Shown: positions 1-64,000 of the stretch, piece by piece
Layout of the letters: every line of letters begins with the position of its first letter
Position numbering within the stretch: the stretch's first letter is position 1
Assembly (NCBI GenBank): GCA_947649495.1
Contig: CANSRU010000005.1
Location: 62,001-126,000 of the forward strand
DNA: 64,000 nucleotides
Direction: 5' to 3'
Source: an uncultured Porphyromonadaceae bacterium
GTDB lineage: Bacteria; Bacteroidota; Bacteroidia; Bacteroidales; Muribaculaceae
Notes under the pieces: model-generated
What the model was told of the DNA's origin: nothing
What the model saw: only the letters and a program-made list of their open reading frames with translations
The model's database searches: none
Translations under genes and position numbers: made by a program

Positions 1-823
1 ACATTATCAGGCGGTCGCGATACACCTCCATTCCGCGTGTAACATGCGGACCATGGCCATAGACAATATCAGCTCCGGCCTCCACTGCCTCATGGGCAAA
101 CAATTCCACATCTCCGCGCTGCTCATTGAAACACATCTCCATGCCGTGAGGCACATGAGTATATTTCGGTCCCTCGCCACCGCCATGAAACGAAACCACC
201 ACTATATCGCAACTGTCTTTAAGCGAACCGACCACCGTACGCACCTCGTCAATATCCATTATGCTGAGCGTTCCACGGCTATGGCCGAAAGCAGCGAAAC
301 CGATCCGTTTCCCGCCGCGCTCTATCGTGGAGGTCTCACACACGTCGCGCAATCCGGCAAATTCTATACCTGCCGCGCTTAGATTGCGCATTGTCTGTTC
401 CCTGCCTGACGCTCCAAAATCATTTACATGATTATTGGCCATGCTGACGAAATCTATTCCCGCATCGACAAGATTGCCCACAAATGCAGCCGGCGTGCGG
501 AACACATAGCATAGCTTGGGGTCGGAACAATCTTTCGGCTTGCCTCCGCGGTCAAACAGCGTACCCTCTAAATTTACCGCCGCCACATCAGCTTCGCGCA
601 GCACATCGCCCGCATCGTCAAACAGATACCGTCCGCCATACGCCGGCAGGTACGCCCCGCGCGACTCGTCGGGATAGTTCGTGCCCATCATCACATCGCC
701 TGCAAACGCAAAAGTCAATGTGCGCCGGGCCTGTTCAGCCATACGCTGCTGGTCTGCCGATGGAACCACGGCACCGGCAGCCAACGCTACCGCCGCCAAA
801 ATCATCAGGATATATCTTTTCAT
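1..823 (-). CDS. CapA family protein (metallophosphatase-like), 3' end cut by window
   Basis: The reverse strand is open from an ATG at 823 to the window edge, so the C-terminus is missing. The start gives a typical N-terminal signal sequence (MKRYILMILAAVALAAGA), implying export. Family motifs of the poly-gamma-glutamate capsule protein CapA fold follow in order: FAFAGDVMMG near residue 40, VNLEGTLFD near 85, MANNHVNDFG near 130 and FHGGGEG near 215. Known members are calcineurin-like metal-binding proteins, often exported; the true substrate is usually unknown and a capsule role cannot be assumed here. It has no co-directional neighbour close upstream. Identification to family is firm from the motifs; function is not. 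Confidence 0.85.
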   Translation of the reverse strand, partial: MKRYILMILAAVALAAGAVVPSADQQRMAEQARRTLTFAFAGDVMMGTNYPDESRGAYLPAYGGRYLFDDAGDVLREADVAAVNLEGTLFDRGGKPKDCSDPKLCYVFRTPAAFVGNLVDAGIDFVSMANNHVNDFGASGREQTMRNLSAAGIEFAGLRDVCETSTIERGGKRIGFAAFGHSRGTLSIMDIDEVRTVVGSLKDSCDIVVVSFHGGGEGPKYTHVPHGMEMCFNEQRGDVELFAHEAVEAGADIVYGHGPHVTRGMEVYRDRLIM

Positions 824-940
824 TATCAAGTTTTAATTCTGCAACATGCAAAAATAACCAAATTTAGCGATAACCGAAAAAAAGAAGTCACCGCCAGAGG
901 TATGGCGGTGACCCGTATCGAAATAAATATCTGTTCAGTA

Positions 941-1600
941 TCAGTTCTGAGCCACGGCGGTGGTCATATCCATATCGGAACCAAGTATGCGGCGGGCGCC
1001 GATAAAATTACGCGAGTAGTAACCATTGTCAGGGAATGTCTGATAAGTCACACCCTTCTTAACCGAAGCATGGATAAACCGGCATGTCTGCGACTGGGGG
1101 TCGACCGACACCACCATGGCCACATGGCCCACATTACCACGGCCTGCGCTGCGGGAGCTGAAGAAGAGCAAATCGCCGGGACGCAGATTGCCCACACTCA
1201 CTCTATCGCCCTGAAGGTACTGCTGACGCGATGTACGGTCAAGCGTTATACCGAAATTCTTATATACATAGCTGGTGAATCCAGAGCAGTCAAAAGCCTT
1301 GGGCCCGGTGGAGCCGAGACGGTAACGCGTGCCGAGAAAACGCTTCGCATAGTCCACCATCTTGAGAGCCATGAAGTTTTCAGGCACTTCCATAGCAAAC
1401 GAATGCTCCATACCTACAAAAGGTGAATTCTTACGGGCTTCCTCCATCGACGCTGTGGCAAATGTACCGGCCGCGGCTTTCTGCACTTCAGTGTCGAATA
1501 TATTCTGATGCTTGTCGGGCAGACGCATGGGGGTTACTGCCCGGGCAGCGGACAAAACACCACATAAAAGCACTGTCAGAAGTATGTATCTAAGATTCAT
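941..1600 (-). CDS. NlpC/P60 (C40) family cell-wall peptidase
   Basis: A 219-residue exported protein: residues 1-21 form a signal peptide (ILLTVLLCGVLSAARA) and residues 80-205 form an NlpC/P60 domain. The catalytic triad is visible as Cys105 in DCSGF, His159 in VGHVAMV and His177 in FIHAS. Such enzymes cut peptide cross-bridges of peptidoglycan (often gamma-D-Glu-diaminopimelate bonds) in the periplasm. It stands alone. A -7-like element on the minus strand (TATCTTTG, at 1664-1671) sits about 64 bases upstream of the ATG and is the likely promoter, though no clear -33 box is seen. Which peptide bond is cut cannot be told from the sequence. Confidence 0.9.
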   Translation of the reverse strand: MNLRYILLTVLLCGVLSAARAVTPMRLPDKHQNIFDTEVQKAAAGTFATASMEEARKNSPFVGMEHSFAMEVPENFMALKMVDYAKRFLGTRYRLGSTGPKAFDCSGFTSYVYKNFGITLDRTSRQQYLQGDRVSVGNLRPGDLLFFSSRSAGRGNVGHVAMVVSVDPQSQTCRFIHASVKKGVTYQTFPDNGYYSRNFIGARRILGSDMDMTTAVAQN

Positions 1601-1663
1601 AGCAAAATTTAATTCTTAAAAAAGATTGAATCACCTCTCAGGCCATTCTTTTCTTTCACAGTG

Positions 1664-1671
1664 CAAAGATA
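1664..1671 (-). promoter_or_regulatory. Probable -7 box (TATCTTTG) of the NlpC/P60 gene
   Basis: This matches the Bacteroidota TAnnTTTG consensus, reading leftward, about 64 bases before the ATG at 1600. No good -33 TTG is found 19-20 bases further upstream. The rest of the 1601-1937 gap is AT-rich and I see no gene or strong hairpin in it. Confidence 0.45.
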
Positions 1672-1937
1672 ACACTTTTTTCGCGCCCCGACCACACCTA
1701 ACTGCCTGACCACATCCATATTTAGATTTTTCAACACTTAACCGCGGCCATAAACACTCTTTAGCAAAACCGCCGATGTGTTAAAAACACAGACACTTAC
1801 AGTAATATTAATTACATATTTTCACATGTATTAACAATCACTATTCAACCGTAAACTATTCCTGCACATATCACACCCGAATTGTGCACAACACTTTACA
1901 ACTGCAAACAGCAGTACACCTGATATTTTTACAACTT

Positions 1938-2510
1938 TTAACCATTTTCATCTTCGAGCATATTCCCGAGAGCCGTCCTGATTTCATTGAGCATGCGACG
2001 CATCCTCATATCCGTAACCAAGCCTATCACTACGCCTACCACACCTCCCACAACGCCACCCACAAATAGTGACACATCGATTCCATACATATACCAAAGC
2101 AGGCAAACCATCAACGGCACCATCGCCACCATGCCCACCCACTGCGACATGCGGCGCATTCTCAGAATCTTGTCCACACAGGCCAGCGCCTCCATCACAT
2201 TCATGCGACCGAAGTCAAGCTCGAGCAACTTATCGCGCACTCTGAACGAAAGCACACACATAAGGCCGAAATATACCGAAAGCCACACTGTAATCCACAC
2301 AGGGAACCCCATAGGCCAGATACACAGCGGACCGAGCACTATGTATATACCCGATATCACTACCAGCACCGTGTAGCTGCGTAAAAGTTTCCGCCGGTAT
2401 GTGGAAAACATAGTTGGCTTCATACAATTCCGGAAGTCGCCGCCGTCAATATCGGCAACCCTATCCATCTCACGCCAGCTTTGTTTCAAATATTCCAGAT
2501 CTTTATCCAT
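1938..2510 (-). CDS. Membrane protein paired with an ECF sigma factor (possible anti-sigma or sensor)
   Basis: A 190-residue protein I do not recognise by family. Four hydrophobic segments lie at about residues 46-66, 70-90, 121-141 and 146-165; the last is Gly/Val-rich. The N-terminal 40 residues are soluble and contain an acidic, Trp-bearing helix (LKQSWREMDRV). Its ATG overlaps the stop of the upstream sigma-factor gene by 8 bases (ATGGATAA), so the two are translationally coupled. In Bacteroidota such a partner is often an inner-membrane regulator of the sigma factor; here that is inference from position only, since no anti-sigma zinc motif (HxxxCxxC) is present. Confidence 0.7.
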   Translation of the reverse strand: MDKDLEYLKQSWREMDRVADIDGGDFRNCMKPTMFSTYRRKLLRSYTVLVVISGIYIVLGPLCIWPMGFPVWITVWLSVYFGLMCVLSFRVRDKLLELDFGRMNVMEALACVDKILRMRRMSQWVGMVAMVPLMVCLLWYMYGIDVSLFVGGVVGGVVGVVIGLVTDMRMRRMLNEIRTALGNMLEDENG

Positions 2511-3000
2511 GGTTTTCTGCTATTAGACGTTGTTTAATACGATACAGGCGCGAAGCCACATTTCCGCGGCTCATTCCTGTCACATCAGCGATCTCGTCGT
2601 AACTGTGTTCGTCGAGCCACAGCATTATCAGCGCTTTGTCAATCTTGCCGAGCCTACCTATCATCTCATACATCTGTCTCAGCTGCGATGCCCGTTCGCC
2701 ACTGTTGTCGGCCACCGAAGCAGCCCTTTCGTCGATTCGCTCGAGCGACGAGTGCTTGCCATGCCTGCGGAAGAATGTGATACAGGTATTGATAGCCACC
2801 CGATATATCCATGTTGACATCCGGGAGTTGCCGTTGTATCCTTCCAGCCCCTGCCACAGATTGGCAAGCACCTCCTGACGCAAATCCTTGAGATGCTCCG
2901 CATCGTCGGCATACATATAGCACACCTTATATATAAGGGTGCTGTATTGCTCCACAATCTGCAGATAACGCTGTTTTTGCTGTTCGCTTCTTTTTGCCAT
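2503..3000 (-). CDS. ECF-type RNA polymerase sigma factor
   Basis: The 165-residue product has a sigma region 2 at about residues 10-80 (IYKVCYMYADDAEHLKDLRQ, then STWIYRVAINTC) and a region 4 helix-turn-helix at about 115-160 (HSYDEIADVTGMSRGNVASR). Length and layout fit extracytoplasmic-function sigma factors that redirect RNA polymerase to a small regulon. I chose the ATG at 3000 rather than an open frame extending to 3264, because the upstream extension runs through the terminator of the neighbouring gene and is low-complexity and Cys/Arg-rich. The downstream membrane gene overlaps it by 8 bases, which makes that protein the likely control partner. Confidence 0.9.
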   Translation of the reverse strand: MAKRSEQQKQRYLQIVEQYSTLIYKVCYMYADDAEHLKDLRQEVLANLWQGLEGYNGNSRMSTWIYRVAINTCITFFRRHGKHSSLERIDERAASVADNSGERASQLRQMYEMIGRLGKIDKALIMLWLDEHSYDEIADVTGMSRGNVASRLYRIKQRLIAENHG

Positions 3001-3044
3001 CACTCTATTAGTCGCAGAAATCTCCTGAAAATTGCACGGCCGGC

Positions 3045-3081
3045 AAAAAAAAGCCGGAAAGACCTGATTTGTCCTTCCGGC
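3045..3081 (-). terminator. Rho-independent terminator of the outer-membrane barrel gene
   Basis: Reading leftward, a GC-rich stem (GGCCGGAAGGAC paired with GTCTTTCCGGC, one mismatch) is followed directly by eight T residues. It lies 20 bases after the stop of the gene at 3102-3701 and ends the ligA-barrel transcript. Confidence 0.85.
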
Positions 3082-3101
3082 CGTATGAATAAAATATATC
3101 T

Positions 3102-3701
3102 TTAGAAAAGATATGCGGCAGTCACAGTCCAATAACGGTTGCGGCCGCTCACACCGGCCGAACCGGTAGCACCCACAGTTTTGAGAGCCTTTGTCATGCC
3201 CAGACCGTAGGAAGCACCTACCTGCACGTGCTTGAACAGTTCCAGACCGAAGCCGAAGTTCCATGCTGTGTCGAATTTACGGTTATTATATGCGCCGGCC
3301 ATCGATTTACGGCTGGTAAGGAACGAGAAGCTCGGACCGGTAGCCAGATACGGACGTACTATATTATTAATCAGCGGAATATTTATCTTCCATTTGAGAT
3401 TGATAGGTATATCGATATAATCGCGGTTGTCCTTGGTGACATTATTATTCTCAAGCCACTGGGTGTTGCGGCGCACATACATAACCGAAGCGTCAAAGCC
3501 CCATCCAGCCACCGGCATGGTGAACTCAAGCATTGCACCGGCAGTGAAACCGGCACGGTTGTCGCTATTGAATGTCGAACTGTTGAAATGCAGCTCATTG
3601 ACAGTCAGACCCAATTTCGGGCCGAACTTGAACTGTGCCTGCGCGGGCACCGATGCTATTGCCACAATAGCCATCACTATAAGCACCTTGATTGTTTTCA
3701 T
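3102..3701 (-). CDS. Outer-membrane beta-barrel protein (PorT-like)
   Basis: A 199-residue protein with a clear signal peptide (residues 1-22, ending AQA) followed by alternating amphipathic strands and a C-terminal aromatic residue (WTVTAAYLF), as expected for an eight-stranded outer-membrane barrel. The opening FKFGPKLGLTVNEL and a barrel-wide pattern of Gly-X-X-aromatic strands match the PorT / outer-membrane beta-barrel family of Bacteroidota. It starts 31 bases after the ligA stop and is closed by a strong terminator, so it probably shares the ligA transcript. The family contains both secretion factors and uncharacterised barrels, so no specific role is assigned. Confidence 0.8.
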   Translation of the reverse strand: MKTIKVLIVMAIVAIASVPAQAQFKFGPKLGLTVNELHFNSSTFNSDNRAGFTAGAMLEFTMPVAGWGFDASVMYVRRNTQWLENNNVTKDNRDYIDIPINLKWKINIPLINNIVRPYLATGPSFSFLTSRKSMAGAYNNRKFDTAWNFGFGLELFKHVQVGASYGLGMTKALKTVGATGSAGVSGRNRYWTVTAAYLF

Positions 3702-3732
3702 AATCTGATGTTGGTTAAATTTATTGTTAATA

Positions 3733-5844
<2,112 letters not shown>

Positions 5845-5903
5845 TTAACACCAGCCGAGTTCATTTAAATCTATCGATACGTAATTATTACGTAACAACT
5901 TCG

Positions 5904-5911
5904 TAACTTTG
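5904..5911 (+). promoter_or_regulatory. -7 box (TAACTTTG) for the M28 lipoprotein gene
   Basis: TAnnTTTG element 27 bases before the ATG at 5938, preceded by an AT-rich tract with repeated TACGTAA words. A matching -33 TTG is not obvious. Confidence 0.5.
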
Positions 5912-5937
5912 GCGCTGATTATTTTAGAATCTGCACA

Positions 5938-6933
5938 ATGAAAAAAATATTAGCAGCCACAGCCATACTGATGGCAATTGTATCGTGTAGCACAAAAGCA
6001 AATACTGAGGCATCAACAACGCAAAAGCAGCCTTCAGCCACAATAAGCAGACCCGAATTCAATGCCGACAGCGCATACAGATACGTAGCCGACCAAGTAA
6101 ACTTCGGCTACCGTATCCCGGGCACCAAGGCACATGAGGAATGCAGCCGGTATCTCACCGACAAACTACGCGCGTTCGGAGCCGATTCAGTAACCGTACA
6201 GCGCGGCACCGTTACAGCACATACCGGTGAGAACCTTCCGGTGGCCAATATTTTTGCCAAATACAACCCCGCAGCCAAACGGCGCGTTCTATTGGCCGCA
6301 CACTACGACACCCGCCCTTGGGCCGACAACGAGAACACCGAAGCCGACCGCAAGAAACCTGTGCTCGGGGCCAACGACGGCGGTAGCGGCGTGGCCGTGA
6401 TACTCGAGATTGCACGCAACATAAACAAGCAGCATCCCGATGTGGGAGTAGACATATTCCTGACTGACGTGGAAGATTATGGCGAGAGCGGCGGATTTGA
6501 CAACCACGACGACACATGGTGCCTTGGCACACAATATTGGGTGAAAAGCAATCCCTATGCCAACGCCACATTGCCCGCCTACGGAATAGTGCTCGACATG
6601 GTGGGAGGAAACAACGCCCGTTTTCACCGCGAATATTCATCCAACAGAATGGCCCGCGAGATAGTCGACAAAGTGTGGGGTACGGCGGCAAACTCCCCCT
6701 ACGCGGCCCGCTTCATCAACGAGATCGGCGGGGCGATAGTCGACGACCACATATTCATAAACCAGCTCGGCATACCATGCATAGACATAGTGGAATGCAA
6801 CAGCGAGGACACTCGGTCGTTCCCCGCAACATGGCACACACGCACCGACGACATGAGCAACATTGACCGTTCTTCGCTGAAGGCCGTAGGCGAAACCGTG
6901 ATGTCGGTACTATATTCCGAGCCGGGCAACTGA
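5938..6933 (+). CDS. M28 family zinc aminopeptidase / glutaminyl cyclase-like lipoprotein
   Basis: A 331-residue lipoprotein: the signal peptide ends in a lipobox (AIVSC, Cys17). The catalytic domain has M28-type metal ligands, His122 in AHYDTRPWAD, Asp147 in GANDGGSG, the Glu179-Asp180 pair in DVEDYGE, and a later Asp in VDDHIF. The AHYDTRPWAD signature is the one seen in glutaminyl-peptide cyclotransferase-like members, enzymes that turn N-terminal Gln into pyroglutamate; in Bacteroidota this acts on exported proteins whose signal cleavage exposes Gln. Whether this one is a cyclase or an aminopeptidase cannot be settled here. It is expected in the periplasm, membrane-anchored, and is monocistronic or loosely followed by sufE. 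Confidence 0.9.
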   Translation: MKKILAATAILMAIVSCSTKANTEASTTQKQPSATISRPEFNADSAYRYVADQVNFGYRIPGTKAHEECSRYLTDKLRAFGADSVTVQRGTVTAHTGENLPVANIFAKYNPAAKRRVLLAAHYDTRPWADNENTEADRKKPVLGANDGGSGVAVILEIARNINKQHPDVGVDIFLTDVEDYGESGGFDNHDDTWCLGTQYWVKSNPYANATLPAYGIVLDMVGGNNARFHREYSSNRMAREIVDKVWGTAANSPYAARFINEIGGAIVDDHIFINQLGIPCIDIVECNSEDTRSFPATWHTRTDDMSNIDRSSLKAVGETVMSVLYSEPGN

Positions 6934-6944
6934 GCCCCGCACTA

Positions 6945-6976
6945 TTTGCAATAACGCGAAAATTATGCTATTTTTG
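6945..6976 (+). promoter_or_regulatory. Promoter of sufE (TTTG-N20-TATTTTTG)
   Basis: A full Bacteroidota promoter: -33 TTTG at 6945-6948, a 20-base spacer and -7 TATTTTTG at 6969-6976. The sufE ATG at 6984 begins only seven bases after the -7 box, so the predicted mRNA has almost no leader. Confidence 0.75.
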
Positions 6977-6983
6977 CGTCATT

Positions 6984-7433
6984 ATGACCATCAACGAGAT
7001 ACAAGACGAAATAATTGAGGAATTTTCGGAAGTAGACGACTGGATGGACCGATATGCCATGATTATAGATTACGGCAACGCCCTTCCAGGCATCGACACC
7101 AAGTATAAAACCCCGGCACATCTCATAGAAGGATGCCAGAGCCGCGTATGGCTCAACGCCGACGAGCGCGACGGAAAGGTGTTCTTCACCGCCGACTCCG
7201 ACGCCATAATTGTGCGTGGCATAATAGCGCTCCTGATAAAAGTGCTCAATGACCACACCCCCGACGAGATATTATCGTCGGACCTCTACTTCATTGACAG
7301 CATCGGTCTGGCCGAGAACCTCTCCCCCACACGCAGCAACGGACTTCTGGCCATGATCAAACAGATGCGCCTCTATGCCGTGGCATTGAAAGCCCGCGAC
7401 AGCCTGAACACAACAACCAACATTTCACAATAA
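6984..7433 (+). CDS. sufE: SufE family sulfur-acceptor protein
   Basis: The 149-residue protein matches SufE: it takes persulfide sulfur from a cysteine desulfurase and passes it to the iron-sulfur cluster scaffold in the cytoplasm. The acceptor Cys51 lies in the family motif IEGCQSRVWL, and the N-terminal INEIQDEIIEEF and DWMDRYAMIIDYG stretches are also typical. It is followed after two bases by a peptide transporter gene, so both are likely co-transcribed. The suf genes themselves are not in this window. The start is fixed by the family N-terminus although the promoter -7 box is only seven bases away. Confidence 0.93.
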   Translation: MTINEIQDEIIEEFSEVDDWMDRYAMIIDYGNALPGIDTKYKTPAHLIEGCQSRVWLNADERDGKVFFTADSDAIIVRGIIALLIKVLNDHTPDEILSSDLYFIDSIGLAENLSPTRSNGLLAMIKQMRLYAVALKARDSLNTTTNISQ

Positions 7434-7435
7434 TT

Positions 7436-8959
7436 ATGTTCAACAACCAACCCAAGGGACTAATCCCCGCAGCCCTGAGCAACATGGGCGAACGGTTCGG
7501 CTACTACATCATGAATGCCGTACTGGTTCTGTTCCTATGCTCCAAGTTCGGACTCAGTGAGGAGACGAGCACTCTGATTTATTCATTTTTCTACGCCGGA
7601 ATCTATGTGCTCAGCCTTGTGGGCGGTGCAATAGCCGACAAAACGCAAAACTACAAGGGCACGATAATATCCGGCCTCATAGTGATGACCATTGGTTATA
7701 TCGTGCTGTCCATTCCGGTACTCGCCACACCGGCCAACACCACTATGCTCCTTACACTTACCTGCGCCGCGCTTTTCCTCATAGCATTCGGCAACGGTCT
7801 GTTCAAAGGAAACCTGCAGGCCATCGTAGGTCAGCTTTACGACAATCCCCGTTACAGTTCGCAACGCGATGCCGGATTCCAGATATTCTATGTGTTCATC
7901 AACATCGGCGGACTTATAGCTCCGTTCGTAGCACCGATGCTTCGCAGCTGGTGGCTTGATGTCAACGACATGGTCTACAACGCATCATTCCCCGCCCTAT
8001 GCCATCAGGCACTCAGCGTTACAGATTCGGCCAACATGCAGAACATCAACAATCTTTACGCACTCGCCACTGAGGTAGGCTACAACAATGCCCAATCCAT
8101 AAGCGAGTTCTGCACCGAATATCTCAATGTGTTCAACACCGGCGTGCACTATTCGTTCATAGCATCAGTTGCCGCCATGCTCATATCCCTCGCCATATTC
8201 ATGGTGACAAAGAAAGGCCTGCCCAATCCTCCGAAAAAAGAGAAGGAAGCTGCCGCCAACTACACCCCCGAAGAGCGTCGCGCCATGGCCAAGGAGATCA
8301 AGCAACGTCTCTACGCATTGTTTGCAGTGCTCGGAATAGCCATATTCTTCTGGTTCTCGTTCCACCAGAACGGCACCTCAATGTCGCTTTTCGCACGCGA
8401 CTTCGTCGACACATCGACAATTGCTCCCGAAATATGGCAGGCCGTCAACCCATTTTTCGTAATAGTTCTGACCCCTATAATAATGTGGTTCTTTGCGGCC
8501 CTCGCCCGCCGTGGAAAAGTAATCTCCACCCCGCGTAAAATCGCCATAGGTATGGGACTTGCCGGTGTGGCCTATCTTTTCCTCACCATCTACTCCGTCT
8601 ACATGAACTATCCTTCGGGCACCGACTTCCGCGAACTGGCCGTGGCCACCAAAGAATCACTGCTTTCAAGCCCATGGGTACTCATTCTCTATTACTTCTT
8701 TATGACCGTGGCCGAGCTGTTCATTTCGCCCCTCGGACTCTCGTTCGTGTCAAAGGTAGCTCCCCGCAGCATGCAAGGTCTATGTCAGGGCTTATGGCTC
8801 GGAGCCACAGCCGTAGGCAACCTCCTGCTATGGATCGGCCCGCTGGTCTACAATGCCTACCCGATATGGGTGGCATGGGCACTCTTCCTCGCCGTATGCG
8901 TCATATCCATGGGCATAATGCTCGGTATGGTGAAATGGCTTGAAAGAGTAACCGAATAA
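7436..8959 (+). CDS. POT/PTR family proton-coupled oligopeptide transporter
   Basis: A 507-residue inner-membrane protein with 12 or more hydrophobic helices. The N-terminus carries the POT signature NMGERFGYYIMNAVLVLF (ExER-type proton-coupling motif) and the FYAGIYVLSLVGGAIAD helix-loop; FINIGGLIAPFVAP follows later. Members import di- and tripeptides with protons. It begins two bases after the sufE stop and is closed by a strong terminator at 8990-9030, so it is the last gene of a two-gene unit. The peptide range cannot be deduced from sequence. No frame or motif damage is seen. Confidence 0.92.
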   Translation: MFNNQPKGLIPAALSNMGERFGYYIMNAVLVLFLCSKFGLSEETSTLIYSFFYAGIYVLSLVGGAIADKTQNYKGTIISGLIVMTIGYIVLSIPVLATPANTTMLLTLTCAALFLIAFGNGLFKGNLQAIVGQLYDNPRYSSQRDAGFQIFYVFINIGGLIAPFVAPMLRSWWLDVNDMVYNASFPALCHQALSVTDSANMQNINNLYALATEVGYNNAQSISEFCTEYLNVFNTGVHYSFIASVAAMLISLAIFMVTKKGLPNPPKKEKEAAANYTPEERRAMAKEIKQRLYALFAVLGIAIFFWFSFHQNGTSMSLFARDFVDTSTIAPEIWQAVNPFFVIVLTPIIMWFFAALARRGKVISTPRKIAIGMGLAGVAYLFLTIYSVYMNYPSGTDFRELAVATKESLLSSPWVLILYYFFMTVAELFISPLGLSFVSKVAPRSMQGLCQGLWLGATAVGNLLLWIGPLVYNAYPIWVAWALFLAVCVISMGIMLGMVKWLERVTE

Positions 8960-8989
8960 GCCGGACTCACATAACAATCTACAGCACAA

Positions 8990-9030
8990 CGGTGTCGGCA
9001 GGATTAAAATTCTGCCGACACCGTATTTTT
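8990..9030 (+). terminator. Rho-independent terminator after the peptide transporter
   Basis: A perfect 12-base stem (CGGTGTCGGCAG with CTGCCGACACCG) with an AT-rich loop is followed by TATTTTT, 30 bases after the stop of the transporter gene. Confidence 0.9.
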
Positions 9031-9094
9031 ATGGTGAACCTTATCACCACACGCAATGTTGATACATAAAACAACAAAACGAAACACAACTACC

Positions 9095-9292
9095 ATGTTT
9101 ACAGCCATATCAACATTGACATACACACACCTTCCGGCCGGTTATTGGCTGGCTATAATCGCCATAACATGCAGCATAGTAGCCCTCGGAGCAATAATCA
9201 ACATGATACGCTTCCGGCAAACACGCATTGTCAAGAAAACGATAGCCATACCACAGACCTCAAAACGCTACCATACAGGCCAACGACTATAG
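9095..9292 (+). CDS. Possible small single-helix membrane protein
   Basis: A 65-residue frame from the ATG at 9095 (an earlier ATG at 9056 is possible). It has one strong hydrophobic helix (YWLAIIAITCSIVALGAIINMI) followed by a basic tail, the usual shape of a small inner-membrane protein. No promoter or obvious ribosome site was found, and there is no family resemblance I can name. It lies in a 350-base gap between a terminator and a tRNA, so it may be chance. Low confidence. Confidence 0.35.
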   Translation: MFTAISTLTYTHLPAGYWLAIIAITCSIVALGAIINMIRFRQTRIVKKTIAIPQTSKRYHTGQRL

Positions 9293-9294
9293 AA

Positions 9295-9336
9295 ATTTTT
9301 GAAAAAAACCTCAGCCACACTTATTTTTTCAAAAAT
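9295..9336. terminator. AT-rich inverted repeat between small ORF and tRNA-Pro
   Basis: A 13-base perfect inverted repeat (ATTTTTGAAAAAA and TTTTTTCAAAAAT, 16-base loop) with T-runs on both strands. It may act as a weak two-way terminator just before the tRNA promoter. Confidence 0.45.
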
Positions 9337-9342
9337 AATCAC

Positions 9343-9350
9343 TACCTTTG
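9343..9350 (+). promoter_or_regulatory. -7 box (TACCTTTG) of tRNA-Pro
   Basis: TAnnTTTG element 28 bases upstream of the mature tRNA 5' end. Confidence 0.55.
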
Positions 9351-9378
9351 CACCGCATTTCCGTAGGAAAGAGCTGTC

Positions 9379-9451
9379 CGGGGTGTAGCACAGTTGGCAG
9401 CGCGCCACGTTCGGGACGTGGAGGTCGGAAGTTCGAGTCTTCTCACCCCGA
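9379..9451 (+). tRNA. tRNA-Pro(CGG)
   Basis: A full cloverleaf: acceptor CGGGGTG paired with CACCCCG and discriminator A, D-arm TAGCACAGTTGGCAGC, anticodon stem CCACG/CGTGG with loop TTCGGGA (anticodon CGG, reading CCG) and T-arm with GTTCGAGTC. CCA is not encoded. The last part of the gene plus the next six bases is repeated near 10355, marking it as the insertion point of a small element. Confidence 0.95.
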
Positions 9452-9457
9452 CAAAAC
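9442..9457 (+). repeat. Left copy of tRNA-derived direct repeat (attL-like)
   Basis: CTCACCCCGACAAAAC, the 3' end of tRNA-Pro plus six flanking bases. It recurs with one mismatch at 10355-10370. The two copies bracket the MNT/HEPN pair. Confidence 0.7.
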
Positions 9458-9459
9458 AT

Positions 9460-9500
9460 CGAGAAATGGGTTTAACTTACTGAGTTAAGCCCATTTCTCG
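9460..9500. repeat. 18-bp hairpin just after tRNA-Pro
   Basis: CGAGAAATGGGTTTAACT pairs with AGTTAAGCCCATTTCTCG across a 5-base loop (one G-T pair). There is no T-run after it, unlike the related palindrome at 10379-10408, so it may belong to the inserted element rather than being the original tRNA terminator. Confidence 0.6.
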
Positions 9501-9571
9501 CATAATAGACGAAACAAAATCGGGACACGCCGCCTCCCAAATCCCTCAAAAATCAGGTACAAGCACAATAT

Positions 9572-9603
9572 TTTGAATATACAGTGTTTTATTCATACTT
9601 TTG
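9572..9603 (+). promoter_or_regulatory. Promoter of the MNT/HEPN pair (TTTG-N20-TACTTTTG)
   Basis: -33 TTTG at 9572-9575, exact 20-base spacer and -7 TACTTTTG at 9596-9603, 32 bases before the antitoxin ATG. The element therefore carries its own promoter inside the direct repeats. Confidence 0.75.
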
Positions 9604-9635
9604 TGGACAATAATCCGGAACAAAATTAGGACAAC

Positions 9636-9941
9636 ATGAAAATAATAGAACTAAATCTTCATAAGATTATCGAAATATGCAAGCGGTTTCATGTACGTAA
9701 GCTATGGGTATTCGGCTCTATATTGACTTCCCGTTTCAACGATGATAGCGATGTCGATTTGTGTGTTGATTTTGATTGGGATAACATTTCTCTGATTGAT
9801 TCTGCAAATAATTTCTTTGGATTTCAAGAGGCTCTTGAATCACTTCTTGAACGCAAGATAGATATCACTGACGACAGCGCTGTACGTAACCCTTATTTTC
9901 GCGAGGAATTAAACGAAACACGACAACTAATCTATGGATAG
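9636..9941 (+). CDS. mntA: MNT-type minimal nucleotidyltransferase antitoxin
   Basis: A 101-residue minimal nucleotidyltransferase. The catalytic signature is complete: Gly27-Ser28 in FGSIL, Asp39 and Asp41 in SDVDL, and a third Asp76 in KIDIT. In characterised HepT-MntA systems the MNT protein neutralises the HEPN ribonuclease by adding AMP to a tyrosine near its active site. Its stop overlaps the HEPN start by 8 bases (ATGGATAG), so the pair is translationally coupled. The gene is more AT-rich than its surroundings, and the pair is flanked by tRNA-derived repeats, pointing to recent acquisition. Gene symbol by homology only. Confidence 0.88.
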   Translation: MKIIELNLHKIIEICKRFHVRKLWVFGSILTSRFNDDSDVDLCVDFDWDNISLIDSANNFFGFQEALESLLERKIDITDDSAVRNPYFREELNETRQLIYG

Positions 9942-10299
9942 GAAAGTAAAAAAATCATTATTCGATATTCTCCAATGTATTGATGAGATTGAATCATATT
10001 TTGATTCGGCTCCACGACGGTTTGATTACTACCGCGAAAATGCGCTTTTAAGAAGCGCCATACACATGAATATATCGATAATCGGTGAAGCTACAAATCG
10101 AATCCTGAAAATTGATCCCGAAATTTTGATTTCTAATGCAAAACAGATTATTGGAACTCGAAATTATTTGATTCACGGTTACGATAGCCTGAGATTGGAA
10201 ATGATTTGGGCAATAATTGTTAACGATTTACCCAAACTAAAACAGGAGGTTGTCTCTCTATTAAACCGGGACGAAACCACGACAAATGCAACAAGTTAA
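9934..10299 (+). CDS. hepT: HEPN-domain ribonuclease toxin (HepT/DUF86)
   Basis: A 121-residue alpha-helical HEPN protein. The active-site motif R-X4-H is present as Arg76 and His81 in RNYLIHGY, and Tyr83 sits where the partner enzyme is known to place AMP in HepT-MntA pairs. Such toxins cleave RNA (tRNA or mRNA) when uninhibited and act in element stability or phage defence. It overlaps the MNT gene by 8 bases. All key residues are intact, so both toxin and antitoxin should be active. The RNA target cannot be told from sequence. Confidence 0.88.
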   Translation: MDRKVKKSLFDILQCIDEIESYFDSAPRRFDYYRENALLRSAIHMNISIIGEATNRILKIDPEILISNAKQIIGTRNYLIHGYDSLRLEMIWAIIVNDLPKLKQEVVSLLNRDETTTNATS

Positions 10300-10354
10300 A
10301 AACAACAATATTAAGAAGTTACAGCCCGGCAAATATCACTAAGGCTAATATCCC

Positions 10355-10370
10355 CTCCCCCCGACAAAAC
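10355..10370 (+). repeat. Right copy of tRNA-derived direct repeat (attR-like)
   Basis: CTCCCCCCGACAAAAC, 15 of 16 bases identical to the tRNA-Pro 3' end copy at 9442-9457. It is followed, like the left copy, by a hairpin containing AGTTAAGCC. Confidence 0.7.
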
Positions 10371-10378
10371 AAAGCAAT

Positions 10379-10418
10379 ACAGGCTTAACTCAATTGAGTT
10401 AAGCCTGTTTCTTTATTC
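10379..10418 (+). terminator. Perfect palindromic terminator, probably the original tRNA-Pro terminator
   Basis: ACAGGCTTAACTCAA followed by TTGAGTTAAGCCTGT (perfect 30-base palindrome), then TTCTTTATT. The spacing from the right repeat copy equals that expected for a tRNA terminator, suggesting it was separated from the tRNA by the insertion. Confidence 0.75.
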
Positions 10419-10433
10419 TCCCGGAATAAAAAT

Positions 10434-10447
10434 GTGTGAATTCACAC
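10434..10447. promoter_or_regulatory. Palindrome GTGTGAATTCACAC upstream of a small gene
   Basis: A perfect 14-base palindrome 22 bases upstream of a -7 box (TACCTTTG, 10470-10477). It sits where a -33 box would be, so it could be an operator. A second palindrome, GTCCGGAC, lies between them. Confidence 0.35.
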
Positions 10448-10507
10448 CCCCGTGCGTCCGGACGTGTGTTACCTTTGCAGCATAACAAACTGAAAACACA
10501 CCTGCAC

Positions 10508-10996
10508 ATGAAATCATTCCGCTTCAAAGAATCGTGGCTCAAGGCCGTGGAGGCTATAGCCGATCCCGCCATTCAGTCAGAACTCATGCTTGCCATAGCC
10601 CGCTACGGCATCAACGGCACATTCACCCCATCGGAGAGCGCCACAGTCAATGCCGTGATGGCCATTGTCATGGCCGAGACAGAATCCTCGCGCCCATCAG
10701 CTGCCGGCACAAAAGCCGTCGAACAGGTAAATCTTGAACAGGAACTTTTCGAGCAGGCCGAAAGGCAGATTGACACCATGAGCATGCACGCTTCGTCCGC
10801 CGCAGCGCGCGAGGGCATCGGCGTATGTTTCCACAGGTTCAGAAATGAGTGCCTGGCACACCGGCGTTTCCACTCGTCGCGCCACGAACTCATAGAGGAC
10901 TTCCGCCGACGCATATCAAAAGAAATCTACGGCATCCCCGCACGTGAATCACAGTTCTTCCGCCGAAAGCCCACCCGCACAAGTCCGCCGGTCTGA
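10508..10996 (+). CDS. DUF6291-like small protein
   Basis: A 162-residue protein from the ATG at 10508; the open frame from 10436 overlaps the promoter region and is rejected. The start MKSFRFKESWLKAVEAIADPAIQSELMLAIARYGINGT resembles DUF6291-type proteins found in Bacteroidota near phage or replication genes. The middle is helical and the C-terminus basic (RRRISKEIYG ... RRKPTRTSPPV), which could bind nucleic acid. Function unknown. A -7 box (TACCTTTG) lies 31 bases upstream and a palindrome further up. No close partner gene is seen. Confidence 0.65.
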   Translation: MKSFRFKESWLKAVEAIADPAIQSELMLAIARYGINGTFTPSESATVNAVMAIVMAETESSRPSAAGTKAVEQVNLEQELFEQAERQIDTMSMHASSAAAREGIGVCFHRFRNECLAHRRFHSSRHELIEDFRRRISKEIYGIPARESQFFRRKPTRTSPPV

Positions 10997-11120
10997 CCGC
11001 CCCATCCCGACTGCCGTCCGCGCCAATCCACACCACACCTCCCCAATAGGCCTAATTTGGACTAATTACACCAATTGGCTAATTGAAAATAAGGGGACTA
11101 ATGCAAATCCACAACCACAT

Positions 11121-11249
11121 AAAAATATCGCGTGGATTATCTCTACGATAACCCACGCGCCATAATTGATTTCTTAATTACTATGTTTGTCTTTTTTCAG
11201 GTACTAATTTAGGCTTATTATCTAAACGAGAATGTATAAATTTCCTTTC
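11121..11249 (-). ncRNA. Candidate small RNA (own promoter and terminator)
   Basis: Reading leftward, a full promoter (TTG at 11284-11282, 19-base spacer, TATCTTTG at 11262-11255) predicts a start near 11249. About 90 bases later a 13-base-pair hairpin (CGCGTGG-x-TTATC class stem, 11159-11129, one mismatch) is followed by ATATTTTTATG, a good terminator. There is no convincing coding frame in between. The transcript would be about 125-130 bases. It lies in a 367-base gap with no gene. Existence is inferred from signals alone. Confidence 0.5.
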
Positions 11250-11254
11250 GCTTG

Positions 11255-11284
11255 CAAAGATAGAAGCGAGATATTACAATGCAA
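11255..11284 (-). promoter_or_regulatory. Promoter of the candidate small RNA
   Basis: -33 TTG (11284-11282), 19-base spacer, -7 TATCTTTG (11262-11255), all on the minus strand. It points away from the two-component operon's last gene, which ends at 11364. Confidence 0.65.
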
Positions 11285-11363
11285 GCATATTTTTGTTACA
11301 ATACTGCAACAAAAATCCACACCTTGACTTTTTAACTAATATTAACTACAATACAGCAATATA

Positions 11364-11654
11364 CTACCCCAATTGCCGCTTCAAATCTTCGTTTCGGAAT
11401 AACGTCGGGGAAAAATCCACCAACCGGTAATCAGCAATTTCGTTAATGTAGAACGGATCATTTTTCAATATATCCATAGCATCGGCCTCGGTTTCCACAG
11501 CGAGAACAATCACGCCACCGACACGCCCACGCCTCGGACCCGACATAAGCAGACACCCTTTCTCATACCACGAAGCAAGAAATTCACGATGGGCGGCCAA
11601 ATGCAAATCGACATCGGCAAGTGGCTTCTTATATGTCAATACAGCAATAATCAT
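11364..11654 (-). CDS. YciI family protein
   Basis: A 96-residue protein with the ferredoxin-like YciI fold: MIIAVLTYKKPL, AHREFLASWYEKGCLLMSGPR with the family His, VIVLAVETEADAMDILKNDPF, and the Phe-rich end. YciI-like proteins are small cytoplasmic enzymes or binding proteins of poorly known reaction. The start at 11654 lies 10 bases after the stop of the sensor kinase, so it is the third gene of that operon; the open frame further upstream overlaps the kinase and is rejected. Its link with the two-component system is positional only. Confidence 0.88.
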   Translation of the reverse strand: MIIAVLTYKKPLADVDLHLAAHREFLASWYEKGCLLMSGPRRGRVGGVIVLAVETEADAMDILKNDPFYINEIADYRLVDFSPTLFRNEDLKRQLG

Positions 11655-11664
11655 AACGTCACAA

Positions 11665-13137
11665 TTACTTTCCGCGCCATTTCTCAAGAGTGAACAGGAA
11701 CGACAGGCCACCTTCGGGACGGTTACGCACCGTAATCGTTCCACCCATGGCCTCTATGGTGTTCTTCACGATAGGAAGTCCGAGCCCGGTGCCACCCATT
11801 TTGCGGGAACGTCCGGCATCCACACGATAGAATCGTTCGAACAGATGCGGTATATGCTCCTCAGCCACACCAACACCATTGTCCCAGAACGCGAAGGTAT
11901 AGTAACGTTGTGACTCAGCCATTAGCTCAAGTCCCATGGCAGTACCGCGCGAGTGGAGCACCGCATTACGTATGAGATTGCTTATAACGCTTACCAACAG
12001 AGTGGAATTGCCTTTTACGAGACAATCGAACGGCAGCTTGAATTCGAACGACATATTTTTCATCTCGCCCGCAGCTTTCATATCGTTCTCCACCATATAC
12101 ACAAGGTCGTGGAAGTCTATCTCAGCCTTGGGAATATTGCCGCTACCCTCCTCCAGACGCGTCATTGTCGACACGTCGTTAAGCAGACTGCACAGCCTCA
12201 CCACATTGTCCTGAGCACGGGTGAGGAAGTAGCGGCGGGTATCGCTGTCCATATCTTCGGCGGTGAGCACCGTATCAAGATATCCGCGTATCACGCCGAC
12301 AGGAGTTTTCAATTCGTGATTGATATTGTTTGTGAGCTGACGCTTCAGACGAGCCTTCTCCTCCACGGCATGCAAAGCGATATCGTGTTCACGCTCACTC
12401 TTGCGCAAAGCCTCGATTCGTTCGTGGTACAGCTTTACTATCTCGCGGGAGATATCGCCAAGCTCATTGTGAGGAAATTTACTTTCGTCAAACTGAAGAT
12501 TATCATTCTTGGCGCTTTCGGCAAACTCACGCAACATCTTGATGTTCTTCATAAGGAAGTTGGTGCTGAAATAAGCCATGCATGCGGTGCCTATCATAAG
12601 AAGCACCATCACAAACCAGAATGTGAAGTCGGTGACATGGAGCGCATCGGCAATATTGACCGTAAACGGAACCGCTGTGTGCACATACACCTGGCCATCG
12701 TGACTACGCAAAGCTGAGAAAAAGAACATTGACTCGCCATCGGCACGCATCTCAGTACCCTCGCCCTGCTCCACGGCTTGCTGGAACTCACCCTGCTCCT
12801 TGGCCTCGTCAAAATCCGAAAGCATACGGCGTCCGATGGAGTACTCCAGCCGGCCGTCGCGGTCGTAAACGCTCACCATCACATCCTCAAACATGGAGTC
12901 GCAGAAGTAATGGCGCAGGAAGTTCATAAACGGCTTCAAATCCACATCGTGCTCGTAGGCATCGAGTATGCGGGAATTGACCAGCGAAAGCTGCTCCTTG
13001 ATGAATTCCGTACGGTAGTCAACCTCCCGGCGGTATTGGAAAGCCATCATCACGCCCACCACAATCCACATCATGACGAGCATCGACCAGAACAGTCGCC
13101 AGCGGTAGCTGCGCTTATACCGTTTCTTTAAAACCAT
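11665..13137 (-). CDS. Sensor histidine kinase (RprX-like)
   Basis: A 490-residue inner-membrane kinase. Hydrophobic helices at about residues 15-33 and 170-190 bound a periplasmic sensor domain of about 135 residues. The phosphoacceptor is His274 in NNINHELKTPVGVIRGY; N-box (ISNLIRNAVLHS), G1 (FWDNGVGV), F (LFERFYRVD) and G2 (GGTGLGLPIV) boxes follow. It overlaps the response regulator by 23 bases, so both are made together. The pair resembles the RprX/RprY system of Bacteroides, but the inducing signal is unknown. Confidence 0.93.
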   Translation of the reverse strand: MVLKKRYKRSYRWRLFWSMLVMMWIVVGVMMAFQYRREVDYRTEFIKEQLSLVNSRILDAYEHDVDLKPFMNFLRHYFCDSMFEDVMVSVYDRDGRLEYSIGRRMLSDFDEAKEQGEFQQAVEQGEGTEMRADGESMFFFSALRSHDGQVYVHTAVPFTVNIADALHVTDFTFWFVMVLLMIGTACMAYFSTNFLMKNIKMLREFAESAKNDNLQFDESKFPHNELGDISREIVKLYHERIEALRKSEREHDIALHAVEEKARLKRQLTNNINHELKTPVGVIRGYLDTVLTAEDMDSDTRRYFLTRAQDNVVRLCSLLNDVSTMTRLEEGSGNIPKAEIDFHDLVYMVENDMKAAGEMKNMSFEFKLPFDCLVKGNSTLLVSVISNLIRNAVLHSRGTAMGLELMAESQRYYTFAFWDNGVGVAEEHIPHLFERFYRVDAGRSRKMGGTGLGLPIVKNTIEAMGGTITVRNRPEGGLSFLFTLEKWRGK

Positions 13138-13825
13138 ATCCGAAGCCGAGACGAGTTACAATATTATTACCGTACTCACCTATCTTCTTACGCAGGCGGG
13201 CTATATTAGTATCTATAGTGCGGTTGGTAACAACCACATCGTCGTCCCACACCTGCTTGATAATCTCCTCGCGGGAGTATATGCGGTTGCGGTGTGTCAG
13301 GAAAAACAGAAGTATGTCAAATTCCGTACGGGTCAAGCCCATATCCTCGCCATTGAGATAACCGAGCTTGTCGTTACGGTCTATTCGCAGATTGTGGAAT
13401 GTGATGTCGGGCTCGTAAACGCTCTTCGACACATTGTATTCCCACTGGCGTGTGGCCTGGCTGCGGCGCAACACCGCGCGCACGCGGGCAAGAACCTCCG
13501 AAATCACAAACGGCTTGGTTATATAGTCGTCGGCGCCGATATTCAGACCCATCACCGTATCGTCCTCGCCGGTAAGGGCTGAACAGAATATAATGGGGGT
13601 GTTCTCTATCTCGCTCATGTTACGGACACGCTTGGCGAAATCGAAACCGCTCAGGCGCTCCATCATTATGTCGACAATAAACAGAGAGTAGCCGGAAAGA
13701 TCCATCGAAAGCGCTTCCTCGGCGCTGTAGGCACAGTCCACCTCATAGCCGTCTTTCTCCAGATTGTATTTCAATATCTCACACAGCGACTCTTCGTCGT
13801 CAATTACCAGAATCTTAATCCTCAT
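13115..13825 (-). CDS. OmpR-family response regulator (RprY-like)
   Basis: A 236-residue regulator. The receiver domain (residues 1-120) has the acidic pair at 9-11 (IDDEE), the phosphoacceptor Asp52 in FIVDIMM, Ser/Thr near 80 and Lys in YITKPF. The winged-helix DNA-binding domain (about 140-236) shows LTRTEFDILLFFLTHRNRIYSREEII and TIDTNIARLRKKIG. The ATG at 13825 starts the receiver directly; the open frame up to 13918 adds a hydrophobic, Cys-rich stretch not seen in the family. It overlaps and presumably is phosphorylated by the kinase downstream. Confidence 0.94.
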   Translation of the reverse strand: MRIKILVIDDEESLCEILKYNLEKDGYEVDCAYSAEEALSMDLSGYSLFIVDIMMERLSGFDFAKRVRNMSEIENTPIIFCSALTGEDDTVMGLNIGADDYITKPFVISEVLARVRAVLRRSQATRQWEYNVSKSVYEPDITFHNLRIDRNDKLGYLNGEDMGLTRTEFDILLFFLTHRNRIYSREEIIKQVWDDDVVVTNRTIDTNIARLRKKIGEYGNNIVTRLGFGYGFKETV

Positions 13826-14008
13826 AATATACCAGTTCTTTATGCAGCGGACACATACTGATGTATCCAAGCAATATATAATAATGTATGGTTCAAATAT
13901 CGAACGTAAAGATAGCACTTTAAAACGAAGCCCTGATGTTAAACAAAGTTAAACAGAATACAGATACCGAACCTAAGTACAACGAGAATGTTCTTAGTGT
14001 ATAATTAC

Positions 14009-14016
14009 TATATTTG
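14009..14016 (+). promoter_or_regulatory. -7 box (TATATTTG) before a short terminated transcript
   Basis: TAnnTTTG element that would start a transcript near 14022, only 40 bases before a strong terminator at 14061. Confidence 0.5.
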
Positions 14017-14021
14017 CACTG

Positions 14022-14092
14022 TGTTTTTTTCATGGTATTAGATTTAAGGTTAAGGATAAATCGGTTGTCGCGAGACAACCGACTTCTTTTTA
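14022..14092 (+). ncRNA. Candidate short transcript / leader ending in a GNRA-capped terminator
   Basis: Between a -7 box and a strong terminator lies a T-run, then an AT-rich segment holding a 22-codon frame (ATG at 14032, beginning MVLDLRLRIN) that runs through the hairpin. The terminator stem TCGGTTGTC/GACAACCGA is capped by GCGA. The product would be about 70 bases. Either a small RNA or an attenuating leader for the DUF349 gene, which also has its own promoter further down. Confidence 0.4.
14061..14091 (+). terminator. Intrinsic terminator with GCGA tetraloop
   Basis: Perfect 9-base-pair stem with a GNRA-type loop, followed by CTTCTTTTTA. Confidence 0.85.
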
Positions 14093-14165
14093 TGCAATAG
14101 GCCGATGTGTCCCACCCGGGAAAGGCGGCAGAATTGTTAAATGGATAGTTTTAGGCCGCTTTCCA

Positions 14166-14195
14166 TTGTTTTATGGAAAATTATATATATTTTTG
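14166..14195 (+). promoter_or_regulatory. Promoter of the DUF349 gene
   Basis: -33 TTG (14166-14168), 19-base spacer, -7 TATTTTTG (14188-14195). The -33 lies inside a 7-base-pair inverted repeat (TTTCCAT / ATGGAAA, 14160-14179), and the start of the message can fold as GAACC/GGTTC (14195-14211). Confidence 0.65.
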
Positions 14196-14270
14196 AACCG
14201 TTTATAGGTTCCCATCCGCGTATGCGTACATGGTACCGCCCCCTGTTTTAACCCGAAAAATTTCAAAGAA

Positions 14271-16088
14271 ATGGAATTGCTTGACTCGGCCGCGCAGACC
14301 GCAACACAGGTTGCCGACCATACCCCGAATCCCGAAAACGAAATCAACACAGATGCCATCGAGACATCAGGATGCGACACCGGCACTGAAATGTCGGCCG
14401 AAGCCATCATCGTACGCATCAAGGAGATAAGCGATTTGGACGCGGAAAATATGCCCACCGACGAAATCGGACGGCTCAAACAGCAGTTCTATCATCTGCA
14501 CAACGAGGATATACGCAGACAGCGTGAGAAGCATATCGCCGATGGCGGAGACGAGGCAACCTTCACCCCCGTTGCCGACGACGAGGCCTTCAAGAACATC
14601 CTCAATATAATAAAGGAAAAGAAAGCCGCATTCAGGGCTAAGATAGAAGCCGCACAGCTGGCCAATCTCGACCGCAAGCGCGCCATAGTGGCGGAAATCA
14701 CCGAAATGAGCGCCGACACCGACAATGTGAACCGTCACTACACCCGGGTAAAGGAACTACAGACCGAATTCAAGGCCACAGGCGAAGTGCCGCAACAGTA
14801 CTCCACCGATATATGGAAAGCATTCCAGGATGCAGTGGAACACTTCTACGACCAATGGAAAGTGAACAAGGAGCTCCGCGACTACGACTTCAAGAAGAAC
14901 CTCTCGGAAAAACAGTTGCTGATATCTGAAGCCGCCAAACTTGCCGACGAGCCTGATGTGGTGACCGCATTCAAGCGCCTTCAGGAGCTCCACGACAAGT
15001 GGAGGGAGATAGGTCCGGTGGCCAAGGAGATACGCGATGAGATATGGCTTCAGTTCAAAGACGCTTCGGCTAATGTCAACAAACGCTATCAGGCATTTTT
15101 CGAGGACCGCAAGAAACGTGAGACCGAAAACGAAGAGGCTAAAACAGCCCTATGCGCACGCATAGAAGCCATAGACACAGCCGCACTTTCCACATACGCC
15201 GCATGGAATCAGGCCACAGCCGACATAATCGCCGCTCAGGAGGAGTGGAAAACCTTAGGTTACGCATCGCGAAAAGTCAACAACGCCCTGTTCTCGAGAT
15301 TCCGTGCATGCTGCGACGCATTCTTCTCAGCCAAAGCTGAATTTTTCCGCAACATGAAAGATGAGCTTTCGCAGAATCTCGCCGCCAAGACTGCCCTGTG
15401 TGAGCAGGCCGAGGCCATGAAGGACAGCACCGAATGGCGCAAGACCACCGACAAGATGGTGGAACTCCAGCAGAAGTGGAAAGCTATCGGAGCCGTACCC
15501 AAGAAACAGAGCGACCAGATATGGAAACGCTTTATCGCCGCGTGCGACCATTTCTTTGAACAGAAAAAACTTGCCACATCCGACACCCGCCGCACCGAGC
15601 AGGCCAACCTCAAGGCCAAACGTGAGATAGTGGCGGCTCTCGAAGCCCTCAACAGCCCCGAGGCCGAGACCCCGCGCGAAGAGGCCATAAAGCAACTTCA
15701 GGAGCTGCGCTCACGCTGGCAGTCGACCGGCCATGTGCCATTCAAGGAGAAAGACAAGCTCCACGACGCATACCGCGAAGTGGTGCGTCAGCTGTATGAC
15801 AAATACGACGTGCACGAGAACCGCGCGCGCATGGCGTCGTTCGAATCATCGATAGAGAAACTGGCCGACGACTCCAACAAGCTATACCGCGAACGCGAGC
15901 GTCTGGCTCGTGCGTACGAGAACCGTCGCAACGAGTTGCACACCTACGAGAACAACCTCGGCTTCTTCAACTCAAAAACCAAAAACGGCGACTCTATGCT
16001 GCGTGAACTCGAGCGCAAAATCCAGTTCATAAAAGACGACCTTGCGCAACTCGAGAAAAAGATACAGATGATTGACGAAAAACTATAA
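14271..16088 (+). CDS. DUF349 repeat protein
   Basis: A 605-residue, highly charged, mostly helical cytoplasmic protein. After an acidic 75-residue N-terminus come about five DUF349 repeats, each with a W-x-G-x-V/A turn and an aromatic-rich helix: EFKATGEVPQQ, KWREIGPVAKE, EWKTLGYASRK, KWKAIGAVPKK and RWQSTGHVPFK. The last 90 residues form a coiled coil (SSIEKLADDSNKLYRERERL ... KIQFIKDDLAQLEKKIQ). DUF349 proteins are common in Bacteroidota and have no agreed biochemical role. The gene has a good promoter and is followed after 30 bases by a sugar-phosphate transferase, probably on the same transcript. Confidence 0.9.
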   Translation: MELLDSAAQTATQVADHTPNPENEINTDAIETSGCDTGTEMSAEAIIVRIKEISDLDAENMPTDEIGRLKQQFYHLHNEDIRRQREKHIADGGDEATFTPVADDEAFKNILNIIKEKKAAFRAKIEAAQLANLDRKRAIVAEITEMSADTDNVNRHYTRVKELQTEFKATGEVPQQYSTDIWKAFQDAVEHFYDQWKVNKELRDYDFKKNLSEKQLLISEAAKLADEPDVVTAFKRLQELHDKWREIGPVAKEIRDEIWLQFKDASANVNKRYQAFFEDRKKRETENEEAKTALCARIEAIDTAALSTYAAWNQATADIIAAQEEWKTLGYASRKVNNALFSRFRACCDAFFSAKAEFFRNMKDELSQNLAAKTALCEQAEAMKDSTEWRKTTDKMVELQQKWKAIGAVPKKQSDQIWKRFIAACDHFFEQKKLATSDTRRTEQANLKAKREIVAALEALNSPEAETPREEAIKQLQELRSRWQSTGHVPFKEKDKLHDAYREVVRQLYDKYDVHENRARMASFESSIEKLADDSNKLYRERERLARAYENRRNELHTYENNLGFFNSKTKNGDSMLRELERKIQFIKDDLAQLEKKIQMIDEKL

Positions 16089-16118
16089 ACCCACCACGCA
16101 CAATTATCGTCGACCAGC

Positions 16119-17510
16119 ATGACCGGAATAAACCAGCGAGGCAGATACGGACGCTACATCCAGTGGATACTCACGGGGGTGGATTTTTTGATACTCAACG
16201 CTGTGTTTTTCATCACCGCCAGGCTCACCCCCGAGTTCATAATGGAACGCACCCGCACGGTGTGGCTCCTGGCAAATATATGCTACATGCATGCGGCCTA
16301 TCTGATGAGCCATACGCAGACTTCGCGCCGCATAGCCATGGAGCATGTGCTGACCAATTCGTTTCGGTCAATATTGATACACGCCCTGCTGTTTATCTTC
16401 GGGCTATTTTTCCTGCAGATCGACCAGATACCGTGGCGGGCATTCGCCGAATTCTATGGCCTTCTCATAATCCTTCTGCCGCTATGGTGGATGGTATCGC
16501 GTATATTGGTCAAGAAACTGCGCCGGCATGGCTGGAACTTCAGCACCATAGTGATAGTGGGAGCCAATCCCACCGCACGTCGCCTATATCAGGAAATAGT
16601 GTCGGACACCGGCATTGGCTACCGGTGCATGGGGATATTCGACGACGAACCCCACCCCGGCATACCGGCCGATGTGTACCGGGGCACCCTCAATGAACTG
16701 GACGATTACATTCGCGAGCATAAAATAGACGAGATATTCTGCACCCTGTCGGGCGAACGCGAGGACGATATAAACCATGTGAGGGAAACAGCCGAGGCCA
16801 ATGTGTCGCGATTCTACTTCGTGCCCCAGCTGTCGCGATATGCCGTGGGCAACTTCGACATGTATGCCTTAGGCTCAATTCCCGTGATGGCCGTCCGCCA
16901 CCAGCCCTTGTCGCGTTTCCGCAACCGATTGGTGAAGCGGGCGTTCGACGTGGCATTCTCGGCCACCGTCCTGCTCTTCTCCCCGCTTGTATTCATACCG
17001 GTGGCCATAGCCATAAAGCTATCATCGCCCGGCCCCATATTCTTCAAGCAGAAACGCACCGGTTACCGTGGCCGCGAATTTTACTGCTACAAGTTCCGCA
17101 CCATGCGCGTAAACAAGTCGGCCGACACACAGCAGGCCACCAAAAACGACCCGCGGAAAACCCGCGTGGGCGACTTCCTGCGGCGCACGAGCATAGATGA
17201 ACTTCCGCAGTTCATCAACGTGTTCATCGGCAACATGTCGGTGGTAGGTCCACGTCCGCACATGCTCAAACACACCGAGCAGTACAGCCACCTGATCAAG
17301 AAATACATGGTGCGCCACTACATCAAACCCGGCATAACGGGATGGGCGCAGATAAACGGATTCCGCGGACAGACCGAGGAACTATGGCAGATGGAGCAGC
17401 GTGTGGAACACGACGTATGGTACATTGAACACTGGAATCCCCTGCTCGACCTTAAAATAATATTCAGAACTGTGACCAACGCCATTCATGGCGAAAAGAA
17501 CGCGTTCTAA
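16119..17510 (+). CDS. Undecaprenyl-phosphate sugar phosphotransferase (WcaJ/WbaP family)
   Basis: A 463-residue membrane enzyme that starts repeat-unit assembly of a surface polysaccharide by moving a sugar phosphate onto undecaprenyl phosphate. Four N-terminal helices (to about residue 130) lead to a Rossmann-like CoA-binding-type domain (IVIVGANPTARRLYQEI) and a re-entrant helix and catalytic domain: KRAFDVAFSATVLLFSPLVF, PGPIFFKQKRTGY, YCYKFRTM, RRTSIDELPQFINV, GPRPHMLKH and KPGITGWAQINGFRG. All family blocks are intact. It lies 20 kb from the capsule cluster at 38-55 kb, for which it may be the initiating enzyme; this link is inference. Confidence 0.93.
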   Translation: MTGINQRGRYGRYIQWILTGVDFLILNAVFFITARLTPEFIMERTRTVWLLANICYMHAAYLMSHTQTSRRIAMEHVLTNSFRSILIHALLFIFGLFFLQIDQIPWRAFAEFYGLLIILLPLWWMVSRILVKKLRRHGWNFSTIVIVGANPTARRLYQEIVSDTGIGYRCMGIFDDEPHPGIPADVYRGTLNELDDYIREHKIDEIFCTLSGEREDDINHVRETAEANVSRFYFVPQLSRYAVGNFDMYALGSIPVMAVRHQPLSRFRNRLVKRAFDVAFSATVLLFSPLVFIPVAIAIKLSSPGPIFFKQKRTGYRGREFYCYKFRTMRVNKSADTQQATKNDPRKTRVGDFLRRTSIDELPQFINVFIGNMSVVGPRPHMLKHTEQYSHLIKKYMVRHYIKPGITGWAQINGFRGQTEELWQMEQRVEHDVWYIEHWNPLLDLKIIFRTVTNAIHGEKNAF

Positions 17511-17912
17511 GCCTTCCGCAACGCCACCCAGCCCCAATGCGCCTGCCCTGCCAAGACCGGAGTCAAGGCATTATTCGCATATCCATCAAGTGCAATTTAG
17601 CTATCAGAAACGTTTTCTTTTGCGTTTTGTGTCGAGCCACGACATGACTTTGGGAAAGCGAGAAGTTCGTGTGCATGGAGCTTGCGCTACTCCTCGCGTC
17701 AGGGTGTCTGTATCAGCGCAACAACATAAGAATAACGACCCCTATCAATAATACCGCACCCATATCACTTCTGCCATTTCACAAATGTATAAGATTTCCC
17801 TTATGGCTTAGATTGCAGCATGAATTACGCAGTAACACACTGTAAATCACCTTTATAAGACCCAACAGCAACAAATTAAGATGCGAAAGCCATGCAAAAA
17901 AGCCCTCGCATA
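17511..17912. other. Gene-free stretch before tRNA-Leu
   Basis: About 400 bases with no convincing frame on either strand and no strong hairpin. Short GC-rich patches (around 17640-17710) alternate with AT-rich DNA. Frames read here are antisense to the tRNA or lack start signals. I see nothing else in it. Confidence 0.5.
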
Positions 17913-17943
17913 TTGCACAAACCGAATAAAACACCTATCTTTG
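17913..17943 (+). promoter_or_regulatory. Promoter of tRNA-Leu (TTG-N20-TATCTTTG)
   Basis: -33 TTG at 17913-17915, 20-base spacer, -7 TATCTTTG at 17936-17943, ten bases before the tRNA. Confidence 0.8.
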
Positions 17944-17953
17944 CAGAGCAAAA

Positions 17954-18034
17954 GCCCAGGTGGCGGAATGGTAGACGCGCTCGTTTCAGGTGCGAGTGCT
18001 GCGAGGCGTGCAGGTTCGAGTCCTGTTCTGGGCA
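17954..18034 (+). tRNA. tRNA-Leu(CAG)
   Basis: A class II tRNA of 81 bases: acceptor GCCCAGG with TCTGGGC, D-arm GGCGGAATGGTAGAC, anticodon loop TTCAGGT (anticodon CAG, reading CTG), an extra arm (TGCTGCGAGGCG) and T-arm GTTCGAGTC. CCA is not encoded. It marks the left edge of the AT-rich defence-type block; I found no second copy of its 3' end on the far side. Confidence 0.95.
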
Positions 18035-18038
18035 CCGC

Positions 18039-18076
18039 AAATGACTGTTAATCGTTTGATTTTCAGTCATTTTTTA
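18039..18076 (+). terminator. Terminator of tRNA-Leu
   Basis: AAATGACTG pairs with CAGTCATTT across a 16-base AT-rich loop, followed by TTTTAT. Confidence 0.75.
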
Positions 18077-18157
18077 TCGGGCAGCCAAAGGTTAGGCGCA
18101 TAGTAAAAAAGGGGGCAGTAGATATTTCGGGATGGTGAGGATATTTCTGCTGACTTC

Positions 18158-18958
18158 TTAAGAGCATGAAAAGTCAGAATAACCGCTCAATAATGCTTTA
18201 GCCCACTTCCTCAAATTGGAGCATCCGCCTCCTCTAAAACCGGTTTTGATAATTGATTCTGCCTGCAATATTAATGCTTCGCGCTCAGAGGCTGTTTCGC
18301 TTTGACTCAAATCAGACATTATACGCAAAAAGAGAATCTTATTCTTCAAATTTCTGATTGCCTTGCGATAGTATCCTGATTTATGGTTCTGAAACATTAC
18401 TTCCAAGGTTTCCTCCGGTATATCGGGATTATTTTGAAACTTAACCAAAAGCCACAGGAATGAATCTAATTGTGCAAAAACTTTCTCAATGTTCCGTTGT
18501 CTTTCATCTTTGATACCACAGGACAGAGTGTGCCTGAGCATTTCATTAATTAACAGTTGAGATTTCTTCATGAGTCGTCCAGCATAACCATATTCAGTTG
18601 CGGTTATTAATACACGTATCCGTGAGTTGAGTGTGATTAGGTGGCCATACAGCTTATTAAACTCTTTATATTCAATAGAATCCCTGTCGTCAACCTCCTC
18701 TACTAAGGAACCTGTTAAATTCTGCAATAATAAATCAGCCCTCTCGTTTGCCGATATGATTGACGGGAGACTTGAGATGCTCGATATATGCCAACCGCCG
18801 CAAAAAGAGCAGAAATAACTTCTTACGGGAGCTCCTTTAGCAGACTTATAGAAGTCTTTTTCATTAAACTTCAAAAAGTTATCCGCCTTGCTCTTTGTCT
18901 CAAAAAGCATTTTGGGTCTTTGACATCCTATACAGAAATATCTATTCTTGGGTTTCAT
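18158..18958 (-). CDS. Zinc-ribbon protein of unknown function, last gene of the island operon
   Basis: A 266-residue protein I do not recognise. Near the N-terminus two Cys pairs, Cys9-Cys12 (CIGC) and Cys50-Cys53 (CSFC) with His57, look like a zinc ribbon with a 37-residue insert. The rest is predicted helical, with a basic helix (SGYYRKAIRNLKNKILFLRI) and a Cys/Gly spot (FRGGGCSNLRKW). I chose the ATG at 18958, which follows the RhuM stop by 13 bases; the longer frame overlaps RhuM and begins with a non-conserved basic leader. AT-rich like most of its operon. It may be a nucleic-acid-binding partner of the system, but that is a guess. Confidence 0.7.
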   Translation of the reverse strand: MKPKNRYFCIGCQRPKMLFETKSKADNFLKFNEKDFYKSAKGAPVRSYFCSFCGGWHISSISSLPSIISANERADLLLQNLTGSLVEEVDDRDSIEYKEFNKLYGHLITLNSRIRVLITATEYGYAGRLMKKSQLLINEMLRHTLSCGIKDERQRNIEKVFAQLDSFLWLLVKFQNNPDIPEETLEVMFQNHKSGYYRKAIRNLKNKILFLRIMSDLSQSETASEREALILQAESIIKTGFRGGGCSNLRKWAKALLSGYSDFSCS

Positions 18959-18971
18959 AACTATGTAAAAA

Positions 18972-19982
18972 TTAATCGGAATTTTTGTTCTTCCTTTTCG
19001 CTTTTGCATTGAGGGCCTTTATTGTGTCGAGATAGGCTCGCTCTACAGGGGATAGTTCACGCACTTGGAAAAGACGATATTCCTGCTCGGCTTTTTCCAT
19101 AGCTTGCTGATGGCTGACCGTGCCAGGGCCGTTGAGTAGAGCCTCGCCTGTCGAAGACAAAATACCGTCGAGCTGCTGCACATAGTCGCTCATATACATC
19201 GGGCGGCGCTTCATTGCCTGAATCTCCGCGAAGTCAAAGTATCCCGACACAAGATTGTTCAGTATCTTCAGCTCATCCTCGCTGAGATAGTTCTTGGCAA
19301 TCTTGGCATCGCGCAGCGTCGGATGGTCACCATTGAAAGAAGTAAGCCCCATCATGGGAGACTCTGCATTAGCCCTCTTGAAGATAACCTCAGCTGCAGT
19401 GAGACCATGAGCGGCAAAGTGTAGCTTATTCTGCACAATCTTAAAGAACTCCACCGAGATATCACTGCGAGGGTCGTAATCGACGGCAGTAGCATAAAGG
19501 TCAAGCACCTGACGGTACATAACCTTCTCCGAAGAACGGATGTCGCGGATACGATCAAGTAGCTCACGCCAGTAGGCACCACCACCATTTCCTTTCAACC
19601 GGTCATCGTCCATAGTGAATCCCTTGATGATATACTCCTTCAACCGCTCCGTTGCCCACCTGCGGAAATGCGTGGCGATTATCGACCGAATCCTATACCC
19701 CAACGAAATAATCATGTCGAGATTATAGAAAGGAATCTCACGCGACACCTGACGGTTACCCTCCTGCCGAACCTGTAAGAAATTCTTACGGGTTGCCGAC
19801 TCTTCCAATTCTCCGTCAGCATAGATATTTCTAATATGCTGAACGATATTAGGGCGAGTTGTCTGATATAGCTCAGCCATCTGCTGCTGCGACAGCCAAA
19901 CAGTCTCGCCGGTAAACTTCACCTCAATGCGAGTCTCGCCGTCCTCACCCTGATATATGATTATATCATTATCTGAATGCAT
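18972..19982 (-). CDS. rhuM: RhuM family protein
   Basis: A 336-residue protein of the RhuM family (first named in Salmonella pathogenicity island 3). The N-terminal half holds a Bro-N/KilA-like DNA-binding region: IEVKFTGETVWLSQQQMAELYQ, then IYADGELEESATRKNFLQVRQEG and FYNLDMIISLGYRI. The C-terminal half (about 190-310) is the Fic/DOC-adjacent type seen in the family but lacks an HxFxxGNGR Fic motif. RhuM genes are frequent passengers of restriction-modification loci and defence islands; the molecular role is unknown. It starts 3 bases after the SIR2 stop. Its base composition is clearly richer in G+C than that of its neighbours. Confidence 0.88.
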   Translation of the reverse strand: MHSDNDIIIYQGEDGETRIEVKFTGETVWLSQQQMAELYQTTRPNIVQHIRNIYADGELEESATRKNFLQVRQEGNRQVSREIPFYNLDMIISLGYRIRSIIATHFRRWATERLKEYIIKGFTMDDDRLKGNGGGAYWRELLDRIRDIRSSEKVMYRQVLDLYATAVDYDPRSDISVEFFKIVQNKLHFAAHGLTAAEVIFKRANAESPMMGLTSFNGDHPTLRDAKIAKNYLSEDELKILNNLVSGYFDFAEIQAMKRRPMYMSDYVQQLDGILSSTGEALLNGPGTVSHQQAMEKAEQEYRLFQVRELSPVERAYLDTIKALNAKAKRKNKNSD

Positions 19983-19985
19983 ATT

Positions 19986-21536
19986 CTATTTTCTCCAACC
20001 ATATTTCAGGCAATCATATACACATACAAGTTTTCTCATATAGGTCGAATAATTGTTTTTCCTAACAAGAAAATCAGTTAGATTCTTTGAAATAAAACAT
20101 CTCAATTGTTCTATATCTTCTTCTTGTATCTCCAAATATGGGATTAGAGCAACTGCTTTCCAAGTTTCTTTTCCTGTAAACGTATCAATAGCCTGCTGAA
20201 AGGTATAGTTCTTCTCTGTATCACTAAAACTCTTATAGGATCTAAATTCTGATTGTGATGCTAATGGGATATTTAAACCTAAGGGGTTCTTTTCGTACTC
20301 CTCATCATTGTTTAGTCCTATTTCTCTCAAATATTTATATATCGGCAATGAGGTTTTGCTGGTTTTTCTGATACGAGGAATTGAGTGTTGAAGAATTTTG
20401 ATCGCTTCAAAATCCCTATTAGCTCCAACACCAACACAGTCTTCATATATATCTAAGGCTTGAACTCCTGTATATCCAACGGCATCACGGAATTTTTTAA
20501 TTGCACCGAACCCATAAACGACCTGTATTTCTCTGCTTTCATCAATCTTATTATCAGGAAGCACCAACAGGTTCCTGTCAGCTTCTTGAGACACTACGAT
20601 TTCGTAGAATTGCTTCTTGTATTCTCGAAGGACATTTGCTGGAATACGTCGTTCATACAACGAAAGACATTTATATATTTCAGAGAAATCATGTGCGACA
20701 ATTTTAACGATTGGAAGTCGGGCTCCATTAGTCATCATCAAATCAAGATTTTCAAATCTTAGTTCTGTTTGTTCTGGAGTCCATTCTACAAAAATCAGAT
20801 TAGTTTGAAGTTTGCTAATACCTTCTTCATCAAGTCCCATAACTATAGATGTCAATAACTTCTGAATGTTATCATCGTTAATAGAATAACCGAGGAAAAC
20901 AACTGGGTGTTCTATGAATATAGTTATGAGTTTAGCAGCCAAATAAGGATTTCGCTCGTTAAAGTTATCATAATCCTCTTTAGTAAGAACAAGACTACTT
21001 GGCTGGGTCATGCAACCATGAATCTTATATATTTCACCAATGTTAAACGTAGAAGAGGAAATCAATTGTTGCTGACCTATATATGGTTTGTAGTCTGGGA
21101 AAACCCGTTCAACCGTATCGTCCCAATTGGTGGTAATAATTCCATCGATTACAAGACTTCTCAATGATGCAAGTTCATCTTCCATCTCTTTGGGAAATGC
21201 TTCGCGGCATTTCTCAATCAAGAACTCTGCTATTTTGATTTTAAAGACAGTATCTATTTTGGACACATCATCTTGGTGCTTAATTCTAAAAGCATCTTCA
21301 GAGGGCAATTTCCAGAACTCATCTGTCAAATCTTTTGCTATTTCAGAAGCTATTCGAGGTAAATCAGAAGATTGGCATCTCGTGTAATATTCGTTTATGT
21401 GTTTAGGCGCGAATATCGTCAAAAGTCCCTTCCAATCAGGGAAATCAAGATAATGACGCGAAAAACCCGACCCAACAAAAAGGAAGGGAGCACTGTTGCT
21501 TTGTCTAAGTTTATCTATAAAATCTTCGCGTGTCAT
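19986..21536 (-). CDS. SIR2-domain protein, predicted NADase of a defence system
   Basis: A 516-residue protein with a SIR2 domain in residues 15-290: the NAD-binding FVGSGFSR (21-27), TTNWDD with Asn137, the catalytic-type His173 in KIHGC, and FLGYSINDDN (214-223). All residues needed for NAD cleavage are present. The C-terminal 220 residues have no family I can name and may be the sensor. In known systems (Thoeris ThsA, DSR, SIR2-HerA, SIR2-APAZ) such domains kill infected cells by consuming NAD+. It sits between DUF5131 (19 bases upstream) and RhuM (3 bases downstream), a neighbourhood I do not recognise from described systems. Confidence 0.85.
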   Translation of the reverse strand: MTREDFIDKLRQSNSAPFLFVGSGFSRHYLDFPDWKGLLTIFAPKHINEYYTRCQSSDLPRIASEIAKDLTDEFWKLPSEDAFRIKHQDDVSKIDTVFKIKIAEFLIEKCREAFPKEMEDELASLRSLVIDGIITTNWDDTVERVFPDYKPYIGQQQLISSSTFNIGEIYKIHGCMTQPSSLVLTKEDYDNFNERNPYLAAKLITIFIEHPVVFLGYSINDDNIQKLLTSIVMGLDEEGISKLQTNLIFVEWTPEQTELRFENLDLMMTNGARLPIVKIVAHDFSEIYKCLSLYERRIPANVLREYKKQFYEIVVSQEADRNLLVLPDNKIDESREIQVVYGFGAIKKFRDAVGYTGVQALDIYEDCVGVGANRDFEAIKILQHSIPRIRKTSKTSLPIYKYLREIGLNNDEEYEKNPLGLNIPLASQSEFRSYKSFSDTEKNYTFQQAIDTFTGKETWKAVALIPYLEIQEEDIEQLRCFISKNLTDFLVRKNNYSTYMRKLVCVYDCLKYGWRK

Positions 21537-21555
21537 AGATATAAAAATTCAGAAG

Positions 21556-22284
21556 TTATAACTGTGGCATTTCTTGAACGATTTCCCCTTTCAAAAGTTT
21601 CCCGTTCGCGTGTTTGTTGCGTTTGACACCATCAGCACCCCATGTACCCCATTGCTTGAAGAAAAAAATCGACTTTTGATTTTCTACTTGCCTTTGGATA
21701 TGTAGAACCCAATCTTCTTTCATTGGTCGGGCTTGCGGTCCGCTTTCACCTCCTACTATAATCCAGTCAATACCATCTAAATCCAGCTCTCCCAAGTCCT
21801 CAACAAGAGGTTCGCAGGATAAAAATTTAACAGCAGCATCAAGAGTTCTTAAATAATCAATTCTGAACCGAGATGATTTTGCTTCCACAGTGACTCCTAG
21901 CCAAACATTTTGGGGAATATTACGAGTAGCAAAATATTCTGCCATTCTTTCAGCCCTTTTTGTGAGTACTTGATAACGATGTTGTGGCGTTCGATTTATT
22001 ATATCAAACACCTTATCTATGAATTCGAAAGGCACGTCTTCATGGAAAAGGTCACTCATAGAACATACAAATATATTATGAGAACCCTTCCACCCTGTAG
22101 GTTCGGAAAGGCAACGCTCATGCAATGTTATCTGAAATCCATTTGCATATTTAGCTTGTCCCATGGCTTTGAGACGACGAGCCATCACTTCCGCATAACA
22201 ATGTTGACAGCCAGTGGATTTTTTAGAACATCCGGTTATTGGATTCCACGTTTTATCAGTCCATTCTATCTTCGTCGTTTTCAT
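21556..22284 (-). CDS. DUF5131 / phage Gp37-Gp68 family three-Cys-motif protein
   Basis: A 242-residue protein matching the phage Gp37/Gp68 family. The three-Cys motif is Cys19, Cys26, Cys29 (CSKKSTGCQHCY), with the surroundings KTTKIEWTDKTWNPITGC and MARRLKAMG also typical; VCSMSDLFHEDVP, YQVLTKRAERM, VWLGVTVE and WIIVGGESGPQARPM complete the signature. The spacing suggests a radical-SAM-like iron-sulfur fold, which has been proposed but not, to my knowledge, shown. It is normally paired with TcmP, and here the partner gene overlaps it by 4 bases. Function unknown; intact. Confidence 0.9.
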   Translation of the reverse strand: MKTTKIEWTDKTWNPITGCSKKSTGCQHCYAEVMARRLKAMGQAKYANGFQITLHERCLSEPTGWKGSHNIFVCSMSDLFHEDVPFEFIDKVFDIINRTPQHRYQVLTKRAERMAEYFATRNIPQNVWLGVTVEAKSSRFRIDYLRTLDAAVKFLSCEPLVEDLGELDLDGIDWIIVGGESGPQARPMKEDWVLHIQRQVENQKSIFFFKQWGTWGADGVKRNKHANGKLLKGEIVQEMPQL

Positions 22285-23413
22285 ACCTTCAGTATTTTAT
22301 ATGCTTCTACTCTATGAATATTAGAAGATTGTCGGTTGAATTTACCCTGAATAGATACTCTCCCATCTTTCATTAATTGAGAGATAACCTCCACAAAAAG
22401 CTTGGGTTCACATCCATTCTTTAGTGCGTAATCCAACCCTTCTAAATTGGTTGTTAACGCACCTGATAAAATTAATAATTCTATTTGAGATTTTATGTCA
22501 ATTCTTTTATTTGAGTTATTCTGATCATAGAACAATGTGCCAGGCAAATAATCATTATCTATATTACAGTTTGACTCCCCCGACATCTGGTCATGCTTCC
22601 AGCAAACTTTTACAAATTTTTCCATTCCTAAAGAGTGATTTGTTCCAAAGATTAGCCCATAGTAATTTGAACCCTTTTGGATTGTGAATGAATGGATATA
22701 ATATTGCTTTTCGATAGGGATTAAACTCCGGTAATAGGCCGCAATAGTTCTATGGCATTCATTAGGTTTAGATTCATCAAATTGGATTTTATTATCTCTA
22801 AAATACTTAGTCACAGCAGAGAGAGTCTTGAATCTCCGTATAAATGAGGATGCTATGAAGAAAATAAAATCTGTAGTTGGGCTATTTACAAACTGTAAAA
22901 ACACATCGTCAGTGATTTGCTTGAATCCATACTGATCCAGTAGTACAAATTTTGCATACTGGGGAGTAGAGAGGACGTTTCTAAATGCTTGATTAGAGAA
23001 CAATGTTTTAAAATCAGATTTTGGTAAAACATAGATTTTTGATAAGGGCATACTATTGAGCAGCTCCTCTGACACGTCGATTGGTATTCTTTGATGATTG
23101 CTTCCAAAGAAATTCTCTTGTTATTATCATATTCATTGAAACCAAAGAAAACTTTTTTGTTTGGGTTTCCTGAAATTGAATTGCAATGTTGTTTATTATC
23201 ACCACGTGCTTCTTGAACAAGAATAAGTGGGGAACCGGGGTTACCTAATGAATCTTTTCCACTACCGGCAAACATATCGTATATAAAAATGTGCGATATA
23301 GAAGGATTGTGTACAAAAACAGGAAACCATTCCCGAAAACATTCTCGGAAAATGTCTAATTTGAGAAGTGTGCCTTCATCAAATGGTTTGTCGTTTATAT
23401 CATTCTTGCTCAT
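22281..23413 (-). pseudogene. tcmP: Three-Cys-motif partner protein TcmP, frameshifted
   Basis: Two overlapping frames together make one protein. Frame one (ATG 23413) carries the N-terminal part, with EWFPVF and the methyltransferase-like glycine loop FIYDMFAGSGKDSLGNPGSP; it ends early at 22886. Frame two carries the rest, from IDVSEELLNSMPLSKIYVL through KFVLLDQYGF to the C-terminus at 22281. The switch must lie at about 23080-23130, since stops in frame two bar a crossing further upstream. No slippery site of the usual X-XXY-YYZ form is seen there, so a one-base mutation (or read error) is the simplest view. TcmP is the usual partner of DUF5131 proteins. It starts 21 bases after the upstream gene. 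Confidence 0.75.
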
Positions 23414-23434
23414 TTAATCAACTTGCTTACCAGT

Positions 23435-26400
23435 TCATTCATGTTTTTGATTAGGCTCAATAAAAATTGGTGCTCCTTTGGTATGGTCAGAAAGCCCGTT
23501 AAGGATGTCTGCTATATTCAGGTATGAACATCTTTCATCGGTTGCTTCCAGCTCAATCGTGAATGTCATATACAATTTTCCGAGAGACTTACGAGGATAT
23601 TCCATTTCTTTTAGCTCTGCCCCAGTTCTTTCTTTAAACTCGGAAATATTGAAAGCCAAGACTTGGGACGGCTTGTTTAGATTGTATAAATACAACTTCT
23701 TAGCTACCATGTAGCATTCGTGGTAATCCTTAACCGACCCTTTGCGGTCACCCAATCGAATATTGTAAATCTGTTTTGATAGAATCCAGTCAAGATGTTT
23801 TTTCCCTCGATAGCACCCTATCAATATAGTGTACTCATTGGGTAATGTCGATTGTACACTATTGTGAATCCTCGACCATTGATATATTTCGAATGGTTCA
23901 GCAGCTATAGACGTATCAGATGTATTGAAATAAGTGTGATTTAAAGTCGGATTCTTTGGAGCAAGCAAACTAGATATATTACTCTCAGAATTATCTATAT
24001 CAATATTTGTCGAGCTTGCTACCAGTTGATTCAACTCGCAACAGAGATTTAGATATGCCGTTGTGAGCAATTCTTTGTTATACTCCCTTAATGATGGATT
24101 CTCGGTGGCTTCCTTTGACAAGGATACAATTGCTTCAAACAGAGGATGACCTGGTTGAAATTTAGGAATGAATAGATTTGACTTATTTAAGCTAAATCCA
24201 TTAGTTTTAAAAGTACTATGAATATAGGCAACTACAATGGAACTATTGAGAATGCCATTTATATAGTGTGCTTCATCCTCAGTAATAAAGTTTTTATTCT
24301 TGTCTTGGCTTATTATTATTGTATGTTTAACACATATAGTTTGCTTCATCTCACCCCAGGGAGTCAAAGATTGTCTTACAACAGTTGAACAAAATTTGGA
24401 ATTGTCCCGTGCTGCAACAATATAAGGAGCAAAAGTATAAGGTCCAATTTTAGAAAGAGCAAAGAAAACATCTCCCAAGTGCATGGATTTGCTTTTTTCG
24501 GACTGCATATCAAGTAAATACTTATGGTCCGCAAAATATTTAGCTAATGTTGGGTGATTATCAATTAAATATTCAAGAGACACAGTTTCTTTAGGTGCAT
24601 CTTCCAAATAAGGTATAATGTGGAAATTATTACCGCAATCATAATCAAATGGCACAATATTGGGACCTTCCAACATGGGATAAATGAGACCAATAGAAAA
24701 ATTCCATCCGTCTTTTGGAATGTCATCTACCTTGTAGCGAGATGTTTTTAATATTTTATTACGGAATCTATAATGGTTAGGATTAGATGAAGCACCAATT
24801 CCTATCATTTTGAAAACTTCGAACGGAGTTGATTCAACTCCAGTTCTATAAAGGTAAGCAGTTGTGCCAATTATAGGACTATAATCGAATTCATCAGAAG
24901 AATAGGTAAATGCGGTAGATTTTGAGGAATGCTGTTTAGCAGAAGAAGTTGCCAATATTAAATTTGATTTCACATCATCAAACGATGAATATAAATTCAA
25001 AATATCATCTGAAATTTTTCTACGTCTAGTAATTTCACAAACAGGAACGCCGGATTTGTAATCAACAGGTGTATATCCGTAGTAATATGTATTGAAATCC
25101 TGAGAAACTGCCTTTCTTCCTACGCGAAAAGGTCTTAATGGAGCTTTCCACCTATCGAGACGTTGAAGAAACAGTCTCTCTTGTTTGTTGTAATCCAAAT
25201 AGAAATTCCTAAATTCTTCATAAGAATTTTGAGACATCAAACTATCTGGCATAAGGAATGCAAGAATTCCATCTTTGTTTAACCAATTAGAAGCTGTCAC
25301 ATTGGATATTAATGCGCAAATATTAAGTTGTGCGCCTCCATATAGACCTCCGTCATTACAGAATATATTCCTCACATCACAAAATTGCTTGATCTTGCGT
25401 GTATATGCAGCTGGGAGGTGCTCCCACTTTACCCATGGTGGATTACCAACAATCAAATCTTGATTGTTGATACGAGCTATCAACATGAAATTAGTTACGA
25501 TTCTTATCCAAATACCATCCCAGTTATTTTTATGAAGATATGTGAGATTTTCAGATAGCGCACGAATCAATGATAAAAGTTTGGAGGAAGATTTTTCTTC
25601 ATCAGACAACTCTTTCACAATAATTCTATATAAAGCATCTGAATTATCCGTTTTTACCATAGACTGCAATGCCGACATAATTTTACCAAACGATGGTAAA
25701 AGAACTAAACGTTTGGGTAAAGTCACATCGAAACTCTCACACTTAATATTATTAATCGAATAATAATAACAAACAATATCGTCTATTTTCTTTTCTGTGG
25801 GGATAATTGCGGAATCACCAAGATATATTGGGATTTCGACATCCTCAATATTGCATATTTGATGAAGAGCAATAAAATAACTAACCCTAGCAGAAAGGAC
25901 TGAAAGTGGATTGATATCTATGCCCTTTACACGAGATACTATATCGTTCACTAATGTATTACGATTTTCTTGAGATAGATCACGTATAGAGGTCGTACCT
26001 ACAATTTTTTTTATGAGTGAAATTATGAATATTCCAGAACCACAACAAGGGTCTATTGCGTTCCATCGCTTGTTTGATATGAGACTTAATGACTCAGAAA
26101 TTACCCTATCGGCAAGCCATTCCGGTGTAAAATATTCTCCCATTGAGTGACGAACCGATTGAGGAATAATAGACATATATAAATCCTTGAAAATGTCTAT
26201 GGGATTATAGGAAACTTCAAGAGAAAATGCAGAATATGCATCTACGACTTTTATGAGTGAAGAAATAGAATTGTATATTTCATCATTCCATTGGTTCTTG
26301 TCCGCATACCATGAGAAAAAATCTCCTTCCAAAAAATTACGAATTCCTTGACTGGAATAGGAGTATCCATCTTCCAAATTAAGGAAAAATTTGAGCATTT

Positions 26401-27310
26401 TGGCGGATGTAAGATTTACCAAATCATGATATCCAGATGTGTCAGAATTAAAATTCAAACGATCAACAACCTTGCATGCAATTAATTTTACGATAATTGC
26501 ATATGTTGTTTGAAGAGCAAATAATGCTTTGTATTCAACATCGGGGTCTGCTATGGTAAAACCGAAAATATTAGATAAATCAATACGCCGTTTTTCTATA
26601 TCTAAGCTCTTGCCGTTATCATCTATTGAAAGATGCATAAGGCTTTTCCATTCAGAAAAAAGCATTTGAGATTTGTCTACTACATTGTGCAGGAGCTCAT
26701 TTAACAAAACGATTGCTACTTTTTTAGAATAAGAGTCTGATATAGGTGATATTGCGAAATCTTTTACAATATTACCTGGTTCAAATTTTTTGGTGCTTTT
26801 ATTCAATATTGCCTTTATTACGGTATCAATATCGGATTTTTCCAATACCTTGAGAGCTGTGTGCCTTACTTCTTCTCCAACAAAGGAAAAATATGAAATC
26901 TTAGTTCCATCTGTAAGAATTGCGTCACGTTTTTCCCCGTTATTGTTATTGAGGGCAATGAGATAATCGGTCACTTGTTGATAAGCAGATAAGATATCAA
27001 CCTCAGAAATTAAAGCAGAGTGATGCTTGTATTCAATAATCAAATCGTTCATTATAGAATCAACTCGACCATTAGACACATCCGAATTAAAAGAATGCAC
27101 GATTCCTCTGATAACTGTTTCCCGTTGTATATCTATGTTAAGGTTTAGTTTCTGTTTTAAAAGAAAGAAGATTTCTCTTTCAAAAACAGACGCAGTTTCA
27201 GCTTCAGAATTAGAAAGTTCCGAAGCACGAACTATATTAGTTAAAACACAATCTATTTCAGTGAGGTATTCCCCACTGTTTAACCATTGAGTAACTGTTG
27301 AATTAACCAT
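23435..27310 (-). CDS. Type IIG-like restriction-modification protein (nuclease-methylase fusion)
   Basis: A 1291-residue protein. Residues 40-130 look like a PD-(D/E)XK nuclease: RVDSIM with Asp84, then IIEYK with Glu93 and Lys95. The N6-adenine methylase core follows: GEYFTP (391-396), motif I DPCCGSGIF (420-428) and motif IV NPPW (623-626). The remaining 600 residues contain a likely target-recognition region. There is no helicase, so this is a single-chain cutter-modifier (Eco57I-like), or else a methylase of a larger defence system. I chose the ATG at 27310; a TTG six bases upstream is possible. First gene of the six-gene operon; strongly AT-rich. Confidence 0.85.
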   Translation of the reverse strand: MVNSTVTQWLNSGEYLTEIDCVLTNIVRASELSNSEAETASVFEREIFFLLKQKLNLNIDIQRETVIRGIVHSFNSDVSNGRVDSIMNDLIIEYKHHSALISEVDILSAYQQVTDYLIALNNNNGEKRDAILTDGTKISYFSFVGEEVRHTALKVLEKSDIDTVIKAILNKSTKKFEPGNIVKDFAISPISDSYSKKVAIVLLNELLHNVVDKSQMLFSEWKSLMHLSIDDNGKSLDIEKRRIDLSNIFGFTIADPDVEYKALFALQTTYAIIVKLIACKVVDRLNFNSDTSGYHDLVNLTSAKMLKFFLNLEDGYSYSSQGIRNFLEGDFFSWYADKNQWNDEIYNSISSLIKVVDAYSAFSLEVSYNPIDIFKDLYMSIIPQSVRHSMGEYFTPEWLADRVISESLSLISNKRWNAIDPCCGSGIFIISLIKKIVGTTSIRDLSQENRNTLVNDIVSRVKGIDINPLSVLSARVSYFIALHQICNIEDVEIPIYLGDSAIIPTEKKIDDIVCYYYSINNIKCESFDVTLPKRLVLLPSFGKIMSALQSMVKTDNSDALYRIIVKELSDEEKSSSKLLSLIRALSENLTYLHKNNWDGIWIRIVTNFMLIARINNQDLIVGNPPWVKWEHLPAAYTRKIKQFCDVRNIFCNDGGLYGGAQLNICALISNVTASNWLNKDGILAFLMPDSLMSQNSYEEFRNFYLDYNKQERLFLQRLDRWKAPLRPFRVGRKAVSQDFNTYYYGYTPVDYKSGVPVCEITRRRKISDDILNLYSSFDDVKSNLILATSSAKQHSSKSTAFTYSSDEFDYSPIIGTTAYLYRTGVESTPFEVFKMIGIGASSNPNHYRFRNKILKTSRYKVDDIPKDGWNFSIGLIYPMLEGPNIVPFDYDCGNNFHIIPYLEDAPKETVSLEYLIDNHPTLAKYFADHKYLLDMQSEKSKSMHLGDVFFALSKIGPYTFAPYIVAARDNSKFCSTVVRQSLTPWGEMKQTICVKHTIIISQDKNKNFITEDEAHYINGILNSSIVVAYIHSTFKTNGFSLNKSNLFIPKFQPGHPLFEAIVSLSKEATENPSLREYNKELLTTAYLNLCCELNQLVASSTNIDIDNSESNISSLLAPKNPTLNHTYFNTSDTSIAAEPFEIYQWSRIHNSVQSTLPNEYTILIGCYRGKKHLDWILSKQIYNIRLGDRKGSVKDYHECYMVAKKLYLYNLNKPSQVLAFNISEFKERTGAELKEMEYPRKSLGKLYMTFTIELEATDERCSYLNIADILNGLSDHTKGAPIFIEPNQKHE

Positions 27311-27490
27311 ATTCAAAAGTCAAAACCCCTTTGTAGCATCTGAAAGACGACCTTATCGAGCTGCGCTCGCTTTGCAAAAGCAAAGAATGCCTGTAACGAC
27401 TACAAGGATGTTCCCAATTTTTTCGGCTCGCGCCGTAGTTCTTTTATTGTTAGTTGGTCGTTTTCAGATAGACGTTACTATTCCTAATTA

Positions 27491-27519
27491 CAAAGTTACA
27501 AAGATTTTCGAGACAACAA
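27491..27519 (-). promoter_or_regulatory. Candidate promoter of the six-gene island operon
   Basis: Minus strand: TTG (27519-27517), 18-base spacer, TAACTTTG (27498-27491). It predicts a leader of about 170 bases. The -33 overlaps the left arm of the inverted repeat at 27515-27550. Confidence 0.5.
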
Positions 27520-27550
27520 TCGGTTATGTCGTAAAACATAACCGATTGTT
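27515..27550. repeat. 14-bp perfect inverted repeat at the island's right edge
   Basis: AACAATCGGTTATG, 8-base loop, CATAACCGATTGTT. It could be an operator over the operon promoter or a terminator. The DNA from about 27550 to 27727 holds no gene; GC content rises sharply here, which marks the right edge of the AT-rich block. Confidence 0.6.
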
Positions 27551-27727
27551 ATTCGGGATAAACGCCCTATTTCTCAAAATTCAGGTTCACTTCGCCTCGC
27601 TGATGCGGTGGATGAGAAGGAGGCGGCGAGGTCGGCACGGCAGACGTGGATTTCGTTCTATCTTATGCTACGAAAGCGTGGGGAGATAACCGGCATCTCG
27701 GGGGAGTGAATTTGTGCCGAGGGAGGG

Positions 27728-30055
27728 TTAGCGGAGGAAGCGGGGGGCTTGGAGGAAGAGGCCGAAGGTGAGGCCGAAGTTCCAGCGGCCTTCGGGGACG
27801 CTGGAGTAGTGGCAGTAGGCGGAGACGTTGGTGAATGGGAGGGCCATTACGAGTTCGGCCTGGGCGAAGTATTCGACGGTGGAGAAGCGGCGTCCATACC
27901 ATGCGGTGCCGTCGGGCATTTCTTTGATGCGGCTTTCGGGTAGGAAGAGGTCGAATGTGCTGCGCAGCTGGAATACGTTGTTGAGTTTCCATACGGGGAC
28001 CACGGCAGCTGCGGCGTAGCGGTAGGCGCGGAACGATGGGGAGAGAACGTTGTTGAACGATGGCGACGGGATGTAGGCGGGGGCGAATGCCACGGCTTCA
28101 CTATACTGCTCGGGACGCCCATGGCTTGAGGCGAGGATGTTAAGTTCGGCTCCCAAGGAGAATTTTGGCGATAGGTTCCAATATTTGCGGCACAGCAGTT
28201 CAATCTGTCCCCAGCCGGCATGATGCGACCGATGGTCGACAGTGTGCGCGCCGCCTCCGGAGAAGTATCGGCGGCCGAGCACTCCGAGCACCTTGAGACG
28301 GTAGAAAGCTCCGTCGGTGGGCACGGTTACGGAGTTGAGTGTGGAGTATTCGTACATCGCCTCGGCTTTGGCGAGGCGGCGGGTAAGACGGTCGTCGTAG
28401 CGCATCGCTATGGTTCCGGCCTCGGGCATCACGTTGTGATAGTATTTGTCAATCAGCAGTCCATAGCCGGCAGCCACTTCCACTCTTGCATTGCGGCCGG
28501 CAGCCACGCCATAGGCCAGACGGCCGTAGAATTCGTCGGAGGTAAGCACTGTGGGGTCGCTTGTCTGGAAGAAGTAGCTGTCGCGCGGAAAGTATTTCTG
28601 CCGCGAGGCCACGGCTTTAAGTTCGAGCCCGGAGGGTACGGCACGCAGCAGGCGTATGTGGGCGCTGGCTTCGGCTCCGAGGTAACTTTGGCCTATCCAG
28701 GCGTTGAAGCGTGCGTCGAATGAGTTGAAGCTAAGGGTCTTGTAACCGGTGGTGAGAAACAGCATGCTGTTGGTGGAGGTGGAGAGATAGCCACCTATGC
28801 CGGCATCGAAATTGTTTTTAAGTGTGGCCCGGAGGTCGAGGGTGAACAGGCCGGTGGAGTCGTTGTAAATGGCCTGCGGCACGAGGTTGCGGAACTTACC
28901 GGGAGTGATGGCGCGATAGTAGGCTGCGCGTGCCCGGGCGAGCCCGAATGTGTCGGGGCGGTTGTGGGTGAACAGGTAGCGCACATAGCTGTTCTGCGAC
29001 GGCGTGCCTCCGGTGACATTTACGGAATCGAAGCGCAGATAAGGCGTGGCCGACCGATAGACCTTGCGCCGCAGGGTGCGTGCCTCGGCCGGGATGCGGG
29101 TGTGTATGCGCGACTTTATCGAATCCATCATCGACATCGCTTTGTCGTAGCCTATCTTGTAAATCTGCCGAGCCTTGTCGAAGTCGAGAAGCGCAAACTG
29201 TTCGAGATGGATGCGCATTTTTATGCCACGCCATGGCTGGATGGAGTCGTTGGCCGGCTGCATGATAAGATTTTCAAGCTGACTTACAACATCGCTTTTA
29301 CCGGTGTCGGTGCCATCAGACGACACATCGACGCCAATCATTATGGAGGGAGCGAACTGCGAGGTCATAACATCTACGGGGAAATTGTCGTAAATGCCGC
29401 CGTCGTACATCATGCGTCCATCTATCTCGGTGGGGTGGAACACCAATGGGAAACTCATCGAAGCCCTGACGGCATCGCCGAGCGAACCTGATTTACACAC
29501 CAGCCCGCGGTGGGCGCTGACGTCGGACACCACAGCCCTGAAGGGGACGAACAGGCGGTTGAAATCGCCACCACACTGCGCGGTGGCTGCCGAATAAAGC
29601 TCCATGAAACCGAAGTTCATGGGGAGCGGATTGATAAGGCTTGAGGGCAGGATGGAATTCTTACGCCCGGCCTTCCCTTCGCCGAAATTCAATGTAAGCA
29701 TGGCCGGACTGGGCGCGTCCTGAAGGAAATAGTAGGACAGTTTCTTGTCTATACGTCCTGTAGACCAATTGGCGAACTCGCGCGAGCCGAGCAGCTCCAT
29801 CATCTGCTCGGGGGTATAACCCATTGCATAGAGGCTGCCTACGATGGCGCCCATCGACGTGCCCGATATGTAGTCAATGGGAATATCATTGTCCTCAAGA
29901 GCCTGAATCACACCGATGTGAGCCACACCTTTAGCCCCACCACCGCTGAGCACAAGCCCTACCGACTGCTCGGCAGCCACGGAATCGGGCACCGGCTGCG
30001 AACACAACAGCTGCACCGACAGCAGCAAAGCCATAACAAACGATATCAACCGCAT
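27728..30055 (-). CDS. Patatin-like phospholipase with outer-membrane barrel (type Vd-like)
   Basis: A 775-residue exported protein: signal peptide (1-19), patatin domain (about 31-300) and a C-terminal beta-barrel ending in FGLFLQAPRFLR. The patatin dyad is Ser67 in GTSMG and Asp218 in DGGIYDN, with the oxyanion loop LSGGGAKGVAHIG. Between lipase and barrel there is a POTRA-like stretch (YRSATPYLRFDSVNVTGG). This layout matches PlpD / type Vd self-transporters, in which the lipase is moved to the cell surface, although many Bacteroidota homologues face the periplasm. All catalytic residues are intact. It is unusually GC-rich compared with the island on its right-hand (3') side. Confidence 0.9.
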   Translation of the reverse strand: MRLISFVMALLLSVQLLCSQPVPDSVAAEQSVGLVLSGGGAKGVAHIGVIQALEDNDIPIDYISGTSMGAIVGSLYAMGYTPEQMMELLGSREFANWSTGRIDKKLSYYFLQDAPSPAMLTLNFGEGKAGRKNSILPSSLINPLPMNFGFMELYSAATAQCGGDFNRLFVPFRAVVSDVSAHRGLVCKSGSLGDAVRASMSFPLVFHPTEIDGRMMYDGGIYDNFPVDVMTSQFAPSIMIGVDVSSDGTDTGKSDVVSQLENLIMQPANDSIQPWRGIKMRIHLEQFALLDFDKARQIYKIGYDKAMSMMDSIKSRIHTRIPAEARTLRRKVYRSATPYLRFDSVNVTGGTPSQNSYVRYLFTHNRPDTFGLARARAAYYRAITPGKFRNLVPQAIYNDSTGLFTLDLRATLKNNFDAGIGGYLSTSTNSMLFLTTGYKTLSFNSFDARFNAWIGQSYLGAEASAHIRLLRAVPSGLELKAVASRQKYFPRDSYFFQTSDPTVLTSDEFYGRLAYGVAAGRNARVEVAAGYGLLIDKYYHNVMPEAGTIAMRYDDRLTRRLAKAEAMYEYSTLNSVTVPTDGAFYRLKVLGVLGRRYFSGGGAHTVDHRSHHAGWGQIELLCRKYWNLSPKFSLGAELNILASSHGRPEQYSEAVAFAPAYIPSPSFNNVLSPSFRAYRYAAAAVVPVWKLNNVFQLRSTFDLFLPESRIKEMPDGTAWYGRRFSTVEYFAQAELVMALPFTNVSAYCHYSSVPEGRWNFGLTFGLFLQAPRFLR

Positions 30056-30151
30056 AAGTTCAATAAAAAAATTCAGAGCATAAAGTTAGGTTTACTTGTC
30101 CAAACGGCCAAATAATATATGAAATGACGACTGTTTGCTTGGAAAGTTTAG

Positions 30152-30159
30152 TAACTTTG
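30152..30159 (+). promoter_or_regulatory. -7 box (TAACTTTG) of the Lrp-type regulator operon
   Basis: TAnnTTTG element 28 bases before the ATG at 30187. A TTTG lies only 14 bases upstream of it, which is too close for a normal -33. Confidence 0.5.
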
Positions 30160-30186
30160 CGGTATTAACCTTACAATACTATCATC

Positions 30187-30654
30187 ATGCCACAGACAGA
30201 ACTTGACAGGCTTGATTGCAAGATACTGGAACTATTGTCGGCCAACGCACGGAAGCCATTTCTGGAGATAGCCCGCGAATGCAATGTTTCGGGTGCATCG
30301 GTACACCAACGCGTACAGAAACTAATAGCCTCGGGAGCCATCCAGGGGTTTGACACGCTGATAAATCCCGCCGTGCTGGGCTACGACACCTGCGCATATA
30401 TCGGATTCTTCCTGAGCGACCCTTCGCAATTCGATACAGCGGCCGAGGAGCTGCGCAAGATTCCGGAGGTGGTCGAAGTGCACTACACGACTGGCAAATA
30501 CGACCTGCTCATAAAGCTGTATGCCAAAAACAACCGCCATCTTCTGCAACTGATACACGACAAGCTGCAGGGGATAGTGAGCGGACGCACCGAGACGCTT
30601 ATCTCGTTTAAAGAGGAGTTCCGGCGTCAGATACCCATAGACATCAACGAATAA
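30187..30654 (+). CDS. Lrp/AsnC family transcriptional regulator
   Basis: A 155-residue regulator: an N-terminal winged helix-turn-helix (DRLDCKILELLSANARKPFLEIARECNVSGASVHQRVQKL) and a C-terminal RAM ligand-binding domain (VLGYDTCAYIGFFL, then EVVEVHYTTGKYDLLIKLYAKN). Members bind amino acids or similar small molecules and act as dimers or octamers. It sits 12 bases upstream of a glycosyltransferase gene and heads a run of five co-directional genes up to 35466, so it may control them as well as itself. The ligand is unknown. Confidence 0.93.
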   Translation: MPQTELDRLDCKILELLSANARKPFLEIARECNVSGASVHQRVQKLIASGAIQGFDTLINPAVLGYDTCAYIGFFLSDPSQFDTAAEELRKIPEVVEVHYTTGKYDLLIKLYAKNNRHLLQLIHDKLQGIVSGRTETLISFKEEFRRQIPIDINE

Positions 30655-30666
30655 GCATCGGGAACA

Positions 30667-31989
30667 ATGATCACATCAGGACTTTGCAACTCCGCCACCA
30701 TGCGCACATTGGCTCTTGACGCGCAGATGCCGTACGTGGCACTGTGCGTGGACAGCAACATGTCGCCCGACATATCGCCCGCTGCCCTCGGGCGCATGGC
30801 CACGATAATGGAGAATTGCGGTGCAGCAATGGTATATTCGGATTACCGGACCATAGCGCACGATGCCGTAACCGACACGCTATGCACGGAATATCTCGAA
30901 GGCTCCGTGCGCGATGATTTCTCATTCGGCCCCCTTGTGATGGTCAATCAGGAGATGTTCAGGCAAGCAGTGGAGGAGATGGAGAGGGAATATGAGTATG
31001 CCGCATGGTACGACGTGCGTCTGCGGCTCTACCGCAAAGGGGCCATAGTGCATATTCCCGAAATGCTCTACACGGCTACCCCGCTCGAACATCCGGATAA
31101 GGGTGGTGAGCGGCAGTTTGACTATGTGAATCCCCGCAACCGCAAGGTACAGATAGAGATGGAGCAGGCGTTCACCTCACACCTGAAAGCCATAGGGGCT
31201 TACCTCGCGCCGCAGTTTGACACGCCCGATTTCGGGGATGGATTTCCGGTAGAGGCCACAATAGTGATTCCTGTGAAAAACAGGGTGAACACCATAGCCG
31301 ACGCCGTGTTCAGCGCTCTTGACCAACAGGCGCCATTTGACTACAATGTGATAGTGGTGGACAACCACAGCGACGATGGCACGACCGAAGTGTTGCGCAG
31401 GCTCAGCGAAGGTGAACCGCGGCTTTTACACCTGATACCCGACAGCCACACGCTCGGGATAGGCGGTTGCTGGAATCTGGCCTTGTCGCACGCGAAGTGC
31501 GGACGATTTGCCGTGCAGCTCGACAGCGACGACCTGTACAGTTCGTCGGACACATTGGCGCGGATAGTGGAAACATTCCACAGCATGCGCTGCGCAATGG
31601 TGGTGGGATCATACAGCCTTACAGATTTCGCGCTCAACCCCATCCCGCCGGGCACGATAGACCACCGCGAATGGACCGATGGCAACGGACGCAACAATGC
31701 GCTGCGGATAAATGGACTTGGCGCGCCACGCGCATTTGCCACCGCTATAGCGAGGAGTATGCCCATGCCCGATGTATCGTATGGCGAGGACTATGCCATG
31801 GGGCTGCGTATGTCGCGCAACTACCGCATAGGCCGCATATACGAGGTGCTGTATCTATGCCGGCGGTGGGAGGGGAACTCCGATGCGGCACTCAGCATGG
31901 AGAAAGCCAACCGCTACAACTTCTACAAAGACTGCCTGCGCACATGGGAGATTGAAGCACGCCGTAAACTGAACGCCACCACACCATGA
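30667..31989 (+). CDS. Glycosyltransferase family 2 protein with an extra N-terminal GT-like domain
   Basis: A 440-residue protein. The C-terminal half (from residue 195) is a GT-A fold: VEATIVIPVKNRVNTIADAVFSAL, VIVVDNHSDDGTTEV, GGCWNLAL and the metal motif AVQLDSDDLY, with a later GEDYAMGLRMS. The N-terminal 190 residues look like a shortened second GT2 domain (YVALCVDSNMSPDIS ... FSFGPLVMVNQEMF) without its nucleotide loop. The acceptor is unknown. It is followed, with a 4-base overlap, by a DUF4922 protein, a SpoIID-domain protein and a permease, which suggests a shared role in handling a cell-wall or envelope sugar. Confidence 0.85.
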   Translation: MITSGLCNSATMRTLALDAQMPYVALCVDSNMSPDISPAALGRMATIMENCGAAMVYSDYRTIAHDAVTDTLCTEYLEGSVRDDFSFGPLVMVNQEMFRQAVEEMEREYEYAAWYDVRLRLYRKGAIVHIPEMLYTATPLEHPDKGGERQFDYVNPRNRKVQIEMEQAFTSHLKAIGAYLAPQFDTPDFGDGFPVEATIVIPVKNRVNTIADAVFSALDQQAPFDYNVIVVDNHSDDGTTEVLRRLSEGEPRLLHLIPDSHTLGIGGCWNLALSHAKCGRFAVQLDSDDLYSSSDTLARIVETFHSMRCAMVVGSYSLTDFALNPIPPGTIDHREWTDGNGRNNALRINGLGAPRAFATAIARSMPMPDVSYGEDYAMGLRMSRNYRIGRIYEVLYLCRRWEGNSDAALSMEKANRYNFYKDCLRTWEIEARRKLNATTP

Positions 31990-32873
31990 CGGCGGAGGAA
32001 ATAAACGGTTTCATAACCCGGCAGATGGCAGCATGGTCATTGGCAAGGCGCAACCATGACGCCCTGAATGCCGTGGCCACCCGCGAAATCACCGTTAATG
32101 GGCAACATATTATATTGCAGCACAATCCGGCACGAGCATTGTCGTCGGGAGCAGATGTGCGCACCGAAGCCGTCGCGGCCCGTCCATGCTTTTTGTGCGG
32201 CGACAACCGCCCAACAGAACAGACATACATCGAATCGGGCAACTATCAGATATTGCTTAACCCCTACCCTATTTTCCCGGGGCATCTCACCATTGCCCAC
32301 CGTGAGCACACTCCGCAGGCCATAAACGAACGCATTGCCGACATGCTGCATCTGACCGATTTTCTCCCCGGCATGACAATATTCTACAATGGACCGAGAT
32401 GCGGAGCCTCGGCACCCGACCATGCACATTTCCAGGGTGTAGGCTCACATTTCTTGCCGATATGGCAGGATATTGAAGCTGATTGCGGAACTACCATAAC
32501 GAACGGAATACCATCGGGGATACTGATAACCGCAACAGATATCACACAGGCCGAAAGGATGGCGGAAGAGGCCATCGATAAATTACCCAGGCGGGCAGAT
32601 GCCGTAGAGCCGATGGTCAACATACTTACACGGCGCCTGCCGGAGATGTATCAGGTGCTCATAATCCCCCGCAAGTGCCACCGGCCCGGCAATTTCACCA
32701 CCGACCCCGACGACAACGCAGGCATATTCGTCAGTCCGGCATCGATAGATGTGGCAGGCGTGATTGTAACTCCACGACTCCGCGATTTTGAGAACCTTAC
32801 TGAAGATGCTATCTTCAATCTACTCACAGAAGTGTGCTATATGCACAATGAGCTATCAGAGATTTTGAAATGA
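31986..32873 (+). CDS. DUF4922 HIT-like nucleotidyltransferase/phosphorylase
   Basis: A 295-residue cytoplasmic protein with a HIT-like fold. Characteristic spots are RPCFLCGDNRP (CxxC, possible zinc), YQILLNPYPIFPGHLTIAHREH, and a HIT-like triad GPRCGASAPDHAHFQ. These resemble the GalT / GDP-galactose phosphorylase branch, enzymes that move nucleotides onto or off sugar phosphates. The substrate is unknown. It overlaps the preceding GT2 gene by 4 bases and the next SpoIID gene by 4 bases (ATGA), so all three are translated together. Confidence 0.85.
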   Translation: MTAEEINGFITRQMAAWSLARRNHDALNAVATREITVNGQHIILQHNPARALSSGADVRTEAVAARPCFLCGDNRPTEQTYIESGNYQILLNPYPIFPGHLTIAHREHTPQAINERIADMLHLTDFLPGMTIFYNGPRCGASAPDHAHFQGVGSHFLPIWQDIEADCGTTITNGIPSGILITATDITQAERMAEEAIDKLPRRADAVEPMVNILTRRLPEMYQVLIIPRKCHRPGNFTTDPDDNAGIFVSPASIDVAGVIVTPRLRDFENLTEDAIFNLLTEVCYMHNELSEILK

Positions 32874-34186
32874 CAGAACCCACAATAAAAGTAGGCATAT
32901 CGGCATCTCCGGCCATCGATGTCACGATACCGGAAACATACCGGCGCAACATACCGGCTGATATAAATGGACGTCTGCACCTGACACTGTCAGACAACGG
33001 CAAAGTCAGATGCACGGATGGCATTTGTGCCGACAGGCTGCTGTTCACAGCAACAGATGTCGACGACAGGTTTGTGATACACAACGTGACCATAGGTATA
33101 AACTTCCATTGGGAGCAGGCCGAGGACCAGGCGTTTCACGGCGCCCTGCTCATTGAACCGGCGGCTCAGGAAGGGATGCTCCAGGCCATAAACATAATTG
33201 ACGTGGAAACATATCTGCGCAGCGTGGTATCGTCGGAAATGAACGCCAACGCGCCAGAGGAGTTTCTCAAGGCACATGCCGTGATATCACGCAGCTGGCT
33301 ACTTGCCCAGATATCGCACGATGATAAACCCGCAGGCCACAGATGCGTAGATTCTGATGAAGAGCTTGTGAGATGGTACGACCGCGAGGCACACACCCGG
33401 TTCGATGTATGTGCCGACGACCACTGCCAACGCTACCAGGGATGCACCAAGGCATCCACCCCACAGGTATCGTCGGCACTCGCGGCCACCCGCGGTGAGG
33501 TGCTTACGTACAACGGCCGACTGTGCGACGCACGGTTCTCGAAATGCTGTGGAGGAGCGACGGAAATATTCTCCACATGTTGGCAACCTGTGGACATGCC
33601 CTACCTTCAGGCTCGACCCGACATGTGCGGTCCGACAGCAATCCTGCCCGACCTGACAAAAGAGAAGGTGGCTCACGGATGGATAGCATCGCGTCCGGAG
33701 GCGTTCTGCGCCAATCCTCCGCAAGATATACTCGCCACAGTGCTTAACGATTACGACCGCGCTACTACAGACTTCTACCGATGGTCGGTGACATACACCG
33801 CCGAAGAGATAGCCGGAATAGTGCGCGAACGCACCGGGACCGATTACGGCAGGATAATATCGCTCACCCCTCTTCACCGGGGGACGTCAGGACGCATAGA
33901 CCGACTGGAGATACGTGGAACGAAGCGCACGCGCATAATAGGCAAGGAGCTCGAAATAAGACGCACGCTTTCGCGCACACACCTCTACAGCTCGGCGTTT
34001 ACCGTAAAGCCACATGAGGCTGACCGCGATGGCATACCGACCGGATGGACCATAGCCGGTGCCGGATGGGGGCATGGCGTGGGGCTGTGTCAGATAGGTG
34101 CCGCGGTGATGGCCCACCGGGGCCACAGCTACCGCGAAATCCTTGCCCACTATTTCCCCGGAGCCGAAATATCAACTATTTACTGA
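32870..34186 (+). CDS. SpoIID/LytB domain protein
   Basis: A 438-residue protein with the SpoIID/LytB core: NIIDVETYLRSVVSSEMNANAP, EFLKAHAVISRSWLL, SKCCGGATEIFSTCW and near the end GWGHGVGLCQIGAAVMA. SpoIID-type proteins cleave peptidoglycan glycan strands (lytic transglycosylase) or stimulate amidases. No clear signal peptide is seen at this start, which is odd for a wall enzyme and might mean a cytoplasmic role on recycled fragments or a non-classical export. It overlaps DUF4922 by 4 bases, and an AmpG-like permease follows after 8. Confidence 0.87.
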   Translation: MTEPTIKVGISASPAIDVTIPETYRRNIPADINGRLHLTLSDNGKVRCTDGICADRLLFTATDVDDRFVIHNVTIGINFHWEQAEDQAFHGALLIEPAAQEGMLQAINIIDVETYLRSVVSSEMNANAPEEFLKAHAVISRSWLLAQISHDDKPAGHRCVDSDEELVRWYDREAHTRFDVCADDHCQRYQGCTKASTPQVSSALAATRGEVLTYNGRLCDARFSKCCGGATEIFSTCWQPVDMPYLQARPDMCGPTAILPDLTKEKVAHGWIASRPEAFCANPPQDILATVLNDYDRATTDFYRWSVTYTAEEIAGIVRERTGTDYGRIISLTPLHRGTSGRIDRLEIRGTKRTRIIGKELEIRRTLSRTHLYSSAFTVKPHEADRDGIPTGWTIAGAGWGHGVGLCQIGAAVMAHRGHSYREILAHYFPGAEISTIY

Positions 34187-34194
34187 GACACGCC

Positions 34195-35466
34195 ATGGCG
34201 AGAAACAAACGTAATCCATGGAGTTGGGTGCCATCGCTTTACTTTGCCGAGGGATTGCCCTACGTAATAGTGATGACAGTGGCCGGGATAATGTACAAGC
34301 GGATGGGGGTAGAGAACACTGAACTCGCATTCTACACCTCACTTCTGTCGCTGCCATGGGTAATCAAACCATTCTGGAGTCCGTTGGTGGACATATTCGG
34401 AACAAAGCGCAGGTGGGTTACCGGAATGCAATATCTGCTTGCGGCAGGATTTGCAGCGGTGGCCATATCGCTGCCCGGAGAATACTATTTCCGTATGTCG
34501 CTTGCATCGTTTCTCGTCATATCGTTTCTATCGGCCACCCACGACATTGCCGCCGATGGCTTCTACATGCTTGGACTTAATGAACGGCAGCAATCTTTCT
34601 TTGTAGGAATCCGCACCACATTATACCGCCTTGCGGTGATAGCCGGTCAGGGCCCGATAGTGGTTCTCGCCGGATATTTCGAAACACGCTACGGAGCCAT
34701 ACCTCAGGCATGGGCCATGGTATTTTATCTGCTCGCAGTGCTGTTTGCACTGATTGCCATATACCACAATTGCGTATTGCCACACCCGGAAACCGACATA
34801 CACCGCCATGTTAAAAGCGTAAAAGAGGTGGTGAACGAGTTCGTGGCCACATTCAAGAGTTTCTTCACAAAACCGGGCATAGGCACAGCACTGTACTTTC
34901 TCCTTCTGTACAAGCTACCCGAAGCCCAACTTATCAGGCTTATACCTCCATTTCTGATGGACCTTGTGGCATCAGGAGGTCTCGGGCTGTCGACAGCCGA
35001 GGTGGGAATGACCTACGGCACCATAGGTGTTACGGGGCTGATGGCAGGCGGTATAGCAGGCGGTATAGCAGTGTCGCGCGACGGTCTGCTCAAATGGCTC
35101 CGGCCAATGGCATGGAGCATGTCGCTCACCTGTCTCAGCTTCGTGTATCTGAGCAGCTTTGACAATCATTCGCTAACCGCCATCAACATGTGCGTGTTCA
35201 TCGAACAGTTCGGCTATGGGTTCGGCACCACAGCCTATATTCTGTATACCATATACTTCTCGGAAGGAGAATGGCGCACATCCCACTATGCCATCTGCAC
35301 CGGCATAATGGCCCTCGGAATGATGCTCCCGGGCATGGCCGCGGGCAAAATACAGGAGATTCTGGGGTACGAGATGTTCTTTTTATGGACCGTCGTGTGC
35401 TGTATATCAACAATTGGGGTAAGCTACATGGTCAAAGTTCCGGCATCTTTCGGCAAAAAGGCTTGA
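34195..35466 (+). CDS. AmpG-like MFS permease
   Basis: A 423-residue inner-membrane protein with about 12 helices. The opening WSWVPSLYFAEGLPYVIVMTVAGIMYKRMG and SLPWVIKPFWSPLVDIFGTKRRWV are the AmpG/PAT family signatures; LSATHDIAADGFYMLGL follows. AmpG imports GlcNAc-anhydroMurNAc peptides released from peptidoglycan, so this gene supports a muropeptide-recycling reading of the operon. I chose the ATG at 34195 because the longer open frame overlaps the SpoIID gene in another reading frame. Substrate specificity is inferred from the family only. Confidence 0.9.
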   Translation: MARNKRNPWSWVPSLYFAEGLPYVIVMTVAGIMYKRMGVENTELAFYTSLLSLPWVIKPFWSPLVDIFGTKRRWVTGMQYLLAAGFAAVAISLPGEYYFRMSLASFLVISFLSATHDIAADGFYMLGLNERQQSFFVGIRTTLYRLAVIAGQGPIVVLAGYFETRYGAIPQAWAMVFYLLAVLFALIAIYHNCVLPHPETDIHRHVKSVKEVVNEFVATFKSFFTKPGIGTALYFLLLYKLPEAQLIRLIPPFLMDLVASGGLGLSTAEVGMTYGTIGVTGLMAGGIAGGIAVSRDGLLKWLRPMAWSMSLTCLSFVYLSSFDNHSLTAINMCVFIEQFGYGFGTTAYILYTIYFSEGEWRTSHYAICTGIMALGMMLPGMAAGKIQEILGYEMFFLWTVVCCISTIGVSYMVKVPASFGKKA

Positions 35467-35492
35467 ATTTTGAAATTTTAACAGTAACTTTG
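35463..35492 (+). promoter_or_regulatory. Promoter of the L,D-transpeptidase gene (TTG-N19-TAACTTTG)
   Basis: -33 TTG at 35463-35465 (inside the end of the permease gene), 19-base spacer, -7 TAACTTTG at 35485-35492, 25 bases before the ATG at 35517. Confidence 0.75.
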
Positions 35493-35516
35493 CAGCCGCA
35501 TTTTGTTTAAGCCAAT

Positions 35517-36512
35517 ATGAGCAGACACACATTAATTATATATGGGATAGCAGGGCTGATACTCTCGGGGTGTACGGGTAGGTCGGCAGTGAGCGAAGCG
35601 GAGCTCACTGACACCGTAGCGCTTGAGGATGTAGCCATACCTGACACCTTTGCCGGAATGCCACCCCTTGATTCCCTCGCTACCTTGAGCGAGGAAGATG
35701 TGAAGAGCCCAATTCCGACCCGCGCGTTCACCACCGAAGAGGAGGCGATAGACTTTATGAGAAATTCCGGACATTGGGACAAATACAATGGCGGAATAAT
35801 AATGAAGATTGCCGGACAGGACATCGGCTACGCCAACAAATTGCTGGCCAATACGTTCGACTACTTCATAATAGTCGACAAGCCATCGATGAACGTGATA
35901 CTCTACGACCGCTATGGCCGTGAACAGAAAGTGTACCGCATGGCATGCTCCAAGAAGTACGGCACAAAACATAAACGGCGCGACAACCGCACCCCCGAAG
36001 GATTCTTCTCGGCCGAGGGGATATACAATTCCACCGAATGGCTATACACTGACGATGACGGAAAGACATCACCTAAAAAAGGCCAGTTCGGTCCACGATT
36101 CATACGCCTAAAGACCGATGTAACCTCCCAGATAGGCATACACGGCACCTGCGCACCATGGTCGCTCGGCCATCGTGCAAGCCACGGCTGCATACGAATA
36201 CACAACGATGCAATAATGGAGTTGGTGGAATATGTCACTCCCGGAATGCCCATCATAGTCAATCCATCCAACCGCGATCAGGCCGTGAACATAAACGAGG
36301 GCTACGACAACATAACCAAGCTGAAACTTGGCAAAATCAAGGAAAAATACGTTGACCCGGAATCGGTAAAAGAGAAAGAGGAGAAGAAAGAGACTAAAAC
36401 CGACACAACAGCCCAGACGGCAGACAGCGTGCCATCACAACCTGCATATGAACCGGCGGCAACAACCACCGAAACTCCCGACACCATATCTATCAGCGAC
36501 ATAATGGACTGA
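35517..36512 (+). CDS. L,D-transpeptidase (YkuD) lipoprotein
   Basis: A 331-residue lipoprotein (lipobox LSGC, Cys19). The YkuD domain lies at about residues 125-245: NVILYDRYGREQKVYRMACSKKYGT, TPEGFF, IGIHGT with His209 and the catalytic motif SHGCIRIHN with Cys225. The family forms 3-3 cross-links in peptidoglycan or attaches proteins to it. A flexible Glu/Lys/Thr-rich tail (about 285-331) follows. It has its own promoter and is convergent with gltX. The nearby AmpG/SpoIID genes share the wall theme. Confidence 0.92.
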   Translation: MSRHTLIIYGIAGLILSGCTGRSAVSEAELTDTVALEDVAIPDTFAGMPPLDSLATLSEEDVKSPIPTRAFTTEEEAIDFMRNSGHWDKYNGGIIMKIAGQDIGYANKLLANTFDYFIIVDKPSMNVILYDRYGREQKVYRMACSKKYGTKHKRRDNRTPEGFFSAEGIYNSTEWLYTDDDGKTSPKKGQFGPRFIRLKTDVTSQIGIHGTCAPWSLGHRASHGCIRIHNDAIMELVEYVTPGMPIIVNPSNRDQAVNINEGYDNITKLKLGKIKEKYVDPESVKEKEEKKETKTDTTAQTADSVPSQPAYEPAATTTETPDTISISDIMD

Positions 36513-36521
36513 ATAAGCATT

Positions 36522-36566
36522 ATACATATAGCGGGCGGAGAAAATTTCTCCGCCCGCTATATGTAT
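36522..36566. terminator. Very strong two-way hairpin between convergent genes
   Basis: An almost perfect palindrome of about 20 base pairs (ATACATATAGCGGGCGGAGA and its complement) with loop AAATTT, set between the L,D-transpeptidase and gltX stops. There is no long T-run on either side, so termination may rely on the stem itself. Confidence 0.7.
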
Positions 36567-36586
36567 GCTCGTATGTTAAAGAGCAA

Positions 36587-38113
36587 TTATGCTTTGATGC
36601 GGTCGATGCCGTTGTTGATTCGACGCACGGTCTCATCACAGCCAAGCAGTTCGGTGATGTCAAACATGTGCGGACCCTTGCACTCGCCAACCACCGTGAG
36701 ACGGAAAGCGTTCATCACATTGCCGAGATGATAACCCTTGTCGGCAATCCATGCAAGCACAACCGGCTCGGCGGCAGCACTTGAAAAATCGTCAAGGCCT
36801 TTGAGCACCTCTATAAGTTCGCCCATGATACGTGGCATATCCTCGCTCCAGCGCTTGCGCACGGCTTTTTCATCGTAGGACGTAGGCTCGACAAAGAAGA
36901 AGCGGCTCTGCTCCCAAAGATCGCTCACGAAGTTGATGCGGCCTTTCACCAATCCGACTGCACGAGCTATATATTCGTCGTCGAACGCATTGGGGTCAAC
37001 ACCATTGGCCTCAAGCACAGGCTTGAACATCTGAGCCAATTCGGCATCAGACAATTCCTGAAGATATTTATGATTGAACCACTTACCCTTCTCAAAATCG
37101 AAGCGGGCACCTGAGCGCGAGCAATGGTCGAGCGAGAATTTCTCGATGAGTTGCTGCATGTCCATAATCTCGGTATCGTCGCCCGGGTTCCATCCCAGCA
37201 AGGCAAGGAAGTTGACCACAGCCTGCGGCAGATAACCGCGTTCGCGGTAGCCCGATGAGATTTCACCACTCTTGGGGTCGTGCCATTCGAGGGGGAACAC
37301 GGGGAAACCAAGACGATCGCCGTCACGCTTGCTCAGCTTACCCTTTCCGTCGGGCTTGAGCAACAGTGGCAGATGGACAAAATCGGGCATGGTGTCGGCC
37401 CATCCAAAAGCCTCGTAAAGCAGCACATGCAAAGGAGCCGACGGAAGCCACTCCTCACCGCGAATCACATGGCTCACCTTCATCAGATGGTCGTCGACTA
37501 TGTTCGCAAGATGATATGTAGGCAGGTCATCGGCGCTTTTATACAGCACTTTGTCGTCGAGAATGGAGGAATTGATGGTAACTTTGCCACGAATAAGGTC
37601 GTTAACAACCACATCGCGACCCGGTTCAATCTTGAACCGCACCACATACTTCTCTCCACCGTCAATCAAGCGCTTTACCTCATCGGCAGGGAGCGACAAG
37701 GAGTTGCGCATACCGCCGCGGGTAGATGCATCGTACTGGAAATTGGGGGTAGCCGCGCGCGCCTGCTCCAACTCGGCCGGAGTGTCGAATGCGATATAAG
37801 CCTTTCCGGCATCGAGCAGCATCTTAACATGCTCACGGTAAATGTCGCGACGCTCGCTCTGCTTGTATGGTCCATACTCGCCACCCTCGCGCACGCCCTC
37901 GTCAATGCCGATTCCGAGCCATGCCAAAGATTCGTTGATATAATCCTCGGCCCCAGGCACAAAGCGCTGGGAGTCAGTATCCTCAATACGCAGAATCATA
38001 TCGCCGCCGTGCTGACGGGCAAACAGATAATTATAGAGAGCGGTGCGCACACCGCCTATATGCAAGGGCCCGGTGGGCGACGGGGCAAATCTAACCCTAA
38101 CCTTTCGTTCCAT
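36587..38113 (-). CDS. gltX: Glutamyl-tRNA synthetase
   Basis: The 508-residue class I synthetase charges tRNA-Glu with glutamate. The N-terminus has the HIGH-type motif ([12 protein letters not shown], residues 10-21), and the KMSKS-type loop is [15 protein letters not shown], the GEEWLPSAP stretch and a helical anticodon-binding C-terminus are all present. Length and motifs are normal and nothing looks damaged. A minus-strand -7-like box TAAATTTG (38148-38155) lies 35 bases upstream. It faces the L,D-transpeptidase gene, with the strong hairpin between them. Confidence 0.96.
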
Positions 38114-38210
38114 TCTATATATCGATTATAAAGTTTATACAGTGGTGCAAATTTACGCAATTAACCTCAATCGCATGCCAACTGACACACAAAATGCATA
38201 TTATAGAATT

Positions 38211-39956
38211 TTATTTACCGAGTATTTTCTTGATTGTGGCCACACCTTTGTCGCCCATCACTTCCCGGATAAGCTGAGAGGCCTTTCCCGCAACATTCTT
38301 GCGAATGCTTTGCAACATTTCGTTGGCGTTACTTTCGTTCTCTGACTCAGTAAACACCTCAAAAAGCATAGGGCGATCTGTGAGTTCAGGAGTAAGGAAC
38401 CGGTTCAAGTTACTAAGATATTCATCCTTACCTGATGCAGTAAAATACTCAAAACCAAGATCCTCGGCATAATGACGCACCAAATCGGGCGACTTACGTC
38501 CGAAATGACCTGCGGCAGCGATATAATTGTCGGATTCTTCTCCAAACATTGAGCCTAAATGATTGTATAGACGGAATTCAGCACCACGGCCATTATTTAT
38601 CATCAGTATACGCATATTGCGTGGCAAATGCCTGTTGCCAAGGGAGTTCATATCGTAAAAGAACGCCAAATCGCCCAAAATGGCAAAACACAACTTGTTT
38701 TTATCGGCAAGTGCAGCGCCAAAGAGTGTGGACATTATACCATCTATGCCAAACCCGCCTACATTACAGTTTGAACGCACACCTTCGGGAAATGGGAAAT
38801 AGTTCCAGACTCGCAATGAATTGAGAATACCGAGATGGACTATGGAATTGGCCGGAATATGCGAGGCCGTGTGCTGTGCTATCCAAGCGTTGGAGAACGG
38901 CAATTCGGGAATCTGCGAAACCGTCAGGTCGTAATCGGCCTTATATTCGTCCAACAGGCTATGTCTGTCACCACCCAAAGATGCATAATGCGTAAAGAAT
39001 TTCAATTCAGGCATCTCAAAGACCACTTTCAGCGTGCGGAACAAATCGCGTATCTCTCCATCCTCGTTCACGCGCCATACAGCCTTTGGGCGCAAGGTGG
39101 CCGAAGGATAGTCGCCGGACACTCCGCCTATATGTATCACCAAGTCTATATTTTTAAGTGGAGACAATCTGTGCAATTGCTGTTCGAAAGGCAACGACAT
39201 AGCCACACGGTATTTACCATAATAGTTACTTGTGTGGTCGCAGAACACCAACGCATCGTGTTCGCCACAGAAACGGTCGATGGCCTCTGTCAGTTCGTCA
39301 GACATACGAGTATGGCTCCCGACAAAAATCCCGATACGTCCAGAAGGGAGTTCCGGCCAATTACTGTCGGCAAGTGCCACGCGCTCTATCTTGCGCGCAG
39401 GTTTTATATCCATAACAGAATAGTCCTTACAGTAACCAGTCTGGAAATTCAGATGCACAGGTCCTCCGCCGTGGCGTTTCAGTTCGAGAATGGCGTTGTT
39501 GATAATTATTTCATCGGCCCATTCATCGTCAGCATCCTTTATCACTTTCGCCGCAAAACTGCGTCTCGCAACATCGTTTGGCACTGTACTGCGGTCAATG
39601 AGCTGCGGTGACAGATGCCCTACCTTATCATAATTCTGGGAAGCCGTGACGGCAAGGATAGGCAATTGACGATAATATGCTTCGGTCAATCCAGGCATAT
39701 AGTTGCGTGAAGCCGTGGCACCGGTACACGACAGGACTACCGGCTCGTGCGATTCCTCAGCCAAACCGCAAGCGATATATGCCGCCGACCGCTCATCGAC
39801 CGACGAATATATTTCAAACCATGGATCGTGCATAGCAGTTACCAGAAATGTCATGTTTGTAGTACCGGGCGAGGCTACCACCTTTTTTATATTATGCTGT
39901 TTCAGTAACGAAACAAGAATCTGAGCGGCACGCTCTGCTGAATATTTCAGTTCCAT
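38211..39956 (-). CDS. TPP-dependent enzyme (MenD/acetolactate synthase-like) of the polysaccharide locus
   Basis: A 581-residue thiamine-diphosphate enzyme. The cofactor-activating Glu55 lies in SSVDERSAAYIACG, a MenD-like block; VVLSCTGATASRNYMPGLTEAY follows, and the C-terminal TPP/Mg site is GDLAFFYDMNSLGN ... ILMINNGRG. It is not next to other menaquinone genes but in one operon with an SDR and the flippase, so it more likely makes or decorates a sugar, by analogy with YerE-type enzymes that attach two-carbon branches. That role is inference. It is the last gene of the operon, 38 bases after the SDR. Confidence 0.83.
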   Translation of the reverse strand: MELKYSAERAAQILVSLLKQHNIKKVVASPGTTNMTFLVTAMHDPWFEIYSSVDERSAAYIACGLAEESHEPVVLSCTGATASRNYMPGLTEAYYRQLPILAVTASQNYDKVGHLSPQLIDRSTVPNDVARRSFAAKVIKDADDEWADEIIINNAILELKRHGGGPVHLNFQTGYCKDYSVMDIKPARKIERVALADSNWPELPSGRIGIFVGSHTRMSDELTEAIDRFCGEHDALVFCDHTSNYYGKYRVAMSLPFEQQLHRLSPLKNIDLVIHIGGVSGDYPSATLRPKAVWRVNEDGEIRDLFRTLKVVFEMPELKFFTHYASLGGDRHSLLDEYKADYDLTVSQIPELPFSNAWIAQHTASHIPANSIVHLGILNSLRVWNYFPFPEGVRSNCNVGGFGIDGIMSTLFGAALADKNKLCFAILGDLAFFYDMNSLGNRHLPRNMRILMINNGRGAEFRLYNHLGSMFGEESDNYIAAAGHFGRKSPDLVRHYAEDLGFEYFTASGKDEYLSNLNRFLTPELTDRPMLFEVFTESENESNANEMLQSIRKNVAGKASQLIREVMGDKGVATIKKILGK

Positions 39957-39994
39957 AGTTTATTAATCAATTTAAGATATTATTTCTTGACCCG

Positions 39995-40858
39995 TCAAAT
40001 TTCAAATGTGTAATCTATATCATTATTGTCTATCACACCTGCTCCACCGGTCATATAGACAATATCGCCTATGATTGTACGCCCGGATGAACTGACAAGG
40101 AACAAAGCCATCGATGCGATTTCTTCCGGTAACGCGTATCTGCCAATCAAACTTGAATCATGACCGACATCACTATTTGAATCTTTTCCAAGCATTGGCG
40201 TGGCTGTCGGACCAGGCGCAAGACCATTAACCACAATATCATGTGACACAAGCATTTTTGCCAAACCTTCAGTTAATCCACGAATACCCCATTTGGATAG
40301 CGTATATGCCGATATTGCCGGACGCCGGCTTGATGACGACGCTATATTCAATATGTTGCCTTTTACTTTATTTTTAACCATGTGAGTGGCTACTGCCTTA
40401 GATAAAAAGAACACGCCTTTAAGATTTGTAGATATTATTTTATCAAATTCCTCCTCATCAGTGGTTCTGATATCACCACCTACAATTACGGCATTATTCA
40501 CTAATATATCGATAACGCCATTTGGTGTCAATCCTGCTATATTATCTATTTTATCGCTATAATTATCAACCCGGGTATTATCCAGCCCCACGCCAATCAC
40601 AGATTTACCCTCACAATCAATGCTTCTAGCGGTAGCTACAGCCCGAGCCTCCGATCGACTTGTTATTACAACGAACGCACCAGACTTATAAAACAATTCT
40701 GCCATGGCCTTTCCGATGCCACTGGTTCCTCCGGTAATAAGCACAGCCTTGTTTTTCAAAACCTCATCAGGAGAGACAATTCCAATTTGTACTTTTACCG
40801 GACGATGCCCGCATATAGAGACTACTGTTTTGAATATTTTTTTTATAGCATTCAACAT
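39995..40858 (-). CDS. Short-chain dehydrogenase/reductase
   Basis: A 287-residue NAD(P)-dependent oxidoreductase. After a 30-residue leader come the nucleotide loop TGGTSGIGKAMAEL, NNAV, the active-site Ser region NILNIASSSSRR and the catalytic YTLSKWG (Tyr-x-x-x-Lys). The fold and all catalytic residues are present. Its start overlaps the flippase gene by 7 bases, and the TPP enzyme follows, which suggests a two-step sugar modification: carbon addition by the TPP enzyme, then reduction here. The substrate is unknown. Confidence 0.87.
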   Translation of the reverse strand: MLNAIKKIFKTVVSICGHRPVKVQIGIVSPDEVLKNKAVLITGGTSGIGKAMAELFYKSGAFVVITSRSEARAVATARSIDCEGKSVIGVGLDNTRVDNYSDKIDNIAGLTPNGVIDILVNNAVIVGGDIRTTDEEEFDKIISTNLKGVFFLSKAVATHMVKNKVKGNILNIASSSSRRPAISAYTLSKWGIRGLTEGLAKMLVSHDIVVNGLAPGPTATPMLGKDSNSDVGHDSSLIGRYALPEEIASMALFLVSSSGRTIIGDIVYMTGGAGVIDNNDIDYTFEI

Positions 40859-42375
40859 TTTCTGAAAATTTTATTTTTAAATTCTATCAACGGCTTCTTA
40901 ATCAAACTTTTTTCGGCTATGTTCAAGCAAAACAGCCATCCCAATGCGACATAGAAAAATATATACGAGGATATACCCAATCCAAATATCCATAAAGAAT
41001 CGCATGGCAAATACCGCCATATCACTACATACACTATGGTTATGACAATGGGTACTATCGACATTTTCAATATTTCCTTCCAAAAAGTACCGATTTCAAG
41101 ATGCTGTTTACTGTGGTAATACACATTCAATATAAATCCCTGACCTACAGCATTAGCAACACCAATAGCGACCGCGCAACCTATAGCGCCGTAATATTTA
41201 GCCAACACTATTTGGACTACCAGACTTATGGCGCTTACACAAACAAGCATTACCGACCTGAACTTCTGCTGGTTGCGTGCCTGCAATATGATTATACCGG
41301 TGTTTTGAATCAATGGTGGCAAGGTGGTAAAAAACAGAGTGAGACAAATCACATACACATCATCGTAGCCAGGTCCGGCCCAGAATGATATGAAACTTCT
41401 GCCAAACACCACAAATCCACCAATAATCAGCGACATTATAAAGAATTGTATCCGCCCCACTCGTAGGAACATATCGGCAAATTCATGGTCGGAACTATGC
41501 TTTGCTACCATAGAGGTCAACCGAGGAAGAAGCACACCACTCACACCACTTGAGAACATTATATACATCTGCATCAATGTGACCCCGAGTGCAAACACCG
41601 ATATGGCAACCGTACCGTTAGTGGCTCCGAGCACAAACTGTCCTGTGCTATAATAGAACTTAAACATCACATCGCCAAGGAATACCCAGACAGAAAATCC
41701 AAGCAATTCGCGGATAAACGACCATTTGAACTTGGCAAAATGTAACTTAACACCAAGTTTACGCCTACAGAACCAGAAATTGACACCAAGCAGACATATA
41801 TTGCACACCGTCTGCACCACAACCATAGCCACAGCCTTGTAACCGAGATATAGCAGAGCCACAATGGCGGCAGTTGACAAAAGCATCCGGCAGATAATCA
41901 CTAACTTCTGAAACACAAAATCTTCGTAGGCAGTGATTATGGAGCCAAAAACACTCATAGGGAACGTAACCGCCAGATTGACCAACAGCAGCATAATCAT
42001 TATTCGTGCCTGCGAAATATCGTCAGGTGTCATGGTCCGGTCAAACATCCAATCTATATTGAAGTACAACACCAGTCCGGCTATAAAGGCCACAACACCT
42101 ATTATAGAATACATCACGAAGAACAATCCGAACAATGAATATTGCTCATCAACCTTACCTTCGGCCCGATATTTAGCGGTGTATCTCACCACAGTAGGAC
42201 CAAAGCCGAAATCAAGCAATGTAAGATAGGCTATCACCGACGCCACCAATGAATACAAGCCATATTCATTCTGCCCGAGCATTCTGAGCATATAGGGTGT
42301 GTACAGCAATCCTAACAGGATGTTCAATCCTATTATCACATAGTTCAGTACGGCTCCGGCTTTAATCTGGTTCAT
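40852..42375 (-). CDS. wzx: Polysaccharide flippase (Wzx/MATE-like)
   Basis: A 507-residue inner-membrane protein with about 12-14 helices, beginning MNQIKAGAVLNYVIIGLNILLGLLYTPYMLRMLGQNEYGLYSLVAS, the hallmark of polysaccharide-biosynthesis flippases. It moves lipid-linked repeat units across the inner membrane. I chose the ATG at 42375; the open frame to 42402 needs a TTG start. A full promoter (42424-42454, minus) lies 49 bases upstream, so this is the first gene of the flippase-SDR-TPP operon. Symbol by function, not by close homology. Confidence 0.88.
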   Translation of the reverse strand: MNQIKAGAVLNYVIIGLNILLGLLYTPYMLRMLGQNEYGLYSLVASVIAYLTLLDFGFGPTVVRYTAKYRAEGKVDEQYSLFGLFFVMYSIIGVVAFIAGLVLYFNIDWMFDRTMTPDDISQARIMIMLLLVNLAVTFPMSVFGSIITAYEDFVFQKLVIICRMLLSTAAIVALLYLGYKAVAMVVVQTVCNICLLGVNFWFCRRKLGVKLHFAKFKWSFIRELLGFSVWVFLGDVMFKFYYSTGQFVLGATNGTVAISVFALGVTLMQMYIMFSSGVSGVLLPRLTSMVAKHSSDHEFADMFLRVGRIQFFIMSLIIGGFVVFGRSFISFWAGPGYDDVYVICLTLFFTTLPPLIQNTGIIILQARNQQKFRSVMLVCVSAISLVVQIVLAKYYGAIGCAVAIGVANAVGQGFILNVYYHSKQHLEIGTFWKEILKMSIVPIVITIVYVVIWRYLPCDSLWIFGLGISSYIFFYVALGWLFCLNIAEKSLIKKPLIEFKNKIFRKC

Positions 42376-42423
42376 CAGTAAGGCAATACCGACAGGACGC
42401 AAAAAGTGCCCTGTTTAGAAACA

Positions 42424-42454
42424 CAAAAGTACTCTTTTAGTGTGAGATATGCAA
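42424..42454 (-). promoter_or_regulatory. Promoter of the flippase-SDR-TPP enzyme operon
   Basis: Minus strand: TTG (42454-42452), 20-base spacer, TACTTTTG (42431-42424). Confidence 0.8.
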
Positions 42455-42461
42455 CTTCACA

Positions 42462-43655
42462 TCAGACAATGTGGGTGAGCTGCCCTGAACGGTTGCGGCG
42501 AGCCTTTATCCTGATACGCAATTGTCTGAATGGCTTGGTGAGGATAAGCCATGGCACAGTGAAAAGCAACCGGCGCGACCCGAGCGCCACCGACACACGG
42601 CGCCACAGCACCATGGTGGGCACGCATACCGCCAGAAGCGTGACCAGCGTAGCCACCTCAGCCACAAGACTTGGCCATGAGAGAACCGAAGCCACCACCC
42701 CAAGGGGCAACACAAACCACAGCGCAACACACGCCGCCGACATGGCTGCATAAGGCCGGCCGGGAAGATAGCTTCGTGTGAAAGAGCGGCGCACAGCATA
42801 GACATCGTGCAGATGAGCCGGCGCATATTCAATGGCACGAACCAAGGAATCCTTTCCAAGCTCCACAGCAGTATTTCTGCCCCGGGTTATCTCGTTCACG
42901 AAAATATCGTCGTCGCCATATCTCAGGTTCAATGTCTTTGAGAATCCCTTCTGTTCAAAAAAGAGATGGCGTTTATAGGCCATATTGTAAGCCGTGCCCA
43001 TAAACGGACGACCACAAAGCGCAGCGCTCAGCCATCTCACCGACTGCCACACATGGTCAAAAGCCCTGCGGCGGCGCCTCTTGTCAGCGTCGACACCATC
43101 GGGCCCCACCGGAGCGGCATAGCCGAGCACCACATCGGCGCCTTCCACCACATGCCGCATCATGGCGCGCAACCACAACGGCGAATCAATCCGGCAGTTT
43201 CCGCAGGTAAACACAAGCATATCGTAGCGGGCGGCCTTCACTCCGAGGGTTATGCTGAGTTTACGGCGGCTAAGACTGCGCGAATGCTCAGGGGCAAAGG
43301 TCATGTACAGATTGGGATAGCGCATCTCCAGCTCCGAGACTACAGTCTCGGTATTGTCGGCACTCTCGTCATTTGCCACAACAACCTCTATGGGAGCCGG
43401 ATAGTCCTGCTCGAGTATCTGCGGCAGCAATGTGCGCAGGTTCCCGCCATTGGCCTGGGAATACACTATCACCGACACCGCGGGATACCCCCCGTCGGGA
43501 CAACCTTCGGCATCGTCCAAGCCTGCTTTTGCAGCAACTCTCTTAAGTTTAGGCCATAAGGCGCATGCCACAATGGCAGCGCATAACACCATGGCGGCAA
43601 GCAACGCCCACACCACAGGAGCCAAATCCAACGAATAGAGCTGTGAATCTATCAT
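42462..43655 (-). CDS. Membrane glycosyltransferase family 2
   Basis: A 397-residue protein: an N-terminal helix (LAPVVWALLAAMVLCAAIVACAL), a GT-A domain (VSVIVYSQANGGNLRTLLPQIL, VVVANDESADNT, YDMLVFTCGNCRIDS in place of the usual DxD, and FGDDDIF-like GDDDIFVNEI), then two C-terminal helices. It probably adds a sugar to the lipid-linked repeat unit at the inner membrane. I chose the ATG at 43655. A full minus-strand promoter lies just upstream at 43665-43695, which leaves a very short leader. It is transcribed towards the flippase operon. Confidence 0.88.
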   Translation of the reverse strand: MIDSQLYSLDLAPVVWALLAAMVLCAAIVACALWPKLKRVAAKAGLDDAEGCPDGGYPAVSVIVYSQANGGNLRTLLPQILEQDYPAPIEVVVANDESADNTETVVSELEMRYPNLYMTFAPEHSRSLSRRKLSITLGVKAARYDMLVFTCGNCRIDSPLWLRAMMRHVVEGADVVLGYAAPVGPDGVDADKRRRRRAFDHVWQSVRWLSAALCGRPFMGTAYNMAYKRHLFFEQKGFSKTLNLRYGDDDIFVNEITRGRNTAVELGKDSLVRAIEYAPAHLHDVYAVRRSFTRSYLPGRPYAAMSAACVALWFVLPLGVVASVLSWPSLVAEVATLVTLLAVCVPTMVLWRRVSVALGSRRLLFTVPWLILTKPFRQLRIRIKARRNRSGQLTHIV

Positions 43656-43664
43656 AACAAGCGT

Positions 43665-43695
43665 CAAAGTTACGCAGAATTTGCCGATACGGCAA
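43665..43695 (-). promoter_or_regulatory. Promoter of the GT2 gene (TTG-N20-TAACTTTG)
   Basis: Minus strand: TTG (43695-43693), 20-base spacer, TAACTTTG (43672-43665). The ATG at 43655 is only ten bases away, implying a near-leaderless message. Confidence 0.7.
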
Positions 43696-43789
43696 AATAT
43701 AAATTACCCTGACGAAAAAAACAATAAAGCAATAAAATGAGTTTAAAACACGTTAAAAAACCACACTGCAACCACTATATCAATAGACA

Positions 43790-44899
43790 ATGAAAATAGG
43801 AATAATGTCATATTGGGACACGCAACACAACTATGGGCAGGTACTCCAATGCTATGCCATGCAACAGTTTCTGCGCAACCTCGGACATACACCATATCAC
43901 ATCAAATACACTCCCGAACCGACCTCCACCTTCGGCAAAATATCGAAGCTATTGAAATCAATAGCCGCCGGAGACACAAAGGAGCTGATAAGACAACGAC
44001 GCAACTCACAGAAACACAATGGAGGAGAAACACTCCCCACACAGCGTAACTTCGACGAGTTCAGGAAACGGCATATAAAGTTCACCGACCGCACATATAC
44101 CTACAAATCACTCCGACAGCTGCCACCGGAAGCCGACTGCTACATTGCCGGAAGCGACCAGATATGGGCCTCGCCAGACCCCGGCTACATGCTGAACTTC
44201 GGCAACAAAAACACCCTGCGGATAGCTTACGCCCCATCAATGGGAGGAATAGCAATGATGGACGGACACATGCGCTACGACTTCCGGCGGTTGATAAAGA
44301 GACTCGATGTGGTTACAGCCCGCGAGCAGGATGGTGTGGAACAATGCCATGCAGCCGGGCGCAAGGATGCCGAGCTTGTACCCGACCCGGTGATGCTGCT
44401 TCGGGCCGACGAATACCGGAATATAGCTTCGTCTCCGCGGCCGGAGCGACCATACATATTATTATATCTTTTAGGCAACCAGATTGACATTGATGTACAC
44501 ACATTTTTTGAATGGGCCGACAGACACAACCTCGACATAAAGTACATCACCGCGCAGGGCCGCAACGACTCTTACCCGAAAGCCTATCCCAATGTCGACG
44601 AGTGGCTCGGATTAATCGACGGAGCCAAGTATGTGTTCACCAACTCATTCCACGGCATGCTGACAAGCATAATACTCAACCGCCCGTTCCTGACCATACC
44701 CCTCAGCGGCAGCTACTCCAGAATGAACAGCCGTATCACCACACTGCTGACATCGCTAAGCCTCACAGACCGCATATTCCGCAACTCGCTCGACGAGGTG
44801 GAGCGCCCCATAGACTTCGCCAAGGTCAACGAGCGGCTCGCCGAAGCACGCAAAGCCATAGCGGATAAATTCGGCAAATGGCTATCCCCGGCCAAGTAA
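43790..44899 (+). CDS. Polysaccharide pyruvyl transferase family protein
   Basis: A 369-residue protein opening with MKIGIMSYWDTQHNYGQVLQCYAMQQFLRNLGH and containing DCYIAGSDQIWAS, LVPDPVMLL and FTNSFHGMLTSIILNRPFL, the signatures of the CsaB/ExoV pyruvyl transferase family. These add a ketal-linked pyruvate (from phosphoenolpyruvate) to a sugar, giving the polymer a negative charge. The gene is alone on its strand here and converges with the next glycosyltransferase, overlapping it by 18 bases at the 3' ends. Confidence 0.9.
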   Translation: MKIGIMSYWDTQHNYGQVLQCYAMQQFLRNLGHTPYHIKYTPEPTSTFGKISKLLKSIAAGDTKELIRQRRNSQKHNGGETLPTQRNFDEFRKRHIKFTDRTYTYKSLRQLPPEADCYIAGSDQIWASPDPGYMLNFGNKNTLRIAYAPSMGGIAMMDGHMRYDFRRLIKRLDVVTAREQDGVEQCHAAGRKDAELVPDPVMLLRADEYRNIASSPRPERPYILLYLLGNQIDIDVHTFFEWADRHNLDIKYITAQGRNDSYPKAYPNVDEWLGLIDGAKYVFTNSFHGMLTSIILNRPFLTIPLSGSYSRMNSRITTLLTSLSLTDRIFRNSLDEVERPIDFAKVNERLAEARKAIADKFGKWLSPAK

Positions 44900-45664
44900 C
44901 CGCTTCAACCGTTGGTTGACCGCCACAAGAAAGCCCGACACTTTCGGACCGACAAGCTTTTTGATATTTTCGCGATATTTCGGCCATCCGGTAACCCACG
45001 TAGCGTCGCCATAATGAATCGACACTGTGTTGGGGGTGATTTTCATTTCACGGGTGCTCCCCTGTATGGGACTGAAATAATCGCCAGGGTATATCGTGAC
45101 TCCGGCCACAGTCTGAATGTCGGGAATGCCACGCAGACCATATTTGCATAATGTCTCGGTGGTATACTCCACCACCGTCTTCAAGTTGAGTGAACCATCG
45201 GGATTCCTGAACCGCAGACCGGAATAAACATCAAGAATCTCTTTGTACAGGCCGAGGCCGGGGTTTACCCCAAGGCCGAGGCCGGGGGCGACTCCCAACT
45301 CGTCGGGAGTCGCCCCTGGCTCATAGGAGTTCTGGAAACCCATGAACGGTCCGGCAGAGATGATATGCTCCATAGGCTTTATCACCTCCACATCCGTATC
45401 AAAATAAAGGCCTCCCTCCCTATACAATATCCAGAACCGGGCATAGTCGCTCACAAAGGCGTACTTCTTAGCAGCATAAGCTTCCGACACGTATGGGATA
45501 CAATTGACATCGAAATTCGACTCGTCCCATCGCTTTATCTCATAATCGGGCAAAAACTTACGCCAGGATTTGATACACTTCTCGGCTGATTTCGGAAGAG
45601 GCTTTCCACCAAACCAGCAGTAATGTATCACTTTCGGTATATCTTGATTTTCTTTTGATTCCAT
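44882..45664 (-). CDS. Capsular glycosyltransferase with DxD motif (Gly_transf_sug/GT32-like)
   Basis: A 260-residue protein with IPKVIHYCWFGGKPLP, the sugar-binding LPDYEIKRWDESNFD, AFVSDYARFWILYREGGLYFDTDVEVIKP (DxD as DTD) and SIHYGDATW near the end, all typical of the OCH1/GT32-like capsule transferases. It builds the repeat unit on the cytoplasmic face. An odd very GC-rich stretch (45250-45316) encodes a Gly/Pro/Leu-rich direct repeat (PGLGLG) and holds a 12-base-pair hairpin. It converges with the pyruvyl transferase. Confidence 0.88.
   Translation of the reverse strand: MESKENQDIPKVIHYCWFGGKPLPKSAEKCIKSWRKFLPDYEIKRWDESNFDVNCIPYVSEAYAAKKYAFVSDYARFWILYREGGLYFDTDVEVIKPMEHIISAGPFMGFQNSYEPGATPDELGVAPGLGLGVNPGLGLYKEILDVYSGLRFRNPDGSLNLKTVVEYTTETLCKYGLRGIPDIQTVAGVTIYPGDYFSPIQGSTREMKITPNTVSIHYGDATWVTGWPKYRENIKKLVGPKVSGFLVAVNQRLKRLLGRG
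45285..45316. repeat. 12-bp hairpin inside the GT32-like gene
   Basis: GGGGCGACTCCC, 8-base loop, GGGAGTCGCCCC, perfect. Next to it a 15-base word (CCCCGGCCTCGGCCT on the minus strand) occurs twice 24 bases apart, coding PGLGL twice. Confidence 0.6.
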
Positions 45665-45686
45665 CTATTTAATTTTTTCAGTTTTT

Positions 45687-46704
45687 TCAATTTATCAGCC
45701 GGTCAAGCCATCTGAACCGTGGCATGCGCTGCAGCGACATTATCAAGGCGCTCACCGCCACACACACGCAGCACACCGCAAAAGCCCTGACATATATACC
45801 CGACAATGCATCGCCCACGAAAACAATCATAAGGAATAACACCCACATGTGCACAAAGTATATCCACATGCTCATTTTCCTGCACCACATCCATGCCGGT
45901 GACTCGGGAAGTCTTACGTGAGCGGCAAGCATGAACAGCGCTATACCTCCCACCAACGGCGGCCATGGAAGCTCTACAACATAGAGCGTATAACTTACTA
46001 AAATACAGCAAATTACAATTAGGGGGGGGATTTATTCCAATATCAAGCACGCGCTTGATCAGCATACCGCACATAAGATACATGCCGCCAATCAGCACCG
46101 GCCATGTAAGGAGTTTGAAATATCGTAACAGCGTGTTCAGCAATTGGCTGTCAAATTCCACATGCGTGGCCGTCCATCCACCGAGATATATCAATGCCGA
46201 CACCGACATAATCCACACGCGGGCGTTTTTCATCCCGGCACATCTACTGTATATGAACAGGTAAACGACCATAGACCACAGATACCACAATGGAAACGCA
46301 TAGGCCGACTGCCCCCACAGCAACACCTGCAACGGATAGCGTACCAGATCCTTCCATAGAGGATCGTCGCCTACCGCATAGCAATAAATCTGTATGGGAA
46401 GATATATAATAAGCCACAGTACAAACATACGCAGACACTTGCCGCTCCTTGACCGCAACGCGGCACGCTTCTCGTCCACAGTAGCCATACGGTCAAGTTT
46501 ATTACCGATTAGATAGCCGGAAACAATAAAAAAATAAGGCACTGCCAGCTCGATAAACCAGTTGAAAGCCGGGCTGTAACCATGGGCATCGCCATAGACC
46601 GCACGCACATGGATGGCAACCACCGCAAAGGCCATTATAAGTTTTATCACATCGGCCGCACGCATGTGGCCGACAGAACCGGCAGAACCGCTGTAATTTT
46701 TCAT
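45687..46704 (-). pseudogene. Acyltransferase 3 family, out of frame at a C8 tract (phase OFF)
   Basis: From the ATG at 46704 the frame encodes an inner-membrane acyltransferase (MRAADVIKLIMAFAVVAIHVRA, PYFFIVSGYLIGNKL, FPLWYLWSMVVYL) until eight C residues at 46029-46022 (minus strand). The original frame then becomes Cys/Gly-rich nonsense. In the next frame a good hydrophobic continuation (IVICCILVSYTLYVVELPWPP then GGIALFMLAAHV) runs to a stop at 45687. Removing one C restores a 338-residue protein. This is the pattern of slipped-strand phase variation. Family members acetylate or otherwise acylate polysaccharide sugars. It has its own promoter at 46745-46775. Confidence 0.85.
46022..46029 (-). 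repeat. C8 homopolymer (minus strand) in acyltransferase
   Basis: Eight consecutive C on the coding strand (G on plus), at about codon 226. Seven would put both halves in one frame. Confidence 0.9.
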
Positions 46705-46744
46705 ATCTCGCACATCTTGAACAGCATATTCACAATAGTGAAAA

Positions 46745-46775
46745 CAAAGATACGTTTTTTAACGACATTCCACAA
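46745..46775 (-). promoter_or_regulatory. Promoter of the phase-variable acyltransferase (TTG-N20-TATCTTTG)
   Basis: Minus strand: TTG (46775-46773), 20-base spacer, TATCTTTG (46752-46745), 41 bases before the ATG. An intact promoter supports an off-switched gene rather than a dead one. Confidence 0.78.
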
Positions 46776-46821
46776 TAAGTATACATAAACTTCGTTAACA
46801 TTATTGCAAATATATCCGGAT

Positions 46822-47631
46822 ATGAACACTATGAAATTAATACCCCTATGGCTTATAGCAGCCATAACGCTTCTAAGCTCATGCAAGACAAAGAACAATC
46901 TCGTCTATTTTGAAGATTTGCAACAGACCGCCGACGGCATCATTGCCACTGAGCCTTACAACGTCAAAATCGAACCGGAATCAGAACTTCTGATATTCGT
47001 GAAATCAGAAGTGCCGGCAGCCTCAGCGGAATTCAATCTGCCATACATCAACCCCGCTACAGAAGGCACCACCACCACAAGCAGCATTCCTACCCAGCAG
47101 ACTTACAAAGTGGACGAGAACGGCGACATCGACTTTCCTCGCCTTGGCAAGATACATGTTGCCGGCATGACACAGATGCAGCTCAAGGAATACCTCATCA
47201 AGCGCATCAGCGAATATGTCAAAGACCCTATGGTTACTGTCAAGATGTTAGGCTATAAAATAATAGTGATGGGCGAAGTCAATGCGCCTAAGTCAATAAC
47301 CACAACAGCCGAACGCTACAGCCTGCTCGATGCCATAGCCGACTGCGGAGGAATGAACACTTATGCCGTGCGCGACAATCTACTCCTGCTCCGCCGCAAC
47401 GAGAAAAACGAATATGAGCACCACAAAATAGACATGACCCGCTCCGACATAATGCAATCGCCCTACTTCTGGCTGAAAAACAATGATGTGGTGATTATAC
47501 AACCCAACGACAAAAAAGCCGCCAATGCCAACTTCAATCAGGAATACGGCTACAAATTGTCGATGATATCCACCATAGTGAGCGCATGTTCCATCGTGGC
47601 ATCGCTGGTGGTAGCTCTGATTGTAAAATAA
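46822..47631 (+). CDS. wza: Polysaccharide export lipoprotein (Wza family)
   Basis: A 269-residue outer-membrane lipoprotein with lipobox LLSSC, the polysaccharide export domain (YNVKIEPESELLIFVKSE ... YKVDENGDIDFPRLGKIHVAGMTQMQLKEYL), a SLBB domain (KIIVMGEVNAPKSITTTAERYSLLDAIADCGG) and a C-terminal helix. It forms the outer-membrane channel for capsule chains. I chose the ATG at 46822; an open frame from 46804 would need TTG. It leads a co-directional run that continues to 55147. Confidence 0.9.
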   Translation: MNTMKLIPLWLIAAITLLSSCKTKNNLVYFEDLQQTADGIIATEPYNVKIEPESELLIFVKSEVPAASAEFNLPYINPATEGTTTTSSIPTQQTYKVDENGDIDFPRLGKIHVAGMTQMQLKEYLIKRISEYVKDPMVTVKMLGYKIIVMGEVNAPKSITTTAERYSLLDAIADCGGMNTYAVRDNLLLLRRNEKNEYEHHKIDMTRSDIMQSPYFWLKNNDVVIIQPNDKKAANANFNQEYGYKLSMISTIVSACSIVASLVVALIVK

Positions 47632-47652
47632 AGCACATCATCCTCCGGCTCA

Positions 47653-48927
47653 ATGCTTCGCATCGACAGACTTTGCGTCTACGTGATATTGCTCGGTCTC
47701 ATATCCCTGATTCCGAGCCTTATCTATTTGAAGTTTCTCGACGAACTTTGCGCCGCAATGCTCGGAGGCATCGCCTTGCTCGACTGCGTGGTCAACGGCA
47801 GCTGGCGGAGATACCGTTTGCTCTGGCTGCTTATGGCTATAATGACATTCTATGCCATATACTCGCTGACCATTGTGCACAACAATGTTCCGATAGCCAT
47901 ATTCTACGACTGGGTAATTGAACTCAAGCCATATCTGCCTTTCATTGTATTACTGTGCATAGGGCCAAAGTTCACCACTTCCGACAAACAGATTATATGC
48001 GCCATCTGCTGGGTAAACGCCATAATAAGCATCATTGCCCTGCTTGGTGGCAAACCATTGACCTCTCCGATTCTGTTCCACCCTATGTACGGCGGATGTA
48101 TAGTGTTCATCAGCGCAATGTTCATTCTCTATTGCTCCATCGACAAGAACGGTGAGGTTCCGCGGCACACCATCATCATACTCGCGCTGCTTCTCACTGC
48201 CGGATTAATATGCGGACGAAGCAAATATTTCGGCACCTACGTGCTGTCAATATTTTTCCTTTTCCTTTACTCACCCGGCATAATCAAGCATCTTAATTTA
48301 AAGCATGCCCTCCTCATAGCCGTTGTATGTTTCGCCATAATAGCTGTAGCATGGAGCAAATTCCATTACTACTTCATTATCGGCACCGAGACACAGACCT
48401 CCTTTGACATTACCGCAACCCAGTCGTTTGCCCGACCGGTTCTTTACATAACATCCTGGTTCATTCTTCTGGATTATTTCCCGTTCGGATGCGGTCTGGC
48501 ATCGTTCGCTTCGTTTCCGTCGCAGGAATGGTACTCGAATGTTTATTATGAATATGGCATAAACAACGTATGGGGGCTTTCCTTGAAAAATCCGGGATTC
48601 ATCTGCGACGCCTTCTACCCCTCGCTCGCCCAGTTTGGATTCGCCGGGCTTATTCTATTCATCTGGTATTGGGTATATGCCTATGGATTTCTGCGCACAA
48701 TGCTGCGCACTGATGCCCGCAAATATAAATATCCATTCATAATCGGAAGCCTTATAATATGCTACATACTCATCGAGAGCACCACCGGCAATGTGATAAG
48801 CCAGAATGTAGGTGTGATGCCGATAATGCTTCTCGGGATAGTAGCGGCCCAAGGCCGGGAACTGCGGGAGGCTAAAGCCATACGGCACAAACCGGTTCTT
48901 TCAACAATTGACATTAAGAAAATATAA
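47653..48927 (+). CDS. wzy: O-antigen polymerase/ligase-like membrane protein (Wzy)
   Basis: A 424-residue inner-membrane protein with 10-12 helices and a large periplasmic loop (about 215-320) containing FARPVLYITSWFILLDYFPFGCGLASFAS, the polymerase/ligase loop pattern. Wzy joins lipid-linked repeat units in the periplasm. It follows wza after 21 bases and precedes the chain-length gene by 14, the expected order of a Wzx/Wzy-dependent locus. Low sequence conservation is normal for this family, so the call rests on topology and context. Confidence 0.82.
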   Translation: MLRIDRLCVYVILLGLISLIPSLIYLKFLDELCAAMLGGIALLDCVVNGSWRRYRLLWLLMAIMTFYAIYSLTIVHNNVPIAIFYDWVIELKPYLPFIVLLCIGPKFTTSDKQIICAICWVNAIISIIALLGGKPLTSPILFHPMYGGCIVFISAMFILYCSIDKNGEVPRHTIIILALLLTAGLICGRSKYFGTYVLSIFFLFLYSPGIIKHLNLKHALLIAVVCFAIIAVAWSKFHYYFIIGTETQTSFDITATQSFARPVLYITSWFILLDYFPFGCGLASFASFPSQEWYSNVYYEYGINNVWGLSLKNPGFICDAFYPSLAQFGFAGLILFIWYWVYAYGFLRTMLRTDARKYKYPFIIGSLIICYILIESTTGNVISQNVGVMPIMLLGIVAAQGRELREAKAIRHKPVLSTIDIKKI

Positions 48928-48941
48928 CTCAGCATCATAAA

Positions 48942-50969
48942 ATGGAAAAAGACAACAACAGACTCGATCTACGCCGCCTGTGGCGTTCTGCCTGGCAATG
49001 CCGCTGGATATATCTCGGCATGATAATACTGTGTCTCGGCATCGGTATATGGAGAGCCATAGTGTCCATGCCCAAGCACACCATAGTGGGCGACGTGCTC
49101 ATTGGTGAGATAGGCTACGATGACACCAACGCTGCCGGAGGTATGGCGCAGATGATGAAGACTTTCTCAGTAGGCGGATTCGGAGGAGCCGCTGTAGACA
49201 ATGAGATGGAAATTATGAAGAGCCACGATGTGATGGTACGCACTGTGCGCATGCTCGGACTCAACCGTTCGTATCTCGGCAAAAAAGACAACGGCAAGAA
49301 AGCAGTGCTTTACCAGAACTCACCTGTAGCTGTTGAGGCCCCGACTGAATATTTCGACACCCTATCAGTGCCGTTCAAGATAAATATAGAATTGCTTGGC
49401 AACGGCTCGGCTCACATAAAGGCGACAAAAGGATTTTTCGGCACTACAATAGCCGAAGTTGACAACGCACGCCTGCCTATGATGTTTGACACACCGCTCG
49501 GCAGCCTGCATATAATGCCCACGGAGCATTTCGAGAGCTCACCATACCGGGACATCACAGTATCGGTATACGGAAACGACTTGCGCGCATCATTGCTCTA
49601 CCAGGATACCAAAATTGATGTCAAGTCAAAACTCGCCGACATTATAGAGATAGAATACGACTGTACAAACGCCGACCTCGGCATGGTAACTGTCGATGGT
49701 ATCATGGGCGAATACAACTCAAAACGTCTCGAACGCATGCACGAAGCAGCCATCGCCTCAATACAATATTACGACGACCGTATTGCCGAGGCATTCAAGG
49801 ACCTGCAGAAAATAGAGCGCGAGGTTTCAGATTACCAGCGTGCCAACGAGCTGATGGGTATTGATTCCGAACTCGGACTGCTCGTAGGTACAGCCGTGGG
49901 CAACAAGCCGGCCATTATGACTGCCAACTACAACATTGCATACCATGAGACTATACTCGACATATTGCGCACCCGCCTTAACGACGACGTGATAATACCT
50001 CAGATGGAGAGTCTCAACGACCCCCATATTGCCGCATTCAACGGTGCCATCCAGGCACGACGCGACCTGAAACGCTCAGCTACTGACGACAACACTGCAC
50101 TCCAACTGCTCAATCAGAAAATTCAGGATTTACGCGATATTATAATCGAGAACTCCGAAAAGATGATTGCCAAGTCCAAGGCCGACGTAAAACATCAGCA
50201 GGAACTCACTAATGTAGCTCAAAAACGTCTCGATGCATATCCCGACTACCAACTCGAATTCATGAATCTGCTTCGCGACAAAGAGTACAAGAACTCACTT
50301 TACCAATATCTTGTATCCTCGCGCGAGAACTCTGTGCTGCAGCTATATTCCAAGACCAATCTTGGTTTTGTATATCAGCCGGCTTACGTCTACAGCAGTT
50401 CCGGAATTTTCAAACGGTTGCTGTGGCCCGTGGCAATGCTCATCTTCGCGCTTTTCGCTTCTTCGTGCATAGCACTGTTTTTAATGTTCATCAGCCGCAA
50501 GGTAAAAGACCCGATGGACATCGCATTCATGGAGATTGATGCCAATGCAGTGAATTATGCCGGCGACCGTGAACAGATCAACCGCCTGCGCACACTGATT
50601 ACGGCCGACACTTCGCGCCGGCTCATCTATAGCGCCGATTTCGCTGGCAATGGCATAGCCACCAAAGCATTGACCGATTCCCTGCTCTCCATAGAGCGCT
50701 CGGTCGAGATAATAAGCGGTCTCGCCGACAACGACACTATCCTCACCCCATCGTTCAACGGCCGTGTTAAAGAAGCCCTAGCAGCCACCGACTACGTTAT
50801 CGTCGATATCCCGGCCCCCACACGTCTGTTTGAACTTGAACATATCATTGACAACAACAATGCCAATCTGCTCATTGCTTTGGAAAGCGGCAAAATAAAA
50901 CGCAGCACTCTCAAGAAATATCTTTCAGGACAGACTGCCGCCCGCGTTTACACATTAATAGAAAAGTGA
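48942..50969 (+). CDS. wzc: Wzz-type chain-length protein with degenerate tyrosine-kinase domain
   Basis: A 675-residue protein. N-terminal helix (WIYLGMIILCLGIGIW) and a second helix near residue 490 (LLWPVAMLIFALFASSCIALFLMF) bound a long periplasmic Wzz domain with coiled coils (QYYDDRIAEAFKDLQKIEREVSDYQ). The C-terminal 170 residues have the position and beta-strand pattern of a BY-kinase (RLIYSADFAGNGIATKALTDSL, DYVIVDIPAP) but lack a usable Walker A (GxxGxGKS/T) and a tyrosine-rich tail, so kinase activity is doubtful. It probably controls chain length by binding the Wza channel. Normal bacterial Wzc proteins are active kinases. Confidence 0.85.
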   Translation: MEKDNNRLDLRRLWRSAWQCRWIYLGMIILCLGIGIWRAIVSMPKHTIVGDVLIGEIGYDDTNAAGGMAQMMKTFSVGGFGGAAVDNEMEIMKSHDVMVRTVRMLGLNRSYLGKKDNGKKAVLYQNSPVAVEAPTEYFDTLSVPFKINIELLGNGSAHIKATKGFFGTTIAEVDNARLPMMFDTPLGSLHIMPTEHFESSPYRDITVSVYGNDLRASLLYQDTKIDVKSKLADIIEIEYDCTNADLGMVTVDGIMGEYNSKRLERMHEAAIASIQYYDDRIAEAFKDLQKIEREVSDYQRANELMGIDSELGLLVGTAVGNKPAIMTANYNIAYHETILDILRTRLNDDVIIPQMESLNDPHIAAFNGAIQARRDLKRSATDDNTALQLLNQKIQDLRDIIIENSEKMIAKSKADVKHQQELTNVAQKRLDAYPDYQLEFMNLLRDKEYKNSLYQYLVSSRENSVLQLYSKTNLGFVYQPAYVYSSSGIFKRLLWPVAMLIFALFASSCIALFLMFISRKVKDPMDIAFMEIDANAVNYAGDREQINRLRTLITADTSRRLIYSADFAGNGIATKALTDSLLSIERSVEIISGLADNDTILTPSFNGRVKEALAATDYVIVDIPAPTRLFELEHIIDNNNANLLIALESGKIKRSTLKKYLSGQTAARVYTLIEK

Positions 50970-50973
50970 TCCG

Positions 50974-51945
50974 ATGATTCATATCCTGTACGACACTCCG
51001 GGTGGATACCCGTTCATTGCTGAATTGCTTGATCGGGAACACATACGCCACGACACGCCTGCCAAGTCATCCAACATATTGTCATGGCTGGCCGGAAGCT
51101 GGAATGCCGTACAGAAAAGCCGGCGTGGGGACACCATAGTGACACTCTACGATTTTCAAGGCGTGTTGTGCTACTGGATAGCGCGGCTCTGCCTGAAACG
51201 GCGCAAGGTTATTGCCGTCAACATCCTGTTGAAACATAAGGATACCCTACGCAACCGGTTGGCGACCTATCTTTACCGCAAGGCGCTCGGGTCTCCTGAT
51301 TTCACAGCTACGGTAACCACCGAATCCTATGGCCGGTGGCTCTCAGGAAAACTTAGGCTGAAAAAGCCACTCATTCTTCTCCGCGATGTGTACTACGATT
51401 CCTATGGCGATATTGCCACCAAAACAGGCACATCCGATGGTGGCTACGTGTTTTGTGGCGGACGCAACGGACGCGATTGGTCCTTTATACACCGTCTGGC
51501 CGAAGCCATGCCCGGAACGCGATTCCATTTCGTCATGCCATCGCAAGTATTTGACACCTTCGACAGGAAATTACCGAATGTCACTTATCATTGCAACATC
51601 CCGGTCGAATCGTTCAACAGACTTCTTGCCGGAGCGAGCATCGTGGCTCTCCCACTCGACACCGATGCGCCCGCAGGCCTGATTGTAGTGTTTCAGGCCG
51701 CCGCCCATGCGAAACCGATTGTGATAACAGACACCTTATCCACACACGACTACATTTCCGACAAAAAAGGCTACGGACTGCCCAACGACATCAACCTGTG
51801 GTGTGACACTATCTCATCAATAATGGCTGACCCTGTAGAACCGGCTGAACGGGTACGGAATCTAAAATCATTCATAACACAAAACTGTTCACAGCAGAAA
51901 TACGTTGATTCCCTGCGGGAAATAATCGACAAGACAAACATATAA
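50974..51945 (+). CDS. Glycosyltransferase (GT4-like, GT-B fold)
   Basis: A 323-residue protein. The C-terminal half has a GT-B pattern: GGYVFCGGRNGRDWSFIHRLAEAMP, FNRLLAGASIVALPLDTDAPAGLIVVFQAAAHAKPIVITDT, including the acceptor-side Glu-less loop (PAGL instead of EGF/EG). The N-terminal half is short. It probably adds a sugar to the repeat unit. It begins 4 bases after the wzc stop and the next gene starts 6 bases after its end, so it is a mid-operon gene. Donor sugar unknown. Confidence 0.78.
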   Translation: MIHILYDTPGGYPFIAELLDREHIRHDTPAKSSNILSWLAGSWNAVQKSRRGDTIVTLYDFQGVLCYWIARLCLKRRKVIAVNILLKHKDTLRNRLATYLYRKALGSPDFTATVTTESYGRWLSGKLRLKKPLILLRDVYYDSYGDIATKTGTSDGGYVFCGGRNGRDWSFIHRLAEAMPGTRFHFVMPSQVFDTFDRKLPNVTYHCNIPVESFNRLLAGASIVALPLDTDAPAGLIVVFQAAAHAKPIVITDTLSTHDYISDKKGYGLPNDINLWCDTISSIMADPVEPAERVRNLKSFITQNCSQQKYVDSLREIIDKTNI

Positions 51946-51951
51946 CACGAC

Positions 51952-53016
51952 ATGGCTATACCCAACCCTACCGACGCTTCAATCATCCTGACCTACCGCT
52001 GCCCCATGCGGTGCAAGATGTGCAATATATGGAAAAATCCCACCGATAAGAAAGAGGAAATTCAGGCTGCCGACCTCAAGTCGCTCCCGCGGCTCAAATT
52101 CATCAATCTCACAGGTGGCGAACCATTCATACGCGAGGATCTGGCTGAGATTGTCGAAGAATGCTATAAGCACACCGACCGCATAGTGATATCTACCTCC
52201 GGGTGGTTTGACGACCGCGTGATAGCTCTCGCACAGCGATTTCCCAACATCGGGATACGCATCTCCATCGAAGGTCTGCAGGCCAAAAACGACGAACTGC
52301 GCGGACGCGAGGGAGGATTCGAGAAAGGCTACCGCACACTGTTGAAGCTCAAGGAAATGGGACTTAAAGACATCGGGTTCGGATGCACCGTATCCAACAA
52401 CAACTCATCAGACATGCTCGAGCTTTACAAACTGAGCCGGAAACTGAACCTTGAGTTTGCAACCGCCGCATTCCACAACTCTTACTACTTCCACAAGGAC
52501 GACAACGTGATAACCAACCGCGACAATGTATGCCGAGACTTTGAGCAGCTTATTGAATGGCAGCTTAAGGAACACCACCCGAAATCGTGGTTCCGAGCTT
52601 GGTTCAACATGGGACTGATAAATTACATTGAAGGCAACCGCCGCATGCTTCCGTGCGAGGCAGGAACAGCCAACTTTTTCATAGACCCATGGGGCGAAGT
52701 ATATCCATGCAACGGCATGGAGGAGAAATTCTGGAAAATGTCGATGGGCAACATCCACGAAAACGACTTCACCACGATATGGAACAGCCCGCAGGCCCAA
52801 CGCGTGAGAGAGATGGTTAGACGATGCCCGAAAAACTGCTGGATGGTGGGCACCGCATCGCCGGTGATGCACAAATACATCAAGCATCCTTTGAAGTGGG
52901 CCATCAAGAACAAACTCCGTTCAATCATAGGCAAGCCTGCTTGTTTGGACAAAAAATGGTGCGATGTCGGACAAGACCCCGCCCAAGGTAACATGCAGTC
53001 TAACGTTTCGGAATGA
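51952..53016 (+). CDS. Radical SAM / SPASM protein in the capsule locus
   Basis: A 354-residue protein with the radical SAM cluster CPMRCKMC (CxxxCxxC, at about residues 18-25), GGEPFIRE, and a C-terminal set of Cys (LPCEAGTANFFIDPWGEVYPCNG, CPKNCW) typical of SPASM auxiliary iron-sulfur clusters. Such proteins modify peptides, sugars or lipids by radical chemistry. A radical SAM gene inside a polysaccharide operon suggests an unusual sugar or lipid change, such as epimerisation or dehydration; the actual substrate is unknown. Its stop overlaps the next start by 4 bases. Confidence 0.88.
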   Translation: MAIPNPTDASIILTYRCPMRCKMCNIWKNPTDKKEEIQAADLKSLPRLKFINLTGGEPFIREDLAEIVEECYKHTDRIVISTSGWFDDRVIALAQRFPNIGIRISIEGLQAKNDELRGREGGFEKGYRTLLKLKEMGLKDIGFGCTVSNNNSSDMLELYKLSRKLNLEFATAAFHNSYYFHKDDNVITNRDNVCRDFEQLIEWQLKEHHPKSWFRAWFNMGLINYIEGNRRMLPCEAGTANFFIDPWGEVYPCNGMEEKFWKMSMGNIHENDFTTIWNSPQAQRVREMVRRCPKNCWMVGTASPVMHKYIKHPLKWAIKNKLRSIIGKPACLDKKWCDVGQDPAQGNMQSNVSE

Positions 53017-54095
53017 AAATCGTAGTCACCGGCACACGAGGTATTCCCGGCATTCAGGGAGGAGTCGAAACCCATTGTCAGGAACTGTATCCCCGCATCG
53101 CGGCCATGGGTCACGATGTCACGGTGATACGGCGCACGCCTTATGTCTCTGACTGCAACAAGGAATATTCAGGTGTAAGGCTTGTCGACGTGTACGCACC
53201 GCGCAAGAAAAGTTTCGAGGCTATCGTTCACACATTCCTTGCCATAATAAAGGCCCGTCGCATGAATGCCGACATTCTCCACATCCATGCCATAGGGCCC
53301 GCCATAATGGTTCCGTTTGCCCGGATGCTGGGACTAAAAGTGGTGATGACCAATCACGGCCCTGACTACGACAGGCAGAAATGGGGGCGAATGGCCAAAG
53401 CAATACTTAAAACCGGCGAACGATTCGGCACACGGTTCAGCAATAAAGTAATAGTCATTTCCCGGGTTATACAGAATATCCTTGCCGACAGATATGGCCG
53501 GACAGACACCAATCTTATATATAACGGTGTAAACCCCACTGAATCTGACTACGGACGCGACTACACCGACAGCCTTGGCCTCGAACCACGGCATTACATT
53601 CTGGCTATGGGACGTTTCGTGAAAGAAAAGGGATTTCACGATCTTATCAACGCCTACAACCCTACCGAACATAACGGATTCAAGCTGGTGATAGCCGGCG
53701 ATGCCGACCACCCCGACCACTACTCACGTCAGCTAAAGGATGACGCCCGCAGAAAAGGAGTGATACTCACCGGATTCATAAACGGACGTCCGCTGAAGCA
53801 GCTTCTGTCAAACGCGGCTCTTTTTGTAATGCCGTCCTACCACGAAGGGCTCCCAATAGCATTGCTTGAAGCGATGAGCCATCGGCTTGACGTTGCGGTA
53901 AGCAACATTCCGGCCAACCGCCTTGACTGCCTTAAAGCCACCGACCATTTTCCTGTCGGTGACACTGATGCGATAAACCGTATTATAGGAGAAAAGCTCA
54001 ATGCACGTCTCACGCCCCGACAATACAACCTCGCCGACTACGACTGGGACCGCATTGCCCGCCAGACCGAATCACTCTACCAAAGCATATTATGA
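53013..54095 (+). CDS. Glycosyltransferase family 4
   Basis: A 360-residue GT-B enzyme: IVVTGTRGIPGIQGGVETHCQELYPRIAAMGHDVTVI at the start, NKVIVISRVIQNILADRYG in the linker, and YILAMGRFVKEKGFHDLINAYNP ... FVMPSYHEGLPIALLEAMSH, the EX7E-type nucleotide-sugar site of GT4. It transfers a sugar to the lipid-linked repeat unit in the cytoplasm. It overlaps the gene before by 4 bases and the acyltransferase after by 4 bases. Confidence 0.92.
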   Translation: MKIVVTGTRGIPGIQGGVETHCQELYPRIAAMGHDVTVIRRTPYVSDCNKEYSGVRLVDVYAPRKKSFEAIVHTFLAIIKARRMNADILHIHAIGPAIMVPFARMLGLKVVMTNHGPDYDRQKWGRMAKAILKTGERFGTRFSNKVIVISRVIQNILADRYGRTDTNLIYNGVNPTESDYGRDYTDSLGLEPRHYILAMGRFVKEKGFHDLINAYNPTEHNGFKLVIAGDADHPDHYSRQLKDDARRKGVILTGFINGRPLKQLLSNAALFVMPSYHEGLPIALLEAMSHRLDVAVSNIPANRLDCLKATDHFPVGDTDAINRIIGEKLNARLTPRQYNLADYDWDRIARQTESLYQSIL

Positions 54096-55147
54096 CACAT
54101 ACAACCACTATCGCCCCCAACAACGAACGCTACGTCTCACTTGACGGACTGAGGGCCTACGCCATCATCGGCATAGTGATGATGCACGTGATAAGCAATA
54201 TTCCTGTCAAGCCATCGGCCAACATACTGACCACCGAAATAATTCCGTGGTTCACCAATTTCACGCTTCTATTTATGATAGTAAGCGGATTTTCGATGAG
54301 TTGCGGATATTTCCACAGAATCGCCGATGGATTGATAACTCCGGCTGAATTTTATAAGAAACGTTATCTCAGGCTATTGCCATTCTTTGGGCTGATGTGT
54401 CTGATTGAATTACTTTATCAACCGTCATTAAAAACATTATACGAGACCTACGCCGACCTCACCATGTGCTTCGGATTGCTCCCCAATGTAAAAATCAGCG
54501 TGATAGGAGTGGGATGGTTCATCGGCGTGGTTATGGTCTACTATATGTTGTTCCCGTTTGTAGTGTTCCTTCAGAAGACACCGTTGCGCGCTATCATCAC
54601 ATTCTTGATGTCTTTAGCGCTCGTTTGGGTTGGCGCTGAATGCACCGACGACCCGACATTCGGCCGGCATTATATAGCCTATTCCATGCCCCTCTTTCTG
54701 GCTGGAGGCATAATCTATATTTATAGAAGAAATATACAAATGGGGGGGGGTAAAATCACCTCTTCAGTCATCGCATTAATGGCAATAGCCCTGTCCACGC
54801 TTCCATTTATAATCCACAATCAAAGTATATTTACCACTCTGGTTGTAAGTCTGCTCACATTCTGTGCATGGGTCATATATGCAATCACCACCGACAATTT
54901 GCTTCTTAACAACCGCATCACCCGATATCTCAGCAATATATCACTTGAGATATACCTGTGTCACATGGTGCTATACCGTGCATGGGAAAAATTCGGCATA
55001 GCCTCACACATATCCGACCCCGACATAGCCTATGCGGTGACCACTATTGCCGTCCTTGCAGGCTCGATAATCTTTTCGCACATCGTAAAATATTATATCA
55101 TAGATGCCGTTATTATGAAATGGAGAAAAAAACAGTCTCCATCATAA
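54092..55147 (+). CDS. Acyltransferase 3 family with in-frame G9 tract (phase ON)
   Basis: A 351-residue membrane acyltransferase: VSLDGLRAYAIIGIVMMHVISNI, LLFMIVSGFSMSCGYF, VGWFIGVVMVYYMLFPF, about ten helices. At 54742-54750 nine G residues encode MGGGK at about codon 217; the frame is open throughout, so this copy is ON. A change of one G would cut the protein by a third. The out-of-frame sister at 45687-46704 has its tract at about codon 226. It probably adds acetyl or another acyl group to the capsule sugar. Last gene of the long export-assembly operon. Confidence 0.9.
   Translation: MTHTTTIAPNNERYVSLDGLRAYAIIGIVMMHVISNIPVKPSANILTTEIIPWFTNFTLLFMIVSGFSMSCGYFHRIADGLITPAEFYKKRYLRLLPFFGLMCLIELLYQPSLKTLYETYADLTMCFGLLPNVKISVIGVGWFIGVVMVYYMLFPFVVFLQKTPLRAIITFLMSLALVWVGAECTDDPTFGRHYIAYSMPLFLAGGIIYIYRRNIQMGGGKITSSVIALMAIALSTLPFIIHNQSIFTTLVVSLLTFCAWVIYAITTDNLLLNNRITRYLSNISLEIYLCHMVLYRAWEKFGIASHISDPDIAYAVTTIAVLAGSIIFSHIVKYYIIDAVIMKWRKKQSPS
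54742..54750 (+). repeat. G9 homopolymer in acyltransferase
   Basis: Nine consecutive G, in frame here. A likely hot spot for slipped-strand frame changes. Confidence 0.9.
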
Positions 55148-55189
55148 ATATCAACCCGAGTGCTTGCTACCTCGTAAAAAACAAGAACA

Positions 55190-55876
55190 ATGAACAAACC
55201 GGTATTTTCCCCCACATTCCTTCTGCTCGCAGTTCTGTTCTGCGTATGTCTCATAGTGTCCAACCTAATGGAAATAAAGACCGTGAGCCTTGGTCCACTG
55301 ACCATCACGGCCGGAGTGATTGTATTTCCAATATCCTACATCATCAACGACTGCATCGTTGAAATATATGGGTTCCGACGCGCACGCTTCGTAATCTGGC
55401 TCGGCTTCGCCATGAACCTGCTTGTCACTCTGCTACTTCAGGTCGGGCTATGGCTTCCGGGCGATGCACAGTGGCAAGGACAGCAGGCCATGCAATACAT
55501 ATTCGGGGCCGTACCACGCATATTCGCCGCCAGCTTCACCGCATTCCTCTGTGGCTCCATGGTCAATGCCTACGTGATGAGCCGGATGAAAACCACGTCG
55601 GCCGATGGCAACGGCTTTTCGCTCCGCGCCATAGTCAGCACCCTGTGGGGCGAGGGAGTCGACTCATGTATATTCTTCCCGATAGCATTTGCCGGAATCC
55701 TACCATGGAGCGTGATTATCACACTCATCATAACCCAGATGATGCTCAAGACCGGCTACGAGATTCTGATTCTTCCTATAACGCTGCGCGTGGTCAGATA
55801 CCTTCGCCGTATAGAAGGCACCATCGAATCTGACGAGGGCATATCTTACAAATGGTGGAAAATAAATGAAATATAA
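55190..55876 (+). CDS. yhhQ: Queuosine precursor transporter (YhhQ/VUT family)
   Basis: A 228-residue inner-membrane protein with six helices: TFLLLAVLFCVCLIVSNLMEIKTVSLGPLTITAGVIVFPISYIINDCIVEIYGFRRAR is the family start, and STLWGEGVDSCIFFPIAFAG is its second signature. It imports queuine-pathway precursors (preQ0/preQ1) for tRNA modification. It overlaps the following HAD gene by 11 bases. Not part of the capsule system, although co-directional and only 42 bases downstream. Confidence 0.9.
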   Translation: MNKPVFSPTFLLLAVLFCVCLIVSNLMEIKTVSLGPLTITAGVIVFPISYIINDCIVEIYGFRRARFVIWLGFAMNLLVTLLLQVGLWLPGDAQWQGQQAMQYIFGAVPRIFAASFTAFLCGSMVNAYVMSRMKTTSADGNGFSLRAIVSTLWGEGVDSCIFFPIAFAGILPWSVIITLIITQMMLKTGYEILILPITLRVVRYLRRIEGTIESDEGISYKWWKINEI

Positions 55877-56612
55877 CGGACTTGACATAACGACAGTGTG
55901 GGTTGACCTCGACGATACCCTCATTGATTTCACCACCAATGCCCACTCGGCTTTGGTGCGCATGTGGCACGATGAGAGCTGCCTGCAAAAGCTATTCCCA
56001 TCGCCCGGCGTATGGGCTGAGCTCTACGAACGCCACAACATGGCCCTATGGGCACTATACAATGTCGGCAAAATAACCCGCGGACATCTGCGCATGGAGC
56101 GCTTCCGGCTACCGCTCGCCGAAGCTGGCATGCCCGACGATGAAGCCCGCCGCACATCATTGCGATTCGACACACTGTATCTCGACTACCTTGCTCAGGA
56201 AAAAAATCTGATGCCGGGTGCAATCGAACTCCTGCAATGGCTCCGGAAATGCAATGTCAATATCGGCATCCTGTCCAACGGCTTCAAGGAAGTGCAGTTC
56301 AGAAAGATAAAGACTGCCGGCCTCGAGCCCTATATAGACCTCGTGGTGCTCAGCGACGACATCGGCATTAACAAACCCGACATACGTATATACCGGCACG
56401 CCATGCAGCAGACCGGCGACATCAATCCTCATCATCATCTGATGATAGGCGACAACCCCGACACCGACATTGCAGGTGCAGTACGGGCCGGATGGGCTGC
56501 GATATGGTACCGGCCGGAGCGTGCCCACTACAGCGCCGTATGTCCCGATGGGGCAACCATGGTCAGCGAGCTGTCTCAGATTCCCGACCTTGCCCACTTG
56601 CAGGCACACTGA
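55866..56612 (+). CDS. HAD-family hydrolase (YjjG-like nucleotidase)
   Basis: A 248-residue HAD phosphatase: motif I VDLDDTLIDF (nucleophile Asp in DLDDT), motif II ILSNGF, Lys in IGINKPDIRIYRHAMQ and motif IV GDNPDTDIAGA. The cap region and length match the YjjG family of pyrimidine nucleotidases that remove unusual nucleotides. The precise substrate cannot be told from sequence. The start overlaps the transporter gene in another frame. Confidence 0.88.
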   Translation: MKYNGLDITTVWVDLDDTLIDFTTNAHSALVRMWHDESCLQKLFPSPGVWAELYERHNMALWALYNVGKITRGHLRMERFRLPLAEAGMPDDEARRTSLRFDTLYLDYLAQEKNLMPGAIELLQWLRKCNVNIGILSNGFKEVQFRKIKTAGLEPYIDLVVLSDDIGINKPDIRIYRHAMQQTGDINPHHHLMIGDNPDTDIAGAVRAGWAAIWYRPERAHYSAVCPDGATMVSELSQIPDLAHLQAH

Positions 56613-56803
56613 ACCCACACACAAAACCGATTGTGCTAAAAGTGTGCTAAAGTGACATTTATTACAAAATTTTGACCCGCGATTGCTGCTAATTGAAAAA
56701 AAAGTACGATATTTGCACTTGCTAAACCCGACACCCCCACGTGTTGCGGTTTAAACTTTTGCTAATCAACGTATTTTAATCACTTATATTAAAAGCATAA
56801 AAA

Positions 56804-57076
56804 ATGACTAAAGCTGACATTGTAAACGAAATTGCCAAAACTACAGGCATAGAGAAAGCCAATGTGCTTGCCACTATTGAAAAATTCATGGAAGTTGTTA
56901 AGGACTCTCTTGCCCATGGTGAAAACGTATATCTTCGCGGCTTCGGCAGCTTCATCGTAAAGACCCGTTCTGAAAAGACTGCCCGCAACATATCAAAGAA
57001 CACTACCATCATAATCCCCGAACACAAAATCCCCGCATTCAAGCCTGCGAAAGTGTTCATGGAAGAAGTGAAATAA
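56804..57076 (+). CDS. HU family DNA-binding protein
   Basis: A 90-residue HU/IHF protein: MTKADIVNEIAKTTGIEKANVLATIEKFMEVV, then the beta arm region VYLRGFGSFIVKTRSEKTARNISKNTTIIIPEHKIPAFKPAKVF. It bends and packs DNA. It is followed after 60 bases by a tiny basic ORF and then RNase G, a conserved order in Bacteroidota. A weak -7-like word (GATATTTG near 56708) lies about 90 bases upstream, in a gene-free gap that also has a short GTGCTAAA direct repeat. Confidence 0.94.
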   Translation: MTKADIVNEIAKTTGIEKANVLATIEKFMEVVKDSLAHGENVYLRGFGSFIVKTRSEKTARNISKNTTIIIPEHKIPAFKPAKVFMEEVK

Positions 57077-57136
57077 TACACTTCAACACATTTCTTAGCA
57101 CCATAATTATTAACAACACTTTAATATAGAGCGATT

Positions 57137-57226
57137 ATGCCCAGCGGAAAGAAAAGAAAAGGTCACAAGATGGCCACTCACAAACGCAAAAAACGTCTCA
57201 GAAAGAATCGTCACAAGAAGAAATAA
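57137..57226 (+). CDS. 29-residue COX24/AURKAIP1-like basic protein (likely ribosomal)
   Basis: An ATG at 57137 opens a 29-codon frame ending TAA. The product begins MPSGKKRKGHKMATH and is about half Lys/Arg, with the pattern KKRLRKNRHKKK. It resembles the COX24/AURKAIP1 (mS38-like) domain, a tiny basic protein bound to the ribosomal small subunit in several bacteria and in mitochondria; short AURKAIP1/COX24-domain proteins are known in Bacteroidota. An upstream AG-rich site (TATAGAGCG) may serve initiation. Easily missed by gene finders because of its length. Confidence 0.8.
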   Translation: MPSGKKRKGHKMATHKRKKRLRKNRHKKK

Positions 57227-57306
57227 AACCGCACCGCGCGGTCTGTAGATTTCTTCACTAATCACCTACAATATTTTACCGCAGAGTGATATTGAACGAT
57301 ATCGAT

Positions 57307-57314
57307 TATTTTTG
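57307..57314 (+). promoter_or_regulatory. -7 box (TATTTTTG) for the RNase G gene
   Basis: TAnnTTTG element about 110 bases before the ATG at 57424, so the message has a long leader. No good -33 TTG is at the normal distance. Confidence 0.4.
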
Positions 57315-57327
57315 ACACGCTATACAC

Positions 57328-57383
57328 AGAACAAACTTGATGCGGCACAAGCTCTTGCGATAGCGCCCATTAAAGTTTGTTCT
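57328..57383 (+). promoter_or_regulatory. Structured leader of the RNase G gene
   Basis: AGAACAAACTT pairs perfectly with AAGTTTGTTCT (11 bp) across 34 bases containing GCGGCACAAGCTCTTGCGATAGCGC. A T-rich tail follows (TTGTATTTTTC). It could be an RNase cleavage or feedback site for RNase G, or an attenuator. Confidence 0.5.
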
Positions 57384-57423
57384 TTGTATTTTTCAAAACA
57401 TTTATTTTTATCAATCTAAGCCA

Positions 57424-59055
57424 ATGCAGAGCGAACTTATAGTCGACGTACAGTCCAAGGAAGTGTCAATAGCACTTCTCGAAGACTCCCGGCTCGTGTC
57501 TCTCCAGAAAGAGGCACGCAACATTTCCTATGCTGTAGGCGACATATATCTGGCTAAAGTCAAAAAACTGATGCCCGGTCTTAATGCCGCTTTCGTCAAC
57601 GTAGGATACGACAAAGACGCATTCCTCCATTACTTAGATCTTGGCTCCCAATTTTCCACCTACTCCTCTTTCCTCACAAAAGCTCTTGACTCGAAAGAGC
57701 GCAACCTGCCATCAATATCGGCAACACAGAATCTTCCCGACATTGACAAACATGGCACCGTCACTGACCTGCTCACACCGGGCCAGCAACTGATGGTGCA
57801 GATTGTCAAGGAACCAATCTCGTCGAAAGGCCCCAGACTAACCACAGAAATCACCCTCACCGGACGATACATGGTGCTGATCCCATTCTCCGACAAGGTC
57901 TCAATCTCACAGAAAATAAAGACCTCCGAAGAGAAAATGCGCCTCAAGCAGCTCATAGAGAGCATCCGTCCCAAGAACTTTGGTGTCATAATACGCACCT
58001 CAGCCGAAGGCAAACGGGTGGCCGAACTCATACACGAGATGAAAACCCTCGTAAAATACTGGGACGATGCTGTGGCCAAAGCACGGACATCAACGGCGCC
58101 GGCACTTATATTCGAAGAAGAAAGCCGCATTGTAGGAGTGCTCCGCGATATTTTCAATCCCAATTTTGAAAACATCTACGTAAACGACGAGGAAACATTC
58201 CGACAGATTTCCAACTACGTCAATCTCATAGCACCTGAGCGTAAGGACATAGTAAAACTTTACACCAAGGACGAACCGATTTTTGATCATTTCAACATAA
58301 CCAAACAGATCAAATCCTCGTTCGGGAAAACAGTATCTTTCAAAAGCGGTGCCTACATCATTATCGAGCATACCGAAGCCCTGCACGTTATAGACGTAAA
58401 CTCCGGCAACCGCTCAAAAGCCGCCAACGACCAGGAAAGCAACGCCCTCGAGGTAAACATGCGTGCTGCCGATGAGATAGCCCGTCAATTACGTTTGCGC
58501 GATATGGGAGGAATCATTGTGATTGACTTCATAGACATGGCCAAGGCCGAACACCGCCAGAAACTCTACGAGCACATGCGGGAAATAATGGCCAACGACA
58601 GAGCTCGGCACAACATACTGCCGCTCAGCAAATTCGGGCTCATGCAGATAACCCGCCAGCGCGTACGCCCGGCTCTCGACATTGTCACTGCCGAACAATG
58701 TCCCTCGTGCTTCGGTAAAGGAGAGGTGCAACCCTCCCTGCTCTTCACCGACACTCTGAAAGAGAAACTGCACTACCTGATTGACGACCTTAAGGTTAAC
58801 GACTTCGTGATGTACGTGCACCCGTTTGTCGACGCATACATCAAAAAGGGACTTCTGTCCATCTACAGAAAATGGCGCATGGAACTCGGCCGAAAGTTCC
58901 GCATACTGCCCGACCAGTCGCTTGCATATCTCCAATATAAAGTAATCGACGCCAACCGTCAGGAGATAGACCTCAAAGAGGAGAAAGACATCGAATCATC
59001 GGCCACAAAAAACAAAAGGAAAGCCAAGCATCGCAACAACCAACCGGAGGAATAA
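57424..59055 (+). CDS. rng: Ribonuclease G/E family protein
   Basis: A 543-residue endoribonuclease: an S1-like RNA-binding part near the start (AVGDIYLAKVKKLMPGLNAAFVNVG), the catalytic Asp residues in VIDVNSGNR (about 324) and VIDFIDM (about 368 and 371), and the zinc-link Cys pair in CPSCFGKG. It processes rRNA and mRNA. There is no long unstructured RNE-type C-terminus, so it is of the RNase G kind. A terminator at 59108-59152 follows. Confidence 0.94.
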   Translation: MQSELIVDVQSKEVSIALLEDSRLVSLQKEARNISYAVGDIYLAKVKKLMPGLNAAFVNVGYDKDAFLHYLDLGSQFSTYSSFLTKALDSKERNLPSISATQNLPDIDKHGTVTDLLTPGQQLMVQIVKEPISSKGPRLTTEITLTGRYMVLIPFSDKVSISQKIKTSEEKMRLKQLIESIRPKNFGVIIRTSAEGKRVAELIHEMKTLVKYWDDAVAKARTSTAPALIFEEESRIVGVLRDIFNPNFENIYVNDEETFRQISNYVNLIAPERKDIVKLYTKDEPIFDHFNITKQIKSSFGKTVSFKSGAYIIIEHTEALHVIDVNSGNRSKAANDQESNALEVNMRAADEIARQLRLRDMGGIIVIDFIDMAKAEHRQKLYEHMREIMANDRARHNILPLSKFGLMQITRQRVRPALDIVTAEQCPSCFGKGEVQPSLLFTDTLKEKLHYLIDDLKVNDFVMYVHPFVDAYIKKGLLSIYRKWRMELGRKFRILPDQSLAYLQYKVIDANRQEIDLKEEKDIESSATKNKRKAKHRNNQPEE

Positions 59056-59107
59056 TACTCCAAATGTCTACAACCGCTTTTGATTGTAAACATTTCGACA
59101 TCCCATC

Positions 59108-59152
59108 CGACGCATCCGTTACATGAAAATAGCGGATGCGTCGCTTATTTTA
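59108..59152 (+). terminator. Terminator of the RNase G gene
   Basis: A perfect 11-base-pair stem (CGACGCATCCG / CGGATGCGTCG) with a 14-base loop, then CTTATTTTA. It overlaps the stop codon of the convergent esterase gene. Confidence 0.88.
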
Positions 59153-59960
59153 CATAAAACATTGTCCTGAAAAACTGCAGTTGAGGCACTATCGAACGCC
59201 GCCAATAGTCGGAATTATGCGCCCCGGGGCTTGTGAGATATGTATGCGGCACCCCTCTCTTCGCCAAGGCATGATGCAACTCATTGTTCACCTCATAGAA
59301 AAAATCCTCAGTGCCACAGTCGAATATTATATTCACCTGTCCCGGAATCACCGAAGGTACGAGATTAATCACCGTATGCTCATCCCACACCCGCTCATTG
59401 CCGGCATACGGCCCCAGGCGGTCGGCCATGTTCCATTTCTGCGGGAAAGGACGGATATCGACACCACCGCTCGTCGCCCCCGCGTTACCGAACATATCGG
59501 CATGCCGCAATCCAAGCCACAAGCCGCCATGCCCCCCCATGCTTAGTCCTGTAATGGCACGCCCCGCGCGGTCGGCAACAGTACGGTAATTGCTGTCCAC
59601 CCACGGCACAAGATCCTCCGTCACATAACTTTCCATCTTCAATGTCGAGTCTGCCGGAGCATCCCAATACCAGCTGTTGAGTCCTGCGGGACAAACGATA
59701 ATCATGCCGTAAGCCGTAGCGAGGCTGTCGAGATTTATCACATAGCTCCACGAGCGGTGGTCACCGCCATGGCCGTTGAGCAGATAAACCACCGGATAGC
59801 GCACAGATGCGCTGTCCTGACTATACCCGTCGGGCAACGCCACTGTAACCATAGCCGGTTCAGGAACATTTGCCGTAGGCACCTCCCTAATCTCAAGCGC
59901 TGACAATTTCAGCAGCACGATGGCCGCCACGGCGCAACTTACAATTCTTTTCATCTGCAT
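59145..59960 (-). CDS. Esterase family alpha/beta hydrolase, exported
   Basis: A 271-residue protein with a signal peptide (RIVSCAVAAIVLLKLSA) and an esterase D-type alpha/beta fold: YPVVYLLNGHGGD, the nucleophile elbow GLSMGGHGG with Ser, DCGTEDFF and a C-terminal His in GAHNSDYW. Such proteins cut feruloyl, acetyl or S-formyl esters. A G7 run (ATGGGGGGG) lies right in the nucleophile-elbow code. A -7-like box TATATTTG (59976-59983, minus) is close by; the start may be the next ATG at 59954. Confidence 0.87.
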   Translation of the reverse strand: MQMKRIVSCAVAAIVLLKLSALEIREVPTANVPEPAMVTVALPDGYSQDSASVRYPVVYLLNGHGGDHRSWSYVINLDSLATAYGMIIVCPAGLNSWYWDAPADSTLKMESYVTEDLVPWVDSNYRTVADRAGRAITGLSMGGHGGLWLGLRHADMFGNAGATSGGVDIRPFPQKWNMADRLGPYAGNERVWDEHTVINLVPSVIPGQVNIIFDCGTEDFFYEVNNELHHALAKRGVPHTYLTSPGAHNSDYWRRSIVPQLQFFRTMFYVK

Positions 59961-60002
59961 CTGAATAATTTTTCACAAATATACCACTTACACCGGATTG
60001 AC

Positions 60003-60017
60003 AGCGCATTTTGCGCT
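60003..60017. promoter_or_regulatory. Palindrome AGCGCATTTTGCGCT near the mtnN promoter
   Basis: A near-perfect palindrome (AGCGCA ... TGCGCT) about ten bases upstream of a -7 box (TATTTTTG, 60028-60035). It could be an operator for the methyl-cycle operon. Confidence 0.35.
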
Positions 60018-60027
60018 TTATTATTCG

Positions 60028-60035
60028 TATTTTTG
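60028..60035 (+). promoter_or_regulatory. -7 box (TATTTTTG) of the mtnN operon
   Basis: TAnnTTTG element 34 bases before the ATG at 60070. No TTG at the normal spacing. Confidence 0.45.
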
Positions 60036-60069
60036 CACACGCAAACACTTTAAACAAACTTCCGGAAAC

Positions 60070-60762
60070 ATGAAAATAGGAGTTATAGTAGCTATGGACA
60101 AGGAGCTGAGTCTCCTCACTCCCCTGCTTGAAAACCCATCCACCGACACAGCCAACGGCTTCACATTCCACTGCGGCAACATGAGTCAGGCAACCATAAT
60201 AGCAATGAAATGCGGCATAGGCAAAGTAAATGCCGCCATCGGCACAATGACCATGATTGACCGCTATAACCCCGACCTCATAATAAACACCGGTGTGGCC
60301 GGAGGCACAGGAGGCAACGCCGGCGTGCTTGACATTGTGGTGGGCACACGCATAGCCTACCACGACGTGTGGTGCGGTCCCGGCACTGAATGGGGCGATG
60401 CATCTGGATGCCCACGCTTCTTCCACACCTCCGACATGGTTAACTCGCTACCATGCCTGCACGAAGGCGACACAGTGAAACATGGACTTGTATGCTCCGG
60501 CGACGTATTTGTGAGCGACCCCGAAGTGCTCGCCCACATCCGCAGCCTATATCCCGATGTCGATGCCGTCGACATGGAATCGGCAGCCATAGCTCAGGTA
60601 TGCTATCTGCGACAGATACCCTTCGCATGCATGCGTGTGATTTCCGACACCCCCGGAGCCGACGACAACATCGCTCAATACAATAACTTCTGGGAGGAAG
60701 CACCGCAACACACATTCGACATGCTGCGCCATATAATTCACGAACTCACCGACAAACTTTAA
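60070..60762 (+). CDS. mtnN: 5'-methylthioadenosine/S-adenosylhomocysteine nucleosidase
   Basis: A 230-residue nucleosidase that cuts adenine from MTA and SAH. MKIGVIVAMDKELSLL (Glu12 of the family), MKCGIGKVNAA, LIINTGVAGGTG, VDAVDMESAAIAQVCY and RVISDTPGADD (catalytic Asp) are all present. The ATG at 60070 gives the standard family start. It is followed after 14 bases by luxS, the next step of the activated methyl cycle. Confidence 0.95.
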   Translation: MKIGVIVAMDKELSLLTPLLENPSTDTANGFTFHCGNMSQATIIAMKCGIGKVNAAIGTMTMIDRYNPDLIINTGVAGGTGGNAGVLDIVVGTRIAYHDVWCGPGTEWGDASGCPRFFHTSDMVNSLPCLHEGDTVKHGLVCSGDVFVSDPEVLAHIRSLYPDVDAVDMESAAIAQVCYLRQIPFACMRVISDTPGADDNIAQYNNFWEEAPQHTFDMLRHIIHELTDKL

Positions 60763-60776
60763 CCCGAACAGGCAAA

Positions 60777-61259
60777 GTGGAAAAGATAGCAAGTTTCACC
60801 GTCGACCACCTGCGACTTCTGCGCGGCATCTATGTTTCGCGCACCGACCGCACCCCATCCGGCGACATAATCACCACATTCGACATCCGTCTCACCGAGC
60901 CCAACCGTCAGGAAGCCATCGCGCCACGTGCCCTCCACGCCATGGAACACCTCGCCGCCACCTTCCTGCGCAACCATCCGCAATGGAAAGACCGCATAAT
61001 ATACTGGGGTCCCATGGGATGCTGCACCGGCAACTATCTTATAGTATCGGGCGAAGCCACTCCGGCCGACATATTGCCGCTCATGCGCGAGACATTCGCA
61101 TTCATAGCCGGATACCGGGGTGAGATACCTGGCGCCACCCCCCGCGACTGCGGCAACTACTCCTTCATGGATCTTGATGCGGCACGCAATGCCGCACAGA
61201 CTTATCTGGATGAGGTTCTCTCCCATCCAACAGACAGCAACTTCAATTATCCCGGGTGA
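60777..61259 (+). CDS. luxS: S-ribosylhomocysteine lyase LuxS
   Basis: A 160-residue metalloenzyme with GTG start. It splits S-ribosylhomocysteine into homocysteine and the AI-2 precursor DPD. Metal ligands His54 and His58 in HAMEHL with Glu57, Cys125 in RDCGNYSF and the catalytic Cys82 in MGCCTGNY are visible; Cys83 replaces the more common Arg. The TGA overlaps the next gene's GTG by 4 bases. Confidence 0.93.
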   Translation: MEKIASFTVDHLRLLRGIYVSRTDRTPSGDIITTFDIRLTEPNRQEAIAPRALHAMEHLAATFLRNHPQWKDRIIYWGPMGCCTGNYLIVSGEATPADILPLMRETFAFIAGYRGEIPGATPRDCGNYSFMDLDAARNAAQTYLDEVLSHPTDSNFNYPG

Positions 61260-61915
61260 AAGACCTAAAAGCCACACGAGGAAAATTTTACCTGCAGCGC
61301 ATCATTGCCGAAGGCGAACATGAGACACAGGACTTCAAGTTCGCCATAAGCGATGCGCGCAAAATAGCCCGCTCCTTGTCGGCATTCGCCAACCACTCGG
61401 GCGGGCGTCTGCTCATCGGCGTGAAGGACAACGGCTCCATAGCCGGAGTGCGCAACGAAGAGGACATATATGTTATAGAACAGGCGGCACAACTCTACTG
61501 CCGGCCGGCGCAACAGCTCGAATTCACAGCCTTCACAGCCGACGATGGCGCCATAGTGATACGCGCTGAGATAGCACCTTCGCCCACACGCCCCGTGCAA
61601 GCGCAGGACGCCGACGGCCGATGGCTCGCCTACTACCGCGTGGCCGATGAGAACATACTCGCCTCACCGCTCATGGTCAAGGCATGGCGTCGCCGGCACT
61701 CCCGAAGCGAGGAGCTGATAACACTCGGGAGCGCCGAACAGATGCTGCTCGACATGATACGCCGCGACGGCACCGCATCGGCTTCCGACTTCATGCTGCA
61801 AAACCACCTATCCCGCAACAATGCCGAAGAGATAATCTGCCGCCTGTATGCCATTGGCGTGGTGGATTTCACCTTTCACAACCGTGAATTTGTCGTCACC
61901 CTGCCCCGCGACTAA
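61256..61915 (+). CDS. AlbA_2 (Schlafen-like) domain protein in the luxS operon
   Basis: A 219-residue protein with a GTG start overlapping luxS by 4 bases. Residues 10-130 form an AlbA_2/Schlafen-type domain: EGEHETQDFKFAISDARKIARSLSAFANHSGGRLLIGVKDNGSIAGV. The C-terminal 70 residues look like a winged helix (SAEQMLLDMIRRDGTASASDFMLQNHLSRNNAEEIICRL). It may be a nucleic-acid-binding regulator or an enzyme; its fusion to the methyl-cycle operon is unusual. No nuclease motif can be claimed. Confidence 0.8.
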   Translation: MKDLKATRGKFYLQRIIAEGEHETQDFKFAISDARKIARSLSAFANHSGGRLLIGVKDNGSIAGVRNEEDIYVIEQAAQLYCRPAQQLEFTAFTADDGAIVIRAEIAPSPTRPVQAQDADGRWLAYYRVADENILASPLMVKAWRRRHSRSEELITLGSAEQMLLDMIRRDGTASASDFMLQNHLSRNNAEEIICRLYAIGVVDFTFHNREFVVTLPRD

Positions 61916-62065
61916 TCAATAATGATTATCCCCGGCTAATTTCCCTATCAACAATTACCTATTTTTCAGTATTTCGGAACACGCCGTCCAATACTAATTT
62001 TGTACCAGATAATTTTTACGGATAGATCAACAACCAAACGGTAAATCTAACTTAGGATTTAAGAA

Positions 62066-62301
62066 ACTACAAGGGGGACACCCGGCCTGACGGCCTTCTC
62101 CCCCGCAAGAGCGGAGCCAGCTGTGAAGCGAGCTCCGCTCTTGCATCCCCACTCCACCACAAAATCGCTCGTTGCACTCCTCTTGAAAAGGATGGGAGCC
62201 ATGTCTCACGACATAGCTCCCAATTAACATGTTGTAAAGTGTATACAGGGATGTGATTATTTGTTAGTGTTGATTGTTGTTATACAGATTAGTTTCGTTT
62301 A
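62066..62301 (-). ncRNA. Candidate structured RNA in a 485-base gene-free gap
   Basis: Reading leftward from a -7 box (TACATTTG, 62314-62307) the strand can fold three hairpins in a row: GGGAGC-ATGTC-GTGA-GACAT-GCTCCC (62221-62194), a perfect 12-base-pair stem GCAAGAGCGGAG/CTCCGCTCTTGC (62144-62105), and a GGGGGA/TCCCCC stem enclosing a GGCC hairpin (62104-62073) followed by TTGTAGTTTCTT. A 67-codon frame over this strand is dominated by the hairpins and has no family look. Could equally be a dispersed intergenic repeat. Confidence 0.4.
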
Positions 62302-62306
62302 CAGCA

Positions 62307-62314
62307 CAAATGTA
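62307..62314 (-). promoter_or_regulatory. -7 box (TACATTTG) of the candidate structured RNA
   Basis: Minus-strand TAnnTTTG element. The -33 region falls in the ABC exporter's terminator hairpin and has no clear TTG. Confidence 0.4.
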
Positions 62315-62316
62315 TT

Positions 62317-62353
62317 GTAAAAATAGAAAACCGCCGAAAAATTTGGCGGTTTT
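62317..62353 (-). terminator. Terminator of the ABC exporter gene
   Basis: AAAACCGCC and GGCGGTTTT form a 9-base-pair stem; on the minus strand it is followed by CTATTTTTAC. It lies 48 bases after the exporter's stop codon and also has T-runs on the plus strand. Confidence 0.82.
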
Positions 62354-62400
62354 CGCATATATGATATTATGATTTGGTTGCCGGGGCGCGTTTGCCGTGA

Positions 62401-64000
62401 CTATTTCATGGACTGCATCTCGACAAGCCGAGTATAGTAGCCATTGAGCGCAAGCAGTTCCTCGTGGGTGCCACGCTCCACTATCTGCCCCTCGTGCATC
62501 ACGCATATCTGTGTGGCATTCTTGATAGTTGACAGTCTGTGGGCTATCACCAGCGTGGTGCGGTCTTTCATAAGTCGCTCCAATGCCTGCTGAACCAGAA
62601 GTTCGCTTTCGCTGTCGAGCGCCGACGTAGCCTCATCGAGAATCAATATCGGCGGATTTTTCAGAATGGCGCGTGCTATCGACACACGCTGACGCTGTCC
62701 ACCCGAAAGTTTGCATCCGCGGTCGCCGATATTTGTATTGTAACCATCCTCGCTCGCCACAATGAATTCGTGGGCATTGGCTATGCGTGCCGCCTGCTCC
62801 ACCTCCTGACGTGTGGCGTTAGCCACTCCAAAGGTTATGTTATTGTAAAACGAATCGTTGAACAGAATAGCCTCCTGATTCACATTGCCCATCAACGAGC
62901 GCAGATCATGCACTTTCATGTCGCGAATGTCCACACCATCCACGGTGATACGTCCGCCATCCACATCGTAGAATCGGGGCAACAGGTCGGCCAACGTCGA
63001 CTTGCCGCTGCCGCTCTGACCCACGAGCGCCACTGTATCGCCGGGCTTGATGGTAAACGACACATCCTTTGCCACCTGCACCTGCTTATCGTAGCTGAAC
63101 GTCACATTCTCGTATCTCACCTCACCGCGAAGATGCGATATACGCATCGGTTTATCGGGGTCGGCTATTGGATTCACGGCATTGAGTATCTTGTCCACAC
63201 GTTCCATGGAGGCCAGACCCTTCTGGATAGAATACATGGCTTTCGACAGCTCCTTGGCCGGATTTATAATGCTGTAGAAAATAACCATGTAATAGATAAA
63301 ATCGGGAGCGTTGATATTGGACTCGCCATTGAGTATCAATGCACCACCGAACCACAGCACTATGGCTATTGTCAGCGTGCCGAGAAATTCGCTCATGGGG
63401 TGGGCGAGAGTCTGGCGGCGTGCCACCCGGTTGGAGAGCCGGAAAAATTCCTGTGTACCGGCATGGAAGCGGTTCTTCACCTTATCCTCGGCATTGAATG
63501 CCTTGATAATACGCAATCCGCCGAGAGTCTCCTCAATATTGCTCATCAAGGCGCCCCACTGTTCCTGACTTTCAAGCGATTTACGCTTCAACCGCTTGCC
63601 CATGCGTCCCATGGCAAATCCGGCCAACGGCAGGAGCAGAAGCACAAATATGGTAAGCTGCCAGCTTATCATGAGCATTGTCGACAGATACACAATGATG
63701 AGCACCGGATTCTTAAACATCATGTCGAGCGACGAGGTTATTGAGTTTTCAATCTCAGCCACGTCACCGCTCATGCGTGCCATCACATCTCCCTTGCGCT
63801 CGGATGTAAAAAACGATATGGGGAGTGTAACAATCTTATCGTAGACATGATTGCGTATATCACGCACTATACCCGAACGGAGCGGAATTATGAAATATCC
63901 GCTCAGATAAGCCGTGCCGGTCTTGAAAGCAGTCATCACCACAAGCATCACTGCAAGCACGGCGAGCGTCATCGACGGTCCCCACGCCCCTATGGCCTCC
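62401..64000 (-). CDS. ABC exporter (MsbA-like), 5' end cut by window
   Basis: A minus-strand frame open to the window edge, with no start inside needed (an internal ATG at 63972 lies within a helix). It has the exporter membrane domain with six helices, and a nucleotide-binding domain with Walker A GQSGSGKST, signature LSGGQRQRVSIARA, Walker B ILILDEAT and the H-loop His in IAHRLST. Members flip lipids such as lipid A core or export small compounds. It ends with its own terminator. Confidence 0.92.
   Translation of the reverse strand, partial: EAIGAWGPSMTLAVLAVMLVVMTAFKTGTAYLSGYFIIPLRSGIVRDIRNHVYDKIVTLPISFFTSERKGDVMARMSGDVAEIENSITSSLDMMFKNPVLIIVYLSTMLMISWQLTIFVLLLLPLAGFAMGRMGKRLKRKSLESQEQWGALMSNIEETLGGLRIIKAFNAEDKVKNRFHAGTQEFFRLSNRVARRQTLAHPMSEFLGTLTIAIVLWFGGALILNGESNINAPDFIYYMVIFYSIINPAKELSKAMYSIQKGLASMERVDKILNAVNPIADPDKPMRISHLRGEVRYENVTFSYDKQVQVAKDVSFTIKPGDTVALVGQSGSGKSTLADLLPRFYDVDGGRITVDGVDIRDMKVHDLRSLMGNVNQEAILFNDSFYNNITFGVANATRQEVEQAARIANAHEFIVASEDGYNTNIGDRGCKLSGGQRQRVSIARAILKNPPILILDEATSALDSESELLVQQALERLMKDRTTLVIAHRLSTIKNATQICVMHEGQIVERGTHEELLALNGYYTRLVEMQSMK

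What the first reader, a model, noticed from the sequence alone, without database searches (positions are those of the whole stretch)
45687..55147. Twin phase-variable acyltransferases: C8 out of frame, G9 in frame
Seen: two acyltransferase-3 genes at the two ends of the capsule export set each carry a long G/C run at almost the same protein position (codons about 226 and 217). The minus-strand one, with C8, is frame-broken but has an intact downstream frame that removing one base would restore, and an intact promoter. The plus-strand one, with G9, is open. Known: slipped-strand mispairing at such runs switches surface-modifying genes on and off. Inferred: the organism can change capsule acylation in at least two independent ways. 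Bacteroidales are better known for invertible-promoter switching; I saw no invertible promoter here.
Basis: partly seen in the sequence, partly recalled or inferred. Interest (0 to 1): 0.85.

Follow-up and report, generated by a model that had tools for sequence, protein, structure and literature searches.

The report
Slippage-switched surface genes in gut Bacteroidales
Two sugar-decorating enzyme genes beside a capsule gene cluster carry long single-letter runs that can slip during DNA copying, and they belong to a genome-wide set of such runs, most of the rest sitting near or in one stereotyped promoter type, which suggests a way of switching the cell surface that is not usually described for this group of gut bacteria.

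Summary
Window 46022-46029 (C8, coding strand) and 54742-54750 (G9) are the only G/C runs of 8 or more in the window; both lie in acyltransferase-3 (AT3, PF01757) genes. The plus gene is open. The minus gene changes frame at its run: both its pieces match the same 12 family relatives, while the C-terminus as read matches none. The tracts are not isolated. The genome has 25 runs of 8-10, peaking at 9. Nine interrupt genes: four AT3, a restriction-specificity gene (two), a glycosyltransferase, a TupA-like gene, an unknown. Sixteen are intergenic; most share a promoter layout, TTAAC-N5-TTTAAC-N4-G(8-9)-TAA-N16-TAnnTTTG, found across the family upstream of mainly exported proteins. Within the genus, AT3 genes gained tracts repeatedly, in open and broken states. 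Best reading: slipped-strand phase variation of polysaccharide acylation, beside tract-length-tuned promoters resembling the Bordetella fim C-stretch. No population data show switching, and the capsule link rests on position. Homopolymer switching and phase-variable AT3 genes are known elsewhere; I found no paper on this promoter class in an open-access library.

The parts
46022..46029 (-). C8 tract inside the minus-strand AT3 gene (G8 on the plus strand)
45703..46713 (-). AT3 ORF as read, 336 aa, GTG start; its first 228 codons (46030-46713) are AT3-like, its last 106 codons are out of frame
   Evidence: PF01757 4-199/326; pieces searched apart
45687..46019 (-). AT3 C-terminal half, open in another frame, 110 aa and stop
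   Evidence: matches 12 of 12 family relatives downstream of their N-part match
46745..46752 (-). -7-type box TATCTTTG upstream of the minus AT3 gene
   Evidence: consensus TAnnTTTG from PMC7366714 (passage)
54742..54750 (+). G9 tract inside the plus-strand AT3 gene
54092..55147 (+). AT3 gene, 351 aa, open through the tract
   Evidence: PF01757 2-325/326, E 5e-32
46804..54095 (+). polysaccharide operon between the two AT3 genes: Poly_export/SLBB, Wzy-like and Wzz-like (both under the Pfam cut-off), a weak glycosyltransferase, radical SAM/SPASM, GT4 glycosyltransferase
44882..45664 (-). glycosyltransferase (Gly_transf_sug/Caps_synth) directly downstream of the minus AT3 gene

Best explanation
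Both runs are contingency tracts. Slipped-strand mispairing changes their length; in these coding genes this moves the frame, so that an intact AT3 alternates with a shortened protein (plus gene) or with a protein whose last third is replaced (minus gene). In the assembled state the plus gene is on and the minus gene off. The AT3 proteins probably acylate the polysaccharide made by the genes between them, so that the surface polysaccharide varies in two independent, heritable, reversible ways. The pair is part of a set of 25 tracts, which includes promoters where the G tract lies between a TTAAC direct repeat and the -7 box and would set their spacing. Shown: tracts, frames, enrichment, recurrence, promoter layout. 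Inferred: slippage in the living population, effect on activity, the polysaccharide as substrate, and tract length controlling transcription.
For: Only two runs of 8 or more in the window, both in AT3 genes. Genome-wide counts 12, 10, 14, 1 for lengths 7, 8, 9, 10. Own genome: 4 tracts in 7 AT3 places, 0.06 expected. Other 33 genomes: 6 tracts in 111 AT3 matches, 1.08 expected, P 0.0009, or 0.005 with one ortholog pair counted once. 200 synonymous shuffles of 110 AT3 ORFs: 10 observed, mean 1.23, maximum 5. Of 12 AT3 genes with a tract in or at the start of the coding part, 8 are open, 2 clearly broken, 2 probably broken. An ortholog pair (79% identical) keeps the tract as G10 and G9. N and C parts of the minus gene both match the same relatives. 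Other gene-interrupting tracts are in classes known to phase-vary: restriction specificity, glycosyltransferase.
Against: No reads and no second strain: switching is not seen. The 50-51%-identical orthologs of the plus gene have no run. Tract-free is the commoner state: 105 of 118 AT3 matches lack one within 150 bp. The flanks of AT3 loci are also above the genus mean, 4 runs in 180 kb. The C8 state could be an assembly or consensus error. Tract-bearing AT3 proteins are slightly clustered on the tree (3 of 500 shuffles as low), so gains are fewer than genes.
Confidence: 0.78

Rival explanations
1. The minus gene is an ordinary pseudogene, or the C8 is an assembly indel, and the G9 run is a chance cluster of GGG codons; neither switches.
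For: One draft assembly only; runs of 8-9 are prone to consensus errors; synonymous shuffles of the plus gene alone give a run of 8 or more in 1.6% of 5000, which is not tiny; orthologs of the plus gene lack the run.
Against: The C part is still open for 110 codons and still matches 12 of 12 relatives; AT3 genes of other genomes carry tracts above expectation; run lengths peak at 9.
Confidence: 0.17
2. The intergenic G runs are a fixed protein-binding or RNA-polymerase-contact element of a promoter, not a variable spacer; slippage there has no consequence.
For: Distances on both sides are nearly fixed and TAA follows the run at 80-99% per base; two of 32 promoters have interrupted runs.
Against: With no G asked for, 28 of 32 matches held an uninterrupted run of 6 to 10, and the distance from the second TTAAC to the run end varied from 9 to 15 (the 13 genomes were chosen partly because they have such promoters). 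Promoters of one SusC-like gene family have G9 or G10 in four species.
Confidence: 0.3
3. The minus gene switches between two C-termini with two functions, rather than between on and off.
For: The frame as read stays open for 106 codons after the tract; C-terminal switching is reported for Helicobacter canadensis (PMC2823697, title and abstract start in a listing).
Against: The C-terminus as read matches none of 12 relatives; 14 of 100 tract-free AT3 genes have as long an open stretch (100 codons or more from codon 228) in one shifted frame, 0 of 100 in the other, so length alone is weak.
Confidence: 0.05

Closest known systems
Slipped-strand phase variation at G/C homopolymers in coding genes (Campylobacter, Neisseria, Helicobacter; abstracts in the listing)
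   Same: Runs of 8-10 G/C in surface-modifying and restriction genes, open and broken states side by side
   Different: Here in Bacteroidales; switching not yet measured; the reviews seen describe DNA inversion for this order (PMC12632263, passages)
Bordetella fim2/fim3/fimX promoters (C-stretch and fim box; PMC1891110, passages)
   Same: A G/C tract inside a promoter whose length can vary, next to a conserved upstream box; exported products
   Different: Other tract strand, other boxes (TTAAC repeat, Bacteroidota -7 box), many dispersed promoters per genome, effect of length not measured
Salmonella oafB, a phase-variable AT3 gene (PMC9558356, passages)
   Same: An AT3 O-acetyltransferase of a surface polysaccharide that is switched
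   Different: Switched by a DNA-methylation mechanism upstream, not by a tract in the gene
Bacteroides invertible promoters of capsule and SusC/SusD genes (PMC12632263, passages)
   Same: Stochastic variation of capsule genes and SusC proteins in Bacteroidales
   Different: Site-specific inversion, not slippage; no inverted pair flanks the minus-gene promoter here

Membership tests
Acyltransferase-3 family (PF01757) | Match over the curated cut-off | tested here: met
   plus 111.6 bits, minus 46.1 bits (N part only), cut-off 31
Acyltransferase-3 family (PF01757) | R/K-X10-H motif in the first membrane helix | tested here: met
   by eye in the translations: RAYAIIGIVMMH (plus), KLIMAFAVVAIH (minus); motif as in PMC9558356 (passage)
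Acyltransferase-3 family (PF01757) | Acyl transfer to a surface sugar | not testable with these tools
   no biochemistry; position beside a polysaccharide operon only
Homopolymer phase-variable gene | G/C tract longer than chance in the coding part, with slips that change the frame | tested here: met
Homopolymer phase-variable gene | Tract length differs between relatives at the same site | tested here: inconclusive
   met for one other AT3 ortholog pair (G10, G9); the window genes have no relative with the tract at the same site, their nearest orthologs lack it
Homopolymer phase-variable gene | Reversible length change in one population | not testable with these tools
   needs reads or clones
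Bordetella-fim-type tract promoter (works like, not a member) | Tract within the promoter beside a conserved box, upstream of surface genes | tested here: met
Bordetella-fim-type tract promoter (works like, not a member) | Transcription changes with tract length | not testable with these tools
   no expression data
Invertible promoter | Inverted repeats flanking the promoter | tested here: not met
   8 inverted pairs of 14 or more within 1.5 kb in window 42000-56000, none flanking 46714-46803

The most novel reading that the evidence does not exclude
Muribaculaceae carry a family-wide class of slippage-tuned promoters: an unknown regulator binds a TTAAC direct repeat with a 10-bp period, a poly-G tract just downstream sets its distance and helical phase to the -7 box, and one-base slips retune a dispersed regulon of TonB receptors, beta-barrels, lipoproteins and secreted proteins, in parallel with frame-switching tracts in acyltransferases, a glycosyltransferase and a restriction-specificity gene. 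It would be a homopolymer phasome in an order described as relying on DNA inversion.
Probability: 0.55. Interest if true: 0.82.

Novelty: new variant of a known kind. Interest (0 to 1): 0.68.

Why it matters
Gut Bacteroidales are described as varying their surfaces by promoter inversion (PMC12632263, passages). A second, slippage-based layer would mean that polysaccharide acylation, nutrient receptors and restriction specificity can vary without a recombinase, unseen by searches for invertible DNA but readable from ordinary amplicon or metagenome reads. The promoter class can be tested in a named strain, Duncaniella muris DSM 103720, which has at least one such promoter.

Tried and rejected
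Named relatives by protein: one genome-contig scan with the plus AT3 gave 34 pattern stretches and no confirmed relative (the tool says records of the own genome may be left out). First family-wide promoter pattern was mis-spaced by me, asking for TTAA 13-15 bases upstream; it gave 43 of 297 genomes against 1 of 297 for the reversed control but missed the own genome, so I rely. Idea that the two window tracts are one inherited site: rejected, the proteins fall apart on the tree and the plus gene's nearest orthologs have no run. Idea that the tract marks one loop of AT3: rejected in general, tracts start at codons about 31, 65, 72, 83, 98, 217, 226, 272 and 279. Idea of an invertible promoter at the locus: no flanking pair. 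Idea that gene-interrupting tracts are antisense promoters: not supported, 0 of 9 in the own genome has TAnnTTTG at 18-19 after the run. Literature searches that showed no paper on homopolymer switching in this order or family, judged by titles and abstract starts, some lists capped: 3 of 3 listed; 6 of 6; 0 found; 20 of 153; 12 of 38; 10 of 22; 2 of 2.

Rows dropped before counts: one search listed 125 AT3 matches; four split pairs were merged and three weak ones left out (G033:C1:293964, G029:C5:35496, G032:C31:21927), giving 118. The tree used 113 of these: 5 shorter than 290 aa were left out, one of them the tract-bearing G003:C20; its 12 tract rows include G009:C17, whose tract is upstream of the gene. 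The synonymous shuffle used 110 ORFs as read (8 held N), so for the minus window gene it includes the shifted part. The promoter sample holds 61 runs: all 29 of G002, 21 of 23 of G003 (the other two lie in AT3 genes), 6 of G006 and 5 of G012. One search shows 18 of the 20 promoter stretches fetched; two did not fit its pattern. Not attempted: structure prediction, fold search, search of the plasmid, phage or E. coli collections.
Full report
What is there. The window is 64 kb of a 2.45 Mb draft genome in 34 contigs; 33 other genomes of its genus are held. Two AT3 genes flank a polysaccharide operon: a divergent minus-strand gene (ORF as read 45703-46713) and the last gene of the plus-strand set (54092-55147). 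Between them lie genes for Poly_export/SLBB, Wzy-like and Wzz-like proteins (both under the Pfam cut-off), a weakly matching glycosyltransferase, a radical SAM/SPASM protein and a GT4 glycosyltransferase. The runs are C8 at 46022-46029 on the coding strand and G9 at 54742-54750. No other G or C run of 8 or more is in the window; a second-order Markov model gives 0.22.

The two reading states. The plus gene is open and matches PF01757 end to end. The minus gene matches only up to the tract. After it the frame as read gives 106 residues that match none of 12 family relatives, while another frame gives 110 residues that match all 12, downstream of the N-part match on the same strand (E from 3e-15 to 0.002). 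So the gene is frame-broken at the tract in this assembly, and relatives with both parts exist (13 of 247 family genomes searched have a match, the own one included; one relative is flagged with an internal TGA). That the shifted frame stays open so long is weak evidence of anything: 14 of 100 tract-free AT3 genes are open for 100 codons or more in one of the two shifted frames, 0 of 100 in the other.

More than chance. The genome has 12 G/C runs of exactly 7, 10 of 8, 14 of 9 and 1 of 10 (the 7s counted by hand): a peak, not a decay. Four of its seven AT3 places carry one (one place is under the Pfam cut-off); 0.06 expected. In the other 33 genomes 6 tracts lie in 111 AT3 matches, 1.08 expected, P 0.0009, or P 0.005 with one ortholog pair counted once. 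All 118 matches together: 10 against 1.14; 200 synonymous shuffles of 110 ORFs give a mean of 1.23 and a maximum of 5. Widened by 150 bp there are 13 runs of 8 or more and none of exactly 7. The flanks of the same loci hold 4 runs in 180 kb, about twice the genus mean of 10.2 per Mb (780 runs in 76.5 Mb), so the neighbourhood is somewhat enriched too.

How AT3 tracts evolve. Of the 13, one lies upstream of its gene (G009:C17). Of the other 12 genes, 8 are open through the tract, 2 are clearly broken (the window's minus gene and G003:C20), and 2 are probably broken near the N-terminus (G008:C105, G014:C3). On a quick tree of 113 AT3 proteins the tract label (12 rows) needs 9 changes, at least 6 forced by well supported branches; random labels need 11.6 on average, and 3 of 500 shuffles are as low, so tracts are both repeatedly gained and partly inherited; several rows have long branches and their places are unsure. 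In one clade the tract is kept: G003 and G026 (79% identical) have G10 and G9 at one site, both in frame, and G032 (46-48%) has G9 within a few residues of it. The nearest orthologs of the plus window gene (50-51% identical) have no G or C run of 6 or more in their loci. A relative of the minus gene in another genus has an in-frame G8 at about residue 204 of the query.

The other tracts of the genome. Nine of 25 interrupt genes: AT3 (4), a type I restriction specificity gene (2), a probable GT4 glycosyltransferase in two pieces, a TupA-like ATP-grasp gene near its end, and a 577-aa protein without a Pfam match. Sixteen are intergenic. Counted by hand: in 12 of 16 two TTAA lie 10 bases apart, the nearer starting 7-10 bases before the run; in 7 of 16 TAnnTTTG starts 18-19 bases after it. 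Of the 9 gene-interrupting tracts none has the box; one (C18:10382) has a TTAA pair, 16 and 6 bases before the run. TAnnTTTG is the -7 consensus of the main Bacteroides sigma factor, with TTTG at about -33 (PMC7366714, passage; PMC4747536, passages). A run that ends 19 bases before the -7 box lies about where the -33 box would be (my inference). I scanned 14 downstream genes of the 16: four TonB/SusC-type receptors (one weak), a beta-barrel, a DUF4595 protein, a lipocalin-like lipoprotein, a fucosidase, a transglutaminase-like protein, an ECF sigma factor, a TPR protein with histidine-kinase domains, and three without a match over the cut-off.

Spread of the promoter. The pattern TTAA-N4-6-G8-N17-24-TAnnTTTG occurs in 7 of 295 genomes drawn across the order, the reversed control in 0 of 295: the own genome (8 places), the 3 other genomes of its family in that draw (2, 7, 3) and 3 of the 291 others (2, 1, 1). 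Equal contig lengths tie G040, of the own family, to the Amulumruptor record, which NCBI places in Muribaculaceae, and G054, also of the own family, to a record labelled Prevotellaceae. That the own family is Muribaculaceae is my inference. In 81 matches of these loci the first TTAAC, not asked for by the pattern, stands at -19 to -15 with 70-98% per base, and TAA follows the run with 80-99% per base. In 18 of 20 promoter stretches from other genomes that could be parsed, 17 have the box 18-19 bases after the run; their first ORFs are mostly signal-peptide-like by eye.

Spacer or fixed site. I searched 13 genomes, chosen partly because they have such promoters, for both repeats, TAA and the -7 box with any 5-22 bases between: 32 matches in 9 of 13, none in the reversed control. 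Of these, 28 hold an uninterrupted G run (6: 1, 7: 3, 8: 13, 9: 8, 10: 3), two an interrupted one, two none. From the second TTAAC to the run end the distance is 9 to 15; from the run end to the -7 box it is 18-20 in 27 of 28. So the tract is the variable part between two fixed parts. Five promoters in four species (G002, G003 twice, G026, G030) stand before genes of one SusC-like family, with G10, G9, G9, G10 and G9 and the box at 18 in all five.

A loose end. On the G strand the run is followed by T in 23 of 25 places of the own genome, and by TA or TGA in 9 of the 13 AT3 places in both coding orientations. Genus-wide 239 of 780 runs are followed by TAA or TGA, against 108 for the reversed pattern. 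For promoters this is part of the layout; why tracts inside genes share it is unexplained.

Comparison with what is known. Bordetella fim promoters have a C-stretch whose length influences transcription, beside a fim box (PMC1891110, passages). Frame-switching G/C tracts in surface genes are standard in Campylobacter, Neisseria and Helicobacter (abstract starts in the listing). A phase-variable AT3 gene is known in Salmonella, switched epigenetically (PMC9558356, passages). For Bacteroidales the review PMC12632263 describes inversion and has 0 occurrences of 'slipped' and 'homopolymer'; of PMC11868660 I saw 12 of 30 places, which name a Bacteroides invertase. My searches for homopolymer switching in this order or family showed no such paper; they cover an open-licence library and some lists were capped.

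Verdict. The larger point is the promoter class, which could not be seen from the window alone.

Noticed in passing
L039:9471-10922 (G000:C18:34471-35922, minus strand, at a contig end): Type I restriction specificity gene with three Methylase_S stretches and a G9 tract at each of the two junctions. In G005:C29 two specificity halves (213 and 207 aa frames) also lie on either side of a G9. 2 of 12 genomes with such genes have these tracts among 30 loci looked at: possible slippage-trimmed restriction specificity.
   Followed up: partly
L056:2362-3470 (G000:C14, tract at 45584): Probable GT4 glycosyltransferase in two frames, a 98-aa piece with the C8 tract and a 248-aa piece with PF00534.
   Followed up: partly
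L041:786-2154 (G000:C32, tract at 1200): TupA-like ATP-grasp gene with a C9 tract at codon 316 of 321, followed by a second TupA fragment, on a 5.4 kb contig; could be an assembly join.
   Followed up: no
25 tracts of G000 and 13 AT3 tracts of the genus: Tracts inside genes, in either coding orientation, share the G-strand 3' flank TA/TGA with the promoter tracts. Unexplained.
   Followed up: partly
genome G012: 81 G/C runs of 8 or more, against 6 to 46 in the other 33 genomes of the genus.
   Followed up: no
L257, L258 (G040): Tract promoters before long exported proteins; L258 shows repeated leucine-rich-like motifs that resemble BspA proteins (by eye, name recalled, not searched).
   Followed up: no
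G011:C2:74446-77007: Two tract promoters 2.5 kb apart in which the G9 follows TTAAC directly, without the usual 4-base linker.
   Followed up: no
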